A stretch of DNA of 64,000 nucleotides. Origin: a virus. Shown here piece by piece: positions 1 through 64,000 of this stretch (position 1 is its first letter; every line of letters begins with the position of its first letter). A program made the translations under genes and the position numbers. The notes under the pieces are model-generated. The model was not told where the DNA came from. It saw only the letters and a list, made by a program, of their open reading frames with translations, and ran no database searches. The stretch spans positions 31,052-95,051 of the IMG/VR virus record IMGVR_UViG_3300025030_000061. The stretch is one strand, 5' to 3'.

Positions 1-303
1 GCTCTCCGTTGGCGCGACCTCTCCACCGGGGAGTGGCGGGACTACGAGGATGTGCTTTGGATGAAAGAGCACGCATTGCGTGCAATATGCGATCTTTTCA
101 TCTCTGCATCTCATGAGGTCATCGCGGTGGCGGATGGTGTGCGGGTGGTTAACTCTGATCGCCTGGTGGTTGAGTGCAAGCGGCGCGGGATCCCGGTGCG
201 GACCTTTCAGTTGATTCGGGAGGTGGCGGAGGTGGCGGGTGTCCTCGATCGCCAGTTCTACTCGGTTGGTTTTGGTCCTGGGCTCTCCTCGAGGTATGCA
301 TGA
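1..303 (+). CDS. Hypothetical protein, C-terminal part (5' end outside window)
   Basis: The frame is open from the first base to the TGA at 301-303, so these 100 codons are the C-terminal part of a gene that begins left of the window. The part seen is a mixed alpha/beta sequence with a helical stretch (DLFISASHEVIAVADG) and no motif I recognise. The last codons overlap the next start as ATGA, which indicates translational coupling with the nuclease gene that follows. Confidence 0.6.
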   Translation, partial: ALRWRDLSTGEWRDYEDVLWMKEHALRAICDLFISASHEVIAVADGVRVVNSDRLVVECKRRGIPVRTFQLIREVAEVAGVLDRQFYSVGFGPGLSSRYA

Positions 304-791
304 TCCGTCGGGCTCCTTCTTCCTCGCGTTGCTGCGTCATGGGGCGCGATCAGTTCCTACCCGGGAATGTCACCTGCATCTCTTGCCGCCGGCAGGATGT
401 GCCGTGTCCCTTCGGTTCCGCGGTCCAGGTTCCTGCTCCGGCCGCTGCTTCGGTCGAGGAGAAGGCTGCTCCGAGGGCCAAGGAGCCGAACAAGACCGAG
501 GCGGAGTATGGTCGACGGCTCTCCCTGGAGTTCCCTGTGTGCGATGTCCGGTATGAGGCGCTGGCTCTGATCGTTGAACTCGATAGGGATCGTTTCAGGT
601 ACAGTCCGGATTTTGTGGTGACCTTTCCCGGCGGCAGGATCCTCCTGGTCGAGGTGAAAAACGCCGGGTATCAATTTGCCTCATACGGTCGGGCCAAGCT
701 CGCCTTTGCTACCTGCAGGGTCCAGTGGCCGATGTTCTCATATCGATGGGCTGAAAAAGATGGAGGTTCTTGGAATGTCACAGACTATTAA
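300..791 (+). CDS. DUF1064-like PD-(D/E)XK nuclease
   Basis: A 163-residue protein of the DUF1064 type, small phage nucleases with the restriction-endonuclease fold. The family core is visible: NKTEAEYGRRL near residue 64, then YSPDF at 101-105 supplying the Asp, then LLVEVK at 115-120 supplying Glu and Lys, then a conserved Lys near 133. The N-terminus has three cysteines (26, 29, 36) that could bind zinc. The ATG at 300 is preceded by GAGG and overlaps the upstream stop; the in-frame ATG at 339 has no ribosome site. It probably acts in phage DNA processing, such as resolving or trimming recombination intermediates, but that role is inferred from the family. Confidence 0.72.
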   Translation: MIRRAPSSSRCCVMGRDQFLPGNVTCISCRRQDVPCPFGSAVQVPAPAAASVEEKAAPRAKEPNKTEAEYGRRLSLEFPVCDVRYEALALIVELDRDRFRYSPDFVVTFPGGRILLVEVKNAGYQFASYGRAKLAFATCRVQWPMFSYRWAEKDGGSWNVTDY

Positions 792-1332
792 CGTTTGCCC
801 CCTATGCGGGAAGGCGATAAGCCGGAGATCGAAGCACTGCAAGGGGTGCTTTCGGACGGTGCAAACAGAAGATTACCGTCTTGAACGAGCTATTACTCGG
901 TTCAAGGCAAGGATCGTAAAGCTGGACATTGGCTGTTGGGTACTTCGGGGCCTGGAGTCCGGTCCTGGGTATCCTTACGTGCATTTCCAGGGGGCAGACC
1001 ATGGTGCCCACCGTGTTGCCTTGTTTGTCTTCGAAGGGTTGTCTCTGGATACGCCTCTTGATGCTATGCATTCCTGTGATAACCCGCGCTGTGTCAATCC
1101 TGGCCATCTCGATTATGGGACTCGCACTGAGAATATGCAGGATGCCAAGGCTAAAGGGAGGACTCGGAACGTCTCTGACTGGAGCGGGTTAAATAATCCG
1201 AAGTCAAAGATTTCGCCAAGCGATCATCCAGACATTGTTTCCTTGGCTGCGGCTGGTATCCCGCGGAAGGTGATCGCTGCTCAGTATGGGATTGGATACA
1301 ACCGCGTATGTCAAATTTTAGGCTCGCGGTGA
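775..1332 (+). CDS. HNH endonuclease with N-terminal zinc finger and C-terminal HTH
   Basis: 185 residues. Cysteines 8, 11, 22 and 25 form a CxxC-x10-CxxC zinc finger. The HNH_3-type core follows: H79 in the AHRVALF strand, H99, the CDNPRCVNP zinc knuckle around 101-109, H111 and a final Asn near 120 (RTENMQDA). The C-terminal 45 residues look like a helix-turn-helix (AGIPRKVIAAQYGIGYNRVC), giving a homing-endonuclease architecture. The ATG at 775 has GGAGG 9 bases upstream and overlaps the end of the DUF1064-like gene by 17 bases. It may be a free-standing homing nuclease or a packaging/recombination nuclease. Confidence 0.8.
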   Translation: MSQTINVCPLCGKAISRRSKHCKGCFRTVQTEDYRLERAITRFKARIVKLDIGCWVLRGLESGPGYPYVHFQGADHGAHRVALFVFEGLSLDTPLDAMHSCDNPRCVNPGHLDYGTRTENMQDAKAKGRTRNVSDWSGLNNPKSKISPSDHPDIVSLAAAGIPRKVIAAQYGIGYNRVCQILGSR

Positions 1333-1371
1333 TCATTCTGTCGGCCGGGTTTACTGTGGGTGCCGGTGTAT
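1332..1371 (+). promoter_or_regulatory. Shared plus-strand leader element, copy 1 (divergent)
   Basis: Begins ATCATTCTG followed by GGCCGGGT, as in the other copies at 5245, 8079, 11218, 52945, 53354 and 54056, but the second half differs (GGTGTATAACC in place of GGTGTAGGTC). It sits 30-70 bases before the methyltransferase start. The TGTATAAC word resembles an extended -10 box. Function as a promoter is inferred from position and recurrence. Confidence 0.45.
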
Positions 1372-1402
1372 AACCGGACGCTACTTTTTTTTGGAGGGTT
1401 TG

Positions 1403-3361
1403 ATGGCCAGGAGAGCACCTGTTTACCGTGGGCTGTATCGCGTGGATCCGCAGCCGGCATTTGATTTCGGCGGCAAGCTGATCGTTGACCTTTTCGCTGG
1501 TGGCGGTGGCGCCTCTACCGGGATGGAGTGGGCTCTCGGGCGTAGTCCCGATATCGCTGTGAACCATGACCCGGAGGCGGTCGCGCTGCACCAGGTCAAT
1601 CATCCGCATACCAAGCATTTCTGTGAGTCCGTCTTCGACGTGGTGCCCCAGGATGTTTGTGCTGGCCGGCCGGTCGGGGACCTCTGGATGTCTCCCGACT
1701 GCAAGCATTTCAGCAAGGCGAAGGGGGGGAAGCCGGTATCGAAGCGGGTCCGCGGCTTGGCCTGGGTCGGGAAGCGTTGGGCTGCCACTGTGCGGCCGGA
1801 GCGCATCTACCTGGAGAACGTCGAGGAGTTCAAGAGCTGGGGGCCTTTGGTCCGTGTCAACAACGAATGGAAGCCGTGCAAGAAGCGATCGGGCCGGACC
1901 TTCCGGAATTTTGTACGCGAGCTGCAGCGCCTCGGGTATGTGGTTGATTGGCGCGAGCTGAAGGCCTGCGATTATGGTGCACCGACGATTCGCAAACGGT
2001 TGTTTCTGGTCGCTCGCTGCGACGGGCAGCCGATCGAGTGGCCCGAGGAGACCCATGGCGACCCGAAGCATGCAGTGGTGCGCTCTGGCCAGCTCCTCCC
2101 TTGGCGGACTGCTGCCGACTGCATTGACTGGTCGCTGCCCTGTCCTTCGATCTTCACGCGGAAGCGTCCCCTGGTGGAGAACACCTTGCGTCGCGTCGCC
2201 AAGGGCGTCAAGCGCTACGTGATCGATTCGCCCTCGCCCTACTTCGTACCGCAGACTCGCGGGAAGCGCCTGGTGGTGGCTCCGTCCCTGACCGAGCATG
2301 CCAACAGCAGCACGCAGCGCACCTTTCCGGTCGATGAGCCGTTGCGGACGCAATGTGCCAACGTGAAGGGTGGTCACTTCGCCCTGGTGGCGGCTTCGCT
2401 CTCGACCTATTACGGTCCGAAGGGTGAAAACCACCATCGAGGGCAGGACCTCCGGGAGCCGCTGCGGACGCAGACGACCGAGAACCGTTTTGCTCTCCAG
2501 GCTGCTCTGCTCTTGAAGCACTATACGGGCGTGGTCGGCACGCCGATGGATGCTCCCTTGAGCACGGTAACGACCGTGGACCATCACAGCCTTACTGCTG
2601 CTACGCTGATCCAGACCGGGTACGGCGAGCGTCCTGAGCAGTCTCCTCGGGTGCCCCATGTCGATAAGCCGCTGGGGACCGCGGTGGCCGGCGGGGTGAA
2701 GCATGCCGTCGTGGCTGCGAACCTCGTCCGTCATTTCGGGGAGAGCGTGGGTTCTCCGGTTGATGATCCTATGGGTACGGTCATGCCTGACGGGATGGGT
2801 AAGACCGGTCTGGTTGCCACTTGCCTCGCTCGTAATTTCGGGCGTAGCGATGCTGCTCCAGTGGATGCTCCGGTGGGGACGATTACGACAAAGCAGACGG
2901 AGGCATTGGTCGCCTCCAGTCTGGTGAAGATGTACGGGACCTGCCAAGCTGGGCAGCCGGTGGATGTCCCCTTGGCGACCGTGACAGCCAACGGTCGGGG
3001 CGGTGGTCATATCGCCGAGGTTCGCGCCTTCCTCCTCAAATACTACGGCGCCGACCAGGATCCGCGCCTGGAGCAGCCTCTCCATACCATCACGACGCGT
3101 GACCGCTTTGGCCTTGTCCTGGTCAAGGGTGAGCTCTATGAGATTTCGGATATCGGCATGCGGATGCTGGCGCCGCGTGAGCTGTACCGGGCGCAGGGCT
3201 TCCCGGATTCCTACATCATCGATTACGTCGTCATCGACGGCCGGAAAAAGAAGCTGACCGCGACTGCCCAGGTGCGGATGGTCGGCAACTCCGTCAGTCC
3301 GAATGTCGCCTGCGCTGTTGTGCAGGCCAATACCGCGAAGCGTCTGCGCTACGCAGCTTAG
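1403..3361 (+). CDS. DNA C5-cytosine methyltransferase with repeat-array target domain
   Basis: 652 residues, transferring a methyl group from SAM to cytosine in DNA. Visible motifs: I (VDLFAGGGGASTG, 28-40), catalytic motif IV as SPDCKHFSKAKGG with Cys100, motif VI (LENVEEF near 138), motif VIII (GAPTIRKRLFLV), and motifs IX/X near the C-terminus (RELYRAQGFPD, VRMVGNSVSP). Having SPDC instead of PPC is typical of a phage-borne subfamily. Between motif VIII and IX lie about 300 residues made of eight units, each anchored by a (D/E)xP(L/V/M)xT turn. Start chosen at 1403 because TTGGAGGG is 6-12 bases upstream; the earlier TTG at 1391 overlaps that site. It probably protects phage DNA from host restriction. 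Confidence 0.93.
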   Translation: MARRAPVYRGLYRVDPQPAFDFGGKLIVDLFAGGGGASTGMEWALGRSPDIAVNHDPEAVALHQVNHPHTKHFCESVFDVVPQDVCAGRPVGDLWMSPDCKHFSKAKGGKPVSKRVRGLAWVGKRWAATVRPERIYLENVEEFKSWGPLVRVNNEWKPCKKRSGRTFRNFVRELQRLGYVVDWRELKACDYGAPTIRKRLFLVARCDGQPIEWPEETHGDPKHAVVRSGQLLPWRTAADCIDWSLPCPSIFTRKRPLVENTLRRVAKGVKRYVIDSPSPYFVPQTRGKRLVVAPSLTEHANSSTQRTFPVDEPLRTQCANVKGGHFALVAASLSTYYGPKGENHHRGQDLREPLRTQTTENRFALQAALLLKHYTGVVGTPMDAPLSTVTTVDHHSLTAATLIQTGYGERPEQSPRVPHVDKPLGTAVAGGVKHAVVAANLVRHFGESVGSPVDDPMGTVMPDGMGKTGLVATCLARNFGRSDAAPVDAPVGTITTKQTEALVASSLVKMYGTCQAGQPVDVPLATVTANGRGGGHIAEVRAFLLKYYGADQDPRLEQPLHTITTRDRFGLVLVKGELYEISDIGMRMLAPRELYRAQGFPDSYIIDYVVIDGRKKKLTATAQVRMVGNSVSPNVACAVVQANTAKRLRYAA

Positions 3362-3369
3362 GGGGGGAT

Positions 3370-4398
3370 ATGTTGGAAACGATTCTTGCTGGCAGCTCGG
3401 CGTTCCGCGAGCATGGAAAGTTCTGGACGGATGCCCTTACCTGGGTTGAGGGCTGCACTCCTGTCTCTCCTGGTTGTAAAAACTGTTGGCTGGCTGGGAT
3501 TTACAGCCGCAACTTGCCGGGCCTTGCGCCTGGTCTGGTGGAGAGAGTGAATTCCGGTGGAGCGTGTAACGATTTCTTTAACGGCAAGATCGTATGCCGC
3601 GAGGATCGTCTTCTGCTTCCCCTGCGTGCCCGCAAGCCTCGAGTGTACGCGGTTTGGAGCGATCTGTTCCATGAGGGTGTGCAAGAGGAATTTCAACTCC
3701 GTGCCTTTGCGACCATGAGTCTTGCGCGTCATCACCATTTTGTCATCATCACTAAAAGACCTGCTGTCGCTTTGGCGTTTATGGAGAGGGGTCGGTATCC
3801 AAAGGTCCAATCCAATAGCGAGCCGATTTCAAACGTGACGATCCTGGTCAGCATGGAGGACCAGCAGCGCGCCGACGAGCGGGCGCCTTTTGCTGCTCGT
3901 CTTGCTCTTGCTGGGTGGCGTGTTGGCGTACTTTGTGAGCCTTTGCTTTCGCCCATATCCTTCAAATGTATTCTTGCGGGTTCTCTGGCTAAGCGTGGAA
4001 CTTTTGCTTTTCTCCGGCTGATGTGTTGGGTTCTCACCGGCGGGGAGTCGGGAAGCAGGGCGCGGCCGGTCCATCCCGAGTGGGTGCGTACTCTCTGCAG
4101 TCAGGCGCAGGTGGCCGGGGTGCCCTTCACCTTCAAGCAGTGGGGAGAGTGGGGGCCTGGCTCGCTTCAGATGGGGACAGGTCAGCCGGTGTTCCGCTCC
4201 TTTGAGAGCAAGCGGCAGTGGATCCATAAAGGCGATACCTGGATCAATGGCGGTTTGTGCCTGGACCTGGCCGGGAAGATTCTGCGCCGCGGAGCTGATT
4301 TTGATAACGCGGTTTACCCTGTGGCCGTGGTTCACAAGCTGGGCAAGAAAAAGGCCGGCCGGGTCCTCGATGGCCGCGAGTGGCTGGAGCTGCCGTAA
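3370..4398 (+). CDS. DUF5131 (phage Gp37/Gp68 family) protein
   Basis: 342 residues. The family signature is clear: TWVEGCTPVSPGCKNCW near residues 24-40 with three cysteines, VYAVWSDLFHEGV, and the C-terminal block LTGGESGSRARPVHPEWV followed by FTFKQWGEWGPG. The clustered cysteines suggest a metal or iron-sulphur site; the biochemical role is not established. The gene lies 8 bases after the methyltransferase with a run of Gs as ribosome site, and its TAA overlaps the next ATG. The neighbourhood suggests a DNA-modification or nucleotide role. Confidence 0.85.
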   Translation: MLETILAGSSAFREHGKFWTDALTWVEGCTPVSPGCKNCWLAGIYSRNLPGLAPGLVERVNSGGACNDFFNGKIVCREDRLLLPLRARKPRVYAVWSDLFHEGVQEEFQLRAFATMSLARHHHFVIITKRPAVALAFMERGRYPKVQSNSEPISNVTILVSMEDQQRADERAPFAARLALAGWRVGVLCEPLLSPISFKCILAGSLAKRGTFAFLRLMCWVLTGGESGSRARPVHPEWVRTLCSQAQVAGVPFTFKQWGEWGPGSLQMGTGQPVFRSFESKRQWIHKGDTWINGGLCLDLAGKILRRGADFDNAVYPVAVVHKLGKKKAGRVLDGREWLELP

Positions 4399-4868
4399 TG
4401 GCCTGGGACGATGGGCTCTCCTCTGACGGGTCACGGATCCTCATCGTTCGCTGCGGCATCAGTTACCTGGATATCCTGGGGGCCGCGGCGGAATGCGGGA
4501 CGATCCCCGCGACCGCTCGGCGCTTGGGGGTAGGGGAGACGACCTTGAGGACCTGCATCTCGGCGTACCATCTCGGGCACTGGTTCCAGGAACGCCTGGA
4601 GCCGCGCTGCCCGACGAAGATCACGCGGCGCCGGCTCTTATACTGGCTCCGGCAGAACATGACCCGGCGGGACATTGCGGCCGAGCTGGGGTGTACCTAC
4701 GATCATCTGAATGTGATGCTCCGTCGGTACGATTTGCACCTGGGGATGCCGAACCGTGGGGCGGCTGCCTGGCGTGCTAGGCGGGGGCAGGTCGGGTCGG
4801 TGGTTGTCGGGTTGAAGTCGGAGGGTCGTTTCCTTTGGGCGGATGGTTGCAACTTGTCTGTGGTGTAG
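4398..4868 (+). CDS. Protein with two helix-turn-helix segments
   Basis: 156 residues. Two HTH-like stretches are visible: CGTIPATARRLGVGETTLR near the N-terminus and MTRRDIAAELGCTYDHLNV in the middle. The ATG at 4398 overlaps the upstream TAA (TAATG) and GGAG lies 9 bases before it; the GTG at 4380 is less likely. The TAG stop lies inside the 14-bp regulatory word at 4864. It may be a transcription regulator of the plus-strand genes, by inference. Confidence 0.6.
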   Translation: MAWDDGLSSDGSRILIVRCGISYLDILGAAAECGTIPATARRLGVGETTLRTCISAYHLGHWFQERLEPRCPTKITRRRLLYWLRQNMTRRDIAAELGCTYDHLNVMLRRYDLHLGMPNRGAAAWRARRGQVGSVVVGLKSEGRFLWADGCNLSVV

Positions 4869-4877
4869 CGTATGCAA
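4864..4877 (+). promoter_or_regulatory. TGTAGCG-box (direct orientation), before 4897 gene
   Basis: TGTAGCGTATGCAA, a member of the recurring intergenic word TGTAGCG(C/T)AT(A/G)nCA found also at 5232, 22132 (minus), 45129 (minus) and, inverted, inside the four 26-bp late boxes. It stands 20 bases before the GTG start at 4897. An operator or promoter part is inferred from intergenic recurrence. Confidence 0.5.
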
Positions 4878-4896
4878 ACTTTTTAGGGGGTGTCGG

Positions 4897-5229
4897 GTGA
4901 CTCAGCAGGGCTTTGATTTCAGTGGTGAGCGGTTGAAGGAGCAGGGGGCCGAGGCTGCGGTTCTCCATGCCGATGGGGTACACCTGGAGTGGTCCGACTA
5001 CGCGATCTCTCTCCTCGAGGGGTTTGCGCGGGGCCGGGCTCCGTTCTGCTCTGACGATTTTCGCAAGCACGTCGCCGGGGTCCTCCCGGATCCTCCTTGC
5101 TTGAATGCGATCGGGGGTCTGTTCATCCGGGCTTCCCGCAGCGGGATCCTGGAGCACGTCGGCTATGTGAAGTCCCAGCGCCGCTCCGCGCACTCGCGTG
5201 TGGTGGGGCTCTGGCGCTCTGCGGCGTGA
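4897..5229 (+). CDS. Winged-helix-like small phage protein
   Basis: 110 residues from GTG 4897, which has AGGGGG 6 bases upstream; an upstream ATG at 4843 would start inside the previous gene. The sequence begins with TQQGFDFSG and continues with HADGVHLEWSDYAISLLEGF, a probable Asp or loop core and a final GYVKSQRR...LW segment. This pattern (helical domain, PPCLNAIGGLFIRASRSGIL, then a basic tail) is seen in small phage proteins thought to be winged-helix DNA-binding modules. The function is not known. Confidence 0.6.
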   Translation: MTQQGFDFSGERLKEQGAEAAVLHADGVHLEWSDYAISLLEGFARGRAPFCSDDFRKHVAGVLPDPPCLNAIGGLFIRASRSGILEHVGYVKSQRRSAHSRVVGLWRSAA

Positions 5230-5231
5230 GG

Positions 5232-5245
5232 TGTAGCGCATACCA
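5232..5245 (+). promoter_or_regulatory. TGTAGCG-box joined to leader element copy 2
   Basis: TGTAGCGCATACCA immediately precedes the ATCATTCTG start of the next leader element, so the two recurring signals are fused here. A similar fusion, AGCGCATATCATTCTG, occurs at 54050. Confidence 0.5.
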
Positions 5246-5280
5246 TCATTCTGTGGGTCGGTCTTTCCTCTGGTGTAGGC
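5245..5280 (+). promoter_or_regulatory. Shared plus-strand leader element, copy 2
   Basis: ATCATTCTG, then GGTCTTTCC, then CTGGTGTAGG. The same three blocks with the same spacing occur at 8079 and 11218. It lies 22 bases before the ATG at 5302 and its GGGAGG ribosome site. No good TTGACA hexamer is present at the normal spacing. Confidence 0.55.
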
Positions 5281-5301
5281 CATTTTGATCGGGAGGACAC
5301 C

Positions 5302-5529
5302 ATGATAGCAGCAGCTTTTAGACTGGCTCAACCTTGCAACTGGTTCGACACCCTTAACGGCGCCCTGGCGTCGGAAGGGCTCCTCGAGTCCTGGAACTTT
5401 AACGGCGGGATCGGGTACGGAGAGCACTTCACGTACATCTGGGAAAACGGCACCGAGTTCGGCCGGTTCGTGCAGATTTACCGCGACGAGCAGGGCCGCT
5501 ATGAGCGTCCGACCACCTACAACTGCTAA
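5302..5529 (+). CDS. Hypothetical protein (75 aa)
   Basis: A small acidic/aromatic protein (CNWFDTLNGALASEGLLESW, later GEHFTYIWENGTEFGRF). GGGAGG precedes the ATG. No family is recognised. It is the first gene after leader element copy 2 and is followed 24 bases later by another small gene with its own GGAGG. Confidence 0.6.
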   Translation: MIAAAFRLAQPCNWFDTLNGALASEGLLESWNFNGGIGYGEHFTYIWENGTEFGRFVQIYRDEQGRYERPTTYNC

Positions 5530-5553
5530 AAATTCCCCCTTGGAGGTTCCACC

Positions 5554-5718
5554 ATGCTTTCCGCTCTCATCAAAGAATTGCAGGCTGTCCTGGACGCCAA
5601 AGGCGACATCCCTGTGGACATCGTTATTCCTGGCACATGTACCCGCGCCCGTCGCTCTGTCCGTCCTACCGCTGTCTTCGTCCGTGACGACGGCGCCCTG
5701 CAGATCACCGTCGAGTAG
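5554..5718 (+). CDS. Hypothetical protein (54 aa)
   Basis: A short gene starting at ATG 5554 after TTGGAGG and ending at TAG 5716-5718. It reads MLSALIKELQAVLDAKG, then PVDIVIPGTC and a final strand VFVRDDGALQITVE. The alpha-beta pattern and GC-rich third positions support coding. No function is recognised. Confidence 0.6.
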   Translation: MLSALIKELQAVLDAKGDIPVDIVIPGTCTRARRSVRPTAVFVRDDGALQITVE

Positions 5719-5756
5719 CTCGCCCTCGGGCGTAATTTTATTTTAAAGGAGTTCTC

Positions 5757-6470
5757 ATGTCTCATCTGTTCCTGCACATCACCACTATCCCCTGCCAGCG
5801 CCATGGCTTCCTGGCCGATCTCCGCGCCAAGGTCACTGCTCCGGCGAAGCTGTCGAATGCCGAGTCCATCGCAAAGTGGCTCACCGATAACGGCGACGCT
5901 GCTGCCCAGGATGCGCTCCTCAAGACCGCCTTCGACGGTTCGCTCGGCGAGATCATCGCCATTGCCTGGGCCTTCGACTCCGATGACGTGCGCTGCGTGA
6001 GCCGCTCCCTGGACATCTGCGAGTCAGTGCTCTTGGACCAGTTCTTCTCCGGTCTGCAGGAGGACGTGCTCAACTCCGGCGCTGCTTCCGATCGCTACAC
6101 GGCTCGCATCGTCGGGCACAACATCCTGGGCTTCGACCTGCGCTTCCTGTACCAGCGTGCCGTGATCCACTCCGCGCAGCCTCCCTTCGATCTGGGGCAC
6201 GATAACCGCTACAACAACTCCCGCGTCTACGATGTCATGGTGGCCTGGGCCGGTTTCAACAAATTTCTTTCCCTGCCGGAGCTGGCTCGGGCGATCGGCT
6301 TTAACGCTCCCGCGGCTCTCAGTGCTGCCGAGGTCTGGGCCTGCGCGAAGGCCAACGATACCGATGCGCTCGGCGATCTTTGCGTGCATGACGTCTTGCT
6401 GATCCGTCAGGTCTTCCACGCCATGACCTTTTCCGAGTTCTTCGTGGAGGCCGACCATGCCCAGGGCTGA
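5757..6470 (+). CDS. DnaQ-type 3'-5' exonuclease-like protein with altered motif I
   Basis: 237 residues with the layout of phage 3'-5' exonucleases of the DnaQ/PolB-exo type. Exo II is intact (GHNILGFDLRFL, residues 120-131, with Asn122 and Asp127) and Exo III is plausible (GDLCVHDVLLIRQV near 206-219). Exo I, normally FLDIETIP, reads FLHITTIP here, so both metal-binding acidic residues are replaced (His7 and Thr9). The protein may be inactive or structural. ATG 5757 has AAGGAG upstream; the end overlaps the next gene. Its neighbours are the RDF-like and SbcCD genes, which suggests recombination. Confidence 0.75.
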   Translation: MSHLFLHITTIPCQRHGFLADLRAKVTAPAKLSNAESIAKWLTDNGDAAAQDALLKTAFDGSLGEIIAIAWAFDSDDVRCVSRSLDICESVLLDQFFSGLQEDVLNSGAASDRYTARIVGHNILGFDLRFLYQRAVIHSAQPPFDLGHDNRYNNSRVYDVMVAWAGFNKFLSLPELARAIGFNAPAALSAAEVWACAKANDTDALGDLCVHDVLLIRQVFHAMTFSEFFVEADHAQG

Positions 6471-6756
6471 CGGTAAGGAGCAGTGCTCCTGCGGTTTGTG
6501 GTACCCGGCCGGCGGGGCGGCGCTCTGCGCTGCCAACCGGCACAGCGTCAAAGAGGCGCCCTACCCGAATCCGCATCGCCACGTTAATTCTTTGGAGTTG
6601 TCCGTGGAGGTGTTCTGCGTCGAATGCAGCGCCAGGTTGTCGGCCGAGTTCAAGATGGAAGCCCATGGGCGCATCGTCCTCAAGGTTTCCAATCATCTTT
6701 GCCCGGTTGAAGAGCCGGCCGATATTAGCGAATCCCTCCAGGAGGTGGCAGCATGA
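6457..6756 (+). CDS. Small cysteine-containing hypothetical protein
   Basis: 99 residues with an N-terminal CSCGLWYPAGGAALC stretch and a middle VEVFCVECSARL pair, which could form zinc-binding sites. The C-terminus is acidic. It overlaps the exonuclease gene by 14 bases and the next gene by 4, with GGAGG 6 bases before the ATG. Coupled translation with its neighbours suggests an accessory part in the same process; no family is recognised. Confidence 0.6.
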   Translation: MPRADGKEQCSCGLWYPAGGAALCAANRHSVKEAPYPNPHRHVNSLELSVEVFCVECSARLSAEFKMEAHGRIVLKVSNHLCPVEEPADISESLQEVAA

Positions 6757-8039
6757 GTACCGAAAACCACGAGCAGTTGGACGCCACGAATTCCCTGGTG
6801 AACGTGATCGAGACCGGGGACACCGAGGAGGTGGCGATGATCCTCGGGCACAAAGAGAAAATCCGCTGTGCCGGCATCGTCCGTCCCGGCATCAAGGTCC
6901 TCAAGAAGGGCGCGAAGCCAGAGGAGATTGCAAAATTCAAACAGATGGAGGCGGAGGGGTACGGTTACGACCAGATCGATATCGCCCTGGGCGGGAAGCC
7001 GAAGACAGCCACCTCGCGTCTCTTTCCCTCCAATTCGGATTACTTCGTGGTCCGTGACTGCGACTTCAAAAAGCCCGGAGACGCGCAGTTCATTCGCAAG
7101 AATTACGCGGATCCCGACGGCAGGGTACGCCGGATCCCGGTCTGGTTTACCCAAGGGCAAATCGACCGGGTGATGCCGCATGGCTTCAAGGCCTTCGACG
7201 GCAACGGTCATGTGCGCTGCTTCTCCTTCTACAACGAGGCCGGCGACCTCTGTTTCCGGTATGTGCCGAAGTCCGTTCCGAATCCGAAGAAGGGCCTGGT
7301 GGCCGAGGGTGGCGATTGGCTCATTCTGGACTCGGACGACGAGGCCGAGGCCGGCAAGGCGTGCGGGTACAAGGTCACCTTCGGGGGCATGTACCGGGTG
7401 AACGTCGTGGGGCTCCGCGGGCTGGAGGAGGTAATCGTTCCGACCAAGTCCTGGTATGGCCTAGGCTACTCGGTGGCGACGCTGCGCCGGGTCCGCTCCA
7501 TCCTGGGGCGCTTTGATGGCCTCGTGAACGGCCAGCCGTTCTTTGAGCTCTGCAAGGTCAGCGAGGAGGTCACCACTCCCGACGGGAAAAAGCAGGACCA
7601 GTGGCTCGTCACCCTGGAGCTGTCGGTGGATCCCATCGAGCTGGCGCAGTATGCCGAACCGCAGGCGGTCGCTGCCCGCGCCAATCGCGCCATGCAGATG
7701 TTCTCCGGGGCTCCCGCTCCTGCAGCTGCTCCGGCCGCTTCGGCGTCGGGTCCTCTGTCCGATCTGCCGGCGGAGCTGGGTACCGGGGAGGCCGAGGCGG
7801 AGGCCGTCGAGCAGGTGTCTGGTCGTCGCGTGAAGCTGATGGACTATCTGGCCAAGGCTGCTAAGGCGATCGGTCTGACGGCCGAGCAGATGCACCTGTT
7901 CGTCGAGAAGCAGCGCGGAGCATCGGTTGGGTCGCTCTCCGAGGAGGTTCTGGCTGCCGTATGCGAGCAGGTTCGCACCAGCATCAAGAACGGCGCCGAG
8001 GACTTCAAGCTCAATCTGCTTGCTTCCCTGGAGCAGTAG
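6753..8039 (+). CDS. Recombination directionality factor-like / 'hydrolase or metal-binding' phage protein
   Basis: 428 residues. The N-terminal two thirds resemble the phage protein family annotated as recombination directionality factor or metal-binding protein: a start IRCAGIVRPGIKVLKKG, an alternating strand core (SRLFPSNSDYFVVRDCDF, IPVWFTQG), then LCFRYVP...EVTFGGMYRV-like strands. An Ala/Pro-rich linker (residues 330-350) separates a helical C-terminal domain (KLMDYLAKAAKAIGL). ATG 6753 follows AGGAGGTGGC. A role in excision or recombination is consistent with SbcD and SbcC downstream and the attachment site at 14356, but it is inferred. Confidence 0.55.
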   Translation: MSTENHEQLDATNSLVNVIETGDTEEVAMILGHKEKIRCAGIVRPGIKVLKKGAKPEEIAKFKQMEAEGYGYDQIDIALGGKPKTATSRLFPSNSDYFVVRDCDFKKPGDAQFIRKNYADPDGRVRRIPVWFTQGQIDRVMPHGFKAFDGNGHVRCFSFYNEAGDLCFRYVPKSVPNPKKGLVAEGGDWLILDSDDEAEAGKACGYKVTFGGMYRVNVVGLRGLEEVIVPTKSWYGLGYSVATLRRVRSILGRFDGLVNGQPFFELCKVSEEVTTPDGKKQDQWLVTLELSVDPIELAQYAEPQAVAARANRAMQMFSGAPAPAAAPAASASGPLSDLPAELGTGEAEAEAVEQVSGRRVKLMDYLAKAAKAIGLTAEQMHLFVEKQRGASVGSLSEEVLAAVCEQVRTSIKNGAEDFKLNLLASLEQ

Positions 8040-8047
8040 CTCCCCCT

Positions 8048-8078
8048 GGGAGCGGTGCCGGGCTCCGGTGCCGCTCCC
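8048..8078 (+). terminator. Strong hairpin after the RDF-like gene
   Basis: GGGAGCGG pairs with CCGCTCCC around an inner TGCCGG/CCGGTG segment. No U-run follows, so it may be an attenuator or mRNA stabiliser rather than a classical terminator. It ends exactly where leader element copy 3 begins. Confidence 0.5.
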
Positions 8079-8114
8079 ATCATTCGGCCTTCGGGTCTTT
8101 CCTCTGGTGTAGGC
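8079..8114 (+). promoter_or_regulatory. Shared plus-strand leader element, copy 3
   Basis: ATCATTCGG, CGGGTCTTTCC and CTGGTGTAGG, matching copies 2 and 4. It stands 24 bases before the ATG at 8138. Confidence 0.55.
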
Positions 8115-8137
8115 ACTATTTCTTTCGGAGGTTTCAA

Positions 8138-8311
8138 ATGAAAAACGGTATTGATGTTTCTTTGGTAGTCGCGGCGGTTCGTCACATGGATGCGAAGGGC
8201 TCGGAGTTCTCCGATCAGATGGTTGGCGGGACGGTGGCCTTCGATCCCGATCGGGAGCAGATCGGTTTCTTCAACGCTGATGGCGGTCTGGTCGATTCCA
8301 TTTCCTACTAG
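8138..8311 (+). CDS. Hypothetical protein (57 aa)
   Basis: Starts at ATG 8138 after CGGAGG and ends at TAG 8309-8311. It has an N-terminal helix (DVSLVVAAVRHMDAKG) and a beta hairpin end (GTVAFDPDREQIGFFNADG). No homologous family is recognised. It opens the transcript that contains sbcD. Confidence 0.6.
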   Translation: MKNGIDVSLVVAAVRHMDAKGSEFSDQMVGGTVAFDPDREQIGFFNADGGLVDSISY

Positions 8312-8371
8312 GGGTTGTCTCCCCGAGCCCTCACCTGCTGCCTGGGTGGGGGCCTTTTGCCTGGAGGTTCC

Positions 8372-9649
8372 ATGTTCAAGGTCCTGCATTCCGCCGACCT
8401 GCATTTTTCCATTTCCGTCGATAAGCTGCCGGAGGTGGTCCGCACCACCGACTCCCTGCTGGTGCAGGCCAGGGCCGAGCAGCCGGACGTCATCATCCTC
8501 GCCGGGGATACTCTGGACGAGTACGATGGCCGGATCCGCCTCGACAGCGAGTGCGCTCGCGCTGCCATCTCCTTCGTGCAGCAGGCTGCCGATATTGCTC
8601 CCGTCGTGATCATCCGCGGGACCAAGAGCCACGACCGGGAGTCGCCGTATTTCTTCGCCCACCTCCGCGGCAAGAATCCCATCCATGTCGCTACCTCGAT
8701 CGAGCAGGTGGCGCTGGTCCGGCATGAACTTGGTGCACATGGTTATTTCTACGAGTGGCGTCCCCTGGCCGACCAGCACCTGGTTGAAGGTGAGCGCACG
8801 GTCGCTGCCTTCTCCCTGGTCCCCTCGCTTGATAAATCGCAGCTGCTCGCCTGTGTGGATGCGACGATCGCTGGCGGCAACATCGTTTTCCGGGAATTGG
8901 TGCACGACCTTTTTGCCGGCTTTGGGCTGGTGAATGACGCCTGCCAGTGCCCTACCTTCCTGGTGACCCATGGCATGCTGACCGGCGCCGTCTTCTCCTC
9001 GGGCCAGACCGCCGTCGGCGAGGACCTGGAGTTCGGGCTCTCCGATCTGCATGCGGCTCGCGCCAGCTATGTCGCCCTGGGGCACGTCCACAAGTTCCAG
9101 GAGTTTGTCGGCAACGTCTTTTACCCTGGCTCCCCTGGCCGTCTCAACTTCGGAGAGCAGGAGGAGAAGGGGTTCATCATGGCCGAGTTCGAGGGCCGGG
9201 TCTTCTCCGGGTATCGCTTCCTGTCGACTCCGGCGCGTCGCTTCTGCTTCGGTGCCGTCGAGTGGGACGGATCGGTCGAGACGGTCCTGGCCGAGGCTCG
9301 CCGGTTGGCTGCGGATTGCTCCGGGGCTGATGTCCGTTTCCGCTACTCCATCCCGGAGGAGGAGCGCATGTCCGTCGATCGCTCCGCGCTCGAGTCGTTG
9401 TTCCTGGGTGCCGGCGCCAACCGCGCTAAGATCGAGATGAACGTGATCCCGAAGCAGCGCACGCGGGCGGAGGGTATCTCCAAGCTGGAGACGCTTCCCG
9501 ACAAGGTGCTGTCCTGGGGCACGGTGGTCGGGGAGGAGATTCCCGCCGACGTCCTCCTCCTGGCCGGTCGCATCGAGGGCTTGAGCTCCGAGGAGCTGCT
9601 GGCAGAGGCGCGGGCTCTGGCGATGGGGGAGGTGTCCGGTGGGAAGTAA
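8372..9649 (+). CDS. sbcD: SbcD/Mre11-like metallophosphoesterase nuclease
   Basis: 425 residues of the SbcD/Mre11 nuclease family, which cuts DNA ends and hairpins together with SbcC. Visible motifs: LHSADLH at the N-terminus, ILAGDTLDEYDG (Asp metal ligands), GTKSHDRES in place of the usual GNHD block, VTHGMLTG, and ALGHVHKFQ followed by YPGSPGRLNFGE. ATG 8372 has TGGAGG upstream; the alternative start at 8315 lacks one. The partner sbcC-like gene lies 2 kb downstream, separated by five small genes. Confidence 0.88.
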   Translation: MFKVLHSADLHFSISVDKLPEVVRTTDSLLVQARAEQPDVIILAGDTLDEYDGRIRLDSECARAAISFVQQAADIAPVVIIRGTKSHDRESPYFFAHLRGKNPIHVATSIEQVALVRHELGAHGYFYEWRPLADQHLVEGERTVAAFSLVPSLDKSQLLACVDATIAGGNIVFRELVHDLFAGFGLVNDACQCPTFLVTHGMLTGAVFSSGQTAVGEDLEFGLSDLHAARASYVALGHVHKFQEFVGNVFYPGSPGRLNFGEQEEKGFIMAEFEGRVFSGYRFLSTPARRFCFGAVEWDGSVETVLAEARRLAADCSGADVRFRYSIPEEERMSVDRSALESLFLGAGANRAKIEMNVIPKQRTRAEGISKLETLPDKVLSWGTVVGEEIPADVLLLAGRIEGLSSEELLAEARALAMGEVSGGK

Positions 9650-10172
9650 GGCGGATTCGGGGACTCTTAGGCTGCTTATTGCCGCGCTGTTGATTGCTAG
9701 ACCGAATAAGCCGCGGGAGCTGCGTCGGTACAAGGTCCGGCCGGTCGGTCATGACGACCAGTGGTGGAGCGAGTACGTGGCCACCTCTCCCTCGCAGGCA
9801 AAGTATCGGCACTGGCAGGCTATGGATTTCTACGATTCATTCTCGGAGTGCTTCATGGCGTTCGAGGTTCGTCTCGTCCCTGGTCCCCTTTGGCCGACCA
9901 CTGAAGCCTTCCGGGAAAATGCCCGGTACCGGGGGATTCCCTTCGCTTACTGCGGCATGCGGGTGGAGGTGGCCGGGAAGCCTGGGGTGATCGTCGGTCA
10001 CAACAGCTCCGCCAACCTGAATGTGCTCTTTGACGGCTGGGACCATCTGTCGAACTGCCATCCCTGGTGGAAGGTGAAATATTTCGACCGGGCCGGCGGG
10101 GTGATCGTGGAATACACGGAGGCGGACCGCGGCTGCGCGAAGGCCTACCGCGAGGGGGTGCGTCATGGGTGA
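9639..10172 (+). CDS. Hypothetical protein (177 aa)
   Basis: Starts with GTG at 9639, preceded by GGGGGAGG, and overlaps the end of sbcD by 11 bases. The N-terminus is basic; the middle has WWSEYVATSPSQAKYRHWQ and the C-terminal half reads like a small beta domain (GMRVEVAGKPGVIVGHNSSANLNVLFDGW), an SH3-like or KOW-like pattern common in nucleic-acid-binding phage proteins. No specific family is named. Confidence 0.6.
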   Translation: MGSKADSGTLRLLIAALLIARPNKPRELRRYKVRPVGHDDQWWSEYVATSPSQAKYRHWQAMDFYDSFSECFMAFEVRLVPGPLWPTTEAFRENARYRGIPFAYCGMRVEVAGKPGVIVGHNSSANLNVLFDGWDHLSNCHPWWKVKYFDRAGGVIVEYTEADRGCAKAYREGVRHG

Positions 10173-10560
10173 GGCTCCTTTGCCGGAAAAGCTGGACAGG
10201 GAATTTGCGAGGGGGGAGTTCGGCGCTGCCGGGCTATCCTACGCGGATCTGGACCTGGTCGCGCTGCGTCTCCTGCGTCGCCTCATCAACCTGGAAATGA
10301 TACGCAGCGGGCTGATGAAGTCCTCCTACCGCTGCTACCGCGGGGTGGTATTCCAGAACGCCGGGACCGACCGGTTCTTCGCCGGGATCCGCTGCAGCGC
10401 CTTTTACTTCGATCGCCGGGAGGCCGTGAGCTTCAACCGGGACGGGTTCATCGGCTTCGCCGGCTGGTCCGATGATACGAACGTGCAGCCGATCCTCCGG
10501 GGCTTCGTGGCCTGGGTCGGGGAGATGAAAAAAGTAAGGGAGGTGGCGGGCGATGTCTGA
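10165..10560 (+). CDS. Hypothetical protein (131 aa)
   Basis: Starts with ATG 10165 inside the end of the previous gene, giving coupled translation. It has a helical first half (LSYADLDLVALRLLRRLINLEM) and an aromatic second half (SAFYFDRREAVSFNRDGFIGFAGW). No motif is recognised. It lies in a run of three overlapping genes between sbcD and sbcC. Confidence 0.55.
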   Translation: MGEAPLPEKLDREFARGEFGAAGLSYADLDLVALRLLRRLINLEMIRSGLMKSSYRCYRGVVFQNAGTDRFFAGIRCSAFYFDRREAVSFNRDGFIGFAGWSDDTNVQPILRGFVAWVGEMKKVREVAGDV

Positions 10561-11218
10561 TCCGGTTACTGAAGAGAGCTTCTTGCGGTCGGTGTCCGGC
10601 CATGTCATGACCATCCTCGAGGAGGATGGCGTTCACCGTCGGATCCGCTTCTCGAAGCCGGATTCCTCGGATATGCACTTCTACCTGGTCACTTGGCCGG
10701 GCTACCTCTGCTACTGCGGGGATATGGGGACCTTCGTGTTCCAGCGACTGCACGATATGTTTGCCTTCTTCAGGAAGGAGTCTCCGCAAAACGTTTCTGC
10801 TCCCGATCTTGGCAAGCTGTTCATCAACACTGGATATTGGGGCGCGAAGTGCGTCGCGGTCGATAGCGTCGACGGGATCCGGGAGTACTCCCCGGATTCT
10901 TTCCGGAATGTCGTCAATGAGTGGCTGGCGGAGCAACTGGAGGATGAAGAGGACGCGGGTCTGAAGGAGGAGCTTACCGCTGCCGTTGCGGACGACCTGC
11001 TTTCCTGTGCCGAGGACGGGGAGGCTGCGGCTCGGAGTGCCGTGGACAACTTCTGTTTCAACTGGTTCAGTCGTACCTTCGAGATCGCAGATTTCTGGGA
11101 GGCCACCTTGACCGTTAAGACCCATCGGTTCCTCTGGTGCTGCTACGCGATCGCCTGGGGCATCCAGAAGTTTGACGAGGCGAAGGCCCACGAGGCGTCG
11201 CTGGACTCGGGCGCCTAA
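10553..11218 (+). CDS. Conserved phage hypothetical protein (221 aa)
   Basis: The N-terminal third (HRRIRFSKPDSSDMHFYLVT, then WPGYLCYCGDMGTFVFQRL and DMFAFFR) matches a widespread phage protein of unknown function. The C-terminal half is acidic and helical and ends in an aromatic block (HRFLWCCYAIAWGIQKFD). It overlaps the previous gene by 8 bases. It is often found near replication or recombination genes, as here; no enzymatic role is known to me. Confidence 0.7.
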   Translation: MSDPVTEESFLRSVSGHVMTILEEDGVHRRIRFSKPDSSDMHFYLVTWPGYLCYCGDMGTFVFQRLHDMFAFFRKESPQNVSAPDLGKLFINTGYWGAKCVAVDSVDGIREYSPDSFRNVVNEWLAEQLEDEEDAGLKEELTAAVADDLLSCAEDGEAAARSAVDNFCFNWFSRTFEIADFWEATLTVKTHRFLWCCYAIAWGIQKFDEAKAHEASLDSGA

Positions 11219-11255
11219 TCATTCTGAGGCCGGGTCTTTCTCCTGGTGTAGGTCA
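11218..11255 (+). promoter_or_regulatory. Shared plus-strand leader element, copy 4
   Basis: ATCATTCTGAGG, CCGGGTCTTTCTCCTGG and TGTAGGTCAT. CCGGG and CCTGG can form a 5-bp stem around a 7-base loop. It overlaps the stop codon of the previous gene and is 21 bases before the ATG at 11276. Confidence 0.55.
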
Positions 11256-11275
11256 TCTCGTACCAGGAGGGCATC

Positions 11276-11386
11276 ATGGAACCTTTAACGCCGGCTGAAA
11301 TCGGTTTGTTTTTCGCAGAGGGGCTTTTCACTGACGACGAGATCCGCGCCATGCTCGTTACTGCTGCAGCTGCTCGGGAGGTCTAG
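11276..11386 (+). CDS. Very small hypothetical protein (36 aa)
   Basis: ATG 11276 after AGGAGGGC, TAG at 11384-11386. The product has two short acidic helices (TPAEIGLFFAEGLF, TDDEIRAMLVTAAAA), resembling an EF-hand-less HTH or adaptor. It is 2 bases ahead of the next gene, so likely co-translated. Confidence 0.5.
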   Translation: MEPLTPAEIGLFFAEGLFTDDEIRAMLVTAAAAREV

Positions 11387-11388
11387 CC

Positions 11389-11601
11389 ATGAATGGGCGG
11401 GAGCAGTTTGAAAATGAAATTGTGGCTTTGGTCAAGAGGCCGCATGTGTCGCAGATGGTGTCCGACATCTGCCTGGCCGTAGCTGCCTTGCACGCCGAGA
11501 CGCTCTGCGCTGACGAGGTGTTCTCTCTCTGTCTCGACCTGGAGCGCTCGGGTCGCATCTCCTTCATGATGACTGCCGACGGCAGCATCACCGTTTACTA
11601 A
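11389..11601 (+). CDS. Hypothetical protein (70 aa)
   Basis: A small helical protein (ENEIVALVKRPHVSQMVSDI) with a C-terminal strand pair (GRISFMMTADGSITVY). CGGGAGG lies just before the ATG. It sits between the 36-residue gene and sbcC with tight spacing. No function is recognised. Confidence 0.6.
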   Translation: MNGREQFENEIVALVKRPHVSQMVSDICLAVAALHAETLCADEVFSLCLDLERSGRISFMMTADGSITVY

Positions 11602-11617
11602 ATTTCCTGGAGGTATC

Positions 11618-14185
11618 ATGATTCTCAAGTCTATTCGTCTCCGCGGTTTTCGCGGGCTCCGCGGCCTCGGCATCCCCGAGGTCTTCCTGGATCTCTCCCA
11701 GCTCCCCGAGGAGGGACTGGTCGCCGTCTGCGGTGCCAATGGCGCCGGCAAGACGACGCTGCTGGACAACCTGCACCCCTACCGTCTGCAGCCGTTCAAA
11801 ATCCGCAAGGCTCCTGGTGGCTGGTCGCCGAATGCCTTCAACTACTACGACCAGTGCTTCGGGGCGGATGCCTGCAAAGAGTTGGTGTTCGAAATGGGGA
11901 GGCAGTTGTTCCGCTCGCTGATCCTCATCGACGCCGATCGCCGGAAACAGGAAGCTTATCTGTACCGCTGGGATGGCGGACATTGGGCGTCGCATGGCTC
12001 CAGCGACGGCAAGGTGAAAACCTATGACGAAGAGGTCGAGAAGCTCTGCGGGTCCCCGCAGCTGTTCTTCACCTCGGTCTTTCGTTGCCAGGGCGCCAAG
12101 AACCTCTCCGACTATACCCGGTCGTCGGTCCTGGCGATCATTTCGGAGCTGCTCAACGTCGATCACATCAAGGCGCAGTCAAAAAAATGCGGCGATGTCG
12201 CCGCAGGCTTGTCCTCTAGCCTGTCTTCTTTGCGTGACCGGGTGTCCGCCCTTACCTTGGAGGCCGAAGGCGCTACAGAACTTCTGGACGCGATTGCTCT
12301 CCTGGAGACGGAGTTGTCCACAAACCGGCTCGGGCTTGGTGCGGCTCGCAACGATCTGGACGAGGTTCGCCTGCTCATCACCGGGTACCGGGAAAATATC
12401 GCGGCGCAGGATTCGGAGATGGAGCGCAAGGGCCTTGTGGAGCGGTCGTTCTTCGACGAGAGGGACCGGAAGCAGTCGGCGGAGAACGAGTATTCCAATG
12501 CTCTCCTGGCGGTCGATCGTCGGATGGCCGCGTTGAAGACGGCACTGGAGGGTTGGCAGGCCAATCACGATACGCGATCCTCCCGCTTGGAGCAGGATGC
12601 CCGCACCGACCTGGACGCCATCTCGCGCCGGCGCATCGTGGCTTCCGAGTCGCACGCCTCTTGGCTGTCTCATGCCGAGACCGGTATCCAGGTCCGTATC
12701 GATCGGGCGGTGAGGATCGCCGGGGGCGCCGAGAAGATTCGAGCGCAGGTCCCGGTCGAGGAGAACCTTCAGCAGTGTCTCCGGCAGGATAAAAACCTGC
12801 TGCCGTCGCTGGAGCTGGCGCAGACGACCGCTTTCCAGGCCCACTCGAAGCATGGCCAGGATCTTAAGGTTCTCCGGCTTCGCCTCGAGGATTCCCGGAA
12901 GTCCGCCGACAACCTCAACGGCATCGATTGCACGCCGGACGAGTCGGGCTGGGTCAAGCCTTCCTGCCGGCTGATCGCTACTGCGGTTGTCGATCGGGAC
13001 CGTGTCGTCACCTTGGAGGAGCAGATTGCCGCGGCCGTAGCTGGTGCTCCTGCGGTCGAATCTGCCCTGGTGCAGGCTAATGCGGATCTGGCCGATTGCC
13101 GTGCCGCGATAATCAACAACGAGGCTGCCCTGGTGGAGGCGCAGAAGTTCACGCGGCTCCTCCCGGAACTGGAGACGGCCGAGGCCAATCTTGCGGCCTG
13201 GGGCAAGGAGGTCACCGATCGTGCCGCGCAGCTTGCCTTGGAGCTGGCCGGTCTGGAGCAAGAGAAGGTGGCCCGGGAGGTGCTGTTGACCAGCGACCGG
13301 GCTATGCTGGAGGATCTGCGGGCAGAGCATCTTGGCAAGCACGATGCCGACCTAGCGGCGATCGCATTGGAGCGGTCCCAGGCGGTTGAGAAATGGAAGG
13401 CGGATGCTCTGGCCTTCGACGGCCGCATGGATACGCTGCGCCAGCAGATTGCCGCGTTCCCTCCGGTCGTTACCGACCTGGCCAGTCTGCTTCGCGGCGC
13501 GGTGCTCACCGAGACTGCGGGCCTTGCCTCGGTAGATGGTTTCGACAAGCGGATTCGCGAGATCGAGCTGGACATTACCGCGCAGCGGACCAAGCTGCAG
13601 GCGGCGCAGGTGAAGGGCTCCGAGCTGGCAGAACTGCAACCGCAGCTCGACAGGTACTTGGCGCAGATCACTCGGTTCTCTCTCCTGCAGCGGGCCTGCT
13701 CTAACGATGGCATCATCTCCCTGGAGCTGGACGACGCCTCGCCGTCGATCGCTGCCCTGGTGAACGATCTCCTTCGCGCCTGCTACGGCTCGCGCTTCAC
13801 CATCCGCCTGGATACGCAGGCAGCGAAGCAGGATGGCGATATGAAGGATGTCTTCGATATCATCGTCTTCGACTCGGAGACGGGGGAGGAGTCGTCCATC
13901 ACCGAGAAAAGCGGAGGCCAAGTTACGATAATTGAAGACGCCATTACGTCTGCCATTTGTTTGTACAACATCCATCGGAGTGATCGGGTGTACGGAACTC
14001 GCTACACCGATGAACGCGATGGTGCGCTAGATCCCGAACGAAAACTGGAATACCTCAAAGTGAAGCGAGAGGCGCTCCGTGTTGGCAGCCATAGCAGAGA
14101 GATATTTATCAGCCAAACCCCGGATCTTGTAGAGCTGGCGGACGCACGGATAGTTCTTGCTCCTGGCGGGGTTCGTATCTGCTAG
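11618..14185 (+). CDS. sbcC: SbcC/Rad50-like ATPase
   Basis: 855 residues of the SMC-like SbcC family, the ATPase partner of SbcD. Walker A is GANGAGKTT (39-47). A long coiled-coil middle is interrupted near residues 437-449 by a Cys-x11-Cys (CTPDESGWVKPSC), occupying the zinc-hook position but wider than the usual CxxC. The signature SGGQ is near residue 764 and a Walker-B-like DE near 797. Start at ATG 11618 after TGGAGG. The last 90 codons use more AT-rich codons than the rest. It probably works with SbcD on replication or recombination ends. Confidence 0.88.
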   Translation: MILKSIRLRGFRGLRGLGIPEVFLDLSQLPEEGLVAVCGANGAGKTTLLDNLHPYRLQPFKIRKAPGGWSPNAFNYYDQCFGADACKELVFEMGRQLFRSLILIDADRRKQEAYLYRWDGGHWASHGSSDGKVKTYDEEVEKLCGSPQLFFTSVFRCQGAKNLSDYTRSSVLAIISELLNVDHIKAQSKKCGDVAAGLSSSLSSLRDRVSALTLEAEGATELLDAIALLETELSTNRLGLGAARNDLDEVRLLITGYRENIAAQDSEMERKGLVERSFFDERDRKQSAENEYSNALLAVDRRMAALKTALEGWQANHDTRSSRLEQDARTDLDAISRRRIVASESHASWLSHAETGIQVRIDRAVRIAGGAEKIRAQVPVEENLQQCLRQDKNLLPSLELAQTTAFQAHSKHGQDLKVLRLRLEDSRKSADNLNGIDCTPDESGWVKPSCRLIATAVVDRDRVVTLEEQIAAAVAGAPAVESALVQANADLADCRAAIINNEAALVEAQKFTRLLPELETAEANLAAWGKEVTDRAAQLALELAGLEQEKVAREVLLTSDRAMLEDLRAEHLGKHDADLAAIALERSQAVEKWKADALAFDGRMDTLRQQIAAFPPVVTDLASLLRGAVLTETAGLASVDGFDKRIREIELDITAQRTKLQAAQVKGSELAELQPQLDRYLAQITRFSLLQRACSNDGIISLELDDASPSIAALVNDLLRACYGSRFTIRLDTQAAKQDGDMKDVFDIIVFDSETGEESSITEKSGGQVTIIEDAITSAICLYNIHRSDRVYGTRYTDERDGALDPERKLEYLKVKREALRVGSHSREIFISQTPDLVELADARIVLAPGGVRIC

Positions 14186-14203
14186 GTTGTTGTCCGCAAC
14201 AAG

Positions 14204-14238
14204 AAAACCCCCAGGGCCTCGTCGCCTTGGGGGTTTTT
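14204..14238 (+). terminator. Bidirectional factor-independent terminator
   Basis: AAAACCCCCA and TTGGGGGTTTTT form a long GC-rich stem with an A-run on one side and a U-run on the other. It closes the plus-strand sbcC transcript and could also stop transcripts from the right. Confidence 0.85.
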
Positions 14239-14285
14239 GCGTTTATGGTACCATTAACCGCAGGATGAATCGCCTCGTCACACAT

Positions 14286-14294
14286 TTCGTCAAC
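14286..14294 (+). repeat. Putative integrase arm site TTCGTCAAC, left copy
   Basis: TTCGTCAAC recurs at 14561 and 14573. The three copies flank the tRNA-derived core in the same orientation, as arm-type sites of tyrosine integrases do. Function inferred. Confidence 0.4.
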
Positions 14295-14309
14295 CTGAAT
14301 TTTAGGCAT

Positions 14310-14344
14310 AAAAAAAGGGCTCAGCCCCTAGGAGCTAAACCCTT
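14310..14344 (-). terminator. Minus-strand terminator beside the tRNA fragment
   Basis: Read on the minus strand, AAGGG...CCCTT encloses an inner AGCTCC/GGGGCT stem and is followed by seven Ts. It stands 12 bases beyond the tRNA 3' end, the place of a natural tRNA terminator, so it may have been captured with the attachment site. It would also end the long minus-strand transcript. Confidence 0.7.
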
Positions 14345-14355
14345 GTTATCAGTCA

Positions 14356-14408
14356 TGGTGCCGGAGGTCGGAATCGAACCGACACGGGTTGCCCCGCTGG
14401 ATTTTGAG
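14356..14408 (-). other. tRNA-Leu(CAA) 3' fragment; putative attP core
   Basis: Read on the minus strand this is the anticodon loop (CTCAAAA, anticodon CAA) with its 3' stem, the long class II variable arm (GGG/CCC), the T arm (GTCGGTTCGATTCCGAC), the 3' acceptor strand CTCCGGC, the discriminator A and the CCA end. The 5' half (acceptor 5' strand, D arm, 5' anticodon stem) is absent: the sequence beyond 14408 does not pair. A tRNA 3' fragment starting at the anticodon loop is the typical core of a tyrosine-integrase attachment site, where integration restores the tRNA gene. Phage genes lie on both sides, so attP is favoured over attL or attR. Confidence 0.75.
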
Positions 14409-14560
14409 ATATGTGCGAAATGACCCTTTCCCGGCTAACTAATTGAGTTTACAGGTACAAAATCCAATCATTATAGGTGTTTGTAAAATTATTCCGCGTC
14501 ATTGAACGCCTTTAATATCGGACACTTATTACATTTTATGCCAGGTTAGCGAAGCTTGCA

Positions 14561-14581
14561 TTCGTCAACATTTTCGTCAAC
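14561..14581 (+). repeat. Putative integrase arm sites, right pair
   Basis: TTCGTCAAC at 14561-14569 and again at 14573-14581, a 12-base period. With the copy at 14286 they surround the tRNA core. Confidence 0.4.
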
Positions 14582-14603
14582 TTATTCATTCGCATTGGGT
14601 GAT

Positions 14604-14777
14604 TTACGGCAGCATCGAAGCCGGGATGCTGTTATCTCCCGTGGTTAGCGCGGGTGAGGTGGTGACGGTTTTCGGCACCTCGATGGTCACGCGGTTGCCG
14701 TCTCCTGTGATGGTGCAATTAACGGTGGAACACCCATGGAGCAGTGCAATCGCCAGAAGTGCGGCCACTTTAAACAT
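14604..14777 (-). CDS. Possible internal in-frame start: 57-aa lipoprotein-like product
   Basis: ATG 14777 is preceded by GGGAG with 8 bases spacing. The product would be MFKVAALLAIALLHGC followed by a polar tail, the pattern of a small exported lipoprotein such as an outer-membrane spanin part. Whether it is made separately from the longer protein cannot be told from sequence. Confidence 0.35.
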   Translation of the reverse strand: MFKVAALLAIALLHGCSTVNCTITGDGNRVTIEVPKTVTTSPALTTGDNSIPASMLP

Positions 14778-15119
14778 GCCATTCTCCCGGGCTTTGCCAC
14801 CCCCACAAAGCCATGTGGCCCAAAACCACCTCTTGCTCTGCCAGTAGCGCCCCTCCTCGACCAGTATGTCCTGCAGTACCTGGGAGCACTGCCAATTACT
14901 GAGAGGGGTGCCATCGTCCCACGTGCCATTCCTGCACAGTTCGTCATGCACCCACCAGCTGCGCGACGTGATGTCCATGGCACCGGTCGCGCCGTCGCTT
15001 ATCCGGTTGGCTGGGATGTTGACGGATTTGCCGTACCTGTAGGAGTAGTATTCAAACCCTTTGTTTAACGTGTAGGTGCCGTCGTTGTTGATACTTTGGT
15101 CGATTTCGAAGCTTTTCAT
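14604..15119 (-). CDS. DUF1353-like lysis-region protein fused to a lipoprotein-like tail
   Basis: 171 residues. The first 110 resemble DUF1353 phage proteins: FEYYSYRYGKSVNIPANRIS then DGATGAMDITSRSWWVHDEL and the aromatic RWFWATWLCGGGKA block. After ARENG comes an in-frame Met at 14777 and a complete signal-peptide-like segment (MFKVAALLAIALLHGCS), so the C-terminus looks like a second protein joined in frame. It is the last gene of the minus-strand late region, next to the attachment site, and its ATG overlaps the preceding stop (ATGA). A role near lysis is inferred from position. Confidence 0.65.
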   Translation of the reverse strand: MKSFEIDQSINNDGTYTLNKGFEYYSYRYGKSVNIPANRISDGATGAMDITSRSWWVHDELCRNGTWDDGTPLSNWQCSQVLQDILVEEGRYWQSKRWFWATWLCGGGKARENGMFKVAALLAIALLHGCSTVNCTITGDGNRVTIEVPKTVTTSPALTTGDNSIPASMLP

Positions 15120-15274
15120 TTGACCTCCTTCAATTCAATAATTCTATCTGTAGCCACGTGCAATTTATTTAGCGTCCGTTCTGCCGCCATTTTCAGGTCC
15201 AGACTGACCGATTCGCCGTGAACGAGGTATGCAAGGTTTGCCGCTGCGGTGATTGCATCAACAATCGATCTCAT
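15116..15274 (-). CDS. Small helical hypothetical protein (52 aa)
   Basis: Start chosen at ATG 15274 because AGGAG is 6 bases upstream; the longer reading from 15325 overlaps the next gene. The protein is one helix-rich unit (RSIVDAITAAANLAYLVHG, then LKMAAERTLNKLHVATDRIIEL). Its stop overlaps the following start. It lies in the lysis region; function unknown. Confidence 0.55.
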   Translation of the reverse strand: MRSIVDAITAAANLAYLVHGESVSLDLKMAAERTLNKLHVATDRIIELKEVK

Positions 15275-15282
15275 GGCGACTC

Positions 15283-15456
15283 CTATTTCTGCGCAGCCTC
15301 GTTTCGTTGTCGGCAGTTGCGGCACTCCACCGGATTGCGTTTACGGCAAGGATCCGATCCCGGCTGGTGGATACAATGCCCCATGGCATAGCTGCAATAC
15401 ACCCCACCGCGTGTGCCGTAACTCTCCAGCATCTTGATGCGCTGGCTATCCTCCAT
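15283..15456 (-). CDS. Cysteine-rich small protein (57 aa)
   Basis: ATG 15456 follows GAGGAGGTG; TAG at 15283. Five cysteines (21, 28, 37, 45, 48), the last two as CRNC, suggest a zinc-binding fold. The product starts MEDSQRIKMLESYG. It lies 8 bases before the next gene and 3 bases after the upstream lipoprotein gene. Function unknown. Confidence 0.5.
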   Translation of the reverse strand: MEDSQRIKMLESYGTRGGVYCSYAMGHCIHQPGSDPCRKRNPVECRNCRQRNEAAQK

Positions 15457-15459
15457 GCG

Positions 15460-15627
15460 TCACCTCCTCACATCAAATCGCATCTCTGCGCCAACATTCC
15501 ACGCCGTTGTCCCCTCGCGGAACAGCTCCGAGGTCTGCCGGCCAACTGAAGCGCGGTAGGTCGTGCCTGAGAGCACCTGAGAGCATGCCGGGAGGGTGCA
15601 GACGACAAGGATCAGCAGGATCCTCAT
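15460..15627 (-). CDS. Small lipoprotein (55 aa), possible spanin component
   Basis: ATG 15627 overlaps the endolysin stop codon (ATGA). The N-terminus MRILLILVVCTLPAC is a lipoprotein signal with lipobox LPAC; the mature part would be about 41 residues (SQVLSGTTYRASVG...). A tiny outer-membrane lipoprotein directly after the endolysin fits an o-spanin (Rz1-like) role, but it is not proline-rich and no inner-membrane partner is obvious. Confidence 0.55.
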   Translation of the reverse strand: MRILLILVVCTLPACSQVLSGTTYRASVGRQTSELFREGTTAWNVGAEMRFDVRR

Positions 15628-16250
15628 TTGTGGGCCATCGCTTCATACTCATGCACGCTGCGCGTCACTTCGACTTTCATCCGCCTCGCCCACGTGTCCA
15701 GGAACTGCATCTGTGCCGGGTTGTGGTCTACGATCTGGATGTACCGGCCATGCGTCAAGCCGACTAGATGAACGAAGAGTAGCGTTTGATCTACCTCGTT
15801 CAACCGCTTCACTGTCCCCCTACCGATGTTGCCGTCTACAGCAATGGGCGGTCTCGGCCATCCGGCGTAGTTGATCGATCGCTGTAAGATCCTCGCAGCG
15901 GTCCCTTGGCCCTGGTTGACTGCCCAGCCAAAATAGACGTTGGCGATGATCTGTGAGCGCCACTCGTCGCAGCGGGAAGCGCCCCAGAAATCGTTGCGGT
16001 AGATGAACGCGGCCCGGTCCATGGTGAGGTTGCGGATGTCCTCTCGGGGATAGCTGGATGCGGCGACGCCATACTTTGTCCCCCGGAGCTCGCCATTGCC
16101 AATAGCGCCACCGGTCCAGTTGCCCCGGTCGCCGCGCATGTTCTGGTATCCACCCTCATGGGCAAAGGTCGCCTTGAGTGCCGGCCGAATATCAGCGGCA
16201 TGGGCGGGTACGGCAAACATCATCAGCATCATTAAAATCAAGATACGCAT
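15624..16250 (-). CDS. Sec-exported endolysin, GH108 N-acetylmuramidase
   Basis: 208 residues. A clear signal peptide (MRILILMMLMMFAVPAHA, cleavage after AHA) precedes a glycosyl-hydrolase 108 domain: FAHEGGYQNMRGDRGNWTGG with the catalytic Glu in HEGGY, TKYGVAASSYP, and a C-terminal peptidoglycan-binding-like half (QRSINYAGWPRPPIAVDG, IGRGTVKRLNE). It cleaves the glycan of peptidoglycan. With its own signal peptide it can reach the periplasm without a classical holin. It overlaps the small lipoprotein gene downstream. Confidence 0.88.
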   Translation of the reverse strand: MRILILMMLMMFAVPAHAADIRPALKATFAHEGGYQNMRGDRGNWTGGAIGNGELRGTKYGVAASSYPREDIRNLTMDRAAFIYRNDFWGASRCDEWRSQIIANVYFGWAVNQGQGTAARILQRSINYAGWPRPPIAVDGNIGRGTVKRLNEVDQTLLFVHLVGLTHGRYIQIVDHNPAQMQFLDTWARRMKVEVTRSVHEYEAMAHK

Positions 16251-16268
16251 ACTTCCTCCTCGCTTAGT

Positions 16269-16424
16269 TCATTCCTCAATCCAATCCGACAGGCACCGGC
16301 ACAGGTAGTGGAGGTGCGGCTTGCTCGACTGTGCGGTGTTACACCAGCCGCACCATTGGCCGTCCGGCTCATGGAACACCGGGGTGACCAGCGCTCCGCA
16401 TGTCGGGCATTCCGCAGGTTCCAC
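16269..16424 (-). CDS. Small zinc-ribbon protein (51 aa)
   Basis: GTG 16424 follows TAGGAGG, ending at TGA 16269. Two CxxC pairs (CPTC at 6-9, CGWC at 25-28) form a zinc ribbon, with a further C42/C44. Small phage zinc ribbons of this sort are common; no role is assigned. Confidence 0.5.
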   Translation of the reverse strand: MEPAECPTCGALVTPVFHEPDGQWCGWCNTAQSSKPHLHYLCRCLSDWIEE

Positions 16425-16433
16425 GATTGCCTC

Positions 16434-17030
16434 CTACCACTCGATCAAAACGCTGCCGGGTTGGCCATCTGTCGCAACTGAAGTAGCGTAACCACCCCCG
16501 CCGATGGTGATTGCAATCGGGTTCGCGACCGTAAAATTCCCCGTCACGGTCCCCTTGATATATCCGCCACGCGCCCCTGGAGCTGCCAATAGCTCATCAT
16601 CAGGCTCTCCGCCGAAATTTCCGGCGCCATCGGTCTGTGTGATTGCAGAGACTGCCCCTGTGTATGATTGACTACCGGCAACAGCCACGGCGTAGGGGTT
16701 ATCAGAATCGCCGCCCGCGCCGCCGTTAGCTGTCATGGACCACCCTGACCTGCTAACTGTGGTATTCGCCCCTAGTGAGCCGTCGTGCTGGCCGAAATTC
16801 TGTCCACCACCGCCGCCCGAACCTTTGACGGTGATCGTGACCGGGATTACGCAGGTACCCATGTTGCCGGATAGACCGGTGGGCCAGTTGCCAGATGCTG
16901 TGATTGATGAGCTGCCGTGCAGCGTCGTTGGGGGGGTGCATTTAAGCGCTGATGTAAACCTCCGCGCTGATGGTCCTGCCCAACAGAGAGAGGGAAGCAG
17001 CAGGAGGATAATAAGGAGTCGTGCCAGCAT
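16434..17030 (-). CDS. Exported glycine-rich adhesin-like protein
   Basis: 198 residues. Signal peptide MLARLLIILLLLPSLCWA, then a glycine-rich body (KGSGGGGGQNFG, NGGAGGDSDNPYAV, IGGGGYATSVATDG) ending GQPGSVLIEW, the usual end of glycine-rich tail-tip or fibre domains. Its start overlaps the stop of the long fibre (TAATG). It may be a fibre tip or receptor-binding accessory. The signal peptide is unusual for a virion protein. Confidence 0.65.
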   Translation of the reverse strand: MLARLLIILLLLPSLCWAGPSARRFTSALKCTPPTTLHGSSSITASGNWPTGLSGNMGTCVIPVTITVKGSGGGGGQNFGQHDGSLGANTTVSRSGWSMTANGGAGGDSDNPYAVAVAGSQSYTGAVSAITQTDGAGNFGGEPDDELLAAPGARGGYIKGTVTGNFTVANPIAITIGGGGYATSVATDGQPGSVLIEW

Positions 17031-20000
17031 TAATAGTTCCTCCCGCCGTCCGCGCCCATCGTATATGTGCTGGTCGAGTCCGACTTGAACACGTAGATGT
17101 CATATTTGCCGCTAGCGCTGGTTGATGTCGGCGCTGAACCGCCGCTCCATTTGATCGTTCCACCGCCCGCCCATGTGACAGTGTGCGTGCCGCCGTATTT
17201 GACCGTGATCGTGAATGATTTTCCGGCAACGGGCGTCGGCAGAGTGATAGTCACATTTGCATTAGTCGTCAGCTCCTGGTCCATGCCGTTCGCCAAGTCG
17301 ACGGTGAAGGATGACCCTGCCGATGGAGCGTAGGTGGTGTCTTTGAATTGCTGGCCGGTGATCGTAGTGCCAGTAACCGCCCCTGGGGTCGTGCCACCGA
17401 TTGCGCCGGGGGCGGCAAGGTTTGGAATGTCGGTTGTATAGGCCATCGTTTTACGGGTAGGGCCGGTCGTTTGAGTGACGAATAGGTTTGTCCCATCCCA
17501 CTCGACTGCTCCGGCCTCTGCGGCTGTCAGGTTGGTCCCCGCCGTAAACTTAAGTGGAGAGGTGCTGGCCGTGGCGGTACCGGCCTTGAGGTGCAGTGCC
17601 GATGTTGGTGTAGTAATGCCTATACCCACGTTGCCGGTGTCGCCCTTAATGCGAAACCGAGAGGTCATAGACCCGTTGCCGCCGATTGTGCCGAGGTAGA
17701 TGGTCATATCGGTCTGCTGATCAGCGTCCGTGTACGCGGCAGAAGCGTCGGCTTGAATCGAAATCCCATTTTTGAGGCCGGTATCCCCGTAGCCATAACC
17801 CAACAGTGAGAAAACCCGCATGCCGGATGCTAGGGCAAGTGGAGAGGCCGCAGTACCACGACCGTTTTGGACTTGTATGGAGGGAAATCCGCCGTAGCCG
17901 GTCGCACCAGTGCCGTCCCAGTTCCGCACTAGAAGTTTGGGGTATTTGGCGGAAGAGTCCGAGCTATTTACTGCAAGAATCTCGACACTTTGGTTCGTCT
18001 GGTATGTCTGGATGGTGCCTATGTCCGAGACGGTGACGCCACTGGATCTCTGTGCGAGCTTGCCGGTGGTGCTGTCAAACCTTACGATCTCATTGTCCCC
18101 AGCAGATGCCGGCCCAACCATGTCCCCGCTGCCAGAGCCCATCGACTCGATTTTGTCCCTGATGGCATTTTTGGAGGGCGCCGTCGTGGTATCTCCATCC
18201 CAAGATGTGGCGTCATAGGCGGTGTTACTGATGGCGGTTGCTGCGTTTGTCACTGTCTCCCATGTCCCTGGTGTTCCGGCTACGACGCATCGCCACCCGA
18301 GCGCGGAGCCTGCAGTCTGGTTGCTATTGTGGACAAAATCGTTGAGATCCCAGGTAAAACTGGTCGGAGCTGCCGCAGCAAACATGCGGTCCCCTTGAAT
18401 GGTGCATCCCTTCCATGACACACCAGATAGGTAGTTATTGGCGTATTTCACTGCCTGTTCATCTGCATAAAATGGAGATGCGGTCGCAATGGCATCGATA
18501 TCCGTGGAAGCATTGCGCACCAGAGGGATTCCTGCGGTGTCCGCAGTGATCGTGTTGCCGGTGAGCGGCAGGGTGGTCAGTGTTCTCTCGCCGACGATAA
18601 AAATGTTGCCGCTGGTGTCACTGTTCGCCAGGCGCATCGTATTGCCGGAAAACACACCTTTTCCGTTCCTGATCGACGCCAGTCCTACGACCGATGCGCC
18701 AGTGATGGTATTACCAGTGGCTTCCCACTGTTCAAGATTGCTGTGAGCGTCAATAGCTGTGGAAAAGTAAGCGTGCTGCGCTCCGGAAATTGTCAGTTCT
18801 TGCCCGTACTGCGCCGGGTCTTGCCAAAGGATTGAGTTCTTGACCACGTTGTTGTTGCTGATGATGCTGCGATCTGCCCCTAGTGCCACGTCATGTTTGC
18901 AGTTAGTGACGATGGCTCGGTCTATCGTGATGTTTGTCCCTGACGCCGCAATGCCGTACCCCATGCGCCCACCCGACACGCCGATTTTGTTCAGGTAACC
19001 GGTCGAATAGATGTCCTCCAAGACAAGGTTGTTCCCGGTCACGGCGAGACCCGCGGCAGCGTTATCCGCACCGAGAAAGTCGCAGTTCCTGATGGTCACG
19101 TTAGAAGCGTACAGGCTCGCGCTGGTAATCGCTGTAGTGGCCGAACGGCTATCAAAAACCAGATCCTCTATTAATCCGTCATGCATACCGACGAACACGT
19201 CCATGGTCGCGGCGGTGATGGTATTGAGAGGCGGGATGTCCATGGTCGCAGTTGAACCAGACACCGACACTACCTGAGCCATGTGCCCCGCGTAGTAGTT
19301 GTAAAGATACGGCGCAGCGGGAATTAACCGGACCATGTCACCAGCAACGACTGTAATTCCGCCTGGGATGGTGAATGTCAGCGAATCCTTGGTCACAGCA
19401 ATGCTCTGGCCAGTGTTATTGCTCAACAGACCATAAGCGGAGAGCAGCCCGTATGCCGTATTGTTCCCGTAGATACGCGATCCGTAGCCGTGGATCTCCC
19501 CGCCGGTGATCCCTGCGAATGACAGCGTGTTGGTACCGATGTTGTAGGACTGCTCGACTCCGAAATTCACGCTGGTGCCGGCTTTGATCCTGTTAACCAG
19601 GGACTGGATGTTCTGGTAGTCATCAGATCCATCACCAAGCGCCTGCCACTCGATGTCTATTTCGTGGACCCTATCGCCCCACAGGATTGATCCTGAGATA
19701 AACCCTGAGAGGCAGCGCTGTTCTGGGAAATCTGTAGGACCATTGATAGTGAGGATGCCGCCGTTTCTCTGGATTAACGCGCCGGGTTGTAACCTCAGCG
19801 TTACGTTCTCTGGGATCGTTATATTGCTGGCCATGACCCATGTCCCAGTCGTGAGCACCAGAGTTTTGACCGTGGCGCCGATAGCAGTGATGGCCGCGTT
19901 AATGGTTGCCGAGGTGAGCGTTCCGCCGTTGTAGTCAATGGCGTACACCTCGTTATCCACATCTCCCGGCTGCAGCGCCGTCTCAGCCAACGCCCCCTGC

Positions 20001-21214
20001 GCCGCCGTTGCGTAATCGGTGGAGTCGGTAGCGGCTGCGGTGCCGAGGGTGGGCTTGCCGGTAAGATCGGAATACGCGCCGGAAGTGGCGACGGTAGGGA
20101 GATCGCCAGGCTGAACAGAAGTAGTCCCGAGTGCCGCGCCCGCGGCCTGCCCATCTATTGCATCCTTGACAGCCTTGACCGCCGCCGAGTTCGCCGCCGT
20201 GGTCGTTGAGGTGGAGGTGGTGGATGAGGAAAGCTCAGTCTCTTTGATGATGTTGGCATCGGCGGGTTCGTAGGTTCCGGAGTGGTTATGGCCGGTCGCC
20301 GCTTTAGCCTCCATCTCCGATGAAGTTACGCCGCCCTTCTTTACTCCTGGTGCTGGCAGCCGGTCGCCGTCGAACGTTCCAGAAGTGATTGTGCTCGCCG
20401 CCTGGTTATGAATTGTGGCTGCTTTACCGTCCAGGGCTGTCTGGGTTGCCGTGCTAATAGGTTTGCTAGCGTCGCTGGTGTTCTCTGCGTTGCCGAGCCC
20501 GACCTGGCCCTTGGTGACTGAGTGAGGGTTGCTGGTGTTCCCGGTGTGGGTAGTGAGGCCGGTTTGCACGGCTGCAGCTGATCCGGATGGGTCCGCTCCG
20601 ACCTGAACTGCTGTCGGGATCGGGATGGTGACCTCGGTTGCATCGGCCGCAGCGTTGTCGGCCGCCGTGACGCCGGCGCCTTTGAAGTTGAGCTTGGCTC
20701 TTGAGGTGAGGCTGCCGCCTTCATCCTGGATGGTGTGCTTGGTGCCTGCGGAGAGCCCGTCCAGTTTGGTCTTGTCGGTACCGGACATAAGGCCGGCCGC
20801 CGACTGTGTCGCCGCCGGGATCCCGTCGGATCCCTCGCCTGCATGGCTGGATCCGTGCGAGGTCGGGGTCCTCGCGTTGGCGTTGCGCGTGTCCGAGTCA
20901 GTGACGTATTTGTTGGTGGTGCTGGGGGTGCCTGATGTCCCGGTCATAGCACCCTTCTCTGGCGTCGTCGGGATGTTTAGATGGTTGTAATTGCTCTCAT
21001 GCGATATGACAGCTGCCGTCCCTTGCCCGGTGATCTCGACTCTCCCGGTACCGGTGCCGATAAACAGACGCTTGCTGTCGGTGGTCCACCTGGGTCGTGC
21101 GATGGGCACTGCTGCTGGCAGATTGGCCTCGTTGCCGTTGGGTAGTTCGATGTCGGCAGCGATTGCGACAGCTGCAGTTAAAAATAGAATGAGCAGGAAA
21201 AGGTATCGTTTCAT
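17030..21214 (-). CDS. Large tail fibre/tailspike-like protein with signal peptide
   Basis: 1394 residues. Residues 1-20 are a Sec signal peptide (MKRYLFLLILFLTAAVAIA). Next comes an Mtd-type N-terminal fold (IELPNGNEANLPAAV, then RPRWTTDSKRLFIGTGTG). Residues 90-400 are Ala/Thr-rich repeats with HNHSGTYEPAD-type turns; the middle is a right-handed beta-helix starting near GDGSDDYQNIQSLVNRI; the C-terminus has NVGIGITTPTSALHL and a terminal strand domain (TFTITVKYGG). It likely binds or degrades host surface glycans. The signal peptide is unexpected for a cytoplasmically assembled fibre. Confidence 0.75.
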   Translation of the reverse strand: MKRYLFLLILFLTAAVAIAADIELPNGNEANLPAAVPIARPRWTTDSKRLFIGTGTGRVEITGQGTAAVISHESNYNHLNIPTTPEKGAMTGTSGTPSTTNKYVTDSDTRNANARTPTSHGSSHAGEGSDGIPAATQSAAGLMSGTDKTKLDGLSAGTKHTIQDEGGSLTSRAKLNFKGAGVTAADNAAADATEVTIPIPTAVQVGADPSGSAAAVQTGLTTHTGNTSNPHSVTKGQVGLGNAENTSDASKPISTATQTALDGKAATIHNQAASTITSGTFDGDRLPAPGVKKGGVTSSEMEAKAATGHNHSGTYEPADANIIKETELSSSTTSTSTTTAANSAAVKAVKDAIDGQAAGAALGTTSVQPGDLPTVATSGAYSDLTGKPTLGTAAATDSTDYATAAQGALAETALQPGDVDNEVYAIDYNGGTLTSATINAAITAIGATVKTLVLTTGTWVMASNITIPENVTLRLQPGALIQRNGGILTINGPTDFPEQRCLSGFISGSILWGDRVHEIDIEWQALGDGSDDYQNIQSLVNRIKAGTSVNFGVEQSYNIGTNTLSFAGITGGEIHGYGSRIYGNNTAYGLLSAYGLLSNNTGQSIAVTKDSLTFTIPGGITVVAGDMVRLIPAAPYLYNYYAGHMAQVVSVSGSTATMDIPPLNTITAATMDVFVGMHDGLIEDLVFDSRSATTAITSASLYASNVTIRNCDFLGADNAAAGLAVTGNNLVLEDIYSTGYLNKIGVSGGRMGYGIAASGTNITIDRAIVTNCKHDVALGADRSIISNNNVVKNSILWQDPAQYGQELTISGAQHAYFSTAIDAHSNLEQWEATGNTITGASVVGLASIRNGKGVFSGNTMRLANSDTSGNIFIVGERTLTTLPLTGNTITADTAGIPLVRNASTDIDAIATASPFYADEQAVKYANNYLSGVSWKGCTIQGDRMFAAAAPTSFTWDLNDFVHNSNQTAGSALGWRCVVAGTPGTWETVTNAATAISNTAYDATSWDGDTTTAPSKNAIRDKIESMGSGSGDMVGPASAGDNEIVRFDSTTGKLAQRSSGVTVSDIGTIQTYQTNQSVEILAVNSSDSSAKYPKLLVRNWDGTGATGYGGFPSIQVQNGRGTAASPLALASGMRVFSLLGYGYGDTGLKNGISIQADASAAYTDADQQTDMTIYLGTIGGNGSMTSRFRIKGDTGNVGIGITTPTSALHLKAGTATASTSPLKFTAGTNLTAAEAGAVEWDGTNLFVTQTTGPTRKTMAYTTDIPNLAAPGAIGGTTPGAVTGTTITGQQFKDTTYAPSAGSSFTVDLANGMDQELTTNANVTITLPTPVAGKSFTITVKYGGTHTVTWAGGGTIKWSGGSAPTSTSASGKYDIYVFKSDSTSTYTMGADGGRNY

Positions 21215-21216
21215 GA

Positions 21217-22110
21217 CTAGAAATTTCCTCCACCAATCACGTCTGGGAACGTGATCAGAATTATGGTCGTGTCGTTCAGGGCGTCGTCCTGAAGCGAAAC
21301 GGCGAAGAGGTTACCCTCTATTTCGAAGTCGAACTTGAGCTTGCTCCGCTGTGGCATGGCGTTGCCGACTGGATTGATAATCATGTGCCCAGAGCTTTGA
21401 TCATTGCCGGGCCATGCACTGCCATTCCACCGCGGCAGTTCCTCTGCCTCGCTGATTTTGCCAAGGGCGGCCGAGTTGGCGTGGGTGTGCAGGCGTCCGT
21501 CATTGTCGCCTACTACCAGGGGATCGGCTGGGTTCTGAGCTGCGGTGGCCAGCCGGACTATCCCGTAAAGAACATCGGTGGCGGAGATCGCGCCGCCCGC
21601 CACCGCTATATCTTGGATGGTGGCGATCGGATTCCCTGCGCTGGGGCTGTGTGCTGCGTCCAGGGCTGCATTCTGCGCCTCAGTCAGGTGCTTGCTGTTG
21701 TCCTGGACGTGCAGTGCTAAGGCCGAGGTTTGCGCTGGCGTGAGTTGTGCGCCAGAGACGGCGAAATCGGACCATTTGAGCGGCTGATCCGACTCGATGA
21801 TTGGCGCCACAAACGGGCGGGCACCGGCTACGTTGAGCAGGGTGCAGCGATAGAACACCTGACGGTCGGCCCGGGAGGTGGGCCAGAGATCGATCTTGTA
21901 TTCCCCGACCTTGAGTTCCTCGGTGTCCTCGGTGGCCGTGTAGACGTAGAGCGGGATTGGGATGTAGCGCTCGTGATCCGTCGCGTCGACCGCATCAGTG
22001 GGGATGCCCCCCAGGAGGGAGAGCACGAATTCTATTCTTATCCCCCCCTGGGGCTCTCCGTTTGGTCCTCGTAAAGGCTGGCCGATATTGTTCAGTTCTC
22101 GTTTTAGCAT
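21217..22110 (-). CDS. Tail fibre / baseplate-attached fibre protein
   Basis: 297 residues without signal peptide. The N-terminus (NNIGQPLRGPNGEPQGGIRI) is a small beta domain like those that open fibre proteins; the middle holds HVQDNSKHLTEAQNAALDAAH, typical of fibre linkers, and DGRLHTHANSAALGKIS; the C-terminus is a compact strand domain. It starts 22 bases after a TGTAGCG-box on the minus strand. It probably links or accompanies the long fibre. Confidence 0.65.
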   Translation of the reverse strand: MLKRELNNIGQPLRGPNGEPQGGIRIEFVLSLLGGIPTDAVDATDHERYIPIPLYVYTATEDTEELKVGEYKIDLWPTSRADRQVFYRCTLLNVAGARPFVAPIIESDQPLKWSDFAVSGAQLTPAQTSALALHVQDNSKHLTEAQNAALDAAHSPSAGNPIATIQDIAVAGGAISATDVLYGIVRLATAAQNPADPLVVGDNDGRLHTHANSAALGKISEAEELPRWNGSAWPGNDQSSGHMIINPVGNAMPQRSKLKFDFEIEGNLFAVSLQDDALNDTTIILITFPDVIGGGNF

Positions 22111-22131
22111 TTCTGCTCCTGGCTCATGTTT

Positions 22132-22145
22132 TGGTATGCGCTACA
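22132..22145 (-). promoter_or_regulatory. TGTAGCG-box before the fibre gene at 22110
   Basis: On the minus strand TGTAGCGCATACCA, identical to the box at 5232, located in the 41-base gap between the membrane protein and the fibre gene. Confidence 0.5.
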
Positions 22146-22151
22146 CTCAGG

Positions 22152-22481
22152 TCACAGAAATTCGTCCAACTTGTCGGCGGGCACCTGAACGTGAATGGCA
22201 ATAATCCGGAGCAGCTTCATATATCTGAGGGATTCATGCTGGACGGCGCAGACTGTAGCCTTGGTCGCCGCCCGACATGCCGTGCAATCTTCTTTCTCGG
22301 TCTCATGCTTGGTTATGCAATCCTCCTTGAGGGTCTTATGTTTTGCCGCGCAGTCTCTTTTTGTGGCGTACTCGGAGCCCTTGATCTTGCGCCAGAGGTC
22401 TCCGGCCATGGGACCGAGCATGGATCCTACGACGAGCGAAATGACTCCTGTGATTATGGCGTTGTCGTCGATTGCGGGCAT
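22152..22481 (-). CDS. Small membrane protein with cysteine-rich helical tail
   Basis: 109 residues. One N-terminal membrane segment (AIITGVISLVVGSMLGPMAG) is followed by a charged helix with regular cysteines (CAAKH, CITKH, CTAC, CAVQH) and a final helix. The topology fits an inner-membrane spanin, a holin-like or an exclusion protein; none can be preferred. AGGAG lies 11 bases upstream of the start. It sits among fibre genes, not in the lysis group. Confidence 0.55.
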   Translation of the reverse strand: MPAIDDNAIITGVISLVVGSMLGPMAGDLWRKIKGSEYATKRDCAAKHKTLKEDCITKHETEKEDCTACRAATKATVCAVQHESLRYMKLLRIIAIHVQVPADKLDEFL

Positions 22482-22558
22482 GGTCCGGTTTACTCCTGTA
22501 GTGGTGGCTGAATGTTGGTGTAGTTACTGTTTTTTGTGAATCAACTGTGCAGCGGTTT

Positions 22559-24697
22559 TTATTGTACGACCCTTACATTGTAGGCGCTGGCAGTGGGTGT
22601 CAGGGCAATGGCTCCGCAAACCTTGACTGTCACCGTGTCTGTGGCCGACACGTGCGCCGACCAGTACGCCCCGTCGCCTGGGTAGGTGACGGGTGAAGCG
22701 CTAGCGGTCATGCCAGTAGCGGCACCCGTTACGGTCAGCGCGCCACTGGTGCAAGCACCCGCAGCAAGTGCCCCGCCGCCGATACTGCCGGTGGTGCCGG
22801 TCAGGGTGGCCCCCGTGACGTATCCGTTGGTGAGCGTCGCCGCAGTCCCGAGTTTGACGCGCCCGCCGATTTGATTGATAGTTGTGTTGGCCACGCTGAC
22901 CGAGTCCACAATGCGTATCTCGTAGGTCCCACCCCCCAGCACTTCAAACTTATTGCCGAAGATGTCTGTGTCGGTGGTGAGGTCCATATATATTGCGTTA
23001 GTTACATTCTGCAACTCAAAGCGGTTGTTCTTAATTCTGGTCCCGCTGACTATCAGGTGGTTCGGGTGTGAACCGGTCGATGGGTATCCGCTCAGTCGGA
23101 TCATGTAGGTAGCGGTGTCGCTGCTGCGCTTGATGAAGTAGTTGTTGACGAAATCGGAGTTCTTAGAGTTGTAGGCCAAAACTCCGCCTTCCTCCACTAT
23201 GTTCTCGGATACGAGGTTGTTGCCAGCGTTATATATCTCCAGATTGTACTTTGTATTAGAGGTGCCCCGCATGATCCAGACCACGGAGCCGTCGGTGACG
23301 GATTGGCCTATCACCTTGGCCCCGCCCGCTTCTCCGTCCGTGGCGATACTGGGGGTGGACCCTGCACTGGTCCCGGCAGTGGTGCATTCCCACACAGTTG
23401 TTCCCGAGTCCCATTTGACCAAGTCTCCCGCCGAATACTCCGTGGAGTTTGCCCTGGTGGCTGAGGCAGGCGTGTGGTACAGGTGGTTGTTTGCGACGAT
23501 TGCGTCCTGTTTGACGGCGATATCGTTCAAGCCTGTTGCATCCCATTCTCCTTGGGTCGGCGTGGGGTTGGTCCCCTCGTAGTATCCTTCAGGCGCGTCC
23601 CAGTACTGAGCGATGAACACGTTGTTCACGCCGTTGTCGTAGCAGTCGTTACCCGTGATGGCTATCTTGGTGCCGCCGAAACCCAAGTTAGTTTCGCCAG
23701 CGTAGATGCCGTAGTAGTTTTTGAAACAGTGATTTCCTTTGATGATCACATTGGACGATGCCCGCAGTCCTATTCCTGCATCATGCTTGTTCTCGTAGAA
23801 CCAGTTATTCGTGACGGTCACGCCTGACACTTCCCCAAGGTAAAGTCCCTTTTTCCCCGCATCCGTCCCGGTGTTGCCGTCAAACACGTTGCGTTTGCCG
23901 AGGGTGGGCACGCCCATGCTGTTTGCGGTCACCCGAGTAACATAATTGCGCCGGATCATGCAGTCGTCGCCGGTGACGCTTATCCCGTAGTTAGCATTTT
24001 TGGACCAGTCGAACACGCCACTCCATCCGGCGGTTTCGTAGCCCCAACTCTGGTTGTATCGGTTGCCGTCCACGTAGCAATCTTCGATGAGCATCCTATC
24101 CCCGGATGCTTGGATACCGGTAAATGAAGTGTCGTTGCCCGCTACCGCATAATCCTTGAACTTTATCCGTAGGCCCTTGAGAGTGATGTCGTCTCGGTAC
24201 GCGTCGACAACCGCATTTATGATGTAGAGCCTGTCTGTGCCCTTTAGGGTCCCGCCTGCGGCCACAGCCTTGATTGCCTTGTTAATCTCCACTTGGTCGC
24301 TGACACCGTCGGCCCCCCACATGTCTGGCGTTGCCTGGCTTAAACCCTCTATCCTGCCCGTGCCAGCAAATATCCGGTAGTCTCCTGTCGTTTCAACAGT
24401 GCCGACCTTGAACACGGTTGTGTTGCCGAGGCTGCCGCCCTTCGCTATTTTGAGCGCACGGTCTGTCGGCCAGGCACCACCCGGCAGGGTTGCGCTGGAG
24501 ATGTTGGACTGCACTGCGGTAAGCGCGGAGGTTACCACTATTGTTTTGCCGGCGGCGCTCGGTGCGACCGCCACTTCGGAAAGTGTTTTTTTAACGGTGT
24601 AGGTTCCTCCGGGCTCCATAACCAGTATCGCCGCAGAAGATTCGCCACAGGCCGCCAGCATGATGCTCAGAAGTGCAATATAGATCAGTTGTCTCAT
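22559..24697 (-). CDS. Beta-helix adhesin/tailspike-like protein with lipoprotein signal
   Basis: About 712 residues from ATG 24697 (AAGGAG upstream, long spacing); an alternative ATG is at 24721. The N-terminus MRQLIYIALLSIMLAAC is a lipoprotein signal with lipobox LAAC. A pectate-lyase-type beta-helix follows (GADGVSDQVEINKAIKA, then many rungs such as NVIIKGNHCFKNYYGIY and IAITGNDCYDNG). The C-terminal domain (GSIGGGALAAGACTSGALTV ... YPGDGAYWSAHVS) is a common trailing domain of phage tailspikes. It probably binds or cuts surface polysaccharide; the lipoprotein signal is odd for a spike. Confidence 0.7.
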   Translation of the reverse strand: MRQLIYIALLSIMLAACGESSAAILVMEPGGTYTVKKTLSEVAVAPSAAGKTIVVTSALTAVQSNISSATLPGGAWPTDRALKIAKGGSLGNTTVFKVGTVETTGDYRIFAGTGRIEGLSQATPDMWGADGVSDQVEINKAIKAVAAGGTLKGTDRLYIINAVVDAYRDDITLKGLRIKFKDYAVAGNDTSFTGIQASGDRMLIEDCYVDGNRYNQSWGYETAGWSGVFDWSKNANYGISVTGDDCMIRRNYVTRVTANSMGVPTLGKRNVFDGNTGTDAGKKGLYLGEVSGVTVTNNWFYENKHDAGIGLRASSNVIIKGNHCFKNYYGIYAGETNLGFGGTKIAITGNDCYDNGVNNVFIAQYWDAPEGYYEGTNPTPTQGEWDATGLNDIAVKQDAIVANNHLYHTPASATRANSTEYSAGDLVKWDSGTTVWECTTAGTSAGSTPSIATDGEAGGAKVIGQSVTDGSVVWIMRGTSNTKYNLEIYNAGNNLVSENIVEEGGVLAYNSKNSDFVNNYFIKRSSDTATYMIRLSGYPSTGSHPNHLIVSGTRIKNNRFELQNVTNAIYMDLTTDTDIFGNKFEVLGGGTYEIRIVDSVSVANTTINQIGGRVKLGTAATLTNGYVTGATLTGTTGSIGGGALAAGACTSGALTVTGAATGMTASASPVTYPGDGAYWSAHVSATDTVTVKVCGAIALTPTASAYNVRVVQ

Positions 24698-24731
24698 GGC
24701 TTTTTCAGTCTCCTTGTTCATCCGAAGTGTT

Positions 24732-25625
24732 TTATTCCTGGAACCAGTTGTTGCCGTTCTTTTTTAACTGGATCGTCTCGTCCTGTCCTGAAAGCGGCCA
24801 GGACTCGAGACGCATCACCGTGTCGCCTTCCTGGGGGATAAGGTTGATCAAATTTGCTGTGGCGTCGATCTTGGTGATCCTGACGGTGCCGTCGGTCGGC
24901 ATTGTGTAGTCAATGTCTCCGGCTTCAGCGTCGGCAAAGACCTTGACGTTGTGCTCGGTCTCGGCAAAGGATGCGCTGATATTGCGGGTGATCTCGCCGG
25001 TGAGTTTGAGTAGCAGACTGCGGTTGTCCTGAACCATGCCGGCGGTGATGGTGTTGTCTCCTTCCAGCCGGTTCAGTGTCGCTAGCCGGTAGCGCCAGTG
25101 GTATGCTTCCAGCTCATCCAGGCCATCGGCAGGCATGGCGACGCCTTCGGACACCTTGATGGCCCAGAAGAGCCGGAGCCTGCACGATGTCCTAGCGCCG
25201 ATGACTGGATCGATAATGGTCGGGTCCGCTACACCGTTCACCTCGGCGTACCAGGTGTCGAGGTAGACGATGTCGGTCCGGTCGGCTACGGGGGTGGACA
25301 GCGCCAACTGCGTCTCGGGCTGGCCCGTGAAGGTGGTGTTTGCGGCGAGGTATTGTATCCAGCCTTGGACGTGGATGTTGCCGGCCAGCACGGAGAAGTC
25401 GTTGACCGCTCCCGACCCCACGATCTGGAAACCGTCGTCTGGGGAGCCATCGGCAAGAAAGGCCATCAGCATGCGCCGGAAGCGCTGTACCAGCATCTCC
25501 TGGGAGGCATTGATTTCGTCGTCGAGCCACGGCCGCCCCTGTTCCTTGAGGACCAGGATGTCGTTCTTAGCGTCGTCGTAGGAGAAGCGGGAGTAGTTCC
25601 CGATCCAGTTGAGTCCTCTGTACAT
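24732..25625 (-). CDS. Baseplate-associated protein, DUF6519/DUF4815-like
   Basis: 297 residues. The start GNYSRFSYDDAKNDILVLKE and GRPWLDDEINAS is the family's hallmark; later RTDIVYLDTWYAEVNGVADP matches the second conserved block. Such proteins sit between tail protein I and the fibres in contractile tails and may anchor fibres to the baseplate. Placement here, just after gpI, fits. Confidence 0.75.
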   Translation of the reverse strand: MYRGLNWIGNYSRFSYDDAKNDILVLKEQGRPWLDDEINASQEMLVQRFRRMLMAFLADGSPDDGFQIVGSGAVNDFSVLAGNIHVQGWIQYLAANTTFTGQPETQLALSTPVADRTDIVYLDTWYAEVNGVADPTIIDPVIGARTSCRLRLFWAIKVSEGVAMPADGLDELEAYHWRYRLATLNRLEGDNTITAGMVQDNRSLLLKLTGEITRNISASFAETEHNVKVFADAEAGDIDYTMPTDGTVRITKIDATANLINLIPQEGDTVMRLESWPLSGQDETIQLKKNGNNWFQE

Positions 25626-25634
25626 TGTCCCTCC

Positions 25635-26570
25635 CTATATGGCTATCTCGGTCCAACCGGTGGACTTCGGGCCTGCCACGTAGCCCCTGCTGTTCAGCAT
25701 CCCGGCTGGGTCGTTGGCGATCAGCAGCTCGTCAGGCGCGAAGTACGCAGCGCGCTTGCCGGCCGCCTTGTACCTGGTGATGATGTTGACGATGGCCGCC
25801 TTGTCTCGATCATTCAAGTTGTTGATGTTCCCGCTGTGGACGTAGACGCCAATCCAGCCATTTCTGACGTCGATAGTGCCGGTGTCCAGGATGGTGGATA
25901 CCGACTCGGTGTCGTTGGATAGCCCGCTGAAGCTGTTGGAATAGAGGCAGCCGTTGGGGATGTCGCCCATATCGCGCACATCCACGAAATGGTCCACAGC
26001 CTCCATGATCAGCTTCATTAGCGCCTTGTTGTTGACCTTGAGTGTCAGTACTTCGGCCCTGGCGCGCTGCAGATATTGGCTGTCACTTTCTCCCTGGATG
26101 CGCGGGACAGTGAAGAAGTCGGCCATCCAGTAGTCGAGCCAGTCGTCCTGGGCTGTCTGCGCGTACAACTGGCGCTCCGCTGCCCGGCGCTGTGACTCCT
26201 GTCCTTCGAGAGCTCCAGCGTAGACCTGGAACTCGCAGTAAGAGGCGCTGCCTGGGTAGTAGAGTTTGGGATCGCGGGCCAGGTCGAGGGTTTCGGAGAG
26301 AATTCCCTTGGCAAGCTTGGCGCCGTGACTGGCAGATGCCATGGTCGCGTCGTAACCGGGGACGGACTGGATAGTGGCGACCAGCTGCGCCACGGTCATT
26401 TCGGCGAAAGGGATAACTGTGGTGTCGAGGCCAGCAGCGAAGAGGGTAAGTCGGTAATCCTTGACGGTGGCGGTGGCAGGGAAGCTCTCGACGGCGATAT
26501 TCACAACGGGGGTGCGCTGCGGGTTCTTGTCGAATATCCTATGCAGCCGTGATAGGAGGCGAGTCAGCAT
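25635..26570 (-). CDS. Tail protein I-like baseplate wedge component
   Basis: 311 residues placed directly after the baseplate J gene, the usual place of gpI/YmfQ-type proteins. The middle has a helical block with DYWMADFFTVPRIQGESDSQYLQRARAEV, conserved in spirit with tail protein I families, and the C-terminus is a beta domain. The start overlaps the J stop codon by one base. Confidence 0.65.
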   Translation of the reverse strand: MLTRLLSRLHRIFDKNPQRTPVVNIAVESFPATATVKDYRLTLFAAGLDTTVIPFAEMTVAQLVATIQSVPGYDATMASASHGAKLAKGILSETLDLARDPKLYYPGSASYCEFQVYAGALEGQESQRRAAERQLYAQTAQDDWLDYWMADFFTVPRIQGESDSQYLQRARAEVLTLKVNNKALMKLIMEAVDHFVDVRDMGDIPNGCLYSNSFSGLSNDTESVSTILDTGTIDVRNGWIGVYVHSGNINNLNDRDKAAIVNIITRYKAAGKRAAYFAPDELLIANDPAGMLNSRGYVAGPKSTGWTEIAI

Positions 26571-27691
26571 CAGGAGAACTCCACCGTCATGACGCCAGGG
26601 ATCAGCACCTGCCCATCGGCAAGCTCCGCGTCGGGGTAGGCTGTGATGTTGAGGTCGTCAACTCCAGGAAGTCCCTTGACGCGCTTGATGGCCTCATTGA
26701 GCACGAAGTTCTGTCCTACGGGGATGCTCTGGATGTAGTAGGTGAGAGTGTCGCTGACCAGTATCTCCAGAGTGGGTTGATCGGCGCCGGGGAAGGCCAA
26801 TATCTCGATAGTGACGTTGCCGATCACCACGGTGGCGGAAACTACACTGGCGACGTCGCCGGCAGCCTTGTAGCCTGGCACCGGCGTTCCTTCCGCGTCG
26901 AGGTATCCGTCAATAATGTCCTGTGCTCGCGCTACCAGATCGGCGCTGGCTACGCCGCTGCCGTTCCAAACGTAGACGGTAAAGTGTGAATCGGCGGTAA
27001 TCGGTGGTTGCAATACCTTTGCGTCGACCACTCGTTCAACCACATTGCCGTAGATGTTGGTGATCTCCGCCGTGGTGGCGCCGTAGGCGATAGCCGCCGC
27101 CGTGCCCCTGGATATGGACGCGATGAAATTACGGAAGCGAGATTGCCGGCTGGCCTCGGTTTCAGGGTTAGTGCCGTTGTTGATTGCTGCGGCGTTGGTG
27201 ACCGTCACGATCTGGTTTACCGGCGTCTTGATCACAGTGAGAGTGGCAGCATTGATGTTGCCGGCAGTTCCTGGCGTGAGCGATGTCACCGGTGCGTCTA
27301 TCTGGCTCTGCCCCACGGCAAGCGTTACGGATGCGCTGGTGGCGTAGACTTTTTCCATGATGCCGCTGGCGGCGCCAGTGGCGACCTTGGTTCCTGCTGG
27401 GATGATCACGTTGGCGGTAACCGGCGTGGCGCTGGAGAAAGTGACATAGCCGTTGGCTGTGGTGGCGGGGAGCAACACGAAGCCGAAAGCGGAATAAACT
27501 GCAACAGGTATGGCCTTCTTGGTGGTGACGTAGAACTGATAGTCCTGCGCCTCCATCTCGACAGCGAAGGCCTCGAACTTGGTGCGCGTGACCCCGCCAA
27601 TCAGGAGATCCGTGATGGTACTCTGGCTGCCGGCAAACCATGCCACCATGTTTGCCAGTCTGGTCTCCATTTTAATGATCGAGAATCCCAC
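26570..27691 (-). CDS. Baseplate J-like protein
   Basis: 373 residues with the J/gp47 pattern: a strand-rich middle (VNQIVTVTNAAAINNGTNPE), the key ETEASRQSRFRNFIASISRGT helix, then AYGATTAEITNIYGNVVERV and the C-terminal domain with VKGLPGVDDLNITAY. It forms the wedge of a contractile baseplate. It is preceded at 39 bases by the 26-bp late box at 27730. Confidence 0.85.
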   Translation of the reverse strand: MGFSIIKMETRLANMVAWFAGSQSTITDLLIGGVTRTKFEAFAVEMEAQDYQFYVTTKKAIPVAVYSAFGFVLLPATTANGYVTFSSATPVTANVIIPAGTKVATGAASGIMEKVYATSASVTLAVGQSQIDAPVTSLTPGTAGNINAATLTVIKTPVNQIVTVTNAAAINNGTNPETEASRQSRFRNFIASISRGTAAAIAYGATTAEITNIYGNVVERVVDAKVLQPPITADSHFTVYVWNGSGVASADLVARAQDIIDGYLDAEGTPVPGYKAAGDVASVVSATVVIGNVTIEILAFPGADQPTLEILVSDTLTYYIQSIPVGQNFVLNEAIKRVKGLPGVDDLNITAYPDAELADGQVLIPGVMTVEFS

Positions 27692-27729
27692 CGTGCCTCC
27701 GTATTAATAGCGCTCAGTATCCACTATCT

Positions 27730-27755
27730 TGTAGCGCATATCAAATGTTTTGCCC
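27730..27755 (-). promoter_or_regulatory. 26-bp late box, copy 1 (before baseplate J)
   Basis: On the minus strand GGGCAAAA, two variable bases, TTTGATATGCGCTACA. Twenty of 26 positions are invariant in the four copies (27730, 31961, 52913, 62079). It lies 39 bases before the start at 27691. Confidence 0.75.
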
Positions 27756-27756
27756 A

Positions 27757-29730
27757 CTATCCGATCAAAAGCCTCATCCTGGTGGCGGAGGTCTGCCCAA
27801 CCAGCACCACGTCGGCTAGGATCGTGATGGCGGTGTTGTCCACATTGAAGTCAAGACGCTCCACGGCTGCCACTCGCGGGTCCTGAACAATGGTCAGTTC
27901 TGCCTCTAGTAGCGCACGCTCGTGCCACATGGGGGTGCTGACCCGTCCTACGTAGAGCGGCAGCAGTGATCCGTACTGAGGGTGTCCCAGTGCTGCAAGT
28001 TCCCCGCGCATAGTGGTGAGCCGGTGTTGTAGCTGCATCTCCAGGTTAGTGACTCCCGACACGTAAAGGTCGTTGATGGCTGCCTCGGGTTTGCCGCTTA
28101 CACCTATAGATTCGTCGGTACCCAACAGCTGCGCGTAGAAGTCTGGGTCGTCTGCTGTGATGGCGCTCACGCCGGTTCGGGTTCCAGGTATCCTGATCTG
28201 GTCTCCTGGGAAAATTACGTTTCGGCGTGTGGCATGGGACGAAACGGTGGCTGCGGTGCTGTAGGAGTTTTGCAGCGGGGTGCTGATGGTTATGATGCCG
28301 TTCCGAGCTGCAATAATCGGTGCGTACTCGTGGGTCTCGCCCTCCTGGAGCAGCAGGATCTGACCGTGGTCGGGGTTGATGTCGGTGCATAGGTTAATGG
28401 CGTAGGCACTGGCTGGAACAGTGATCCGCCCTTTAAGCAGGGCCGGGCTGAAGGCGTCAAACCACTCCTTGGCGATGAATGGGTATTCCAGACCGTTCAG
28501 CATAGCGATCTGTTTCCATTGCGAGGCGTCGCCCAGTATCCTGCTGGCGAGCGATTCCATGGTGTCGCCGTGGTTGACAGGCTCTACCTGGGAGGCGATC
28601 AGTTGCTCGGATTCGAGAAGTTCACTAAAAATGGTGGTTTCAGGGTTATCCATGGCAACGAACGCGTCTTGCCCGACGTTCTCTGGTGTCGGGCCTGCGA
28701 CGATCTCTTTCGGGTCCGAGTCTGCGGGGAGGGTGCTAGGCCCGGACGTTGTGGTGGTGGCCGATACCCTGAACTGATCCTTGTGCAGGCTCAGCATGAG
28801 CAGCGCACGCTTGGTGCTGCGCAGGTCCTGGATGAACTCGTGCGGGAGGTCCTTAATGAAGATTACGGTATTCAAGATACTGTCGGTGGTCGCTATTGCC
28901 TCATTGACTAGGGCGAAAGGAGCATTGATGGTGTCGCTGATTCCCTGCCGGAAGCCAGCGACCGACTGTCGAATGGTCTGCATGGTGCCTCTCAGCTGAT
29001 CGACGCGGTTGCTTACGTCGTTCATGGCATTGTAGGCCCAAGTGTAACCTTTGAGCAGCTTCCCCCATATGGAGAGGTCGTCTGCTGGCACAGCGATGTT
29101 AGTTAATCCCAGATATTCGGCCAGGGCGTCTTCGTCGATCGGCGCATCGATCCGCTGCAGCACCGTCATCTGAATGTCGTACATATAGAGGAAACGGCGC
29201 TGGATATTGCGCTGGAACTCGAAGCGATCGAGCTGCACCACGAAGAAGTCGCGGTCGGTGTAGTTGTAGAAGCTGAGTCTCGGCGGGTTTTTTGGGTCGA
29301 TCTTCCCTTGAAACACCTCGTCGACCTTTTCGCCGCGCAGCGTGTAGGTGCCAAAGCGCTGATAGAAAAGCATGAAGGTCTGCTCTAATTCAATGAACAT
29401 CTCCCAGGCGTCCTTAACTTTGCTGCCGAGCGTCATGCCGTGGCCGCCCACCTGGTTGCCGAGGTAGCCAAAAGTACCCTGCATGGATATTTTGGGGAGT
29501 CCCAGGCCGATATTGTCCTGGAAAGCTCCGCCGATTGTCTGCGTGGCGTTGGCGCGGGTCGGGTAGGCGATCCGGTACATCTCGGGGTTGATCGGGAGCA
29601 CGTACTCGCTACTGGGCTGGTAGCGGTTGGCCTGGGCACCGGCGGTCTGGATGCCAGTGGTCTCAAACATAAAGGGGAGACGCTGGTCCCGTGTGCGGAC
29701 GCCAGTCTGGATGTTTTTGTTCCACTGCAT
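27757..29730 (-). CDS. Baseplate hub protein with LysM and gp25-like C-terminus
   Basis: 657 residues joining parts that are usually separate. The N-terminal 200 residues contact the tube end (LPFMFETTGIQTAGAQANRY, FFVVQLDRFEFQRNIQRRF). Near residue 385 is a LysM module (VNHGDTMESLASRILGDASQ). The last 120 residues read like gp25/gpW (LQHRLTTMRGELAALGHPQY, then VQDPRVAAVERLDFNVDN). It probably combines tube initiator, hub LysM protein and wedge gp25. Confidence 0.72.
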   Translation of the reverse strand: MQWNKNIQTGVRTRDQRLPFMFETTGIQTAGAQANRYQPSSEYVLPINPEMYRIAYPTRANATQTIGGAFQDNIGLGLPKISMQGTFGYLGNQVGGHGMTLGSKVKDAWEMFIELEQTFMLFYQRFGTYTLRGEKVDEVFQGKIDPKNPPRLSFYNYTDRDFFVVQLDRFEFQRNIQRRFLYMYDIQMTVLQRIDAPIDEDALAEYLGLTNIAVPADDLSIWGKLLKGYTWAYNAMNDVSNRVDQLRGTMQTIRQSVAGFRQGISDTINAPFALVNEAIATTDSILNTVIFIKDLPHEFIQDLRSTKRALLMLSLHKDQFRVSATTTTSGPSTLPADSDPKEIVAGPTPENVGQDAFVAMDNPETTIFSELLESEQLIASQVEPVNHGDTMESLASRILGDASQWKQIAMLNGLEYPFIAKEWFDAFSPALLKGRITVPASAYAINLCTDINPDHGQILLLQEGETHEYAPIIAARNGIITISTPLQNSYSTAATVSSHATRRNVIFPGDQIRIPGTRTGVSAITADDPDFYAQLLGTDESIGVSGKPEAAINDLYVSGVTNLEMQLQHRLTTMRGELAALGHPQYGSLLPLYVGRVSTPMWHERALLEAELTIVQDPRVAAVERLDFNVDNTAITILADVVLVGQTSATRMRLLIG

Positions 29731-29741
29731 AAGGACTCCTG

Positions 29742-29966
29742 CTATTTAACCGTGCCGGTGATAATGCCGTCACCAGCCGTGCCGCTGTCAGTAGTGATGG
29801 GGACAAGCTCAGAGTTAGCCACGATCTCTTCGCATATGGCCTCAAACAGAGACAGCATGATGGCGTCGGATTGCGCGATAGCGGCCTCGGAGTCGCTTCC
29901 CTGACTGGTCAGCGCTGCAATCTTGTCGAAGTACCGCTCTTTCATCCCTACTGCTGAAATCGCCAT
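29742..29966 (-). CDS. Small baseplate-region protein (74 aa)
   Basis: Start taken at ATG 29966, which overlaps the upstream stop (TAATG). The product is helical (MKERYFDKIAALTSQGSDSE, then SDAIMLSLFEAICEEIV) with a short C-terminal tail. It lies between spike and hub; in comparable tails a small protein here is a spike or tube accessory. No family is named. Confidence 0.55.
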   Translation of the reverse strand: MAISAVGMKERYFDKIAALTSQGSDSEAAIAQSDAIMLSLFEAICEEIVANSELVPITTDSGTAGDGIITGTVK

Positions 29967-30646
29967 TATTTGCTCGCTTTCACGGTTGCGGATCCGTGGA
30001 TGTGTGACGCCCTGAGAAGCGGGCATATAGAATCAAGTTGGACGCATCCCTTGGGCGCGCCGCTGCCGCCGTCGAGCTCGATGGTCCCTTCGCTGGTCCA
30101 GACGGTCTTCCCCAGCACATGCACCGTGCATTTGCCGTCGACTACGTCGATGCTGTAGTCGCCGGTCTTGATGGTCAGGGTGTCGTGGGCCTCGATCACG
30201 GTGATCCGGTTGCCATCCTTGTCGACCGCAATGTCCGCTTTGTTGCAGCGGAAGTGGTAGCGGCGCTTGTCCTGGGGTGCGTCGGCAGTAGCGGCCTGGA
30301 CGGCGTCGTCCCCTTCCTGTGGCAGGTGGAGGTGCTTTATAATCACTGGTTCGGACCAACTACCGTTGACAAACGCCACCAGTACCAAGTCGCCCAGTTC
30401 AGGGGACCACTCCTCCCCGTTTCCCTGGTGGAACTTTTCCGCGCTCATGGGCACGTTGTTGATGTTTGGGTAGCCTCCCCAAAGGATCAAGTCGACCAGT
30501 GTTTGTCCGGTCTGATTCTCTGTATCGTCGCGCCATTTGATGCCGACGATAGTCCCCTTCAAAATCCGGTCAATCTGTCGTGTCTCGCGGACTGCCGGAT
30601 GCTCTCGCAGCGACTCCTGCAGTCTGGCGCCTGTCTCGTCGATCAT
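29966..30646 (-). CDS. Baseplate spike, gpV-like
   Basis: 226 residues from ATG 30646, which overlaps the hub stop (ATGA). The N-terminal OB-fold-like part (RILKGTIVGIKWRDD, LVDLILWGGYPNINN, ELGDLVLVAFVNGSW, EPVIIKHLHLP) is the gpV pattern; the C-terminal half is a beta-strand repeat (ADIAVDKDGNRITVIEAHDT, LTIKTGDYSIDVVDGK) ending with cysteine and His residues suited to a metal-bound tip. It punctures the outer membrane at contraction. Confidence 0.82.
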   Translation of the reverse strand: MIDETGARLQESLREHPAVRETRQIDRILKGTIVGIKWRDDTENQTGQTLVDLILWGGYPNINNVPMSAEKFHQGNGEEWSPELGDLVLVAFVNGSWSEPVIIKHLHLPQEGDDAVQAATADAPQDKRRYHFRCNKADIAVDKDGNRITVIEAHDTLTIKTGDYSIDVVDGKCTVHVLGKTVWTSEGTIELDGGSGAPKGCVQLDSICPLLRASHIHGSATVKASK

Positions 30647-31938
30647 CGCTTTTGCCCTCTGGTGACTTGCAGGGAGGTTATGAACTGGGGGGTGCCTGCA
30701 AATGTGCATTGATGAGTCACTTGCTCGATCAGATACTCCATAGCGGCGCCGGAGCGTTGTTTCACGAGTAGACCGTGGCCGGCCCGTATCTGAGGCGACA
30801 GGTGGACGGTGTAGGTGCCCGATTCAAGTTCGTGGTTTCTGCGGTACCATTCCCAGAACATCTTAGCTTTGGGGATGGCGAGCGCCGCGACCTTCTGTTC
30901 GGCGTTTTTGTCCAGGCCCGTCTTCACGTCCGGAGTGTTGAAGTCGTCCTGAATGATTTTGACGCAGTATCCGTGCTGGCGGATACTGTCCTGATCGAAC
31001 TGCGTCAGGTCCGGATTGGCCATAACGATGTCGACCTGACCGGATACCGCGAGCTGGTAGATCGTGGGCCAGTAACAGAGTAAGTTGATGCGCTCGGCAT
31101 CACAAACTCCGACGTCCTCCATCACGATGTCTACGTCCTGTATGGTGTGTTCGATGGCAGTGGCGAGCTTGCCGTCGTTGCCGATCGGGGTTGGTTCCAG
31201 GCGGACCTCGAAGCTGTTGGGGCCAGTGGTCTCCGTGGTGAGGGTGTTGACTGGGTCGTGCTCGGCGCGTTTCATCGCGTCCCAGGCGGTCGTGTCCCGG
31301 ATGAACGCCATGGAGTCGTCCCAGAGGATCCAATCATCGGCCGATTGGTCGTTGAACCTTATGGTCGGCGATATCTTGGACATATCGTCCAGCGCCATAG
31401 TGAGCAGCACCTCGCAGAGGTCAGGCGGGGTCTTCACCTGGAGCGGAACGCGGCGCATGTAGGAGTTCATGATGCGCGTGACAGGGCTCTCGCCCTGCCC
31501 TGGTATCTGCACTTGGGCGCCGGCTATGTCCCAACCGATACGGTGGCGCTGCAGGAGTTTGCCAAGGTCCTGGCCGCTCAGCTTGACGCTGCGCTGTGGT
31601 ATGCCGTCGACCGCGGTAAAGGATCGCGCCGGTCGGTCGACCAGTCCCAGCATGGCCATCTGCATACCGTTGCCGTCTCCTGCGTCCAGCTCAATGCTGA
31701 CAATGTCGTCCGGGATGATCGCGTTGGCATAGGTTTGGCCGTTGGGCATGATGCGGTAGGCGAGCACGATCTGAAATGTTCCGGCGGCACGTCCGTATGC
31801 CTTTGCTGTGGTCAGCGTCAACACGTCATCGGTGATGTCGCCGTCCAGGCGTGGGCCTATCGGTCGGGCCTTTCCGGTGGCGAGGTCTCTGACGGTCACT
31901 CGGCAACGTGGGGAATATGTGCTTAGAAATTGGTCCAT
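30643..31938 (-). CDS. Baseplate hub protein, gpD/gp27-like
   Basis: 431 residues immediately upstream of the spike. The strand-rich start (CRVTVRDLATGKARPIG, DDVLTLTTAKAYGRAAGTF) with VDRPARSFTAVDG and RSVKLSGQDLGKLLQ is the usual hub layout (late-control gpD type). It forms the ring that holds the spike. The 26-bp late box lies 23 bases before its ATG. Confidence 0.75.
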   Translation of the reverse strand: MDQFLSTYSPRCRVTVRDLATGKARPIGPRLDGDITDDVLTLTTAKAYGRAAGTFQIVLAYRIMPNGQTYANAIIPDDIVSIELDAGDGNGMQMAMLGLVDRPARSFTAVDGIPQRSVKLSGQDLGKLLQRHRIGWDIAGAQVQIPGQGESPVTRIMNSYMRRVPLQVKTPPDLCEVLLTMALDDMSKISPTIRFNDQSADDWILWDDSMAFIRDTTAWDAMKRAEHDPVNTLTTETTGPNSFEVRLEPTPIGNDGKLATAIEHTIQDVDIVMEDVGVCDAERINLLCYWPTIYQLAVSGQVDIVMANPDLTQFDQDSIRQHGYCVKIIQDDFNTPDVKTGLDKNAEQKVAALAIPKAKMFWEWYRRNHELESGTYTVHLSPQIRAGHGLLVKQRSGAAMEYLIEQVTHQCTFAGTPQFITSLQVTRGQKR

Positions 31939-31960
31939 GGGGTTTATCCTAGCACGGTGA

Positions 31961-31986
31961 TGTAGCGTATATCAAAATCTTTGCCC
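31961..31986 (-). promoter_or_regulatory. 26-bp late box, copy 2 (before hub)
   Basis: On the minus strand GGGCAAAG, ATT, TTGATATACGCTACA, the only copy with A at the purine position. Placed between the tape measure stop and the hub start. Confidence 0.75.
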
Positions 31987-31993
31987 CGGTTGG

Positions 31994-33874
31994 TTACCTG
32001 CTCGAGACCGGTCTTGCGGCTGGCGCGGTCCCACGCCAGTTGGGGTCGTTGTTAGCCTTGTGCAGCGCGTCTACGATAGGCAAGGTGATCTTTTGAAAAA
32101 TGAGGTCCCCGAGCGCACCGAACGGACTTTTGCCATCGGCTGCGGCTTCGGTAACGAATTTCTTGCCCCAGGATATTGTGCCAGGAATACCCTCCAGGCT
32201 CTGCAGGGCCTCTTTGCCGGTGTTAAGTATTCCCTTGCCAGCCCTCTTTGCTGTCGCCTTGGTGGGGTTTTCTATGTAGTCAATCAACGTATTCACGGTG
32301 CCGCCGAGGTTTTCAAAGGCCTTGACCAGGTGGTCCACCGCCTTGGAATCGGCCAGCTTGTCTATCACGCGCAGGCCGACGCGTTCCAGCTTGTTGAACA
32401 TGGCGTTGAGCTTTTCGCCGGCCTTGATCTGCTCGGCCTCGACCTGGGCAGCCAAGGTCATCTTGCCGGCGCCCGGGAGGCTGTTGAATTCTTTCTCGAG
32501 ATCAGCGGCTAGGCGGCGCTCGCCCCTGGACCCGCCCTTGAGTCCCTGCATGTTCTTGCCACTGGCCGCGGCGTCTCTAAAAAGCGGACTGTCGGCGATA
32601 TCGATCAGCGAGGTGGCGCCCTTGGTGGAGAGCTTCCAGTCGGGAAACATCTTCATGAGTTGCGCGGCTTGGTCTTCCCGGCTGCCGCTTAGGTTCCCAA
32701 GGATGCCCTTGAGCGCCTGAGGGTTCTGCAGGAAACCTCCCTCCTTCATCTGCTCCATCTCGAACATTTTACGCCAGGACATCTGGCCGTTGAAGCCCCC
32801 CAACTCCTTCCAGAGCATGATCTCGCCCGGGGCCGAACCAGCGCCGCGGAGTCCGTTTTGCGCAACATTGGCGAACTCGGTACTCTTAGCGTACTGTTTG
32901 TAGGTCGCGTCGTCTTTGAGTCCCATGACTGCAGCAGCCATTGCGGCAGCTGTGAGCGCCTGGCTGTTACTGGCTCCGGCGCCGTGCATGGACTGGGCTG
33001 TGAGGTTGGTGTTCCTTGCGACCATGCTCAGCAGTTCGGACATACGGGCCTTGTCCATCCCCTTTTTGACTGATTCGGCCATCAGCATCAGTGCGGGGCT
33101 CGCCAGACCTGCGTTACCGGTTGCGCCGTACATGGTACCGTACATGGTACCGACCGAATTGGGGTCCACTCCGTTGGCACGTCCGAAAGCGGCCGATAAA
33201 CGCGATGCGCCGCGGGCTCGACTCCCTCCCATGCCTGCCGACTGGCTGATGTTTTCCATCAGCGCCATGTATTCGAGCGGTCCCATGCCAAGGCCTACGC
33301 CGGCGCCGTAGCCTCCACTGATACCCCTTGCGTTCAGTGTCGCCTCGTGACCTACCGACTGCTGATACCTGGAGCGGGACTGTCCCAGAAAGGCGAGGAT
33401 CGAGAAGCCGCCGGCTGCAGCGAGCCCCCACTTGAGCGCCTTTTTGATGGCATCGGTATTGCTGTGGTCACTGGCGCCGTCGCCGCTCCCCCCTCCTCCG
33501 TCTCCCCCTGGGCGTCTGGGCCTGCGCGGAGGTCCCCCTTCGTTGGCGCGTTTCTCTCTTGCCTCCCTGCGCTCGGTGAGGTCCATGATCTCTTCAAGCG
33601 CCTCGCGCTGCTTGTGCAGTTCTTTGAGACGCTCCTGTGCCACTGTGGAAAAGAAGCCGTTGGAACTCCTGGTGATGTCCTCCAGCCTCTGCTGTCCATC
33701 TAAGAGCACGTCCATGGCCTGCGCCGCTTCGGCGAAGGTTTTGACACCGGTCATTGTTATATCGATCTGCCCCAACTCCTCCAATTTCGAAAGTTCACTT
33801 TCGAACGTTTGGACGTCGAGGATCCCTTTCCGGACTGGCGCGGTATCGACTTTTATCGGGATATGCAGGCCCAT
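31994..33874 (-). CDS. Tail tape measure protein
   Basis: 626 residues, with an N-terminal helical coiled region, a Gly/Arg/Pro linker near 110-130, a hydrophobic segment (KWGLAAAGGFSILAFLG) and long Ala/Gly/Met-rich helices, as expected for a tape measure. By the usual 1.5 angstrom per residue this would give a tail of roughly 90 nm. It sits between the chaperones and the hub. A 10-bp hairpin lies in its leader at 33892. Confidence 0.78.
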   Translation of the reverse strand: MGLHIPIKVDTAPVRKGILDVQTFESELSKLEELGQIDITMTGVKTFAEAAQAMDVLLDGQQRLEDITRSSNGFFSTVAQERLKELHKQREALEEIMDLTERREAREKRANEGGPPRRPRRPGGDGGGGSGDGASDHSNTDAIKKALKWGLAAAGGFSILAFLGQSRSRYQQSVGHEATLNARGISGGYGAGVGLGMGPLEYMALMENISQSAGMGGSRARGASRLSAAFGRANGVDPNSVGTMYGTMYGATGNAGLASPALMLMAESVKKGMDKARMSELLSMVARNTNLTAQSMHGAGASNSQALTAAAMAAAVMGLKDDATYKQYAKSTEFANVAQNGLRGAGSAPGEIMLWKELGGFNGQMSWRKMFEMEQMKEGGFLQNPQALKGILGNLSGSREDQAAQLMKMFPDWKLSTKGATSLIDIADSPLFRDAAASGKNMQGLKGGSRGERRLAADLEKEFNSLPGAGKMTLAAQVEAEQIKAGEKLNAMFNKLERVGLRVIDKLADSKAVDHLVKAFENLGGTVNTLIDYIENPTKATAKRAGKGILNTGKEALQSLEGIPGTISWGKKFVTEAAADGKSPFGALGDLIFQKITLPIVDALHKANNDPNWRGTAPAARPVSSR

Positions 33875-33891
33875 GGCGACTCCTTTACTTG

Positions 33892-33917
33892 AGAAGGGAG
33901 GGTCTCCCCTCCCTTCT
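33892..33917 (-). promoter_or_regulatory. Perfect hairpin between tail chaperone and tape measure
   Basis: AGAAGGGAGG pairs exactly with CCTCCCTTCT around a 6-base loop. No U-run follows on either strand, so it more likely tunes mRNA stability or translation than ends transcription. Confidence 0.5.
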
Positions 33918-33920
33918 AAT

Positions 33921-34262
33921 TCACGATTCTGCTTCGAGTGTTGGCTCTACCGATGCCCATGAGCCGGAGCGCAGCAGCGTTTCCAGATCACCCACGTCCT
34001 CGCCCGCCTCCATCCTGGCGAAGGCATCGTCGATAACTGGGTCTCCGGTCAGCTGCATTGGCTTGCCGTCGATGGTGCAGTGCGGGCACTCGGTCCGGTG
34101 GGTCTGGTATCCGCATTGGAAGCATTTTTTGAGCTCGCCGCCTTTCAGCGCCAGGTCAAGTTCGTATTCCAGCGCGAATTCTTCATCGGTCATGAGTAGG
34201 AAACGCGGGTCATGGCGCGGGAGATTATATTTCTCACGGTACCATGTTTTCAGACTGTTCAT
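33921..34262 (-). CDS. Tail assembly chaperone, second frame, with zinc ribbon
   Basis: 113 residues. It overlaps the end of the first chaperone gene by 29 bases in the +1 (or -2) frame. It starts LKTWYREKYNLPRHDPRFLL and holds a CFQCGYQTHRTECPHC zinc ribbon. Its ATG at 34262 directly touches the AGGAG with no spacer, so independent initiation would be poor and a frameshift product is likely. Confidence 0.65.
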   Translation of the reverse strand: MNSLKTWYREKYNLPRHDPRFLLMTDEEFALEYELDLALKGGELKKCFQCGYQTHRTECPHCTIDGKPMQLTGDPVIDDAFARMEAGEDVGDLETLLRSGSWASVEPTLEAES

Positions 34263-34647
34263 CTCCTGCTGCGCCTGCAGTGCTACCGTTCTTGGGTCGA
34301 AAGGTCCTGAGGAAGGTCTGGACCTCCGACCAGACCTCGGCGAGCGCTAGTTCATCCTCGTCGTGCAGCTTGGTCGCGTCGAACCACGCCGGTGGCTCCT
34401 CCTTGGACACGGTGCATATGAAGGCGAAAATTTTGGCCAGCATCTGCACGCTGGGAGCGATCATGTTCGGGTTAGATGCGCCATAGGCAGACAAGGCGGC
34501 AGCTTGCTTGCTGGCGATGGCGATCTTGTCCTGCAGGTTGGGCCGGCGGATGGCGAAGGTGCCGCGGTACTTCTCGCCGAACGGTTCGCCTGTCTCCTCA
34601 TTGATATTGCTCTCGATGCTGAAGATGGTCTCGTTTACGAAAGCCAT
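34234..34647 (-). CDS. Tail assembly chaperone, first frame
   Basis: 137 residues (FVNETIFSIESNINEETGEP, then FAIRRPNLQDKIAIASKQAA), lying between tube and tape measure where gpE/gpG-type chaperones belong. The C-terminal region contains FRPKNGSTAGAAG just before the overlap with the next frame. Confidence 0.7.
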   Translation of the reverse strand: MAFVNETIFSIESNINEETGEPFGEKYRGTFAIRRPNLQDKIAIASKQAAALSAYGASNPNMIAPSVQMLAKIFAFICTVSKEEPPAWFDATKLHDEDELALAEVWSEVQTFLRTFRPKNGSTAGAAGDEQSENMVP

Positions 34648-34681
34648 TAGGGGTCTCCTGTGTTTTTTATTTTTGGTGCTG

Positions 34682-34716
34682 CACGGCAGAGAGGTGCTCC
34701 TCCCCCCTCTGCCGTG
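34682..34716 (-). promoter_or_regulatory. Hairpin after the tail tube gene
   Basis: CACGGCAGAG pairs with CTCTGCCGTG, 10 bp perfect, in the gap between tube stop and chaperone start. Likely an attenuator that lowers expression of the chaperones relative to the tube, by inference. Confidence 0.5.
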
Positions 34717-34725
34717 GTGGGTGGA

Positions 34726-35127
34726 TTACTGCGCTTTGTGGAGGGATCTAATCTGGAAATCCTCCCCGCAGACTGAATGCTTGCCGTACTGCCTGCTGTG
34801 TGATCCGAATTTGCAGCCAGTGTAAAGTTCGACGGTGGCTCCGGATATGCAGTCGATGATCTCGACCTCGAAGTCGGGGGCAGTGAGCCATTCATCGGAC
34901 TTGGGGATCATGCCCAGCTGGATCAGGTTCTTGTTGGAGACGAAATATTTGGAACCGGAGATGGTGTGGGTTCTTTTCCCGGGAATCAGTTCCAGCGATT
35001 CGGCGTTGCCGAGCCCGTCCACATCCTGGAGGCCGAAGTCGTCGCTGCAGGTGACGTTCTGTGCCGCGCCTACGACGATTCCGCGCATTTTAAAGAGGGC
35101 CCTGTTGCCCGTCATGGTGTTTTTCAT
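34726..35127 (-). CDS. Tail tube protein
   Basis: 133 residues directly after the sheath gene, with a strand-rich sequence (VEIIDCISGATVELYTGC, DGLGNAESLELIPG, KRTHTISGSKYFV) of tube-protein size. It polymerises around the tape measure. Confidence 0.75.
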   Translation of the reverse strand: MKNTMTGNRALFKMRGIVVGAAQNVTCSDDFGLQDVDGLGNAESLELIPGKRTHTISGSKYFVSNKNLIQLGMIPKSDEWLTAPDFEVEIIDCISGATVELYTGCKFGSHSRQYGKHSVCGEDFQIRSLHKAQ

Positions 35128-35156
35128 GCTGCACGCTCCTTTCTGCTATGAGTGTG

Positions 35157-35174
35157 GCCCCTCCGGAGAGGGGC
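35157..35174 (-). promoter_or_regulatory. Hairpin after the sheath gene
   Basis: GCCCCTC pairs with GAGGGGC around a 4-base loop (7 bp) between sheath stop and tube start. Confidence 0.4.
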
Positions 35175-35188
35175 ACAGGTAAGTGGTG

Positions 35189-36931
35189 TTACAGGCCGAT
35201 GCTGAACGTGGTCGGCTGCAGGAACAGGGTCGAGAAAATCCAGTTGATCGGCAGGACCGGTTCGGCGCTGTAATCCACGTAGCGGATGGTGCCGTCGACG
35301 CGCAGGCTGGTTTTTTTCGGGTCGTAGTTGCGGATGTAGCCTGCCAACTTTGCAGCTTCGAGGACTGCGTTGGTGACGTTGACGATGGTGCTGTCGATCT
35401 GCTCGATGCCGCCCTGGCCTATCAGCAGGTCGTGGCGTTTGCGCACCTCGCGTGCGATGTAGTCGGCACCGCGGCCTACAGAGAACTCGATGCGGTACAG
35501 GTCGTCGCTCTGCCCCCAGGTGGTGATCTGCCGGCTCACCACGAATCCGGCGCCCTGGACCATGTCGGGGATCGGCACGGCGACGCCAGCTGCGGTGTCC
35601 AAGAAGTCCTCGATCTCTGAGACCCGTAGCTCGTCCTCCAGGCCGAGGCAGCGCAGGTATTTCCGGGTCAGGGGCAGCACCGGGGAGCCGCCGGCGGCGA
35701 TGCCGGCATACATGGCGGCCGTGATGTAGGCCGGGTAAAGCTTGGCCGTGCCGTTCGGGTCGTAGTGGTAGCTTCCCAGGCCCACGTGCATAGTGCGGTC
35801 GGAGTTGAGTGCCTTAGCTGCGGCCTTGAGTGCCGCGACCGAGGCCGCCCGGTTCACCTCGCTGTTCCAGGACTGCAGCGCGCCTCCCACGAACTGGCGC
35901 CGCTCGGATTTCCCGTTGGGGCCGCTCATATAGTCGCAGTGGGTGTCGCCCATGGCGTGCAGGGATGTGTCGGAGGTCACCGGGAGGACCAGCTGAATGT
36001 CTACGGTTTTGAGCAGGTCGAACGCCGTCTGCCAGGTGTTGTTGGTAGTGACGCCGTTGCTGCCGCCAGCAAGGTAGGCCCAATCCGCATTGGCGGGGGC
36101 CGCGCCGGCGTCGGCTATGCGCTCGGCCATCACGTAGCCGGAGAACTTGGTGATGCGATCGACCATCGCCTGCAGGTCGCTCTTGGCTGTGTAGACTCCC
36201 GTCTTAATGTCGACGGCAGCAGCACTGTCCATCTGCATGGTGGAGTCGCCCGGGGAAGGAGTCAGCACGACGGCGGTGTACTTGCCAGTGGAGTTGATGG
36301 CGTCGACCAGGGCCTGAATGGTGGTGTAGACGTTGAGGTCCAGCGCTAGGTTGTCGGCCGGGACTGCCGTGCATGCCGTGCTCAGCAGATGGGTGGCGGC
36401 AGCTATGTTGATAGTCATGACCGCCGCGACCGCCGCGCCGGTGTACTGGATGCTGAAGGAGGACTTGGTCAGGTTATCGAATGCCTCGGTCTGGTCCTGG
36501 TACACGATGGTTAACTTTTTACCTGTGGTACCAGCCTCCACCTTGGTTTTGACCTGGTTGGCGGGCAGGCCGAACATGTGGCTGGTGAGTTTCAGCGCCG
36601 CGCTCAGCGTGATGCTCGACGCCACTGCTGGGTTGGTGGGGACCAGGTAGACCTCGCTCGCTCCCGGGATCTCGCTGCCGGGGGAGGGGTCGAAGGCCAG
36701 CTGTGCGGCCAGGCGGACCTCCTCGCAGCTCGGGTGCAGCAGGGCTTGGGCCAGCGACGGGTTGTTGATCTTGGTTGCCTTCCCCGGAGGGATCAGGCCG
36801 ATCATGTCGCCCATGATAACCAGTTTGTTGGCGCCACCGAGCGGGCTGCGCGCCAGGGCCGACGAGTCGATTCTCGATGCGGCCTGCGGGATCGAATAGT
36901 ATTTACCGTTCCACAATGTTCCTTTTCCCAT
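35189..36931 (-). CDS. Contractile tail sheath protein
   Basis: 580 residues. The size, position ahead of the tube, and the C-terminal block are those of contractile sheaths: TRKYLRCLGLEDELRVSEIE, AGFVVSRQITTW, then YIAREVRKRHDLLIGQGG and a final LRVDGTIRYVDYSAEPVLP. It defines the virus as contractile-tailed. Confidence 0.85.
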   Translation of the reverse strand: MGKGTLWNGKYYSIPQAASRIDSSALARSPLGGANKLVIMGDMIGLIPPGKATKINNPSLAQALLHPSCEEVRLAAQLAFDPSPGSEIPGASEVYLVPTNPAVASSITLSAALKLTSHMFGLPANQVKTKVEAGTTGKKLTIVYQDQTEAFDNLTKSSFSIQYTGAAVAAVMTINIAAATHLLSTACTAVPADNLALDLNVYTTIQALVDAINSTGKYTAVVLTPSPGDSTMQMDSAAAVDIKTGVYTAKSDLQAMVDRITKFSGYVMAERIADAGAAPANADWAYLAGGSNGVTTNNTWQTAFDLLKTVDIQLVLPVTSDTSLHAMGDTHCDYMSGPNGKSERRQFVGGALQSWNSEVNRAASVAALKAAAKALNSDRTMHVGLGSYHYDPNGTAKLYPAYITAAMYAGIAAGGSPVLPLTRKYLRCLGLEDELRVSEIEDFLDTAAGVAVPIPDMVQGAGFVVSRQITTWGQSDDLYRIEFSVGRGADYIAREVRKRHDLLIGQGGIEQIDSTIVNVTNAVLEAAKLAGYIRNYDPKKTSLRVDGTIRYVDYSAEPVLPINWIFSTLFLQPTTFSIGL

Positions 36932-36934
36932 CGG

Positions 36935-37183
36935 TTACTCCCCCTCGTTGTTTTTGGTGGCCGACCAGGACTCCCAGGACGTGCCGATCGGCTTGTTGCG
37001 GAACAGGTCGTAAAGCGTTGCCCATTCGCCCTTTGACTTTCTCCCAGTTTCGCCGGCGCTATTCATCTGTGACAGGAAGGCGCGTTTCATCTCGGCCTGG
37101 GAGTTCTTTATTCCCGAGACGAATTCCGCCGCCGTGATTGGGAATTCGCCAGGGGCCTCTGTGGCTGCGGCATTTTTGGGCAT
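36935..37183 (-). CDS. Small protein before the sheath (82 aa)
   Basis: Start at ATG 37183 (AGGAG upstream) gives MPKNAAATEAPGEFPITAAE. The rest is a charged helix (ISQAEMKRAFL-type) with two Trp-rich turns. Position between terminator/completion protein and sheath resembles small tail accessory proteins. No family named. Confidence 0.5.
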   Translation of the reverse strand: MPKNAAATEAPGEFPITAAEFVSGIKNSQAEMKRAFLSQMNSAGETGRKSKGEWATLYDLFRNKPIGTSWESWSATKNNEGE

Positions 37184-37198
37184 TTCCGTTCTCCTCAT

Positions 37199-37840
37199 TT
37201 AAAGTGCCAGGTTGGTACCTGTTGTGTAGTCGTATACTGGTACCCGGACCTTCCAGGTGTTCTCAGTGACGCCGGTGATTTTGATGGCGCGGTTGAATAC
37301 CTCCATCGGGAGTTGCTGCTGGTCGGGCCTAAGGTCGGCCATGGCGATGTCGATTTCGTTCATGCCCTTTTGGGCCAGCTCCAGCATGCCCAGGCAGATG
37401 AAATACTGGCAGCAGCGCGAGAGCCAGATCGTCTCGTCCTTGGTGGCGGCGATGATGTTGATTAGCCAATGGCTCTTGCCGTAGTATCCCTTAACGATGT
37501 CGTGGGCAATCAAGTTGTCGTCACCGTCTAACACCGGGATGCTCTCCCCTGTCGAGTCGCCCATGTAGCGGTCCGAGTTGTCCTCTCCGAGGTTCACGGT
37601 GATCTGAGGGAACATCATGTCGGCCCGCGGGAAACTCCCCACGATATAGACTTGGCCTTCTTCGTGATCTCGCAGGTCGGCGTTGTAGCGCTTGCGCGTG
37701 ATGTAGTGTGCCACTTGGGCCAGGTCCGCCTCGTCGAAGTCATCGAAGATGTCGAGCAGCGGGCTTGGGTCCGCTTTCAGACCGTTGAATCCGGCCAAGA
37801 ACATCTTGATCAGAATCTTGTCTATGTTGGGAAAGCCCAT
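37199..37840 (-). CDS. Tail terminator/completion-like protein
   Basis: 213 residues (PNIDKILIKMFLAGFNGLKA, later FPQITVNLGEDNSDRYMGDS), placed just before the sheath. The alternating strand pattern and place are those of tail terminators, which cap the tube and join head and tail. Confidence 0.55.
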   Translation of the reverse strand: MGFPNIDKILIKMFLAGFNGLKADPSPLLDIFDDFDEADLAQVAHYITRKRYNADLRDHEEGQVYIVGSFPRADMMFPQITVNLGEDNSDRYMGDSTGESIPVLDGDDNLIAHDIVKGYYGKSHWLINIIAATKDETIWLSRCCQYFICLGMLELAQKGMNEIDIAMADLRPDQQQLPMEVFNRAIKITGVTENTWKVRVPVYDYTTGTNLAL

Positions 37841-38598
37841 CAGTTCGCCTCCATGCTGACGCTGGCCTGGAGCAGGTCGGCGACGGCTGCGTCGTGGACC
37901 ATCGCCTCTACGGCGGGCCGACAGAAATTGCTCACTGCGGCTGCTATGTGGTGCGCCTCGTATCCCGGGTGGATCCAGGAGCCGGGATCGGAGTTGCTGC
38001 TCACCATCCGGAAAGTCAGATACTTGCTCTGGCTCGCTTTTGCGTATTGCTTCTCGATCCGGACCATTCCCTCGTGGATGGGCGCCTTGTGCTTGTAGCC
38101 GGTGGTGGGGTTGCTCTGGATGCCGAGAGGACTCTTGAGACGGCCTCCCCAGGCCAGCTTGTTACCCTTCTGCACGGTCGCCTTCAGTTCCCGAGCCTTC
38201 TGGTAGATGCTCGCGGGCATGGCCCTGAAGTTTGAGTCTTTAGTCCCACCTGGTGCCGCGTGCCGGAATGGGACGATGTTGTACCGGATACCCTTTTTGC
38301 TGACCCGTGACTTGGGGCCGTTGAGCAGTGCGGGCTTCATGTCGAACGGACCGCAGCCGGTTTCCAACTGGTTGGCTATCTGCTTGATGGCCATGACCCG
38401 CTGGGTCAGGTTGTCGCCGTTTTTGAGCTGGCTGCTCAGCACGATGTTGTCGGCGTAGAGGCGGCGCAGTCCGATGTTCGCGGTGATCTCCTTGGCTCCG
38501 GGCACGGAGACACTCCCCATCACCACCTGCTGCCAAGTGGCCTGCACGTGTTGCGCTGCCTGGTTCACGGCTGCCTGCAGGTTCAACATGTCGCTCAT
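37840..38598 (-). CDS. Head-tail connector / minor tail protein
   Basis: 252 residues, with a central block GPFDMKPALLNGPKSRVSKK, then RYNIVPFRHAAPGG and later LTFRMVSSNSDPGSWIHPGY, a pattern seen in HK97-gp10-like and Mu connector proteins. The stop overlaps the next start by one base. A neck role is inferred. Confidence 0.55.
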   Translation of the reverse strand: MSDMLNLQAAVNQAAQHVQATWQQVVMGSVSVPGAKEITANIGLRRLYADNIVLSSQLKNGDNLTQRVMAIKQIANQLETGCGPFDMKPALLNGPKSRVSKKGIRYNIVPFRHAAPGGTKDSNFRAMPASIYQKARELKATVQKGNKLAWGGRLKSPLGIQSNPTTGYKHKAPIHEGMVRIEKQYAKASQSKYLTFRMVSSNSDPGSWIHPGYEAHHIAAAVSNFCRPAVEAMVHDAAVADLLQASVSMEAN

Positions 38599-39233
38599 CG
38601 CCGCTCCATGAGATGCTTTTTGCGCAACATTACCTTGGAACCAATATCCTCGCCTGCACTGACCCTAGTGACTGGCGGCACAAACACCAGCCATTCGATG
38701 TAGGCGTGATATTTCACCACGTAGCGGGTGAACATACGGGGAGTCTTACCGTCCTGGGACTTCCCTGTCCATTGCCAGACGATCTTCTTCCCCTCGAACC
38801 TAAAGTCTCGGTCCTGCTTGTAAAACACCTTGTTCTCGTCGTAACAGAGGATGCTCTTGACCGCCTCGTAATACAGGGTGTCGTAGTCCTGGGAGGATCT
38901 GACGAGCGGGTCCCCCTGTCCGTGCGGCAGCGACCAGGTGAAGATAATCTTGTCGCCCTCGCTCACCGTGTCTTCGGAAAGCGGAGAGAACATGCAGTCC
39001 CCAGGCTCAAACACCCCGGTCTCCATGAGTTCACGGCGCTGCGTTATATCGGTCACTAGGCCGGTTATAGTGCGCTCCTCAAGGAACAGCCAGCCGCCGA
39101 CCTCGTGTTCCTTGCAGTTGGGGTCCGGCTGGCCGTCGGCGCCGTGACAAAAACAGCGGATGCCGATCATGTGCCGGACCTGCTCGCCTTCCTCCTCTAC
39201 AAACTGGTCTACTGCGGATACGGGTATCGACAT
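38595..39233 (-). CDS. Virion structural / neck protein
   Basis: 212 residues beginning SIPVSAVDQFVEEEGEQVRH with a C-x-C...C zinc-like loop (IRCFCHGADGQPDPNCKEHE). The remainder is strand-rich (FTWSLPHGQGDPLVRSSQDY). It overlaps the connector gene by 4 bases. It likely belongs to the head-tail interface; the family is not recognised. Confidence 0.5.
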   Translation of the reverse strand: MSIPVSAVDQFVEEEGEQVRHMIGIRCFCHGADGQPDPNCKEHEVGGWLFLEERTITGLVTDITQRRELMETGVFEPGDCMFSPLSEDTVSEGDKIIFTWSLPHGQGDPLVRSSQDYDTLYYEAVKSILCYDENKVFYKQDRDFRFEGKKIVWQWTGKSQDGKTPRMFTRYVVKYHAYIEWLVFVPPVTRVSAGEDIGSKVMLRKKHLMERR

Positions 39234-39234
39234 A

Positions 39235-40587
39235 TCAGACCACCACCATGGAGATTCCGCGGTACAGCTTCTTGAATTCGGGCGCCTTCTTGTCCAGCCA
39301 ATCCTTATACTCCTGGACGGCAGTATCGTAGACGCCTTTGGCGTTGTAGCTGCGGCTGACGCTCACCCCGTCTTTGCTGGTGCTCTCGGAGTTCACGCCG
39401 GCACGGTACGCCTGCTCGGCGGTGGTCAAAATGGAGACGGCCGCGGTATACCCGACCATCTTGATGATCTCGGCCGGGACCTTCTCGTCGAGACCAATCA
39501 CGGCGGTGTAGCGCCAGAAGTCGGCGATGAATTCGCGCACTCCCCAGAAGTTGATGCCCATGAAGAACGTCCAGTACATGGCGTAGGCGCTGCTGTATGG
39601 CAGCACGTCGACGATGCCTGCCTTGCGGTTCACAGATACGGCTCCGTCCTTAAGCTGTAGGGCCTTGGTATTACCGATGTAGCCGGTAAGGTTGCCCACT
39701 TTACCGACCTGGTGGTAAGGCATGTCGAGGTGCCAGCCGAGCCCGCGGGTGTTGAAGTCCTTCTCGTAGAAGGCTCGCGGGGCGGCTTTCTGGTCGTAGT
39801 ATTCGCCCATCGCCGGGTTTGAATAAAACGGCTCCGTTGCCACTCTGGTTGGCTCCAGCATGATCTTGAGCAGGCTCTCGACCTCCTGCGTTGCCTTCTC
39901 GATCTCGGACGACAGAAACTCGTTGGTCATCTCCTCGGAGTCGAGAAGGATCCCTTCGGCGGCGTCCGCTGCAGGCAGAGAGTAATAGTCAATCGCTACC
40001 TCGATGTAGGCGCCTTTAGCATCGAGGAGGATCGCATCGTCGCTGTCCTCGTCGATAGGGATGGCTACTCCGCCTCCCCAGGTCAAGGTCCCGTCGCTGG
40101 CGTCCCATGCGAGCGCATGCACGCCTTTTTTGGTTCCCTTGGCCACATTGGTAATGGTGACACCGGTGACTGCAGACGGTTGCCGCTTCGGAGCGAGCTT
40201 GGCGCCGGCCACGAGGTGGAGCCCCTGGCAGTAGGTCTTTCGCATCTCCTCTGCAGTAACGATGGCCGCCTTGAATGCCGCTGCTGCGGTGACGTCCCCC
40301 TGGGTGGCGGTCACCTGGTAGTCGCCTCGGTTGATGTGGGATGTCCCATCAGCGTCGACGATGGCCGTCAGGTCAAACTCGACCACGGTGCCTTTGGGCA
40401 TGTCCCCTTGGAGCGTGACGACCTGGGTGGCGATCACCACGCCTTTCTTCTCGATGGCTACGACCACCTGCTCCGCTGCCAGCTCGGTGGCGGGGACCGG
40501 GATTATCCTGGCCTTCACCACCGAGCGGGTCGCTTCGTACCGGGAATACTCACCTTTTCGAAGGTGTATGCTGATTCCGGTAAGCAT
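39235..40587 (-). CDS. Virion structural protein (450 aa)
   Basis: Start taken at ATG 40587; the longer reading from 40650 overlaps the upstream gene. The N-terminal 140 residues are an Ig-like strand domain (KARIIPVPATELAAEQVVVA, HINRGDYQVTATQGDVT). The rest includes EEMTNEFLSSEIEKATQEVE and an aromatic C-terminal part (YAMYWTFFMGINFWGVREF). It may be a neck or decoration protein between capsid and connectors. No precise family. Confidence 0.55.
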   Translation of the reverse strand: MLTGISIHLRKGEYSRYEATRSVVKARIIPVPATELAAEQVVVAIEKKGVVIATQVVTLQGDMPKGTVVEFDLTAIVDADGTSHINRGDYQVTATQGDVTAAAAFKAAIVTAEEMRKTYCQGLHLVAGAKLAPKRQPSAVTGVTITNVAKGTKKGVHALAWDASDGTLTWGGGVAIPIDEDSDDAILLDAKGAYIEVAIDYYSLPAADAAEGILLDSEEMTNEFLSSEIEKATQEVESLLKIMLEPTRVATEPFYSNPAMGEYYDQKAAPRAFYEKDFNTRGLGWHLDMPYHQVGKVGNLTGYIGNTKALQLKDGAVSVNRKAGIVDVLPYSSAYAMYWTFFMGINFWGVREFIADFWRYTAVIGLDEKVPAEIIKMVGYTAAVSILTTAEQAYRAGVNSESTSKDGVSVSRSYNAKGVYDTAVQEYKDWLDKKAPEFKKLYRGISMVVV

Positions 40588-40591
40588 CGGG

Positions 40592-41017
40592 TTATCTCGT
40601 CTGGATGCAGTAGGTGACGGTGTTTTCGGTGGCCGAACTGATAGGAGCAAACCCGAGGTTCTTCACCCCCTTGCCGACGGTGAATTTGTCGGTGGAGATT
40701 CGGGCTGTGCCGCTGTCGCTCCACTTGGTGAGCGCGGACGGTTTGAAGATGCCTGTGGTGGCCGTGCCTGCTGTGGTGGCAGTGAACCAGAACTTGTATG
40801 CGCTAGCGTTGTTCACCGGGACATTAAGCACGGTTTTGGTCCCGAGCGCAGCGCTGGTGCAGGTGTTCGGGGCAAAGTCGGTGCTGTACTGGCCTGACGG
40901 ATTCGACGGGTATTCCCCGCCGTCCTTCCAGGCGAACGCCGGGATGGTCAGAGCCAGCAGGATGGCGACGGTGAGCAGGATGGCGACGGCTTTCGATGTT
41001 GCGGAAATGTTTTTCAT
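40592..41017 (-). CDS. Exported protein in the head operon (141 aa)
   Basis: A clear signal peptide (AVAILLTVAILLALTIPAFA, cleavage before WKDGG) is followed by a soluble beta-rich domain with three cysteines (NTCTSAALGTKTVLNVPV ... TYCIQTR). Such a protein within the head gene run is unusual for the virion and suggests a periplasmic or surface function in the host, perhaps exclusion. AGGAAAACGC precedes the start. Confidence 0.65.
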   Translation of the reverse strand: MKNISATSKAVAILLTVAILLALTIPAFAWKDGGEYPSNPSGQYSTDFAPNTCTSAALGTKTVLNVPVNNASAYKFWFTATTAGTATTGIFKPSALTKWSDSGTARISTDKFTVGKGVKNLGFAPISSATENTVTYCIQTR

Positions 41018-41068
41018 GGTGCGTTTTCCTCCGGGTTTATTGTTGATGCCTGGCCTCTCGGCTGGCTG

Positions 41069-41542
41069 TTACGCGGGGGTGGTCAGGTCTTCTTTTCTGA
41101 TGTCGGCTGCGGAGAGGACGCTCGGACGTTCTTCGCCTACGATCAGCGCGTCGACTGCCTCGACGGTTTCGGCGACCTTGATGTCCGCGATAACGTCCGT
41201 GTGCTTGCGCTTGGTGACCACTTCGTCCTTCTTTTCATTGCCCTCGCCAGCTTCGCCAGTGCCCTTGCCGGGGTCCATGCCTTCGTTGTCCTTCTGGTCG
41301 TCCTGGGCGGGCTTTTTGTCGTCCTGGTCGTCCTGGGGCTTGGCGGGAGGCTTTAGCTCTATGGTGGTTTCTTTCCAAAAGTCGGGCTTGCCAACCTTGA
41401 GGAATACCTCGGCCTCGTCGTTGTTCACCTTGGCGACGCCGACGTTCCCCTTGTCCTCGAATACGACCAGGCGTTGCTCGCCCTTGCACTTGAATCTGAT
41501 CTTGCCCTTGTGCCTGCTGATGATCTCGATGGTCCGTGACAT
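41069..41542 (-). CDS. Acidic/lysine-rich small head-region protein (157 aa)
   Basis: Start at ATG 41542 after CCAGGAGG. The first 65 residues are a strand domain (RTIEIISRHKGKIRFKCKGE); the middle is low-complexity Asp/Gln/Lys (KPQDDQDDKKPAQDDQKDN); the C-terminus is helical (VAETVEAVDALIVGEERPS). It follows the capsid gene and may be a decoration or assembly factor. No family recognised. Confidence 0.55.
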   Translation of the reverse strand: MSRTIEIISRHKGKIRFKCKGEQRLVVFEDKGNVGVAKVNNDEAEVFLKVGKPDFWKETTIELKPPAKPQDDQDDKKPAQDDQKDNEGMDPGKGTGEAGEGNEKKDEVVTKRKHTDVIADIKVAETVEAVDALIVGEERPSVLSAADIRKEDLTTPA

Positions 41543-41570
41543 TGATACCTCCTGGGGAGATTTAAGAATG

Positions 41571-41597
41571 GGGAGAGGCGGGTTTTCCGCCTCTCCC
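41571..41597 (-). promoter_or_regulatory. Perfect 11-bp hairpin after the capsid gene
   Basis: GGGAGAGGCGG pairs with CCGCCTCTCCC around 5 bases, between the capsid stop and the next gene. No strong U-run; probably a partial terminator or mRNA end that favours capsid expression. Confidence 0.55.
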
Positions 41598-41621
41598 TCG
41601 TGCAATGCTGTGGAGTACTTC

Positions 41622-43064
41622 CTATGCGGAGTATGTGCCGCAGTTCTTGTAGATCTTCACCCTCTGGCCGGCCTTGATAACGGCTACCATGTAGAGCAGG
41701 AGCAGGAAGGGGAAGGTGGTGCCGGCCTGGGGGAGCGGCATCTTGATGAGCGGGGTCATCTGCGCGATGCAGATGTCCTTCGCATCGGGCTTGATCACCA
41801 GGGCAAGGCCGTCGGCTGCTTTACCGTAGGCGTCTACGGTGTGCCATTCGCCCTTGTCGATGTAGGTCAGATTGCCGGCACTCGGTTGTGCGACCTTGTC
41901 GATCCACTTCGCGTCGCTACCGTCGGCGAGCTGGCCGCGGTAGATGCGGTAGCCGGTTGCGCCTGCGGTTCGGGTAATGACAGTGGTTACCTTGGTGGTG
42001 GCATCGTCCACCAGAACCCCTTCGGTTATCACCGGCATCGACTCGCCTGTGTCGTTGAAGGCTGCTACGCTGTAGTAATATGTGCCGGGCACGTGCTGAC
42101 CGGCTGCATCGTCAGCGGCGAGCGGTTGGGTAGTGACCGCCGGGGTACCGGGGGTGTTAGCCGGGGCGCCGTCGAACAGCGGCTGGCCGGTTTCGACCTC
42201 CTGGAGCAGGATGCTGTGGTCGAACTGGAAGGTGCCGAACTCGGAGTCGTACTTGTCGATTGCCGTGCCGGGGGTGAACTTGTTCCCGGTCTGCATGTCC
42301 TTGTTGAAGCGGACGATGTCGCGGGATCCGAACTGCTTGTTGAGCCCCTTCTTGACGTGAGGGGACATGAGGATCTGGTACCCGTCCACGGAGGCCTGCT
42401 TGCCGGAGGTGATGAAGTCCTCGGCCGCGTCGTCGAGTTCGTCGAAGGTGAGCGCGGCGCCCTGCATGTCGATCACGTTCTGAGGGAAGTGCTCGGTGAG
42501 CTGGGCCAGGAGACCGTCGGCGTTAACGTCGTTGCCGCTCTCGTCGAGGATGCTCTCCTTGGAGAAGATCAGCTCGCGCTCGACCTTCTCGAGCAGTTCC
42601 AGGGTACGGTCGCGGTTCTCGCGGACCGTCGGGTCTTCAAATGCGCCGCCGTTCTGGCCGGTGATCAGCATCTGGTGGGTCACGCCGCCCTGGGTACCCA
42701 GGAACTTGTTGTAGATGCCTTCGCGCTTGAAGTTCGAGGTTCCGCCCTTCGGTGCTCCGCCCTGGGCAAAGCCGGCGCCGCCTCTGCGACTGGATCCAAA
42801 ACCCTTGTGGACGTTGTACTCGTAGTACGGGGTTGCGCTCGGTACTTTCGGCAGCAGGTTGTACAGCTTGAAGTGTCTCTCGGTGATGAGGACTTCGGTC
42901 ATCACACCGTCGAGGTTTTCCAGCATGAGCGGGCCGTTGCCGTTTGCCATGGCGACGCCGCTGTTGGTCTGGAGGGCTTTCCGCAGGTCGTCGACTATCT
43001 GGTCGCCGGTCTGGTTATAGCCTCCTGCCTTGAGCATCTGGTCGTAACTCTGAACGTGTAGCAT
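41622..43064 (-). CDS. Major capsid protein
   Basis: 480 residues following protease and scaffold genes. The body has capsid-like blocks (GVTHQMLITGQNGGAFEDPT, VERELIFSKESILDE, DGYQILMSPHVKKGLNKQFG). Residues about 300-410 hold a fibronectin/Ig-like insert (PGTYYYSVAAFNDTGESMP, TAGATGYRIYRGQLADG). Residues 26-59 match a stretch of the protease gene at 20 of 34 positions. The shell-forming role is inferred from context, size and architecture. Confidence 0.8.
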   Translation of the reverse strand: MLHVQSYDQMLKAGGYNQTGDQIVDDLRKALQTNSGVAMANGNGPLMLENLDGVMTEVLITERHFKLYNLLPKVPSATPYYEYNVHKGFGSSRRGGAGFAQGGAPKGGTSNFKREGIYNKFLGTQGGVTHQMLITGQNGGAFEDPTVRENRDRTLELLEKVERELIFSKESILDESGNDVNADGLLAQLTEHFPQNVIDMQGAALTFDELDDAAEDFITSGKQASVDGYQILMSPHVKKGLNKQFGSRDIVRFNKDMQTGNKFTPGTAIDKYDSEFGTFQFDHSILLQEVETGQPLFDGAPANTPGTPAVTTQPLAADDAAGQHVPGTYYYSVAAFNDTGESMPVITEGVLVDDATTKVTTVITRTAGATGYRIYRGQLADGSDAKWIDKVAQPSAGNLTYIDKGEWHTVDAYGKAADGLALVIKPDAKDICIAQMTPLIKMPLPQAGTTFPFLLLLYMVAVIKAGQRVKIYKNCGTYSA

Positions 43065-43118
43065 GTGGGTGTTCCTCCTGTTGATGTGCGGTTGCTGTAG
43101 CAGACCGGGGGTTGTGGG

Positions 43119-43826
43119 TTATGCGCCGATGAGTTCCCTGACCTCGGCGGGAAGCCGGTCGACGCTCTTGTAGGTGCCGAAGTCGGTCAGGTACCTGGCG
43201 TGGGTCTTCCCTTCCTGGACAGCCTTCTGCAGGGATTCCATGACCTCGGAGATCGATTTCTTCAGTTCGCCTCCGTCATTCTCGGCTGCGGATCCCTGGC
43301 CGAGCCTGGCTGCGTTGGGAGCCAGCGGGGTGGCTGCAATTTCGCTGACCGACTTGGCGATCCGCTCCATGCCTTCGTCCTTGCTCTTGGAGAGGTCCCC
43401 GATGACGCCGGCCAGCTTGATGTTGAGGTTGAGGAGGGAGCCCACGGCCTTTTTGAGCACTTCCATCTCGCCCAGCATGGCGTTGGTCCCGGTTTCCACC
43501 GATTTCTGCAGGTCGGCGTATGCCTCGCTCGCCTCGACGAGCAGCTCGTCCTCGATCTGCTGGCGTGCCTGGGATTTCCGCAGTGTTTCGGCTTCCTCCT
43601 CCGCCTCTTTCGATTTGCGAAGCTCCTCTGCTTCCTCTGCCTCCTGGGCTTTGCGAAGCTCCTCCGCTTCTTCGGTCCCTTCCGCAGGCGTCTCCGATTT
43701 CCGCAGCACGACATCGAACCCTGCGCCGAGTTCTTCCTGCAGCGCTTTGGTCAGCTGCTCCAGCTCGTCTCCGGGGTTGCTGGATTTCGAGAGTGCTTCC
43801 AGCTCCTCCATTGCTTTTTTGAACAT
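43119..43826 (-). CDS. Scaffold-like coiled-coil protein
   Basis: 235 residues with a long charged coiled coil (EEAEELRKAQEAEEAEELRK) and a further helical half (EVLKKAVGSLLNLNIKLAGV). It lies between protease and capsid, the typical scaffold position. The repeated unit (E/D)xLRK(A/S/Q) also appears in other head proteins. C-terminus: TYKSVDRLPAEVRELIGA. Confidence 0.7.
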   Translation of the reverse strand: MFKKAMEELEALSKSSNPGDELEQLTKALQEELGAGFDVVLRKSETPAEGTEEAEELRKAQEAEEAEELRKSKEAEEEAETLRKSQARQQIEDELLVEASEAYADLQKSVETGTNAMLGEMEVLKKAVGSLLNLNIKLAGVIGDLSKSKDEGMERIAKSVSEIAATPLAPNAARLGQGSAAENDGGELKKSISEVMESLQKAVQEGKTHARYLTDFGTYKSVDRLPAEVRELIGA

Positions 43827-43851
43827 GCCTTCTCCTCCTTCTGTAGTTGGT

Positions 43852-44835
43852 CTAGCTGATGATGCCTGCGGCCTTCAGCGCAGCGCTGATGTCCGGCCTA
43901 CCTCCGGCCATGTCTATGGCCTTTCGTAAAAACGTGATCGCTTCCTGGTGGCTTGCGCCTCGGCACTTCTTGAGGTGCTCGACCGTTCCGGGGATGCCTC
44001 CCTTGAAGGCCATCGTGTCGGGGTCGAAGCATCCGCAGGGGGTGGCAATCTGCTCGGCGCCATAGAGGACCTGGGTGAATCCCCTGTCGAGGTTTTCGCG
44101 CATGGTCGGCGCGTTGCCGTTCGCCATCGGGATCCCGGTGTCGGTCCCCAGGGCCTTCTGTAGCTCCGCCTCGGCCGGGTGGTCGTGACTGCCGCACTGG
44201 TGCCCTGGGGTATGCAGCGGGTGGCCGGGGTGGCAGCGACCGCAGCACATGCTCTTGCGGAAGCACTCGACGGTGGCGCTCATGTTGACCGGCTTGTGCG
44301 TTACAGCCAGGTGTGTCACCAGCGACTTGACGATCTTGTTGCCGTGGCGCTTTATCACTCCGCCTTCCACGGAGTAACTGAGTGCCCGCGGGGCTCCGGC
44401 TTTCTGCAGTGCAGTGCCGAGTTCCCACATCTCGTCTGCCAGGCGGGTCTGCTCGCTCCTGGTGTTCCCGCTCGACTGGAGCAGCTCGCCTTCGACGTAG
44501 AGCCCCTTGTCTCGGATCTCCGCCTTGGTCGGGTATCCGATGATGAACGGCATCTTGCCGCCGCTGGATCCGCAGCTTGGGCATTTCCGAAACGGGGAGA
44601 CGTGGCCGCATTGGAGGCACTTCGCCTGGTGGTCGTAGTTGAGGAAGCCGGTCGCCATCAGCGGGGCAAAGTCGATGCCGTTCTTCAGCACCACCTCGCC
44701 GTCCTGGTCCATGTCCTCGGTGGAGGCATATCCGCGGATGATCCGACGGTTGCCGTCGCCGCTTTTCCTTAGTTCGACCTCGATCGGGAGTTCGAATAGG
44801 ATGTCGCGCTGTTCTTCTGGCTCGTGCTGTTCCAT
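43852..44835 (-). CDS. Prohead serine protease with zinc ribbon and capsid-like segment
   Basis: 327 residues. The HK97-type protease core is visible: IIRGYASTEDMDQDGEVV, GFLNYDH with His69, and RALSYSVEGGV with Ser153/Ser155. A zinc ribbon (CLQCGHVSPFRKCPSCG) interrupts the core after the His. A His/Cys-rich block (MCCGRCHPGHPLHTPGHQCG) and a stretch homologous to the capsid N-terminus (residues 224-257) follow. It matures the prohead. Confidence 0.78.
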   Translation of the reverse strand: MEQHEPEEQRDILFELPIEVELRKSGDGNRRIIRGYASTEDMDQDGEVVLKNGIDFAPLMATGFLNYDHQAKCLQCGHVSPFRKCPSCGSSGGKMPFIIGYPTKAEIRDKGLYVEGELLQSSGNTRSEQTRLADEMWELGTALQKAGAPRALSYSVEGGVIKRHGNKIVKSLVTHLAVTHKPVNMSATVECFRKSMCCGRCHPGHPLHTPGHQCGSHDHPAEAELQKALGTDTGIPMANGNAPTMRENLDRGFTQVLYGAEQIATPCGCFDPDTMAFKGGIPGTVEHLKKCRGASHQEAITFLRKAIDMAGGRPDISAALKAAGIIS

Positions 44836-44853
44836 GCGGGATCCTTAGAACGC

Positions 44854-44887
44854 AAAAAGGCGACCCCGGATGTACCGGTGGTCGCCT
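44854..44887 (-). terminator. Minus-strand terminator between moron-like gene and protease
   Basis: On the minus strand AGGCGACC...GGTCGCCT with an inner CGG/CCG, followed by TTTTT. It stands 19 bases before the protease ATG, so late transcription coming from upstream would have to read through it. Confidence 0.75.
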
Positions 44888-44915
44888 ATAGCTGGACGGG
44901 TCATTTGCCTTACGG

Positions 44916-45110
44916 CTACTCCCCGCTGTTCCCTGCCAAGCGTGATTCTTTGATGATGAGGTTCCCCTTGGGGGTGGCCTCTATGTTTATTTCCCTGCCT
45001 CTGTAATGAAACCGGAGGGGCAGGTCAGTTCGCGCCAGCACAGGGATCGCTGCCTCGTCTGTCTGGATGCTCTTACGGAGCAGATATATCAATCTGGGCG
45101 CTGTCTGCAT
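44916..45110 (-). CDS. Moron-like small protein, weakly HemP-like (64 aa)
   Basis: An N-terminal helix (RLIYLLRKSIQTDEAAIPV) then a C-terminal segment RFHYRGREINIEATPKGNLI, which resembles the HemP family core (I-H-x-G-x-x-Y-x-L-x-x-T-x-x-G-K-L-I). The match is weak and not functionally conclusive. The gene has its own sigma-70 promoter (45120-45149) and its own terminator (44854-44887), making an autonomous unit inside the head operon. Confidence 0.6.
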   Translation of the reverse strand: MQTAPRLIYLLRKSIQTDEAAIPVLARTDLPLRFHYRGREINIEATPKGNLIIKESRLAGNSGE

Positions 45111-45119
45111 TTACGTGCG

Positions 45120-45149
45120 AGTGTAGTTTGCTATACGCTACAGTGTCAA
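45120..45149 (-). promoter_or_regulatory. Consensus sigma-70 promoter with TGTAGCG-box in the spacer
   Basis: On the minus strand TTGACA (45149-45144), an 18-base spacer, and TACACT (45125-45120). The spacer contains the box TGTAGCGTATAGCA (45142-45129), the position expected for a repressor operator. It drives the 64-codon gene. Confidence 0.7.
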
Positions 45150-45463
45150 CACTTTTGCCTTTGCTTGTATTTGTTTTTCTTCTGGTTCTTCAGCGTGCCC
45201 CTTCGGTATGGCCGCTCGATGGTGAGGATCATGGTCACTGCCTCGTTGGTGACGAAGCGCCAGTGCTCGGTGATGAAGTATCGAGCCGGAACCATCCGGT
45301 TCTTCAGTAGACGGAGGACCTGCCCGTATCCCAGGTCCTCCTCCTGCGCTGTGCTCATGATCGCCTGGAGCGTTCGGTGCCAGCATATGGGGCGGGTTCC
45401 CTCCCACCGGGTAACAAATCGGTCCCAGGCATGCCCGGTGATCTCTGCCCGGCGCAGGGGCAT
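45146..45463 (-). CDS. Hypothetical protein, possible RNA-binding/toxin-like fold (105 aa)
   Basis: A conserved-looking pattern is present: HAWDRFVTRWEG near the start, ARYFITEHWRFVTNEAV in the middle, then a strand (TMILTIERPY) and a Lys/Gln-rich tail. H..RF.xR... with a late WRFV strand is seen in small phage proteins of the RelE-like or colicin-D-like size class, without clear function. It ends inside the promoter of the next unit. Confidence 0.5.
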   Translation of the reverse strand: MPLRRAEITGHAWDRFVTRWEGTRPICWHRTLQAIMSTAQEEDLGYGQVLRLLKNRMVPARYFITEHWRFVTNEAVTMILTIERPYRRGTLKNQKKNKYKQRQKC

Positions 45464-45464
45464 G

Positions 45465-46421
45465 TTATCGGCCCAGGGTGGCCAGGACCGATTTCATGAT
45501 TCCGGCGTCCTTGGCGATCTTGAGGTGGCTGTAGTATTCCGGGTCTTCGTCGAGATGCTGGAGCACGATGCGTGCGACCTTCTCCTGGTTGTAGTCCACG
45601 ACGTCGGCGTGCTCCTCCTCGTGAAACATGCCGTCGCAGAACTCGTCGAGGCTGTATTTGTTCCAGTCGAGGCCCATGGCGTCGCCGATCTGTTTGCAGA
45701 TGGCCTCGCCGGATTTACGGAGCGGATCCTGGACGGCGGAAAGCCCGTCATAAGTGGCATCCCTCTGCTCGATCACGTCCTGTGCTCTCTGTCTTAGCTC
45801 TGCCTCGGTGAACAGCCGGCCGGGTCCTTCCATGATCCCGTTTGGAGATTCGGGGGGCGGCAGGTACCGGGTGTTGTCCAGGCGCTCTCCCTGGCGGGTA
45901 AACGCTGCCTCCTTGAACTCCTCGAAGGGCCAGATGCTCATGCTGCCAAAAAACTCGGGGCAGTCGTATGCGGCACAGAAGTGGCGCTTGGCCTCCTCGG
46001 GGCTGTTCAGTCCCAGGAAGCACTTGTCCTCGTCATACGCATCAAATGTGGGCGGCTTGTTGGTATGCACCACGTAGACTTCTGGCGCCTGATGGTCGGG
46101 GCCTATGAACACGTCGAGCTGGTCGCCGTCGGTTCCCTTGGTCCCCTTGATGTACCCGTAGGGGAGACTCATGCGGCTCATGCCCTGGGTGCCGTTGTGT
46201 GGGTCGTGCCACTCCCGGATCCGGGAGCGTCCCGTCTCGATGCTGATCGGGAGCCCGTTAAAGTCGATGCTTCCCTGGAGGGGGCGAGCCTTCATCAGCA
46301 CGGCCGGGTGGCGGATGCCTCCCTGGGTCTTCAACCACAGCTGGTACTCCTCGTCGGCCTTAACCAGACGCGGGTCCTTTGGTGTTTCTGCACGCAATGC
46401 GTGCGATTTGAGCAAACGCAC
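45465..46421 (-). CDS. Phage inorganic pyrophosphatase-like protein with DUF5661-like end
   Basis: 318 residues from GTG 46421 (AAGGAGGG upstream); the longer ORF reading is a shadow of upstream small genes. The first residues are VRLLKSHALRA, a shortened A-type start. The InPase-like domain reads SLPYGYIKGTKGTDGDQLDV, then DEDKCFLGLNSPEEA, the pattern of phage polyprotein pyrophosphatase domains. The C-terminal 100 residues resemble DUF5661 (GLDWNKYSLDEFCDGMFHEE, then DEDPEYYSHLKIAKD). Probably a packaged or virion-associated enzyme. Confidence 0.72.
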   Translation of the reverse strand: MRLLKSHALRAETPKDPRLVKADEEYQLWLKTQGGIRHPAVLMKARPLQGSIDFNGLPISIETGRSRIREWHDPHNGTQGMSRMSLPYGYIKGTKGTDGDQLDVFIGPDHQAPEVYVVHTNKPPTFDAYDEDKCFLGLNSPEEAKRHFCAAYDCPEFFGSMSIWPFEEFKEAAFTRQGERLDNTRYLPPPESPNGIMEGPGRLFTEAELRQRAQDVIEQRDATYDGLSAVQDPLRKSGEAICKQIGDAMGLDWNKYSLDEFCDGMFHEEEHADVVDYNQEKVARIVLQHLDEDPEYYSHLKIAKDAGIMKSVLATLGR

Positions 46422-46422
46422 G

Positions 46423-46521
46423 TTATTTACCCTCCTTGGCGGGGCAGTCGTTGCATTCGAGGCCGCAGCCTCCCGAGCACATTCTTCCGTTACCCTTGGG
46501 GCAGATGAAGCAGGTCGCCAT
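46423..46521 (-). CDS. Cysteine-rich miniprotein (32 aa)
   Basis: ATG 46521 follows GAGGAGAAG; TAA at 46423. Cysteines 4, 7, 15, 19, 23 and 26 in 32 residues suggest a tiny zinc-binding protein. It lies between the 80-aa gene and the pyrophosphatase-like gene with 1-5 base spacing. Confidence 0.5.
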   Translation of the reverse strand: MATCFICPKGNGRMCSGGCGLECNDCPAKEGK

Positions 46522-46525
46522 GCTA

Positions 46526-46768
46526 TTACTTCTCCTCCTCGGGTTCTCCCCAAGATTCGCCTGCCTTGTACTCGTCCTCGGTAAAACCGGGGATCCTTTC
46601 TCCGCCGCGCTTGTGGGCCCCGCGCCAGAATCCGGGAGGCGGCAGGTCTCCGTCTGCCAGGTCCCAATCCGTTTCCAGCGTATCCTCGCCCAGCATCCCC
46701 TCTGTGCCGTCTATGACGTCATCCGGGACCGGGTCGCCTTCCTGGTGCTCGAAAAGTGCTTTCGTCAT
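46526..46768 (-). CDS. Acidic hypothetical protein (80 aa)
   Basis: ATG 46768 after AGGAGGACAG. A very acidic protein (EHQEGDPVPDDVIDGTEGML) with a Pro/Gly/Trp middle (GDLPPPGFWRGAHKRGGERI). No domain recognised. It lies directly after the giant protein gene. Confidence 0.55.
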   Translation of the reverse strand: MTKALFEHQEGDPVPDDVIDGTEGMLGEDTLETDWDLADGDLPPPGFWRGAHKRGGERIPGFTEDEYKAGESWGEPEEEK

Positions 46769-46828
46769 CTGTTCTGTCCTCCTGTTTGTGGATTACCTCA
46801 GTGAGGGTAAGCCACTGCCGTACAATGA

Positions 46829-49800
46829 CTAGTTCACGTAGCGGGCGAAGCGGCGCATAGTGCTGTCGTCGGTAATGTCGAGCGATCCGTACCAGTTGGT
46901 GCCTAGCAGCAGCGCCTTGCCGAGATCGTTGCCGTTGTGCTTCATATCGGCGATCGCCCAGATCGACTCGGGGTTGCTGCTGGTCAGCAGGTCACCGACC
47001 TTGGCAGCCTGGTCCGGTGTGAATTGCCGGAATGTGCTACGGCGGCCTCCGGCTGTCACAGTCTTGTCGCTCGTCTGCATGAAGGAGAGGTTCCGTTGGA
47101 CCTGGTTCTTGATCACCTGCAGGGCGTTGGCGGTCGTCGCCTTGAATCCGAAGCGTGCCCAGGTGTACCCGCCGACATCGATGTTGGCGTGGACGTCGAC
47201 TCGGGTTGCTCCGATCACTTTGTAAACTCCCATCGATGCGCGGAGAAAGGCTTTGCCGCTGTTCCCTCCTGATGTGCCGGCCTGGAAGTAGGAGTGGTCC
47301 ACCACCACCTTTCCGGTGGATTGCTTGGTGAATGTGCGGTCAATCCTGGTCCCGTCGCTGCCTCTCATTTCTACCGCTATCATCCTGTCATCGTAGGACG
47401 ATACGGAGACCCGAAAGCTGGTGGTTCCGCCGTAGTCGGCGAGCATCGTACCGAGCGCGTGCTTCAGCTCGTCTGGGGAGTTGAGCCCCATGACGTTCTG
47501 GGCCTTGGCTCCGATGGCCGGCCAGTCGATGCCCCATCCGCTGATGTTGGCGCCTGGCACGCCGTGTGCCTTGAATCCGCTACGAACGAGCTTGGTCTGT
47601 AGGTTCGTTAGTGCTGCCCGGTTCCTCTCGTTTGCCTCTCTGGCGGCTCTGTCCCTTTCGACCGCTGCCGTGCGTTCTGCTGCCTCGCGCTGGGCTCGGG
47701 CTTCGGGTGTGTCCGGTACCCAGGTCCCGGCCTGGTAGTCCCTGGCGCGGTTCTGCATGGCTGCGTCCTGGGTGATGTACCGGCGTGCCAGGTCCCGCTG
47801 CGCCGTGTCGCGGTAGGGTTGCATGGCTCCGGCTTGCCCGCGGTTGTTCCAGTAGCCATCGGTGCCGGTGTAATAAGTCAGGGGGTAATCCGGCCGTGGC
47901 ACGAATCCGAGCTGGGCTTCGGTCAGGTTGAGCGGGTTCGCGGATCCCGGTACCGGGTTTGTGGGCGGCTGGGCCGCGGCTGGTGCTGAGGGGCGCCGGG
48001 TCCTCGGTGCGGGTGCCGAGCGTGGGGTTGCTGTCTCGCGCTGCACTACTGGGGCCTGCGGCATTGGGGTGCTGTTCGCTTCTCCGCTCTGGCTTGCCGG
48101 CTGCGGTGTGCCGTCGCTGTTGTGGCCGAAGTGGCGCAGCAGCAGGGTGCGGTAGTCGTCGGCCGCTCTGGTGTACCCGTTGCTCCTGGTGGTCTGGATG
48201 GCGAGGATGGCCGCGACCGGGTCCTCCTCCTGGGCGGCTTCGTAAAGGCGATTGATCTTGTTCTGCGCGGAGATCAGCGCCGAGTTCTGCATGTTGCCGG
48301 CGGTGATGGTGGTCGGTGCCGGCGCCGCGGCCAGGGTTTCCTCCGGTGGCGCGATATTCCGTGCTGCGTTGGCTGCGGCCAGCAGCTCCGCCCTGTAATC
48401 ATCGACGGCCGCGTAGTTGGCGCGGGTCCGGCTGGTGCTCAGGTTGGCAATCGCATCGATATTGCCGATGAGGGCGAGTTGGCGGAGGTGGGCGGAGCGC
48501 CTGGCTGTCATTCGGTTGCTCTCGCTGGTGTCGGAGAAGTACGGGACCGCCACCTGGCGCATGGCGTCGATCATTGCCTCCTCGGGGGAGAACGCTCCGG
48601 TTGCAGCGTGCCCGAGCCTGACCGCCTCTGCGGATCCGGCGCGGAACCAGCGGCGGACGGGCTGTCCGTCGGGTCCGGCCGTTGTGCGGAGCACGTATCC
48701 GGGGTGATTGGCAATCGCCGTAGATTTGATCAGCAGGCTCCGGTCGGGGATGGTGCGGATCGACTTAAACATCCGCATCTGGAGCATGCCGGAGCGGTCC
48801 CCTGGCAGGTGTTCAGCCATGGGGGTGGTTTCGCCCTTGGTGCCTTCTTCGCGGCGCTTATGCTGGTCTGCTGCGATATCCTCGGCGTCGAGGACCTTGA
48901 GTCGTGTCGCCTCGTCCAGCTTGCCCCAATGAGGCAGGTGGCCGAATCGCTCCCGCTGGAGGCCGCGGACCTCGTGGCTGTCCTGGGAGAAGGAGAGCTT
49001 CTGGCCGTACTTGCGGACGCGGCTGTCTTCGTGCTCCATGACATGCACCAGGGCGCCGTGGGGCGTTACCCGGTCGTAGGACCGGACGCGGGCCTTGATC
49101 AGTCGGGCATTACCGGCTCTGCTGCCTGCCGTTCCTTCTCGGCCTGCTGCTCCTGCTCCTGGGCGGATGCCTTTTCCTTCAGCTTCTTGGCAGCCTTGGC
49201 CTTCCTGTTCGCTTTTGCGTCCAGCCGGTCGGCTTCCTGCAGCGCCCGCTTGAGCAGGTCCCCTTTCCGCTGGTACAGCTTTTTGTCCTTGTCGTTCTCG
49301 GCCATGCTGACCTCCTTGGTGTTTTAGCAGCAGGTGTGTGAAGGCGCGTGCCTGGAATGATTGCGCCTTGTTGAGATCGGCGCCGCTGTTCGCCTGCTGC
49401 AGGGCCTGCTTAACCACCGTCTCCTTCGATTTGGGCTCTGCCGGTCCCGAGAACATATCGACCTCGGGGTTTTCCCTGCTCGCCACCTCCGTCTTGATGG
49501 CGTGGCTTATCCCCTTAAAGACGTTTTCCAGCCGGCTCCTGGATCCGGTGCGGTCGGCGATTGCCAGGATCATGTCGGTGGCGTAGTCGGTCTTGAAGGT
49601 CGGGGTATCCCCGGTGAAGTTGAGGGAGCCCGCGTTGCGGAGGGTGTGCTCCAGCTCGGCGCGGCTCTGTCCCTGGTGGCTCAACGTGTATTCGATCGCC
49701 TCCATCATGTCGGGGACCACGTCGAGGTCGTCGTGCCCCTTCACCTGGGCGAAGTCTCCGACGCAGGCATTCAGGGCCCGGAGTACATTCCGGATCTTCG

Positions 49801-52800
49801 GCTTCGCGCTCTCGGCTTGCAGCTCGGTCAGTACGCTGCTGCCGTACACCTTGGTGAAGACCGCGTTTTGGATCCGCTCGATCGCCTTCTTGTTCGGATC
49901 GCCGTCGGCGTCCCGGAGGCTGGCCGATTCGTTTTTCCCGAGTTTGTCGAGAAATCCGTTGATAAAGTCCATGTTGTCGTCGCAGTAGATCTCGCCGTCC
50001 TCGTCGGGCTGGAACTTCTTGAGGAGGGTGTCGTCTATCCGCTCGGAGTCGGACCATGCTTGTTCGGCTGGGGAGGAGCCGAGGTTGCTGCTCTGGTTCG
50101 CCTCCCTGGCAAACTCGGCGCGATCGGTGTTTGAATCGTTCTCGTCGCGCAGGCGGACCAGTACCGGCTGCTGCATCCCTTCCACGTCTTCCGGTTTGAG
50201 CCCGAAGTGTTCGGCTTCGCCTTTGAGCCATGTCTTGTACTTGTCGGCCAGGCCGCGCTTATAGGCTTCGGAGAGGGCGATGGTGCGGCCGTTCCCACTC
50301 TCAACCGCGCCATCCTTGCCGACGATCGGGGCGCCGTCTGCGGCATTGGCGGAGTGCCCCAGCTGCTCGGGGCGGATGTCGTTCATGATGTTTGCCATCT
50401 GCATCTGGGACGAGAGGCGTTCGCGCTCCCTGGGCTGGATCTCCTGCGGGTAGGCGCGGTTGATGTGCCCCTGGATGGTGTGGCTTGTGGTCAGGTCGCT
50501 CGCTTCCACCAGGGAGTACTTGCTCTGGACCTTGTTGCCCTTCGCGGTGTAGGCCAGGTTGGCGCGTCCGGTGATGAACTTCGGGTCCTTCTTCCCGGTG
50601 TCGGTTTCCTCGACCTGCCTGCGGCCGGCGATGCTGGTCACCTGCCCCTTCGCTTTATCCGGGTCGACGCCGGCGAAGTGGACCTTGTGCTGGTCCCCTT
50701 CCTTGCCGATCGTCACGGTGTGCCCGTCCTTCTCGAACTTGCTGGCGGTTGCCTCCCGGTCCACCTTGTGCCCGAAGTGGGCCAGCAGCTTCTCGCGCTC
50801 GTCGTCTACCGCTTTGAGGTAGGGGTTCGCCCTCGAGGTGTGGATGGTGGTCAGCGCAGCCACTGGGTCGTCGGAGTTCTTGGCCGCTTCGTGCATCTTG
50901 GTGATGATGCGCTGCGCCGATACCAGAGCGGAGTTCTCCTGGTTGGCTCCCTTGATCTTGCCGGGCTCGGGCATGTCCTCTTTTTTGCCGACCGCTTTCC
51001 TCTCGTCCTTCTTGACCGGGTGCGTCTCCTTCTCCTTCCAGCCGTTCCCGCGCAGGTGCGTCATGAGGTCCTCGCCATGCTTCAGCGTGCTCCCCTGGTG
51101 GACCTGCTCGCCGTGTTTGTTCTCGTGGGCAATCACGTCCTGGTGCTTCCGCACGCGGCGGTCGTTGTGCTCCTGGACGACGGTCCCGTCCTGCCTGGCG
51201 TACTGCTGAATGTGGCTCTTGATAAGGTGGAATCGCTCCATGAGGCCGTCGATTGGGCTGGGCGCGTAGAGGTGGACGCTCTTGTGTAGGCTGTTGACGT
51301 CGACCAGGGCTTTCCCCCAGGAGGTGAAGCGCACGGCGCGGTCGTCGAGGTAGATGTCGGCAATCGGCTTGCCGGGGTTGGCTCCCTCGGGCTGCTCGCT
51401 GTTCGTGTTGATCTCGTCGAACGGGATCCCGTTGTCGGCAAGGTATGCCCGCAGGACAGGGGTGTCGGGGCGGGTGGTGTGGATGATCAGCTTCCAGCCG
51501 GCATCCTTGAGCTCGTGCATCCCCTCCGCGGCGCCGTCCACCGGGGGGCCGAATTTGTCAACGCCGAGGAATCCCTGGGAGTAGTCCGCGAGCGGGCCGT
51601 CGAAGTCTATGCATGCGGTCCGCTGGTGCTCGGCTACGGCTTTACGGAGGTCGCCAAGCTCCTGCATGCTTTTTAGGAGTCCGCGCAGGTCCTGCATGCC
51701 GCGAGTCCTGGCGAGGTTCGCCAGCGCCGAGGTCATCCTGACCTTCACCTGGTCGGCGTCCCATCGCTCCCCCTCGGGCGCCGGCATGTTGGCTCGGTTC
51801 AGCGCCGCGGCGATGTCCTGGTCCTTGTAGGCGTGGTCGAATCGGTCCAGGCCGAACTTCATCTTGATGATGGCTGCCGCGATCGGGTCGTCGAGGGATT
51901 CAAGGTGCGTGACGATCCCCTGCATGAGCTGGGCCTTCTTGGCTGCGTCCGATTCGTGCTCGGGCACGGTGGCGGCCTGGGCTGCGATCCCTCGCATGCC
52001 GCTCTCCTGGTCGTCCTCCATCCCGCCGTCGTAGGAGGTGTGTTCCTGCAGGTGCCTCTGGTGGGCGATGATATGGCGCAGCGCGGCGGTCTTCCCGGCG
52101 CGGGTCATAGACATAAGTATGCGGCTATCGCTTCCCTCTCCGGCCAGCGTGTCGCGCAGGTCGTCCAGGTCCTTCTCCGGGGCTCTGCTCGTCTCGGTGC
52201 GGTACGAGTTCATGGCTGCCGCGATGTACTCGCTGTATAGCTCGTTGGCGTCGTTGTCGTCGTTATGAAGGGCTCCCCCCAGGTCGATGTAGTGGGGGTT
52301 GAATCCGTTGCTGGTCGCCAGGTGGGCGAGGGTGCTTTTCATACGGCTGACGAATACCGGGTGGGTCAGGACCTTCCCTTCGTCGAGCTGTGCCCGCTGC
52401 TGGCCAACCTCGGCGCGGCGCCGGCTCTCCTCGGTGGAGATGGTGCTTCCCCCCCTGGAGGTCGTCTCCCTGGTACCGGTGCGGGCAGTTTCAGCCTTGT
52501 GCTCCTCGTCGGTCCAGACGTTGTCCCGGTCGGTGGTGATCTGCGCCGGGCGGAACGTGTAACCATCCCTTACAGGTTGGATGGTGTAGCCTTCCTCGTG
52601 GCTCCCCGCGACGATCGTGCCCTTTTTCTTCCTGGGCTGGCCGGGTACCTTGTAGTAGACCTTGTGGCCGTGCTGCAGGCGGTCGCCTTCCTTCCCTCTG
52701 ACGGTCACCTTCGCCATGGTCGCGGCCACCTGCACGGTCCCACCGTTGGCGGTATGCCTGGTGGTGCCTTCACGGTGGTGGACCTCCTCGTGGGCAGGGG

Positions 52801-52867
52801 CTCGGTAATCGAATAGGTTGAGCTGCGACTTTAAGAGATGAACGACGTGTTTGATGCCATTTAACAT
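46829..52867 (-). CDS. Giant multi-domain virion-cargo-like protein (2012 aa)
   Basis: Start at ATG 52867 (GGAGGG upstream). In order: module B (HLLKSQLNLFDY, about residues 10-49); a sigma-70-like helical region (175-400, with MKFGLDRFDHAYKDQDIAAAL); a HAD-phosphatase-like domain (410-525: ACIDFDGPLADY, IHTTRPD, DIYLDDRAVRF); module A (545-575); module C (640-700); a DdrB/ParB-like domain (770-950, VESGNGRTIAL); a Gly/Ala/Gln stretch that is the other-frame reading of the gene nested at 49099; module A again; degenerate and clear C modules (near 1470 and 1550); a Pro/Ala linker; and an acetyltransferase-like end (GGYTWARFGFKA). It probably enters the host with DNA. Confidence 0.7.
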   Translation of the reverse strand: MLNGIKHVVHLLKSQLNLFDYRAPAHEEVHHREGTTRHTANGGTVQVAATMAKVTVRGKEGDRLQHGHKVYYKVPGQPRKKKGTIVAGSHEEGYTIQPVRDGYTFRPAQITTDRDNVWTDEEHKAETARTGTRETTSRGGSTISTEESRRRAEVGQQRAQLDEGKVLTHPVFVSRMKSTLAHLATSNGFNPHYIDLGGALHNDDNDANELYSEYIAAAMNSYRTETSRAPEKDLDDLRDTLAGEGSDSRILMSMTRAGKTAALRHIIAHQRHLQEHTSYDGGMEDDQESGMRGIAAQAATVPEHESDAAKKAQLMQGIVTHLESLDDPIAAAIIKMKFGLDRFDHAYKDQDIAAALNRANMPAPEGERWDADQVKVRMTSALANLARTRGMQDLRGLLKSMQELGDLRKAVAEHQRTACIDFDGPLADYSQGFLGVDKFGPPVDGAAEGMHELKDAGWKLIIHTTRPDTPVLRAYLADNGIPFDEINTNSEQPEGANPGKPIADIYLDDRAVRFTSWGKALVDVNSLHKSVHLYAPSPIDGLMERFHLIKSHIQQYARQDGTVVQEHNDRRVRKHQDVIAHENKHGEQVHQGSTLKHGEDLMTHLRGNGWKEKETHPVKKDERKAVGKKEDMPEPGKIKGANQENSALVSAQRIITKMHEAAKNSDDPVAALTTIHTSRANPYLKAVDDEREKLLAHFGHKVDREATASKFEKDGHTVTIGKEGDQHKVHFAGVDPDKAKGQVTSIAGRRQVEETDTGKKDPKFITGRANLAYTAKGNKVQSKYSLVEASDLTTSHTIQGHINRAYPQEIQPRERERLSSQMQMANIMNDIRPEQLGHSANAADGAPIVGKDGAVESGNGRTIALSEAYKRGLADKYKTWLKGEAEHFGLKPEDVEGMQQPVLVRLRDENDSNTDRAEFAREANQSSNLGSSPAEQAWSDSERIDDTLLKKFQPDEDGEIYCDDNMDFINGFLDKLGKNESASLRDADGDPNKKAIERIQNAVFTKVYGSSVLTELQAESAKPKIRNVLRALNACVGDFAQVKGHDDLDVVPDMMEAIEYTLSHQGQSRAELEHTLRNAGSLNFTGDTPTFKTDYATDMILAIADRTGSRSRLENVFKGISHAIKTEVASRENPEVDMFSGPAEPKSKETVVKQALQQANSGADLNKAQSFQARAFTHLLLKHQGGQHGRERQGQKAVPAERGPAQAGAAGSRPAGRKSEQEGQGCQEAEGKGIRPGAGAAGREGTAGSRAGNARLIKARVRSYDRVTPHGALVHVMEHEDSRVRKYGQKLSFSQDSHEVRGLQRERFGHLPHWGKLDEATRLKVLDAEDIAADQHKRREEGTKGETTPMAEHLPGDRSGMLQMRMFKSIRTIPDRSLLIKSTAIANHPGYVLRTTAGPDGQPVRRWFRAGSAEAVRLGHAATGAFSPEEAMIDAMRQVAVPYFSDTSESNRMTARRSAHLRQLALIGNIDAIANLSTSRTRANYAAVDDYRAELLAAANAARNIAPPEETLAAAPAPTTITAGNMQNSALISAQNKINRLYEAAQEEDPVAAILAIQTTRSNGYTRAADDYRTLLLRHFGHNSDGTPQPASQSGEANSTPMPQAPVVQRETATPRSAPAPRTRRPSAPAAAQPPTNPVPGSANPLNLTEAQLGFVPRPDYPLTYYTGTDGYWNNRGQAGAMQPYRDTAQRDLARRYITQDAAMQNRARDYQAGTWVPDTPEARAQREAAERTAAVERDRAAREANERNRAALTNLQTKLVRSGFKAHGVPGANISGWGIDWPAIGAKAQNVMGLNSPDELKHALGTMLADYGGTTSFRVSVSSYDDRMIAVEMRGSDGTRIDRTFTKQSTGKVVVDHSYFQAGTSGGNSGKAFLRASMGVYKVIGATRVDVHANIDVGGYTWARFGFKATTANALQVIKNQVQRNLSFMQTSDKTVTAGGRRSTFRQFTPDQAAKVGDLLTSSNPESIWAIADMKHNGNDLGKALLLGTNWYGSLDITDDSTMRRFARYVN
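49099..49305 (-). CDS. Nested lysine-rich coiled-coil protein in another frame (68 aa)
   Basis: ATG 49305 follows CAAGGAGGTCAGC, a strong ribosome site. The product is a charged coiled coil (LLKRALQEADRLDAKANRKA, KEKASAQEQEQQAEKERQAA) with GC-rich third codon positions, the normal pattern for a real gene here. It lies wholly inside the giant ORF, one base out of frame. The giant ORF through this stretch reads Gly/Ala/Gln/Arg, the typical shadow of this frame. Confidence 0.65.
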   Translation of the reverse strand: MAENDKDKKLYQRKGDLLKRALQEADRLDAKANRKAKAAKKLKEKASAQEQEQQAEKERQAAEPVMPD

Positions 52868-52912
52868 GCTTCCCTCCGGCGGGTGCTTTGTGCCTGTCAT
52901 CCTAAGTCATCA

Positions 52913-52938
52913 CGTAGCGCATATCAAACATTTTGCCC
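52913..52938 (-). promoter_or_regulatory. 26-bp late box, copy 3 (before giant gene)
   Basis: On the minus strand GGGCAAAATG, TTTGATATGCGCTACG, 46 bases before ATG 52867. It abuts leader element copy 5 on the plus strand, so the gap holds two divergent signals. Confidence 0.75.
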
Positions 52939-52944
52939 ATTCAT

Positions 52945-52980
52945 ATCATTCTGTATCTGCGTCTTTACTCCTCCAAGCGG
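52945..52980 (+). promoter_or_regulatory. Shared plus-strand leader element, copy 5 (variant)
   Basis: ATCATTCTG and GTCTTTACTC are kept; the GGTGTAGG end is replaced by AAGCGGTACATC. It precedes the small gene at 53008. Confidence 0.45.
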
Positions 52981-53007
52981 TACATCTTCTCCCTTGGAGG
53001 CTCCACC

Positions 53008-53349
53008 ATGAAAAAATCGGCTCTGGTTCCCGTCAAATCTCTTTTCTTGGACATCGCTGCTGGCAGCCAGTCGGTCAACTTCGTGGAGCTGCTCTCCGGC
53101 TGGGGGCAGCGCCTGCGGATCTCCATCAAGTCTGATTCCTATCTCGTCCAGTCCTATGCTCGCATTGAGGTCTGGTCCGCGGCGGAGCTGAAATGGAACC
53201 TGGTGGCCTACGTGCAGCACGGCAGCATGCTGACGCCGGCCGGGCTGATCTACAATCCGAATCGCTCGGGCTTCCAGGCCTCCCACTTCCAGGCCGATCG
53301 CACCGAGCTGATCCGTCTTGCCGGTCTTGTGCTGGGTCCGGTCGCCTAA
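53008..53349 (+). CDS. Hypothetical protein (113 aa), plus-strand island
   Basis: Start at ATG 53008 after TTGGAGG. A soluble strand-rich protein (LFLDIAAGSQSVNFVELLSG, RISIKSDSYLVQSYARIEVW, LAGLVLGPVA). The plus-strand island interrupts the minus-strand late region and shares the leader elements of the left-hand genes, which suggests early expression. No family recognised. Confidence 0.6.
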   Translation: MKKSALVPVKSLFLDIAAGSQSVNFVELLSGWGQRLRISIKSDSYLVQSYARIEVWSAAELKWNLVAYVQHGSMLTPAGLIYNPNRSGFQASHFQADRTELIRLAGLVLGPVA

Positions 53350-53353
53350 CCGT

Positions 53354-53390
53354 ATCATTCCATACAACGGTCTTTCTCTACCCATAGCGG
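53354..53390 (+). promoter_or_regulatory. Shared plus-strand leader element, copy 6 (variant)
   Basis: ATCATTCCA and GGTCTTTCTC are kept; the end reads CCATAGCGGCATACAA, which contains part of the TGTAGCG-type word. Confidence 0.4.
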
Positions 53391-53419
53391 CATACAAAAA
53401 ATTTCTCTGGAGGCTTACC

Positions 53420-53872
53420 ATGCTGATCACCGAAACCCATAAAAACTTCCCCTGCGGTTCCAAAGGTCGTCTCACCGTCAAGTCCGATGCCGGCGAAGTC
53501 CTGGCCGTGATCATGACGCCGGTCCAGAAGGCTCGGAAATACTGCGAGGCCAATCCCGAGACGCCGCAGGGTGTCGAATTCGCCAGGGTAATGGTCGTTG
53601 GACAACACTCGGAACTGCAGGATGCCGTGGACGCTCTGGTTCCGGTCCCCGCTCCTCCGGTCCTGGCCGGCGCCAATCCGGAAAACACGGCGCTCGTCTC
53701 CGCGCAGCGCAAACTGGTGAAGCTTCACGAGGCGGCGCAGGGCGACGATCCGGTCCTGGCGCTTGCGGCGATCAAGACCTCCCGCGGCAATAAATACCTC
53801 AATACCTGCGACGACTACCGCGTCGCGCTCCTGGCTCACTTTGCCCAGGCCGGCATCGACGCAGCGGGGTAG
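53420..53872 (+). CDS. Protein containing a stand-alone module C (150 aa)
   Basis: Start at ATG 53420 after TGGAGG. The first 80 residues are a small domain of unknown kind (GRLTVKSDAGEVLAVIMTPV). Residues 84-142 are a clear copy of module C: ANPENTALVSAQRKLVKLHE then AAQGDDPVLALAAIKTSRGN and CDDYRVALLAHF. The same helical unit occurs in the giant protein at 50771-50953 and 48122-48298. Expressed from the opposite strand, it may bind the same partner as the giant protein. Confidence 0.7.
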   Translation: MLITETHKNFPCGSKGRLTVKSDAGEVLAVIMTPVQKARKYCEANPETPQGVEFARVMVVGQHSELQDAVDALVPVPAPPVLAGANPENTALVSAQRKLVKLHEAAQGDDPVLALAAIKTSRGNKYLNTCDDYRVALLAHFAQAGIDAAG

Positions 53873-53876
53873 GGTC

Positions 53877-54089
53877 ATGTTCGTCCGATATTCTGGCCGC
53901 TCCTGGCGCTCGTCTGGTTCTCACGACGCACAGGGGCGGCTTCTTCTTTCTCCGCTGATCGGTCCCGGTCCTGGGATCGCTGCCGATCCTGACGAGGTTG
54001 AGCTCTGCTCCCCGCGGGAGGTGGCTGCAGCGCGCCGTCTCCTGGCCAAGCGCATATCATTCTGCGGGCCGGGCTTAGGTCTGGTGTAG
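53877..54089 (+). CDS. Small hypothetical protein (70 aa)
   Basis: ATG 53877 lies 4 bases after the module C gene stop, with GGGGTAGGG before it. It reads FVRYSGRSWRSSGSHDAQGR and ends in a Leu/Arg/Gly tail translated through leader element copy 7 (RISFCGPGLGLV). The overlap makes the exact end functionally uncertain. No family recognised. Confidence 0.45.
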   Translation: MFVRYSGRSWRSSGSHDAQGRLLLSPLIGPGPGIAADPDEVELCSPREVAAARRLLAKRISFCGPGLGLV

Positions 54090-54090
54090 G
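54056..54090 (+). promoter_or_regulatory. Shared plus-strand leader element, copy 7
   Basis: ATCATTCTGCGGGCCGGG, CTTAGGTCTGGTGTAGG, preceded by AGCGCATAT, so it also carries part of the TGTAGCG word as in copy 2. It is 24 bases before the ATG at 54114. Confidence 0.5.
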
Positions 54091-54113
54091 TCATTACGGT
54101 TCTGGAGGATGTC

Positions 54114-54518
54114 ATGAGAAAACAGTTCAAGTTTGAGGGCCGGGTCGGTTGCATCGATGATTCTGGTTTCATCGCCTGGGGCGGCATTGGGTGCTCCATC
54201 GGTTCCGCTGGTCCCGATCTGCGTGACGCGATTCTCCAGCAGACCAAAACCTCCGCCCTTTTGCTCGAGGACGTCATGCCTCTCTCCCGCGAAGATTCGG
54301 TTTACCTTCGCTCCATCTCGGAACTCGTTTCCCGGCATTGGACCGAATCGCTTGACGCATTCTTCGCCAGGCTGCAGGGCATCCTCCCGCTCCCGGAAGG
54401 TTTCAAGATCGGTAAGGGGGGGCATCACATCTGGATCGCCAAGTCGGTACCTAAAACCGAGGCAGATACCTCTGGCTGGCATCGGCTCTGCTGCATCACT
54501 GAGCGGGGTGCCAAATGA
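54114..54518 (+). CDS. Hypothetical protein (134 aa)
   Basis: ATG 54114 after TGGAGG. A soluble alpha/beta protein (FEGRVGCIDDSGFIAWGGIG, EDSVYLRSISELVSRHW, GKGGHHIWIAKSVPKTEADT). Not recognised. Its stop overlaps the next start (ATGA). Confidence 0.55.
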   Translation: MRKQFKFEGRVGCIDDSGFIAWGGIGCSIGSAGPDLRDAILQQTKTSALLLEDVMPLSREDSVYLRSISELVSRHWTESLDAFFARLQGILPLPEGFKIGKGGHHIWIAKSVPKTEADTSGWHRLCCITERGAK

Positions 54519-54757
54519 TAGATTACAGCAACGTGGTAGAGCCGATGCGGTGTGAGGCTCGGGGCGGTCGTCGCCTTGGGCGCTTCCTCCTGGCGCTGGT
54601 GGTCCTGGGGTCGTCCTTGTGCTGGTGCATCGCCGGGGGGACCGACCGCCGGCCGGTCGAGGTCAAGAAGCCGGCGCCGGTCGAGTTCTCGGCCGCGCAG
54701 ATCAATACGATGCGGGCGAATGGTCGCCTGCTCAGTCAGAGGGGGTTGCTGCCTTAA
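54515..54757 (+). CDS. Small single-pass membrane protein (80 aa)
   Basis: ATG 54515 overlaps the previous stop. One membrane segment (FLLALVVLGSSLCWCIAGG) after a basic N-terminus, then a cytoplasmic or periplasmic polar tail with a helix (SAAQINTMRANGRLL). Possible superinfection or signalling role; not recognised. Confidence 0.5.
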   Translation: MIDYSNVVEPMRCEARGGRRLGRFLLALVVLGSSLCWCIAGGTDRRPVEVKKPAPVEFSAAQINTMRANGRLLSQRGLLP

Positions 54758-54830
54758 GGATTCATTTGCGGGGAGGGTAGACAGGATTACAAATTACTGA
54801 TATTGTTGCGGCATATTCCCTGGAGGGTCT

Positions 54831-55214
54831 ATGCCGCTTTTTTGTGCCCACTGTTCGACTCCTGCTGACGACGATGCTCCCTGGTGCGAGTGCTGCGGAA
54901 GTGACCTAGTGCCCGCTACCCTGGGTGTGGTCGCTGCCCTGGCTCCGATCCGCCGGCATGACGTAGTCGTCGATCGTCTCCGGGTGAACTGCGTGGCCTA
55001 CGGCGAGCGCCTCCGTCACGATCCCCTCACCGAGACGATGTCCTCGGTCTTCTCCTGCGGTCGCAATCCGGAGAGGATCGATTGCGTCGGTTGTCGGGTC
55101 TGCACCACCTGCGGAGACCTGCGCTGTACCTGCGGGCTTCTCTCCATCTCGATCGGGGTAAAAACAAAGGGCACCGTCATTGATACGGTGCCCCTACGTC
55201 CTCGCCTGGTCTAA
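54831..55214 (+). CDS. Zinc-ribbon protein (127 aa)
   Basis: ATG 54831 after CTGGAGGG. Ten or more cysteines, starting FCAHCSTPADDDAPWCECCG (double zinc ribbon) and continuing CVGCRVCTTCGDLRCTCG. The last codons run through the terminator hairpin at 55165. It closes the plus-strand island. No function is known. Confidence 0.55.
   Translation: MPLFCAHCSTPADDDAPWCECCGSDLVPATLGVVAALAPIRRHDVVVDRLRVNCVAYGERLRHDPLTETMSSVFSCGRNPERIDCVGCRVCTTCGDLRCTCGLLSISIGVKTKGTVIDTVPLRPRLV
55154..55193 (-). terminator. Minus-strand terminator after the MuF-like gene
   Basis: GGGCACCGT and ACGGTGCCC form a 9-bp stem with a 7-base loop; on the minus strand it is followed by TTTGTTTTT. It ends the portal-to-MuF operon, and the plus-strand zinc-ribbon gene reads through the same DNA. 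Confidence 0.8.
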
Positions 55215-55227
55215 TCATTCCTTCGCT

Positions 55228-56454
55228 TTAACTCTTTTTCTTCGCCCAGGGCTCGTGCCCGGTGTATGGGTATGGTCCCAGACAAGCGCACCAGGGGTGC
55301 ATGAGCCCGGCGACCGCCTTCATGGTGGATGCTCCGTCGTCTCTCCCTCCCAGAGCCACCTTGCCGCCTCGGATCGGGTGCGGCTTCCTGCCGATGTTCG
55401 TTGCGTTTCGGATCAGCGTAGAGAGCTTGAAGACCCTGGGGGTCTTGCCGTCGGGCAGGAGGTATGCGTACTTGCATTGGGCGCAGGCGGTCCCCAGGGG
55501 CATCTTGTAGACCGGCTTATCCACGTCTCCGTCGGCCATGAGGGCGTGCGCCATTCCCTGCTTCTGGGCGTCGGTGATCTCGTAGTATGCGACTCGGTCC
55601 CAATCCCTGGCCTTATCTTCCATGGTGCGGTGCAGCTCGCTGGCGAACTGCTGCCACGTCTCCACAGGCCGGGCCGGCGTGGGGATCCCCAGCGCTGCCT
55701 TGCGCTCCTGGTCGAGCACCGTCCTGGTGAGCGTCCTGGCGTGGAAGTCGATCGCCATCTCCCGGACCGTCTCGGCCTGCTGCTTCGCCCAGGCTTCCCC
55801 CACTCGGGTGGCGAGGTCAGCGGCGTTATTCGTGATGTAGTTGGCGGTCTGCTGCTCCGCGATGGCGATTGCGTGCAGGTCCGGCGCCAGGATGTGAGCG
55901 TACCGGGCCATATCCATGACATCGGCGAAGCTCTTGCCGCTCTCCACGACCTGGATCATCTTGCCCATGAGGAAGGCGCTGCGGATGAAGTGCAGGTCTG
56001 CCGGCACGCCAAGGGCGAACGTCTCGGGGGTTATGTCCTGGGAGACGAGGCCCAGGCGCTTCCAGCGCTCCAGCAGGTCCTCGGGGGGCTGGTACCCTTC
56101 GGATTGGAGCTGGGCCGCAATGAATCCGTAGCGGTCGTTAATGGCGAGCTGCAGGCGCCGCAGTTGCTCGGTGGTCAGCGGTTCCCTGGCGGCGCTGGCC
56201 TTGGCGATCGCGCTGGTGGCGATCTCCTGGTGGTAACGCTCTATGTCCGTCTGGGCTGCCTGGAACTCGGCCAACATCCGGTGGTAGAGTTCCTTTGTGG
56301 CGCGGGTGCGGGGGACCTTCGGACGGTTGTCGCATCCTACCGCCTTCTGCAGTTCCTCGATCACGTCGTCCTGGATCCCGCTCGCCGCAGCCATCCCGGT
56401 GATGGCCTTGCAGAGTTCTTCCCCGGTGAGGTTATGCTCGACCTTGAGCTCCAT
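55228..56454 (-). CDS. Head morphogenesis protein, MuF/gp7-like
   Basis: 408 residues. The first half is helical; residues 290-400 hold the MuF-like block: DWDRVAYYEITDAQKQGMAH, TACAQCKYAYLLPDGKTPRV (zinc pair), and HPWCACLGPYPY at the end. It follows the portal in the gene order as MuF proteins do, and is a minor head protein that may be carried in the virion. Start overlaps the upstream stop (TAATG). Confidence 0.75.
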   Translation of the reverse strand: MELKVEHNLTGEELCKAITGMAAASGIQDDVIEELQKAVGCDNRPKVPRTRATKELYHRMLAEFQAAQTDIERYHQEIATSAIAKASAAREPLTTEQLRRLQLAINDRYGFIAAQLQSEGYQPPEDLLERWKRLGLVSQDITPETFALGVPADLHFIRSAFLMGKMIQVVESGKSFADVMDMARYAHILAPDLHAIAIAEQQTANYITNNAADLATRVGEAWAKQQAETVREMAIDFHARTLTRTVLDQERKAALGIPTPARPVETWQQFASELHRTMEDKARDWDRVAYYEITDAQKQGMAHALMADGDVDKPVYKMPLGTACAQCKYAYLLPDGKTPRVFKLSTLIRNATNIGRKPHPIRGGKVALGGRDDGASTMKAVAGLMHPWCACLGPYPYTGHEPWAKKKS

Positions 56455-58010
56455 TATTTCAGCAGCTCGTCAGCCGCGGTCTGTACTTCGGAGACCGCCT
56501 TCTTCAGATCGTCCTTGTCGCCGCCAGGCTCCTCTCCGCCGGGTTTGTGCTCGGCAGCCTCCTGCTGGGCGGTTTCGCCGGCTTCGTGCGCAGCATCCTC
56601 GTGTTTTTTCCCCTCAAGGAGATGCGTGTGGAGGGCTCCGAAGTGCTTAGCATTGCCGTCCTCCCCTTTATGGCTGTTCCATGCTGCCTGGTGGGCTTCT
56701 GCTGCCTTTTTGTGGGCGGATGCGGCCGTCTGGTGGTCTTCGGCCGTGCCCGTCTTCCTGGCGGTCCTGCTGGCCTTGTTTGCTTCTTTGGTGAGCGCGT
56801 GGGCCTGCCGGCTATCCTCGTGCTCCTTGACGGCCGTGCCATCCTGCTTCGTGTAGCCGGTGACGTGGCTTTTCAGCAGTTCGGCTGCCATGGCGCCGAG
56901 TGCGACCGCTTTACTGAGGTCTTTGTGCATGGTGGGGCTCCCTTGATCAAGGTATCTGGAATAAACTTCTGAAAGATCTAGTTCCTGCTTCAGCACGGTG
57001 GCGACCTTCTCGTGCCTGTTGTTGCCGGCGACGTCATGGCCGTAGAGCTTCGAGCGCAGGATGTTACCGTCTGCTGATATGTCTGGGATGTGGCCGGAGG
57101 CATTGACCGCCTCGATCCTGGGCGCCAGGGTGACCTCCGCGACCGCTCCCAGGAAGTGTACTCGCGGTGGTTTGATCTCCCGGAGAAACTCTATCAATTC
57201 CTGGTTCGAGACGGCCTCCTCCTGGGATGGGATACCTACCACGAAGCGGTCGACGCCGATAATGCCGACTATCTCCCGGTAAGCGTCTGCCAGCGTCTTT
57301 GCTCCTACCTGCAGGGGCACGATGCAATTCGGGTTGAACTGGATCTGGCCGCTGATCCAGTCCCGGTGTTTCCGGTAAAGGTCCGCAGTCCCCTCCTGGT
57401 CCCCGATGATGTCCGGCATGACGAAGTACGGCGGGGTGATGGGCTCCTCGGCAGGGTTCGCTTCCTCGATGGCGTCCATCACGGCGTCGTATTTAGCCAG
57501 GACCTTCTCGAAGTCCATGGTCTTCCACTCTGGCGCCTCGTTGGCTCCCATGAGGGATAGCTGCTGTGCGGTCTGGTGGCTCTTGAGGTTCTTTCTGAAC
57601 AGCGAGAAGGCGCCGGAGTCGATGAAGACCCTAGCTCGGTGGTTCACGATTCCATTTGCTAATGCCTTCATCGCGGGCGCGGTCAGGAGGCCTATGTCGA
57701 TGCCTAATCCCACCTTACCGCTGTCTGCCAGGACGCTGGTCCCCGCCTTCAGTTCGGTGATGCTGGTCATCCCCGATGAAAACCTGGTGATTGATGCGAG
57801 GTTCACCTTCGGTGCGGTCACCTGCTGGGCCGACCGTACAATGTGAGTGCCTCTCGCCTGGATGTGGCTCACCGTCCCCGCGGCGTTACGACGTTCGTAT
57901 GCGGTGTGGTGAGGGTCATGGCTCGCCGAAAAGTCGAAGCCCTGTTGGCTTTTACGGAGGCTGCTGCTTGCGGTCGTGCAGTCTGTTATGGCGTTGGCGA
58001 GTTCGTTCAT
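56454..58010 (-). CDS. Protein with TGT/DpdA-like domain between cargo modules (518 aa)
   Basis: Module B opens the protein (SLRKSQQGFDFSAS, residues 17-54). Residues about 100-330 look like a tRNA-guanine-transglycosylase-type barrel of the DpdA kind: VFIDSGAFSLFRKN (131-140), PPYFVMPDIIGDQEGT (193-208), VPLQVGAKTLADAY, DRFVVGIPSQEEAV and a conserved PRVHFLGAV. Module A (LLKSHVTGYTKQDGTAVKEH) follows at 378-401, then an Ala/His/Lys/Glu-rich helical tail. If active, it may exchange guanine for a 7-deazaguanine in DNA or tRNA; no zinc Cys cluster is evident. Stop and start codons overlap neighbours. Confidence 0.6.
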   Translation of the reverse strand: MNELANAITDCTTASSSLRKSQQGFDFSASHDPHHTAYERRNAAGTVSHIQARGTHIVRSAQQVTAPKVNLASITRFSSGMTSITELKAGTSVLADSGKVGLGIDIGLLTAPAMKALANGIVNHRARVFIDSGAFSLFRKNLKSHQTAQQLSLMGANEAPEWKTMDFEKVLAKYDAVMDAIEEANPAEEPITPPYFVMPDIIGDQEGTADLYRKHRDWISGQIQFNPNCIVPLQVGAKTLADAYREIVGIIGVDRFVVGIPSQEEAVSNQELIEFLREIKPPRVHFLGAVAEVTLAPRIEAVNASGHIPDISADGNILRSKLYGHDVAGNNRHEKVATVLKQELDLSEVYSRYLDQGSPTMHKDLSKAVALGAMAAELLKSHVTGYTKQDGTAVKEHEDSRQAHALTKEANKASRTARKTGTAEDHQTAASAHKKAAEAHQAAWNSHKGEDGNAKHFGALHTHLLEGKKHEDAAHEAGETAQQEAAEHKPGGEEPGGDKDDLKKAVSEVQTAADELLK

Positions 58011-59242
58011 TTTGTCTCTGAGACATCCTCGCCCATGTCCTTTAGCCGCTCGACGATCGCTTTGGCGTGCCCTGCGCTGGGGTATTGGTGCAGTTCGTGG
58101 ATCATCTGTTCCACCTCGGCACGGTGCTGCTGCATCTGCGGGTGAGCGAGGAGCCCGGTGGCTGCCGCGTCGACCTGGGTGATGAGGTGCGCGATCTCGG
58201 GGGCTACCGAAACTACAGCGCCTTGGTGTTTGGGGTACGGGTTGTCTATTGGGCTGCCATCAGATTTCGTGTCTCCACTCCAACCATGGTGCCATGCCAT
58301 GTTCTCGAATGTTTCATCCGTGTATGGGTTAGCTCTCTCTGACTTACCTGCCGATTTGGCGGCTTTACCTTCTTCATATTTTTGATGCCTTGTATCGGGC
58401 CTACCGTGGAGCAGCGGTGCCGCATCTTCGCCCTGGATGGTGATCTCCTGTTTTTTGCCGCTGCTCCAGACCAGTTCGGTCTTGTCGCCGGCCTTGAGGT
58501 CGCCGAGGAAGTCTTCGGTGTAGGCCTCCCGCGACTCGATGATCTTCTTGATGTCGGCGGTGGTCATGCTGTTCGGCGCGGGGTAGGTGGGGCGCTGCGG
58601 GATCCTGTACCCGGCGTCCACTTTTGCCTCCTGGACGGCAACCGGCTGTTCATCCTCGGCTGCTGCTTTCCTTCGGGCGATCTCGTTGCCGACCTGGGCA
58701 AGCATAGCGTTGTCCCCGCTGTTAGCGAGTCCAGTCACCAGTTGGTGCAGTCCTTCGTCGGGGACCAGGTGGAGGTTGGCAATCGGGCCTCCCGCTGGCG
58801 CCGTGCCGCTTCCTTCTAGCTCGCTGATGTGCCGGTTCAGCATCCCTCCGACCTCGTCCGCTCCCCGCTTTCCGAGGCGCTCGTGGCCCTGGTACTTGAG
58901 GATGTTCTTCGCCGTCTGCAGGTACTTCTCCGGGGTGCTGTAGTCGGGATGGTCGGTGCTGATGCCGAGCCCTCCGCGGCCTCGCTTGTCGTGCTTCTCG
59001 AAGGCGTCGTGCAGTTCCTTCACCATTGCATGGTGGTCCTGGGGTTGGGTCGGGGCTCCCTTCGCCTGGATCTGGCTAGTGGTGCCTCTCGCATTGGTAC
59101 GGGTGTACGCTGCGTGATGCGGGTTCGAAGTCGCGGTTGCCGGGGCTGCGAAGTCAAAGCCCATCTGCGACTTTCTGAGGAGGTCCGGTCCCGTCTGTGC
59201 CGCGTCCTCGATGGCCTTCAAGAGTTCTTCTATCTTGTTCAT
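58007..59242 (-). CDS. Cargo protein with module B and RMF-like motif (from internal start, 411 aa)
   Basis: ATG 59242 follows AGGAGG with good spacing, and the start MNKIEELLKAIEDAAQ then LLRKSQMGFDFAAP parallels the start of the gene at 58010. Module B spans residues 21-62. Further on comes an RMF/CrpP-like motif (YEEGKAAKSAGKSERANPY ... AWHHGWSGD, near 58275-58385), the pattern known from ribosome modulation factor. The C-terminus is helical (VAPEIAHLITQVDAAATGLL). Confidence 0.7.
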   Translation of the reverse strand: MNKIEELLKAIEDAAQTGPDLLRKSQMGFDFAAPATATSNPHHAAYTRTNARGTTSQIQAKGAPTQPQDHHAMVKELHDAFEKHDKRGRGGLGISTDHPDYSTPEKYLQTAKNILKYQGHERLGKRGADEVGGMLNRHISELEGSGTAPAGGPIANLHLVPDEGLHQLVTGLANSGDNAMLAQVGNEIARRKAAAEDEQPVAVQEAKVDAGYRIPQRPTYPAPNSMTTADIKKIIESREAYTEDFLGDLKAGDKTELVWSSGKKQEITIQGEDAAPLLHGRPDTRHQKYEEGKAAKSAGKSERANPYTDETFENMAWHHGWSGDTKSDGSPIDNPYPKHQGAVVSVAPEIAHLITQVDAAATGLLAHPQMQQHRAEVEQMIHELHQYPSAGHAKAIVERLKDMGEDVSETK

Positions 59243-60343
59243 GGTGATGTCCTCCTGTCGACTATAAGGCGACGGCGCAGAATGATAGATCGCTTTTTTA
59301 AACTTGCCGGGTCTATAGCTTGGGTTCTTCCCAGCCTCTTTGTCTCTGTGATATCGTTTTAGTGCAAGTTCATTTTCTCTTTGGCGTCGGTCCTCGCTTT
59401 TATACTTTTGAAGCCCGCTATACTTAAAGTTTTTTACCGCACTGCTGCCACCTACATCTTCTTCTGAAACTATTTTAAATGTCCATCCTCTTGCATGGCA
59501 GTACTCCGTTGCTGCTTGCCATTTTGTTTGGTTTATTGCGTAGTCGTGTTCGCATTTCCATTTAACTTCTTCGATTTCTTTACGTCCATCGTTGTATTCC
59601 ACTAAAAAGTCGGGAAGGTATCTGCGGTCCCCATATTTTATTATGGGCACATTTTTGGTCCAGGTCTTGACTGTACCGTCCGCGTCCAGCTGCTGCATGC
59701 GGAGAATTTCTGTTATTGATCCTGCATGTTCCCACAGGCCTGTTTTGGTTGATTGCCACCAGCCTTTAATGCCGCGTGGGGTATAGTTCTTTTTTGCCTT
59801 GATCGCAGACGCTTCGCTCTGTGTTCTGAGCGCGCCTGCCTTTTTTACCTGGCCAGCCACCGAACCTGTACTGGTATTCAAACGCTTACCGATCTCGGTT
59901 GGAGACATTTGATCTTCTGTATAAAGCCTCACCATTTCATTCTGCAAATCTAGTGGGATCTTCATGGAACGTATGAGTCCTTCATTCCGCATCCATCGAA
60001 TTACCGTGGTCTGCGGAATGCCCATTTCATCCGCTATTTGCTTTGTAGATTTTCCCTCTTTGTAGCGCTGTGCAACTTCTTCTTTATCGCCTCGTTCTCT
60101 TAAAGGGACATTGTATCTTGTCAGGATGCTTCTTACTCCATTTGCGGAGCAGGAATGTTTCTCCGCTATTTGTGGTAATGTCAATTTGCTGTTTTTATAC
60201 TGTTGGATAATCGAGTTGGTAGTTTCTTCGCTCAGATAGTGTTTATTTGCAGGGTTCTCCCTTCCGCGTGAGTCTTCGTGTGCGGTTACTATATTCCCGT
60301 TCTTTTTTGTGTATGCCTTGATATGGCTCTTGAGCAAATGCAC
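58007..60343 (-). CDS. Fused ORF: module A + homing endonuclease-like insertion + cargo protein
   Basis: GTG 60343 follows GGGGAG at the portal stop. After module A (60266-60337), an AT-rich part encodes three HTH units (LPQIAEKHSCSANGVRSIL, TKQIADEMGIPQTTVIRW, SPTEIGKRLNTSTGSVAG) and a VSR/TnsA-like PD-(D/E)XK domain (DRRYLPDFLVEY, then IEEVKW with the Lys). No stop separates it from the downstream protein, which has its own start at 59242. Probably a homing-type nuclease gene inserted next to, or inside, a cargo gene. Confidence 0.65.
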   Translation of the reverse strand: MHLLKSHIKAYTKKNGNIVTAHEDSRGRENPANKHYLSEETTNSIIQQYKNSKLTLPQIAEKHSCSANGVRSILTRYNVPLRERGDKEEVAQRYKEGKSTKQIADEMGIPQTTVIRWMRNEGLIRSMKIPLDLQNEMVRLYTEDQMSPTEIGKRLNTSTGSVAGQVKKAGALRTQSEASAIKAKKNYTPRGIKGWWQSTKTGLWEHAGSITEILRMQQLDADGTVKTWTKNVPIIKYGDRRYLPDFLVEYNDGRKEIEEVKWKCEHDYAINQTKWQAATEYCHARGWTFKIVSEEDVGGSSAVKNFKYSGLQKYKSEDRRQRENELALKRYHRDKEAGKNPSYRPGKFKKAIYHSAPSPYSRQEDITMNKIEELLKAIEDAAQTGPDLLRKSQMGFDFAAPATATSNPHHAAYTRTNARGTTSQIQAKGAPTQPQDHHAMVKELHDAFEKHDKRGRGGLGISTDHPDYSTPEKYLQTAKNILKYQGHERLGKRGADEVGGMLNRHISELEGSGTAPAGGPIANLHLVPDEGLHQLVTGLANSGDNAMLAQVGNEIARRKAAAEDEQPVAVQEAKVDAGYRIPQRPTYPAPNSMTTADIKKIIESREAYTEDFLGDLKAGDKTELVWSSGKKQEITIQGEDAAPLLHGRPDTRHQKYEEGKAAKSAGKSERANPYTDETFENMAWHHGWSGDTKSDGSPIDNPYPKHQGAVVSVAPEIAHLITQVDAAATGLLAHPQMQQHRAEVEQMIHELHQYPSAGHAKAIVERLKDMGEDVSETK

Positions 60344-60347
60344 CAGA

Positions 60348-62033
60348 TTACTCCCCAATGGTTATGTGGAGATATTTTTTTTCTCTCTGATTTTGCTTGG
60401 GCTGCTGTGACTTTTGCATTGAGTCATCTTCTTCTTGATCCTGCTGGTCCTGCTGGTCCTGCTGTTCCATCATGTTAAAAGTATTTATATAATTTGGGAT
60501 CGCGACATCTGCCGGAAAATTCCAGGGGTTAGTATCTGCTCCTTCTTCTTTTTTAACTGGTCCAATAGGGTCAAGCCCTTCTTCCATCCTAGCCTCATTT
60601 CTAGTCATCCATTTAGAGACTCGTGAGGTTCTGACGGCTACTGTTTCTTGTTCGTCATCGGGGTTGAGTCCTACAAGTATCAGTTTCAGATCGTCGTATC
60701 TGGGTTTGATTATGCAATACGTTAGCCACTCACAGAGGTCTGTTAGCGATGGGATGAGGCCGCGTTCCTTGCTGAATTCTATCTCGTCCGACGGGTTGTG
60801 CCCGCCGAGCCCGCTCTGGCCGCTGGTGCCGGCGTAGGTGGAGAGGTTGAGTGTGCTGGGGTGGGCGCCGTAGGCCGCTGCCTTCAGGTTAATCGCCAGC
60901 TCTATCATCTGGTCGAATAGCATGTCCTTCGGGCTTTCGCGCAGTTTGACGCTCTTGACCTCGAAGCCTTCCTTGTCGCCGGAGGGGATTACAGGGAGGC
61001 GCCAGTTGCTGCCAATCCCGCCGGCTTCGGCTAGTATCTGCTGCTTGAATGCGGCGAGGCCTTCCTTATCGTAGTCCCCGGAAACGGTCAGGATTTGCTC
61101 CGGGTAGTTCGTGCGGAACATCTCCCGGTTGTACGTCCATGCCATAAGGAGGGTGGTGGTGATGTCGAGGGAAAGTTCCAGGCGACTCTCGCCGTACCCG
61201 AAGCGGTTGAGCTGGTCGCTCGGGTTGCTGATGTGGACGCTGATCTCGTCAGGGAGGAATGCCGCGGTGATCTGGCCGTCGATCAGCTGAACGTGGGAGC
61301 ACCTGGCGAGGTCGAATCCGGAGGCCTGGGATGCTCGCTCCATTCTGAATCCGTCGTCCTTCCGGTTCTTCTCGTTTTTCTGGGCCCAGGCGCGGATCGC
61401 CTCGTCGACGTTTTTGACGCTCTCCCCGGGGAGCCAGTGGAAGGCAGAGTATCCCTGTCCGTCGCGCCGCTTGTACCGGAGGAGAACCTTTCGGTCTATG
61501 ATCAGCTCGGCGCGGGTGAGGATGCCGACCAGGTCCTTCAGTCCGGTGTGCGGTCGGACCTTCTGAGGGTAGATGTCGAGGTACGGTTCCGGCGTCGGGT
61601 CGGAGAGCAGTTCCTCCATCTCGCGGCAGCGCTCGTCGTCTCCCTTGGTCACCTTATAGTTCTTGTCATCGTGGCGCTTGTGGACGACGCGAAAGCCGAC
61701 CTCTTTGCTTTTCCCCTCGTTGGCCTGCTGCCAGATGCGCTTCTGCTGGTCGATCCTGGCGCGGATCAGAATGGAATCGACGAAGGATTGCCGAGCGGCT
61801 TCATACAATATACTGAATTGTGGGGTACCTTGAGGTTTCTCTCGTGCTCCGTATGCCACCATATTCTGCGCCAGGGCGTAGGTGGAGAAGAAGGAGGCCT
61901 TGTTGTCTTCCTTCTGCATCTTCTTCGCTTCGGACTTGACGAGGTGCTCGATGGATCGGGCCGGCACGATTAGGCCGGCCGGTGTCTCTATCGGGTCGTT
62001 GAGGAAGTCTGAGGTTTTGGGGAGGTGAATCAT
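60348..62033 (-). CDS. Portal protein
   Basis: 561 residues from ATG 62033 (GGAGGG upstream, within a hairpin). A long mixed protein with the portal features of this myophage group: LKDLVGILTRAELIIDRKVL, GQGYSAFHWLPGESVKNVDE, DEISVHISNPSDQLNRFGYG and ELAINLKAAAYGAHPSTLNL. It ends with Gln/Asp repeats (EQQDQQDQQDQEED). The portal forms the ring through which DNA enters and leaves. Confidence 0.8.
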   Translation of the reverse strand: MIHLPKTSDFLNDPIETPAGLIVPARSIEHLVKSEAKKMQKEDNKASFFSTYALAQNMVAYGAREKPQGTPQFSILYEAARQSFVDSILIRARIDQQKRIWQQANEGKSKEVGFRVVHKRHDDKNYKVTKGDDERCREMEELLSDPTPEPYLDIYPQKVRPHTGLKDLVGILTRAELIIDRKVLLRYKRRDGQGYSAFHWLPGESVKNVDEAIRAWAQKNEKNRKDDGFRMERASQASGFDLARCSHVQLIDGQITAAFLPDEISVHISNPSDQLNRFGYGESRLELSLDITTTLLMAWTYNREMFRTNYPEQILTVSGDYDKEGLAAFKQQILAEAGGIGSNWRLPVIPSGDKEGFEVKSVKLRESPKDMLFDQMIELAINLKAAAYGAHPSTLNLSTYAGTSGQSGLGGHNPSDEIEFSKERGLIPSLTDLCEWLTYCIIKPRYDDLKLILVGLNPDDEQETVAVRTSRVSKWMTRNEARMEEGLDPIGPVKKEEGADTNPWNFPADVAIPNYINTFNMMEQQDQQDQQDQEEDDSMQKSQQPKQNQREKKYLHITIGE

Positions 62034-62040
62034 TATTGGT

Positions 62041-62064
62041 CCCTCCAATCGGGCAATTGGAGGG
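62041..62064 (-). promoter_or_regulatory. Hairpin that buries the portal ribosome site
   Basis: CCCTCCAAT and ATTGGAGGG are exact complements, 6 bases apart. On the minus strand the second arm holds the GGAGGG ribosome site, 7 bases before ATG 62033. Folding would hide the ribosome site. Confidence 0.6.
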
Positions 62065-62078
62065 AGTATGAACGATTG

Positions 62079-62104
62079 TGTAGCGCATATCAATTATTTT
62101 GCCC
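62079..62104 (-). promoter_or_regulatory. 26-bp late box, copy 4 (before portal)
   Basis: On the minus strand GGGCAAAATA, ATTGATATGCGCTACA, 46 bases before ATG 62033, the same distance as for the giant gene. Confidence 0.75.
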
Positions 62105-62117
62105 GAATGGACGGGCG

Positions 62118-62705
62118 CTAGGTTACCTGGTGCTGCCCGCAGTTCAGCCAGTCCTGGGGATAGACAGGGCAGGTCTTGTTCGCCTTGCTGCAGGTGCTGC
62201 AGTCTGTCCTTCCCGGTTCGTCTTGCGAATTGCTAATCTGGTACCTGTACCCGATGTTGGCAAGTCCGCTTGCTTTCCGATCTTCCAGGTCGGCGATTGC
62301 CTCGGCCTCGGTGCAGTGGTCGTATGCTCCGGCGTAGGCGTCGTATGCCCAGACGTGGAGGAACCAGTTTCTGGGAAGTCCGATCTGCCGGTACTCGATG
62401 CTGGTACCGTTGTTCTGATGATGCTTGATGCCCTCCATCATGCCGGGGGTGATACCAAGGTCGGCGTAAATCACGGCAGCATGTGCTACCTTGCTCCAGG
62501 CGAGCCCTGCTAGGATACCAAGTCGACGTTCCTCGGGGACCTCGTCGCGCAGTACTCCTGGTTGGGTAAATAAAAGGTGACTTGCCAGAGGGCTCTCTCC
62601 ACGTATCAGTGAGTCACGCAGGGCTCTCCTGGTGTAGGCGACATTGCGGGCGAGTTCCTCGGGTGTGCTGCCTGCGTAGGGGCTCTCTATAATCACGAGT
62701 CTCAT
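62118..62705 (-). CDS. DUF7768-like (SLOG/deoxyribosyltransferase-type) phage protein
   Basis: 195 residues from ATG 62705 (GGAGGTCAC upstream). Signature blocks: MRLVIIESPYAGSTPEELAR, SLIRGESPLASHLLFTQPG, GLAWSKVAHAAVIYADLGIT, PGMMEGIKHH. The fold resembles the nucleotide-handling SLOG group; a nucleotide or nucleoside substrate is inferred. The C-terminus has an extra Cys cluster (TDCSTCSKANKTC). Confidence 0.75.
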   Translation of the reverse strand: MRLVIIESPYAGSTPEELARNVAYTRRALRDSLIRGESPLASHLLFTQPGVLRDEVPEERRLGILAGLAWSKVAHAAVIYADLGITPGMMEGIKHHQNNGTSIEYRQIGLPRNWFLHVWAYDAYAGAYDHCTEAEAIADLEDRKASGLANIGYRYQISNSQDEPGRTDCSTCSKANKTCPVYPQDWLNCGQHQVT

Positions 62706-63148
62706 AATGGTGTGACCTCCTGGTATCTGCTGCATGTGGCACCATCCGCTAAAAGTCCGCTGTGTTGTAGCTCACAGGGTCCGTCGTCTGGGGCGCAGCT
62801 GTCGCAGAGCGATTTAGTTCGTGGCCGTTCCGGTTGGGTGCCGTACCACTTCGGCAGCTTGGCGAGTTTGTGGGCTCTCCCTTTCTCGATTCCCTCCCTG
62901 GTGACGGTCCCTCTGGCGACGAGTATGTCTATCATGGCGACGAGGTGTCCCAGCTCCTCCTCGAGGGCGGCTCGGTTGCTATGGCCGCGCTCGGGGTAGG
63001 TATCGTCGAGGCCGAACCTGACCGCCTTCGCCTTGATCTTGATCACGTCGGTGAGGTCCTTGACGAATCCGGTCAGCTCCTCGATCGTCTCGGCGCATTC
63101 CTCGGCCAGTATTTCCAGGTTGAGGGCCTGGTCCTTAAATTGTTGCAT
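62702..63148 (-). CDS. MazG-like pyrophosphohydrolase with cysteine-rich tail
   Basis: 148 residues. The MazG/all-alpha NTP-PPase pattern is clear: ILAEECAETIEELTGFVKD, RFGLDDTYPERG, ALEEELGHLVAMIDILVARG. It may hydrolyse abnormal or signalling nucleotides. A Cys-rich tail (LCDSCAPDDGPCELQHSGLL) may bind zinc. Overlaps the next gene (ATGA). Confidence 0.75.
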   Translation of the reverse strand: MQQFKDQALNLEILAEECAETIEELTGFVKDLTDVIKIKAKAVRFGLDDTYPERGHSNRAALEEELGHLVAMIDILVARGTVTREGIEKGRAHKLAKLPKWYGTQPERPRTKSLCDSCAPDDGPCELQHSGLLADGATCSRYQEVTPL

Positions 63149-63362
63149 GGTGCTCCTCCTGTGGTGTGGCGCTGCAGCTGCATGGCTTGTCTCCGAACAC
63201 CTGGTGGCAGGCGCAGGTGATGGTGTGCCCTTCCTTCTGGTGCAGTCGGTCGTATCTGGCGAGCCGACCGTGCGTCTCCTGGTCCTTCGGATTGTCGCAG
63301 GGCTCGGCGGCTGCCTTCACGTACAGGGCGTGCAGTTTGTCGAATTCCTCCTGGAAGCCCAT
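63135..63362 (-). CDS. Small hypothetical protein with C-terminal cysteines (75 aa)
   Basis: ATG 63362; overlaps the MazG start by 14 bases. Helical first half (EFDKLHALYVKAAAEPCDNP), then a Cys/His end (ITCACHQVFGDKPCSCSA), a possible zinc site. No family recognised. Confidence 0.5.
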   Translation of the reverse strand: MGFQEEFDKLHALYVKAAAEPCDNPKDQETHGRLARYDRLHQKEGHTITCACHQVFGDKPCSCSATPQEEHHATI

Positions 63363-63365
63363 CGG

Positions 63366-63608
63366 TTAGCGCCTCCGGTTCAGCGGGGATTCGGCTAGGC
63401 GCGTCAGGTCCCATGCGATCATATTCCCGCAACTTCCGCAGCGGAAGCCGTAGGCCTTCCGGTCCATCCGGCGCATGGTGTCGCAAGTCAGGCAGTACGG
63501 CTCCCATCCGTCGTACCAGGTCCCCATCTTCGCCTGGCGCAGCATGGCGTCCTTCGTCTCGGGGGGGAGGGCGCTGCTCTCCGCCACCGTCCAGGGTGTC
63601 TCCCTCAT
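63366..63608 (-). CDS. Zinc-ribbon protein (80 aa)
   Basis: Start taken at ATG 63608 (GGGGGAAC upstream, one base after the previous stop). Residues near 40-65 hold CLTCDTMRRMDRKAYGFRCG, a CxxC...CxxC zinc ribbon with Tyr/Phe in the strand. Function unknown. Confidence 0.55.
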   Translation of the reverse strand: MRETPWTVAESSALPPETKDAMLRQAKMGTWYDGWEPYCLTCDTMRRMDRKAYGFRCGSCGNMIAWDLTRLAESPLNRRR

Positions 63609-63609
63609 C

Positions 63610-64000
63610 CTACTGTTCCCCCTCATCGCCTACGCAGAGTCCGTGGTGGTTCGGGCAGTCGCCGGGGCATCCCTCGGGGCGCTTGTCCTCGATGATCGGT
63701 TTTGGGTCGGTGATCTTGTAGAGGAGCTGCAGGCCGGCGACCACCAGCCGTGCCAGGGCCTCGTCCGCCTCGCGTCCTTCTCCGGTGGTCATATCCATGA
63801 TGCTCCGGCAGCCTTCCGGGTCGTCAAGGTCGAAGCCCACCACCGTCGAGCCGTATTCCTGCCGCTCGTCGGGTTGCAGTTCGCCTTCCTTCATGGGGTT
63901 GCAGTCGCTGTCCAGGGCCTGGATCATGAGGTCTTCGACGGGCTCCCAGATGTTGGCTTCGTTTCCGGTGTAGGCCAAGGTCTTGCCGTGGACGCAGCGG
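63610..64000 (-). CDS. Hypothetical protein, C-terminal part (5' end outside window)
   Basis: The frame is open to the right end of the window; the TTG at 63978 might be a start but coding appears to continue (RCVHGKTLAYTGNEANIW). A mixed protein with a DxDD strand (TVVGFDLDDPEGCRSIMD) and a C-terminal Cys pair (GCPGDCPNHHGLCVG). Not recognised. Confidence 0.55.
   Translation of the reverse strand, partial: RCVHGKTLAYTGNEANIWEPVEDLMIQALDSDCNPMKEGELQPDERQEYGSTVVGFDLDDPEGCRSIMDMTTGEGREADEALARLVVAGLQLLYKITDPKPIIEDKRPEGCPGDCPNHHGLCVGDEGEQ

Follow-up and report, generated by a model that had tools for sequence, protein, structure and literature searches.

A recurrent LxK[SA] tag on polyvalent proteins in the head operon of an uncultured phage: a probable signal for head loading and prohead-protease cleavage

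Several large multi-domain proteins encoded in the head operon of an uncultured tailed phage share a recurrent sequence element, and we consider it quite probable that this element is a cargo tag, through which the proteins would be loaded into the head and cut by the prohead protease at LxK^[SA] (^ denotes the predicted cut). The window, i.e. the 64-kb stretch of DNA that was analysed, corresponds to bases 31,052-95,051 of an uncultured virus record of 95,051 bases. Its head operon lies entirely on the minus strand:

60348-62093, minus strand, portal protein (phrog_12)
58007-60358, minus strand, P783, HTH plus TnsA-like
56454-58010, minus strand, P518
55228-56454, minus strand, P408, candidate minor head protein with N-terminal sites at residues 16, 37 and 85
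46829-52900, minus strand, P2023, HAD plus ddrB-ParB
45465-46667, minus strand, P400, InPase (pyrophosphatase) plus DUF5661, both from Pfam
43852-44835, minus strand, prohead (head maturation) protease (phrog_1028, 1.7e-41)
43119-43826, minus strand, scaffold-like protein with 11 strict LxK[SA] sites in 235 residues
41622-43064, minus strand, major capsid protein (PF17236/phrog_752)

The DNA of positions 40000-64000 had no match among 50,697 phage records, and the protease and capsid alignments gave none in 84,980 bacterial and archaeal genomes. Fifteen related contigs could be collected by means of the capsid protein (50-74% identity), and their upstream stretches were fetched as well.

An initial annotation of this DNA had described three separate modules, A, B and C, in the large proteins. 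All reported copies of A and B are present on the minus strand, either exactly as placed or a few codons off. The module A profile scores its copies at 41-52 bits and the module B profile at 58-76 bits, against best scores of 4.8 and 7.7, respectively, among 600 shuffled proteins. Since each profile also finds the members of the other module, A and B are best regarded as variants of one element, and the proposed division into three modules reduces to a single tag, with module C standing outside it. The consensus of the tag is L-x-K-[SA]-[HQ]..., followed by Y-x-R-x(4)-G-x(4)-V-x-x-H, with a spacing that varies by a few residues. Its copies in the window are:

60266-60337, minus strand, tag A at the N-terminus of P783, LLK^SHIKAYTKKNGNIVTAHEDSR, site at residue 10 (profile i-E 2e-11)
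59057-59224, minus strand, leader (LLKAIEDAAQTGPDLLRK^) plus tag B, internal to P783, with two LxK[SA] sites (i-E 6e-20)
57849-58010, minus strand, leader plus tag B at the N-terminus of P518, LRK^SQQGFDF...HHTAYERRNAAGT (profile i-E 8e-17)
56808-56879, minus strand, tag A internal to P518, LLK^SHVTGYTKQDGTAVKEHEDSR (profile i-E 9e-13)
52721-52837, minus strand, tag B-like at the N-terminus of P2023, LLK^SQLNLFDY (profile i-E 3e-22)
51146-51226, minus strand, tag A internal to P2023, LIK^SHIQQYARQDGTVVQEHNDRR (profile i-E 4e-13)
49013-49102, minus strand, tag A variant in P2023, LIK^ARVRSYDRVTPHGALVHVMEHEDSR (profile i-E 6e-15)

Together, the window and its relatives provide 63 distinct tag sites. 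The P1 residue is Lys in all 63, partly by construction, as the seeds held LxK and at least three hairpins lacking LxK were set aside. P1' is Ser in 54 sites and Ala in nine; P3 is always hydrophobic (Leu in 52, otherwise Ile, Phe, Val or Met), P2 is free, and P2' is mostly His or Gln. Twenty-nine of the sites fall within the first 40 residues of their protein, and 27 are preceded by another site, often in the arrangement LxKAI..A......LLxK^SH. The tagged proteins display a leader-plus-site architecture, as expected of T4-like capsid targeting. A search with the tag against isolated phages returned no matches.

The motif at the start of the tag is strongly concentrated in the head operon. Within the 64-kb window of the 95-kb record, LxK[SA] occurs 39 times in the 5,755 residues of the nine head-operon proteins and four times in the 13,867 residues of the other ORFs (Fisher p=5e-17); with the scaffold excluded, 28 occurrences remain in 5,520 residues (p=5e-12). 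Among all patterns of the type X.YZ, L.KS and L.KA rank first and second in the head proteins without the scaffold, while neither L.R[SA] nor L.K[TG] is enriched in head proteins. The same bias is found in the relatives, with 111 strict sites in 21,806 residues of head-side ORFs versus 18 in 26,118 residues on the tail side (p=1e-21). In alignments the Leu and Lys are constant and the following residue alternates between Ser and Ala. LxK[SA] is the core common to the tag, scaffold, protease, capsid, portal and P400. This core had not been singled out in the initial annotation.

The positions of the sites in the structural proteins are conserved. Every scaffold from 12 relatives contains 8-12 [LIVM]xK[SA] sites, mostly spaced some 8-25 residues apart. 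The capsid protein of the window has two sites near its N-terminus (MLK12^A and LRK29^A); in the relatives, too, the capsid protein has a pair of N-terminal sites with a spacing of about 17 residues, of which the second is present in 15 of 15. Portal sites lie near both ends (LVK53^S and MQK561^S in the window), as they do in 12 of 12 relatives, and the N-terminal sites of P408 are also conserved. In an alignment of 12 proteases, His69 and Ser155 are invariant, as are K24-S25 and K194-S195, sites that flank the catalytic region. The window protease additionally carries a copy of the capsid N-arm, with a site near residue 227 that is usually kept in the copies of relatives. Judging from the phrog_1028 match, the conserved His and Ser, and homology to SPO1 gp3.2, the enzyme belongs to the prohead-protease family.

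A link to known capsid maturation is provided by more distant homologues. The capsid and protease of the window are distantly related to SPO1 gp6.1 and gp3.2 and to the Twort proteins (Herelleviridae). The SPO1 scaffold is studded with LxKS and the Twort scaffold with VxKS or IxKS, and in SPO1 as in Twort the protease contains a copy of the N-arm of the phage's own capsid protein. The capsid chain of a Twort-like Staphylococcus phage in PDB entry 9row starts at Ser25, directly after Val-Val-Lys24, according to the deposited sequence rather than its paper (the full gene product has 463 residues; 5lii), and this start aligns with the second capsid site of the window, LRK29^A30. The mature HK97 chain (1ohg) begins at Ser104, after FNK103. 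Because these capsid chains start at a K^S bond, LxK^[SA] is very probably the site of the maturation (prohead) protease, a conclusion based on homology and on the deposited chains. No stated herellevirus cleavage motif could be found in the open literature; the K^S rule seems to extend to SPO1- and Twort-like phages. The window phage itself is a relative rather than a member of the Herelleviridae, a family delimited by genome-wide relatedness and genomes of about 130 kb or more, as the record measures 95 kb and displays distant protein homology only.

The motif alone is no proof of a cut, since motif-like sites also occur close to the capsid C-terminus (VxKA) and in the folded core of the protease, where LQK[SA] lies near the catalytic Ser. 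Depletion of sites within domains was considered as a test of the model and gave a trend only, with five sites in 1,961 residues inside Pfam domains versus 38 in 8,260 outside (p=0.25).

Various enzyme-like domains had been suggested to lie between the modules. HAD (phrog_1238, 1e-22) and ddrB-ParB (PF18763, 2e-36) could be identified in P2023, and the HTH/sigma70-r4-like domain was recovered as well; RMF stayed below the cut-off, and neither the TGT-like nor the acetyltransferase-like domain found support in Pfam, PHROGs or NCBIfam. P518 also gave nothing in a PDB sequence search and no relatives when used as a probe in viral contigs; its fold model from the single sequence was unusable (pLDDT 42.6) and offers no basis for or against a TGT-like assignment. 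Further domains are a TnsA-like nuclease in P783 (PF08722, 1.7e-14) and the InPase of P400 (PF18823, 2.8e-27). LxK[SA] sites are found at or near several domain borders, and P783 has an additional feature at its internal junction:

51638-51679, minus strand, LLK^SM plus LRK^AV, a pair of sites immediately ahead of the P2023 HAD; pair also present before HAD in relatives L008 and L021
51278-51289, minus strand, site LHK^SV just after the P2023 HAD
49364-49375, minus strand, site LNK^AQ behind the ParB region of P2023; L008 shows VKK^S and LIK^S in the aligned surroundings
48722-48733, minus strand, site LIK^ST in P2023; LRK^ST in L011
46404-46415, minus strand, site LLK^SH in P400
46287-46298, minus strand, site LMK^AR in P400 directly before InPase; junction also in relatives
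45711-45722, minus strand, site LRK^SG in P400 directly before DUF5661; junction also in relatives
59240-59256, minus strand, start of the second fused part of P783, with Shine-Dalgarno sequence AGGAGG (59251-59256) and internal ATG (59240-59242), as read from the sequence

A site directly precedes InPase and DUF5661 both where these are free-standing and where they are fused, and HAD is bracketed by sites. These units carry a site without the hairpin, which argues against the tags being uncut docking signals, in which LxKS and the following segment would bind scaffold, portal or capsid and the protease would cut only scaffold and capsid. Docking would account for the conservation of the segment behind K^S, on the side that would remain with the cargo, and for tags at internal positions; P3, P1 and P1' of the tags are nevertheless identical to those of the scaffold, capsid and protease sites, down to the exchange of Ser and Ala, and we regard this explanation as unlikely.

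The internal ATG of P783, with AGGAGG 8 nt upstream, raises another alternative, namely that separate products arise from internal translation starts (59242 in P783) instead of proteolysis, the tags being former gene starts. Both halves of P783 are indeed separate genes in relatives, and with the ATG and its good ribosome-binding site, separate products at this junction may also come from translation. As a general explanation, however, this is extremely unlikely, as it is seen at one junction only and leaves the sites after the ATG, and those in P2023, P400 and the scaffold, unexplained. At P783, internal initiation and proteolysis may both be true.

Further support for a cutting of cargo at LxK^[SA] comes from the rearranged units of the relatives. 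The units delimited by LxK[SA] follow one another in a different order in L020, and the unit behind module B in P783 closes the P2023 homologue of L007/L008. Two relatives, L037 and L040, carry approximately the first 80 residues of P408 on another ORF, a cargo gene, where tag B follows them in L037, and the P408 core forms an ORF of its own; in L029, P408 is extended by a tag plus a PBECR3 RNase domain, and its fusion to a tag recurs in L030. Other tagged proteins in relatives include ART-PolyVal with a tag on either side, a SAM lyase flanked by tags, SNF2 helicases and LPD1. Such shuffling, fusion and splitting would also be expected if these were ordinary mosaic proteins and the tag a short mobile domain, spread by recombination and without a role in packaging. 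We consider this highly unlikely, as the tag loci that the collection scan yielded have head, InPase or polyvalent genes as neighbours (portal, minor-head and scaffold/capsid genes among them), and the motif is common to the non-homologous scaffold, portal and capsid proteins.

From their sequences, the tagged proteins can be classified as 'polyvalent' effectors: P2023, P783 and P400 each combine several unrelated activities in one chain, and they are encoded beside virion genes, between the portal gene and those for protease, scaffold and capsid. They resemble the described polyvalent proteins in being large and multi-domain, in lying next to head genes and in their domains (DdrB-ParB, InPase, ART-PolyVal, PBECR3, LPD1 and SNF2; PMC5512222). 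For the latter, processing by a metallopeptidase domain inside the protein has been proposed (Iyer et al. 2017, PMC5512222), whereas in the present proteins the common LxK^[SA] tag implicates the prohead protease. A fusion of HAD and protease in Lactobacillus phage LJ was considered as a related case and rejected, as it is without an LxK[SA] tag.

Loading followed by cutting has tested precedents in several phages. The prohead protease of T4 cuts after Glu. In T4, a leader loads cargo into the scaffold core, and the prohead protease gp21 removes the leader and shreds the scaffold (PMC9958956); the motif is different from the present one, there is one leader per protein, and no conserved segment follows the cut. 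In P1, the first 30 residues of DarB target the capsid and the leader of DarA is cut by the prohead protease, with no common sequence reported for the Dar N-termini (PMC9024508, PMC12810830). The window shares with this system the DdrB-type ParB homology (36%), and differs from it in that one tag recurs in many proteins, also between domains. In SPN3US, gp245 cuts many head proteins at one motif, prefers Ser at P1' and has a C-terminal propeptide (PMC10052503), features for which counterparts are predicted here; unlike the present case, it cuts after A-x-E instead of L-x-K and removes propeptides from single proteins, with no tags within multi-enzyme chains. SPO1 and Twort share with the window the homologous protease and capsid, the [LVI]xKS-filled scaffold and the capsid N-arm copy in the protease; neither tag nor polyvalent cargo was seen in the SPO1 and Twort stretches that were read, and their DNA shows no similarity to positions 40000-64000 of the window. 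By analogy, loading and cutting would work as in T4, P1 and SPN3US, and the novelty would lie in the tag shared by many polyvalent effectors.

The initial annotation had suggested that its modules are head-packaging or delivery tags. For A and B this fits, given their neighbourhood of head genes and the motif of the scaffold and capsid sites with which the tag starts, but not for C; the signal is likely a prohead-protease site plus a loading leader (A and B), and not a set of three equivalent tags. That the cargo of this phage is cut, packaged and injected, and what the segment behind the cut does, we infer as follows. The tag would begin with a short leader, helical or hydrophobic, whose last residues are L-x-K; the cut and the Y-x-R...G...V...H segment would follow. 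Scaffold would gather inside the prohead together with the leader sequences of the cargo, the portal, the capsid and the minor head protein, after which the protease, with its sites on both sides of the catalytic region and its capsid N-arm copy, would be activated. Cutting between Lys and Ser or Ala would then shred the scaffold, trim the capsid N-terminus and cut the cargo at its tags. The scaffold peptides would leave the head, and the released cargo, with the Y-x-R...G...V...H segment as its new N-terminus, would be ready for ejection with the DNA.

Because sites lie between domains in P2023, P783 and P400, one polyvalent precursor may give rise to several injected enzymes. It is quite possible, if short of probable, that these are true effector polyproteins, with several host-takeover enzymes per chain, each behind a portable load-and-cut cassette, from which the maturation protease would free several separately tagged enzymes in every new head. 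Effectors could join by landing beside the cassette, and the shuffled, fused and split units of the relatives would be accounted for in this way. The proposed rule of LxK^[SA] plus tag would link both the head entry and the activation of very large polyvalent proteins to the head protease, and from it the exact new N-termini of dozens of proteins across this phage group can be predicted. It may also serve to recognize injected effectors among genes of unknown function, and the tag points to a portable signal by which proteins could be loaded into phage heads.

Module C is a genuine helical repeat of about 58 residues in P2023 homologues. Two full copies and a plus-strand copy could be confirmed (i-E 3e-34 to 6e-33; best score of 3.4 among 600 shuffled proteins), and the copy reported as degenerate (residues 1482-1508) was matched weakly (i-E 0.003). 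The plus-strand copy lies in a gene between P2023 and P408:

53669-53848, plus strand, module C copy (i-E 3e-34)

No matches to module C were obtained among isolated phages. As it has no link to LxK[SA] and also occurs in a plus-strand gene, it was not counted as part of the tag system; in all probability we see here no more than a repeated helical domain, which is found on the opposite strand in L024 as well.

The N-arm of the major capsid protein is duplicated within the prohead protease of the window, predicted cleavage site included (blastp, 4e-8 to 1e-6), and the copy is also found in the proteases of three related contigs (L005, L011 and L012). The proteases of SPO1 and Twort likewise contain an N-arm copy of their major capsid protein, with the predicted site. 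Perhaps the copy allows the protease to dock in the manner of a capsid subunit.

43852-44835, prohead protease; N-arm copy at about residues 225-258 (blastp)

The head-operon protein P783 is a fusion of two ancestral genes in which the start of the second is retained, as an in-frame ATG with a perfect Shine-Dalgarno sequence (AGGAGG).

59240-59256, minus strand, AGGAGG and ATG inside P783

In two related contigs, about 80 N-terminal residues of the candidate minor head protein P408 are joined to a different ORF, and the P408 core forms its own ORF, lacking the N-terminal sites.

L037:6350-7696 and 7684-9243, ORFs with the split P408 parts
L040:6498-7379 and 7646-8779, the same

Module C, a helical repeat of about 58 residues, occurs both in the large predicted cargo protein and in a small opposite-strand gene within the head operon; nothing matching it was found among isolated phages or families.

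53318-53872, plus strand, small gene with module C
50771-50953 and 48122-48298, minus strand, copies in the large cargo protein
L024:14275-14754, minus strand, module C in a related contig

In Lactobacillus phage LJ, a HAD-like domain akin to that of P2023 is joined ahead of the HK97-type head protease; the fusion carries no LxK[SA] tags.

L035:4995-5951, HAD-like domain and protease fusion

Tagged proteins of two further relatives carry effector domains. One combines DUF5661 with a domain that scores as an S-adenosylmethionine lyase (38.6 bits against a cut-off of 28) and is flanked by two tags; this protein is a candidate injected anti-restriction enzyme. In the other, an ART-PolyVal ADP-ribosyltransferase domain, preceded by an SNF2 helicase, is flanked by tags on both sides.

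L031:11259-13922, tagged DUF5661/S-adenosylmethionine lyase protein
L016:3-3440, ART-PolyVal with flanking tags, after SNF2 helicase
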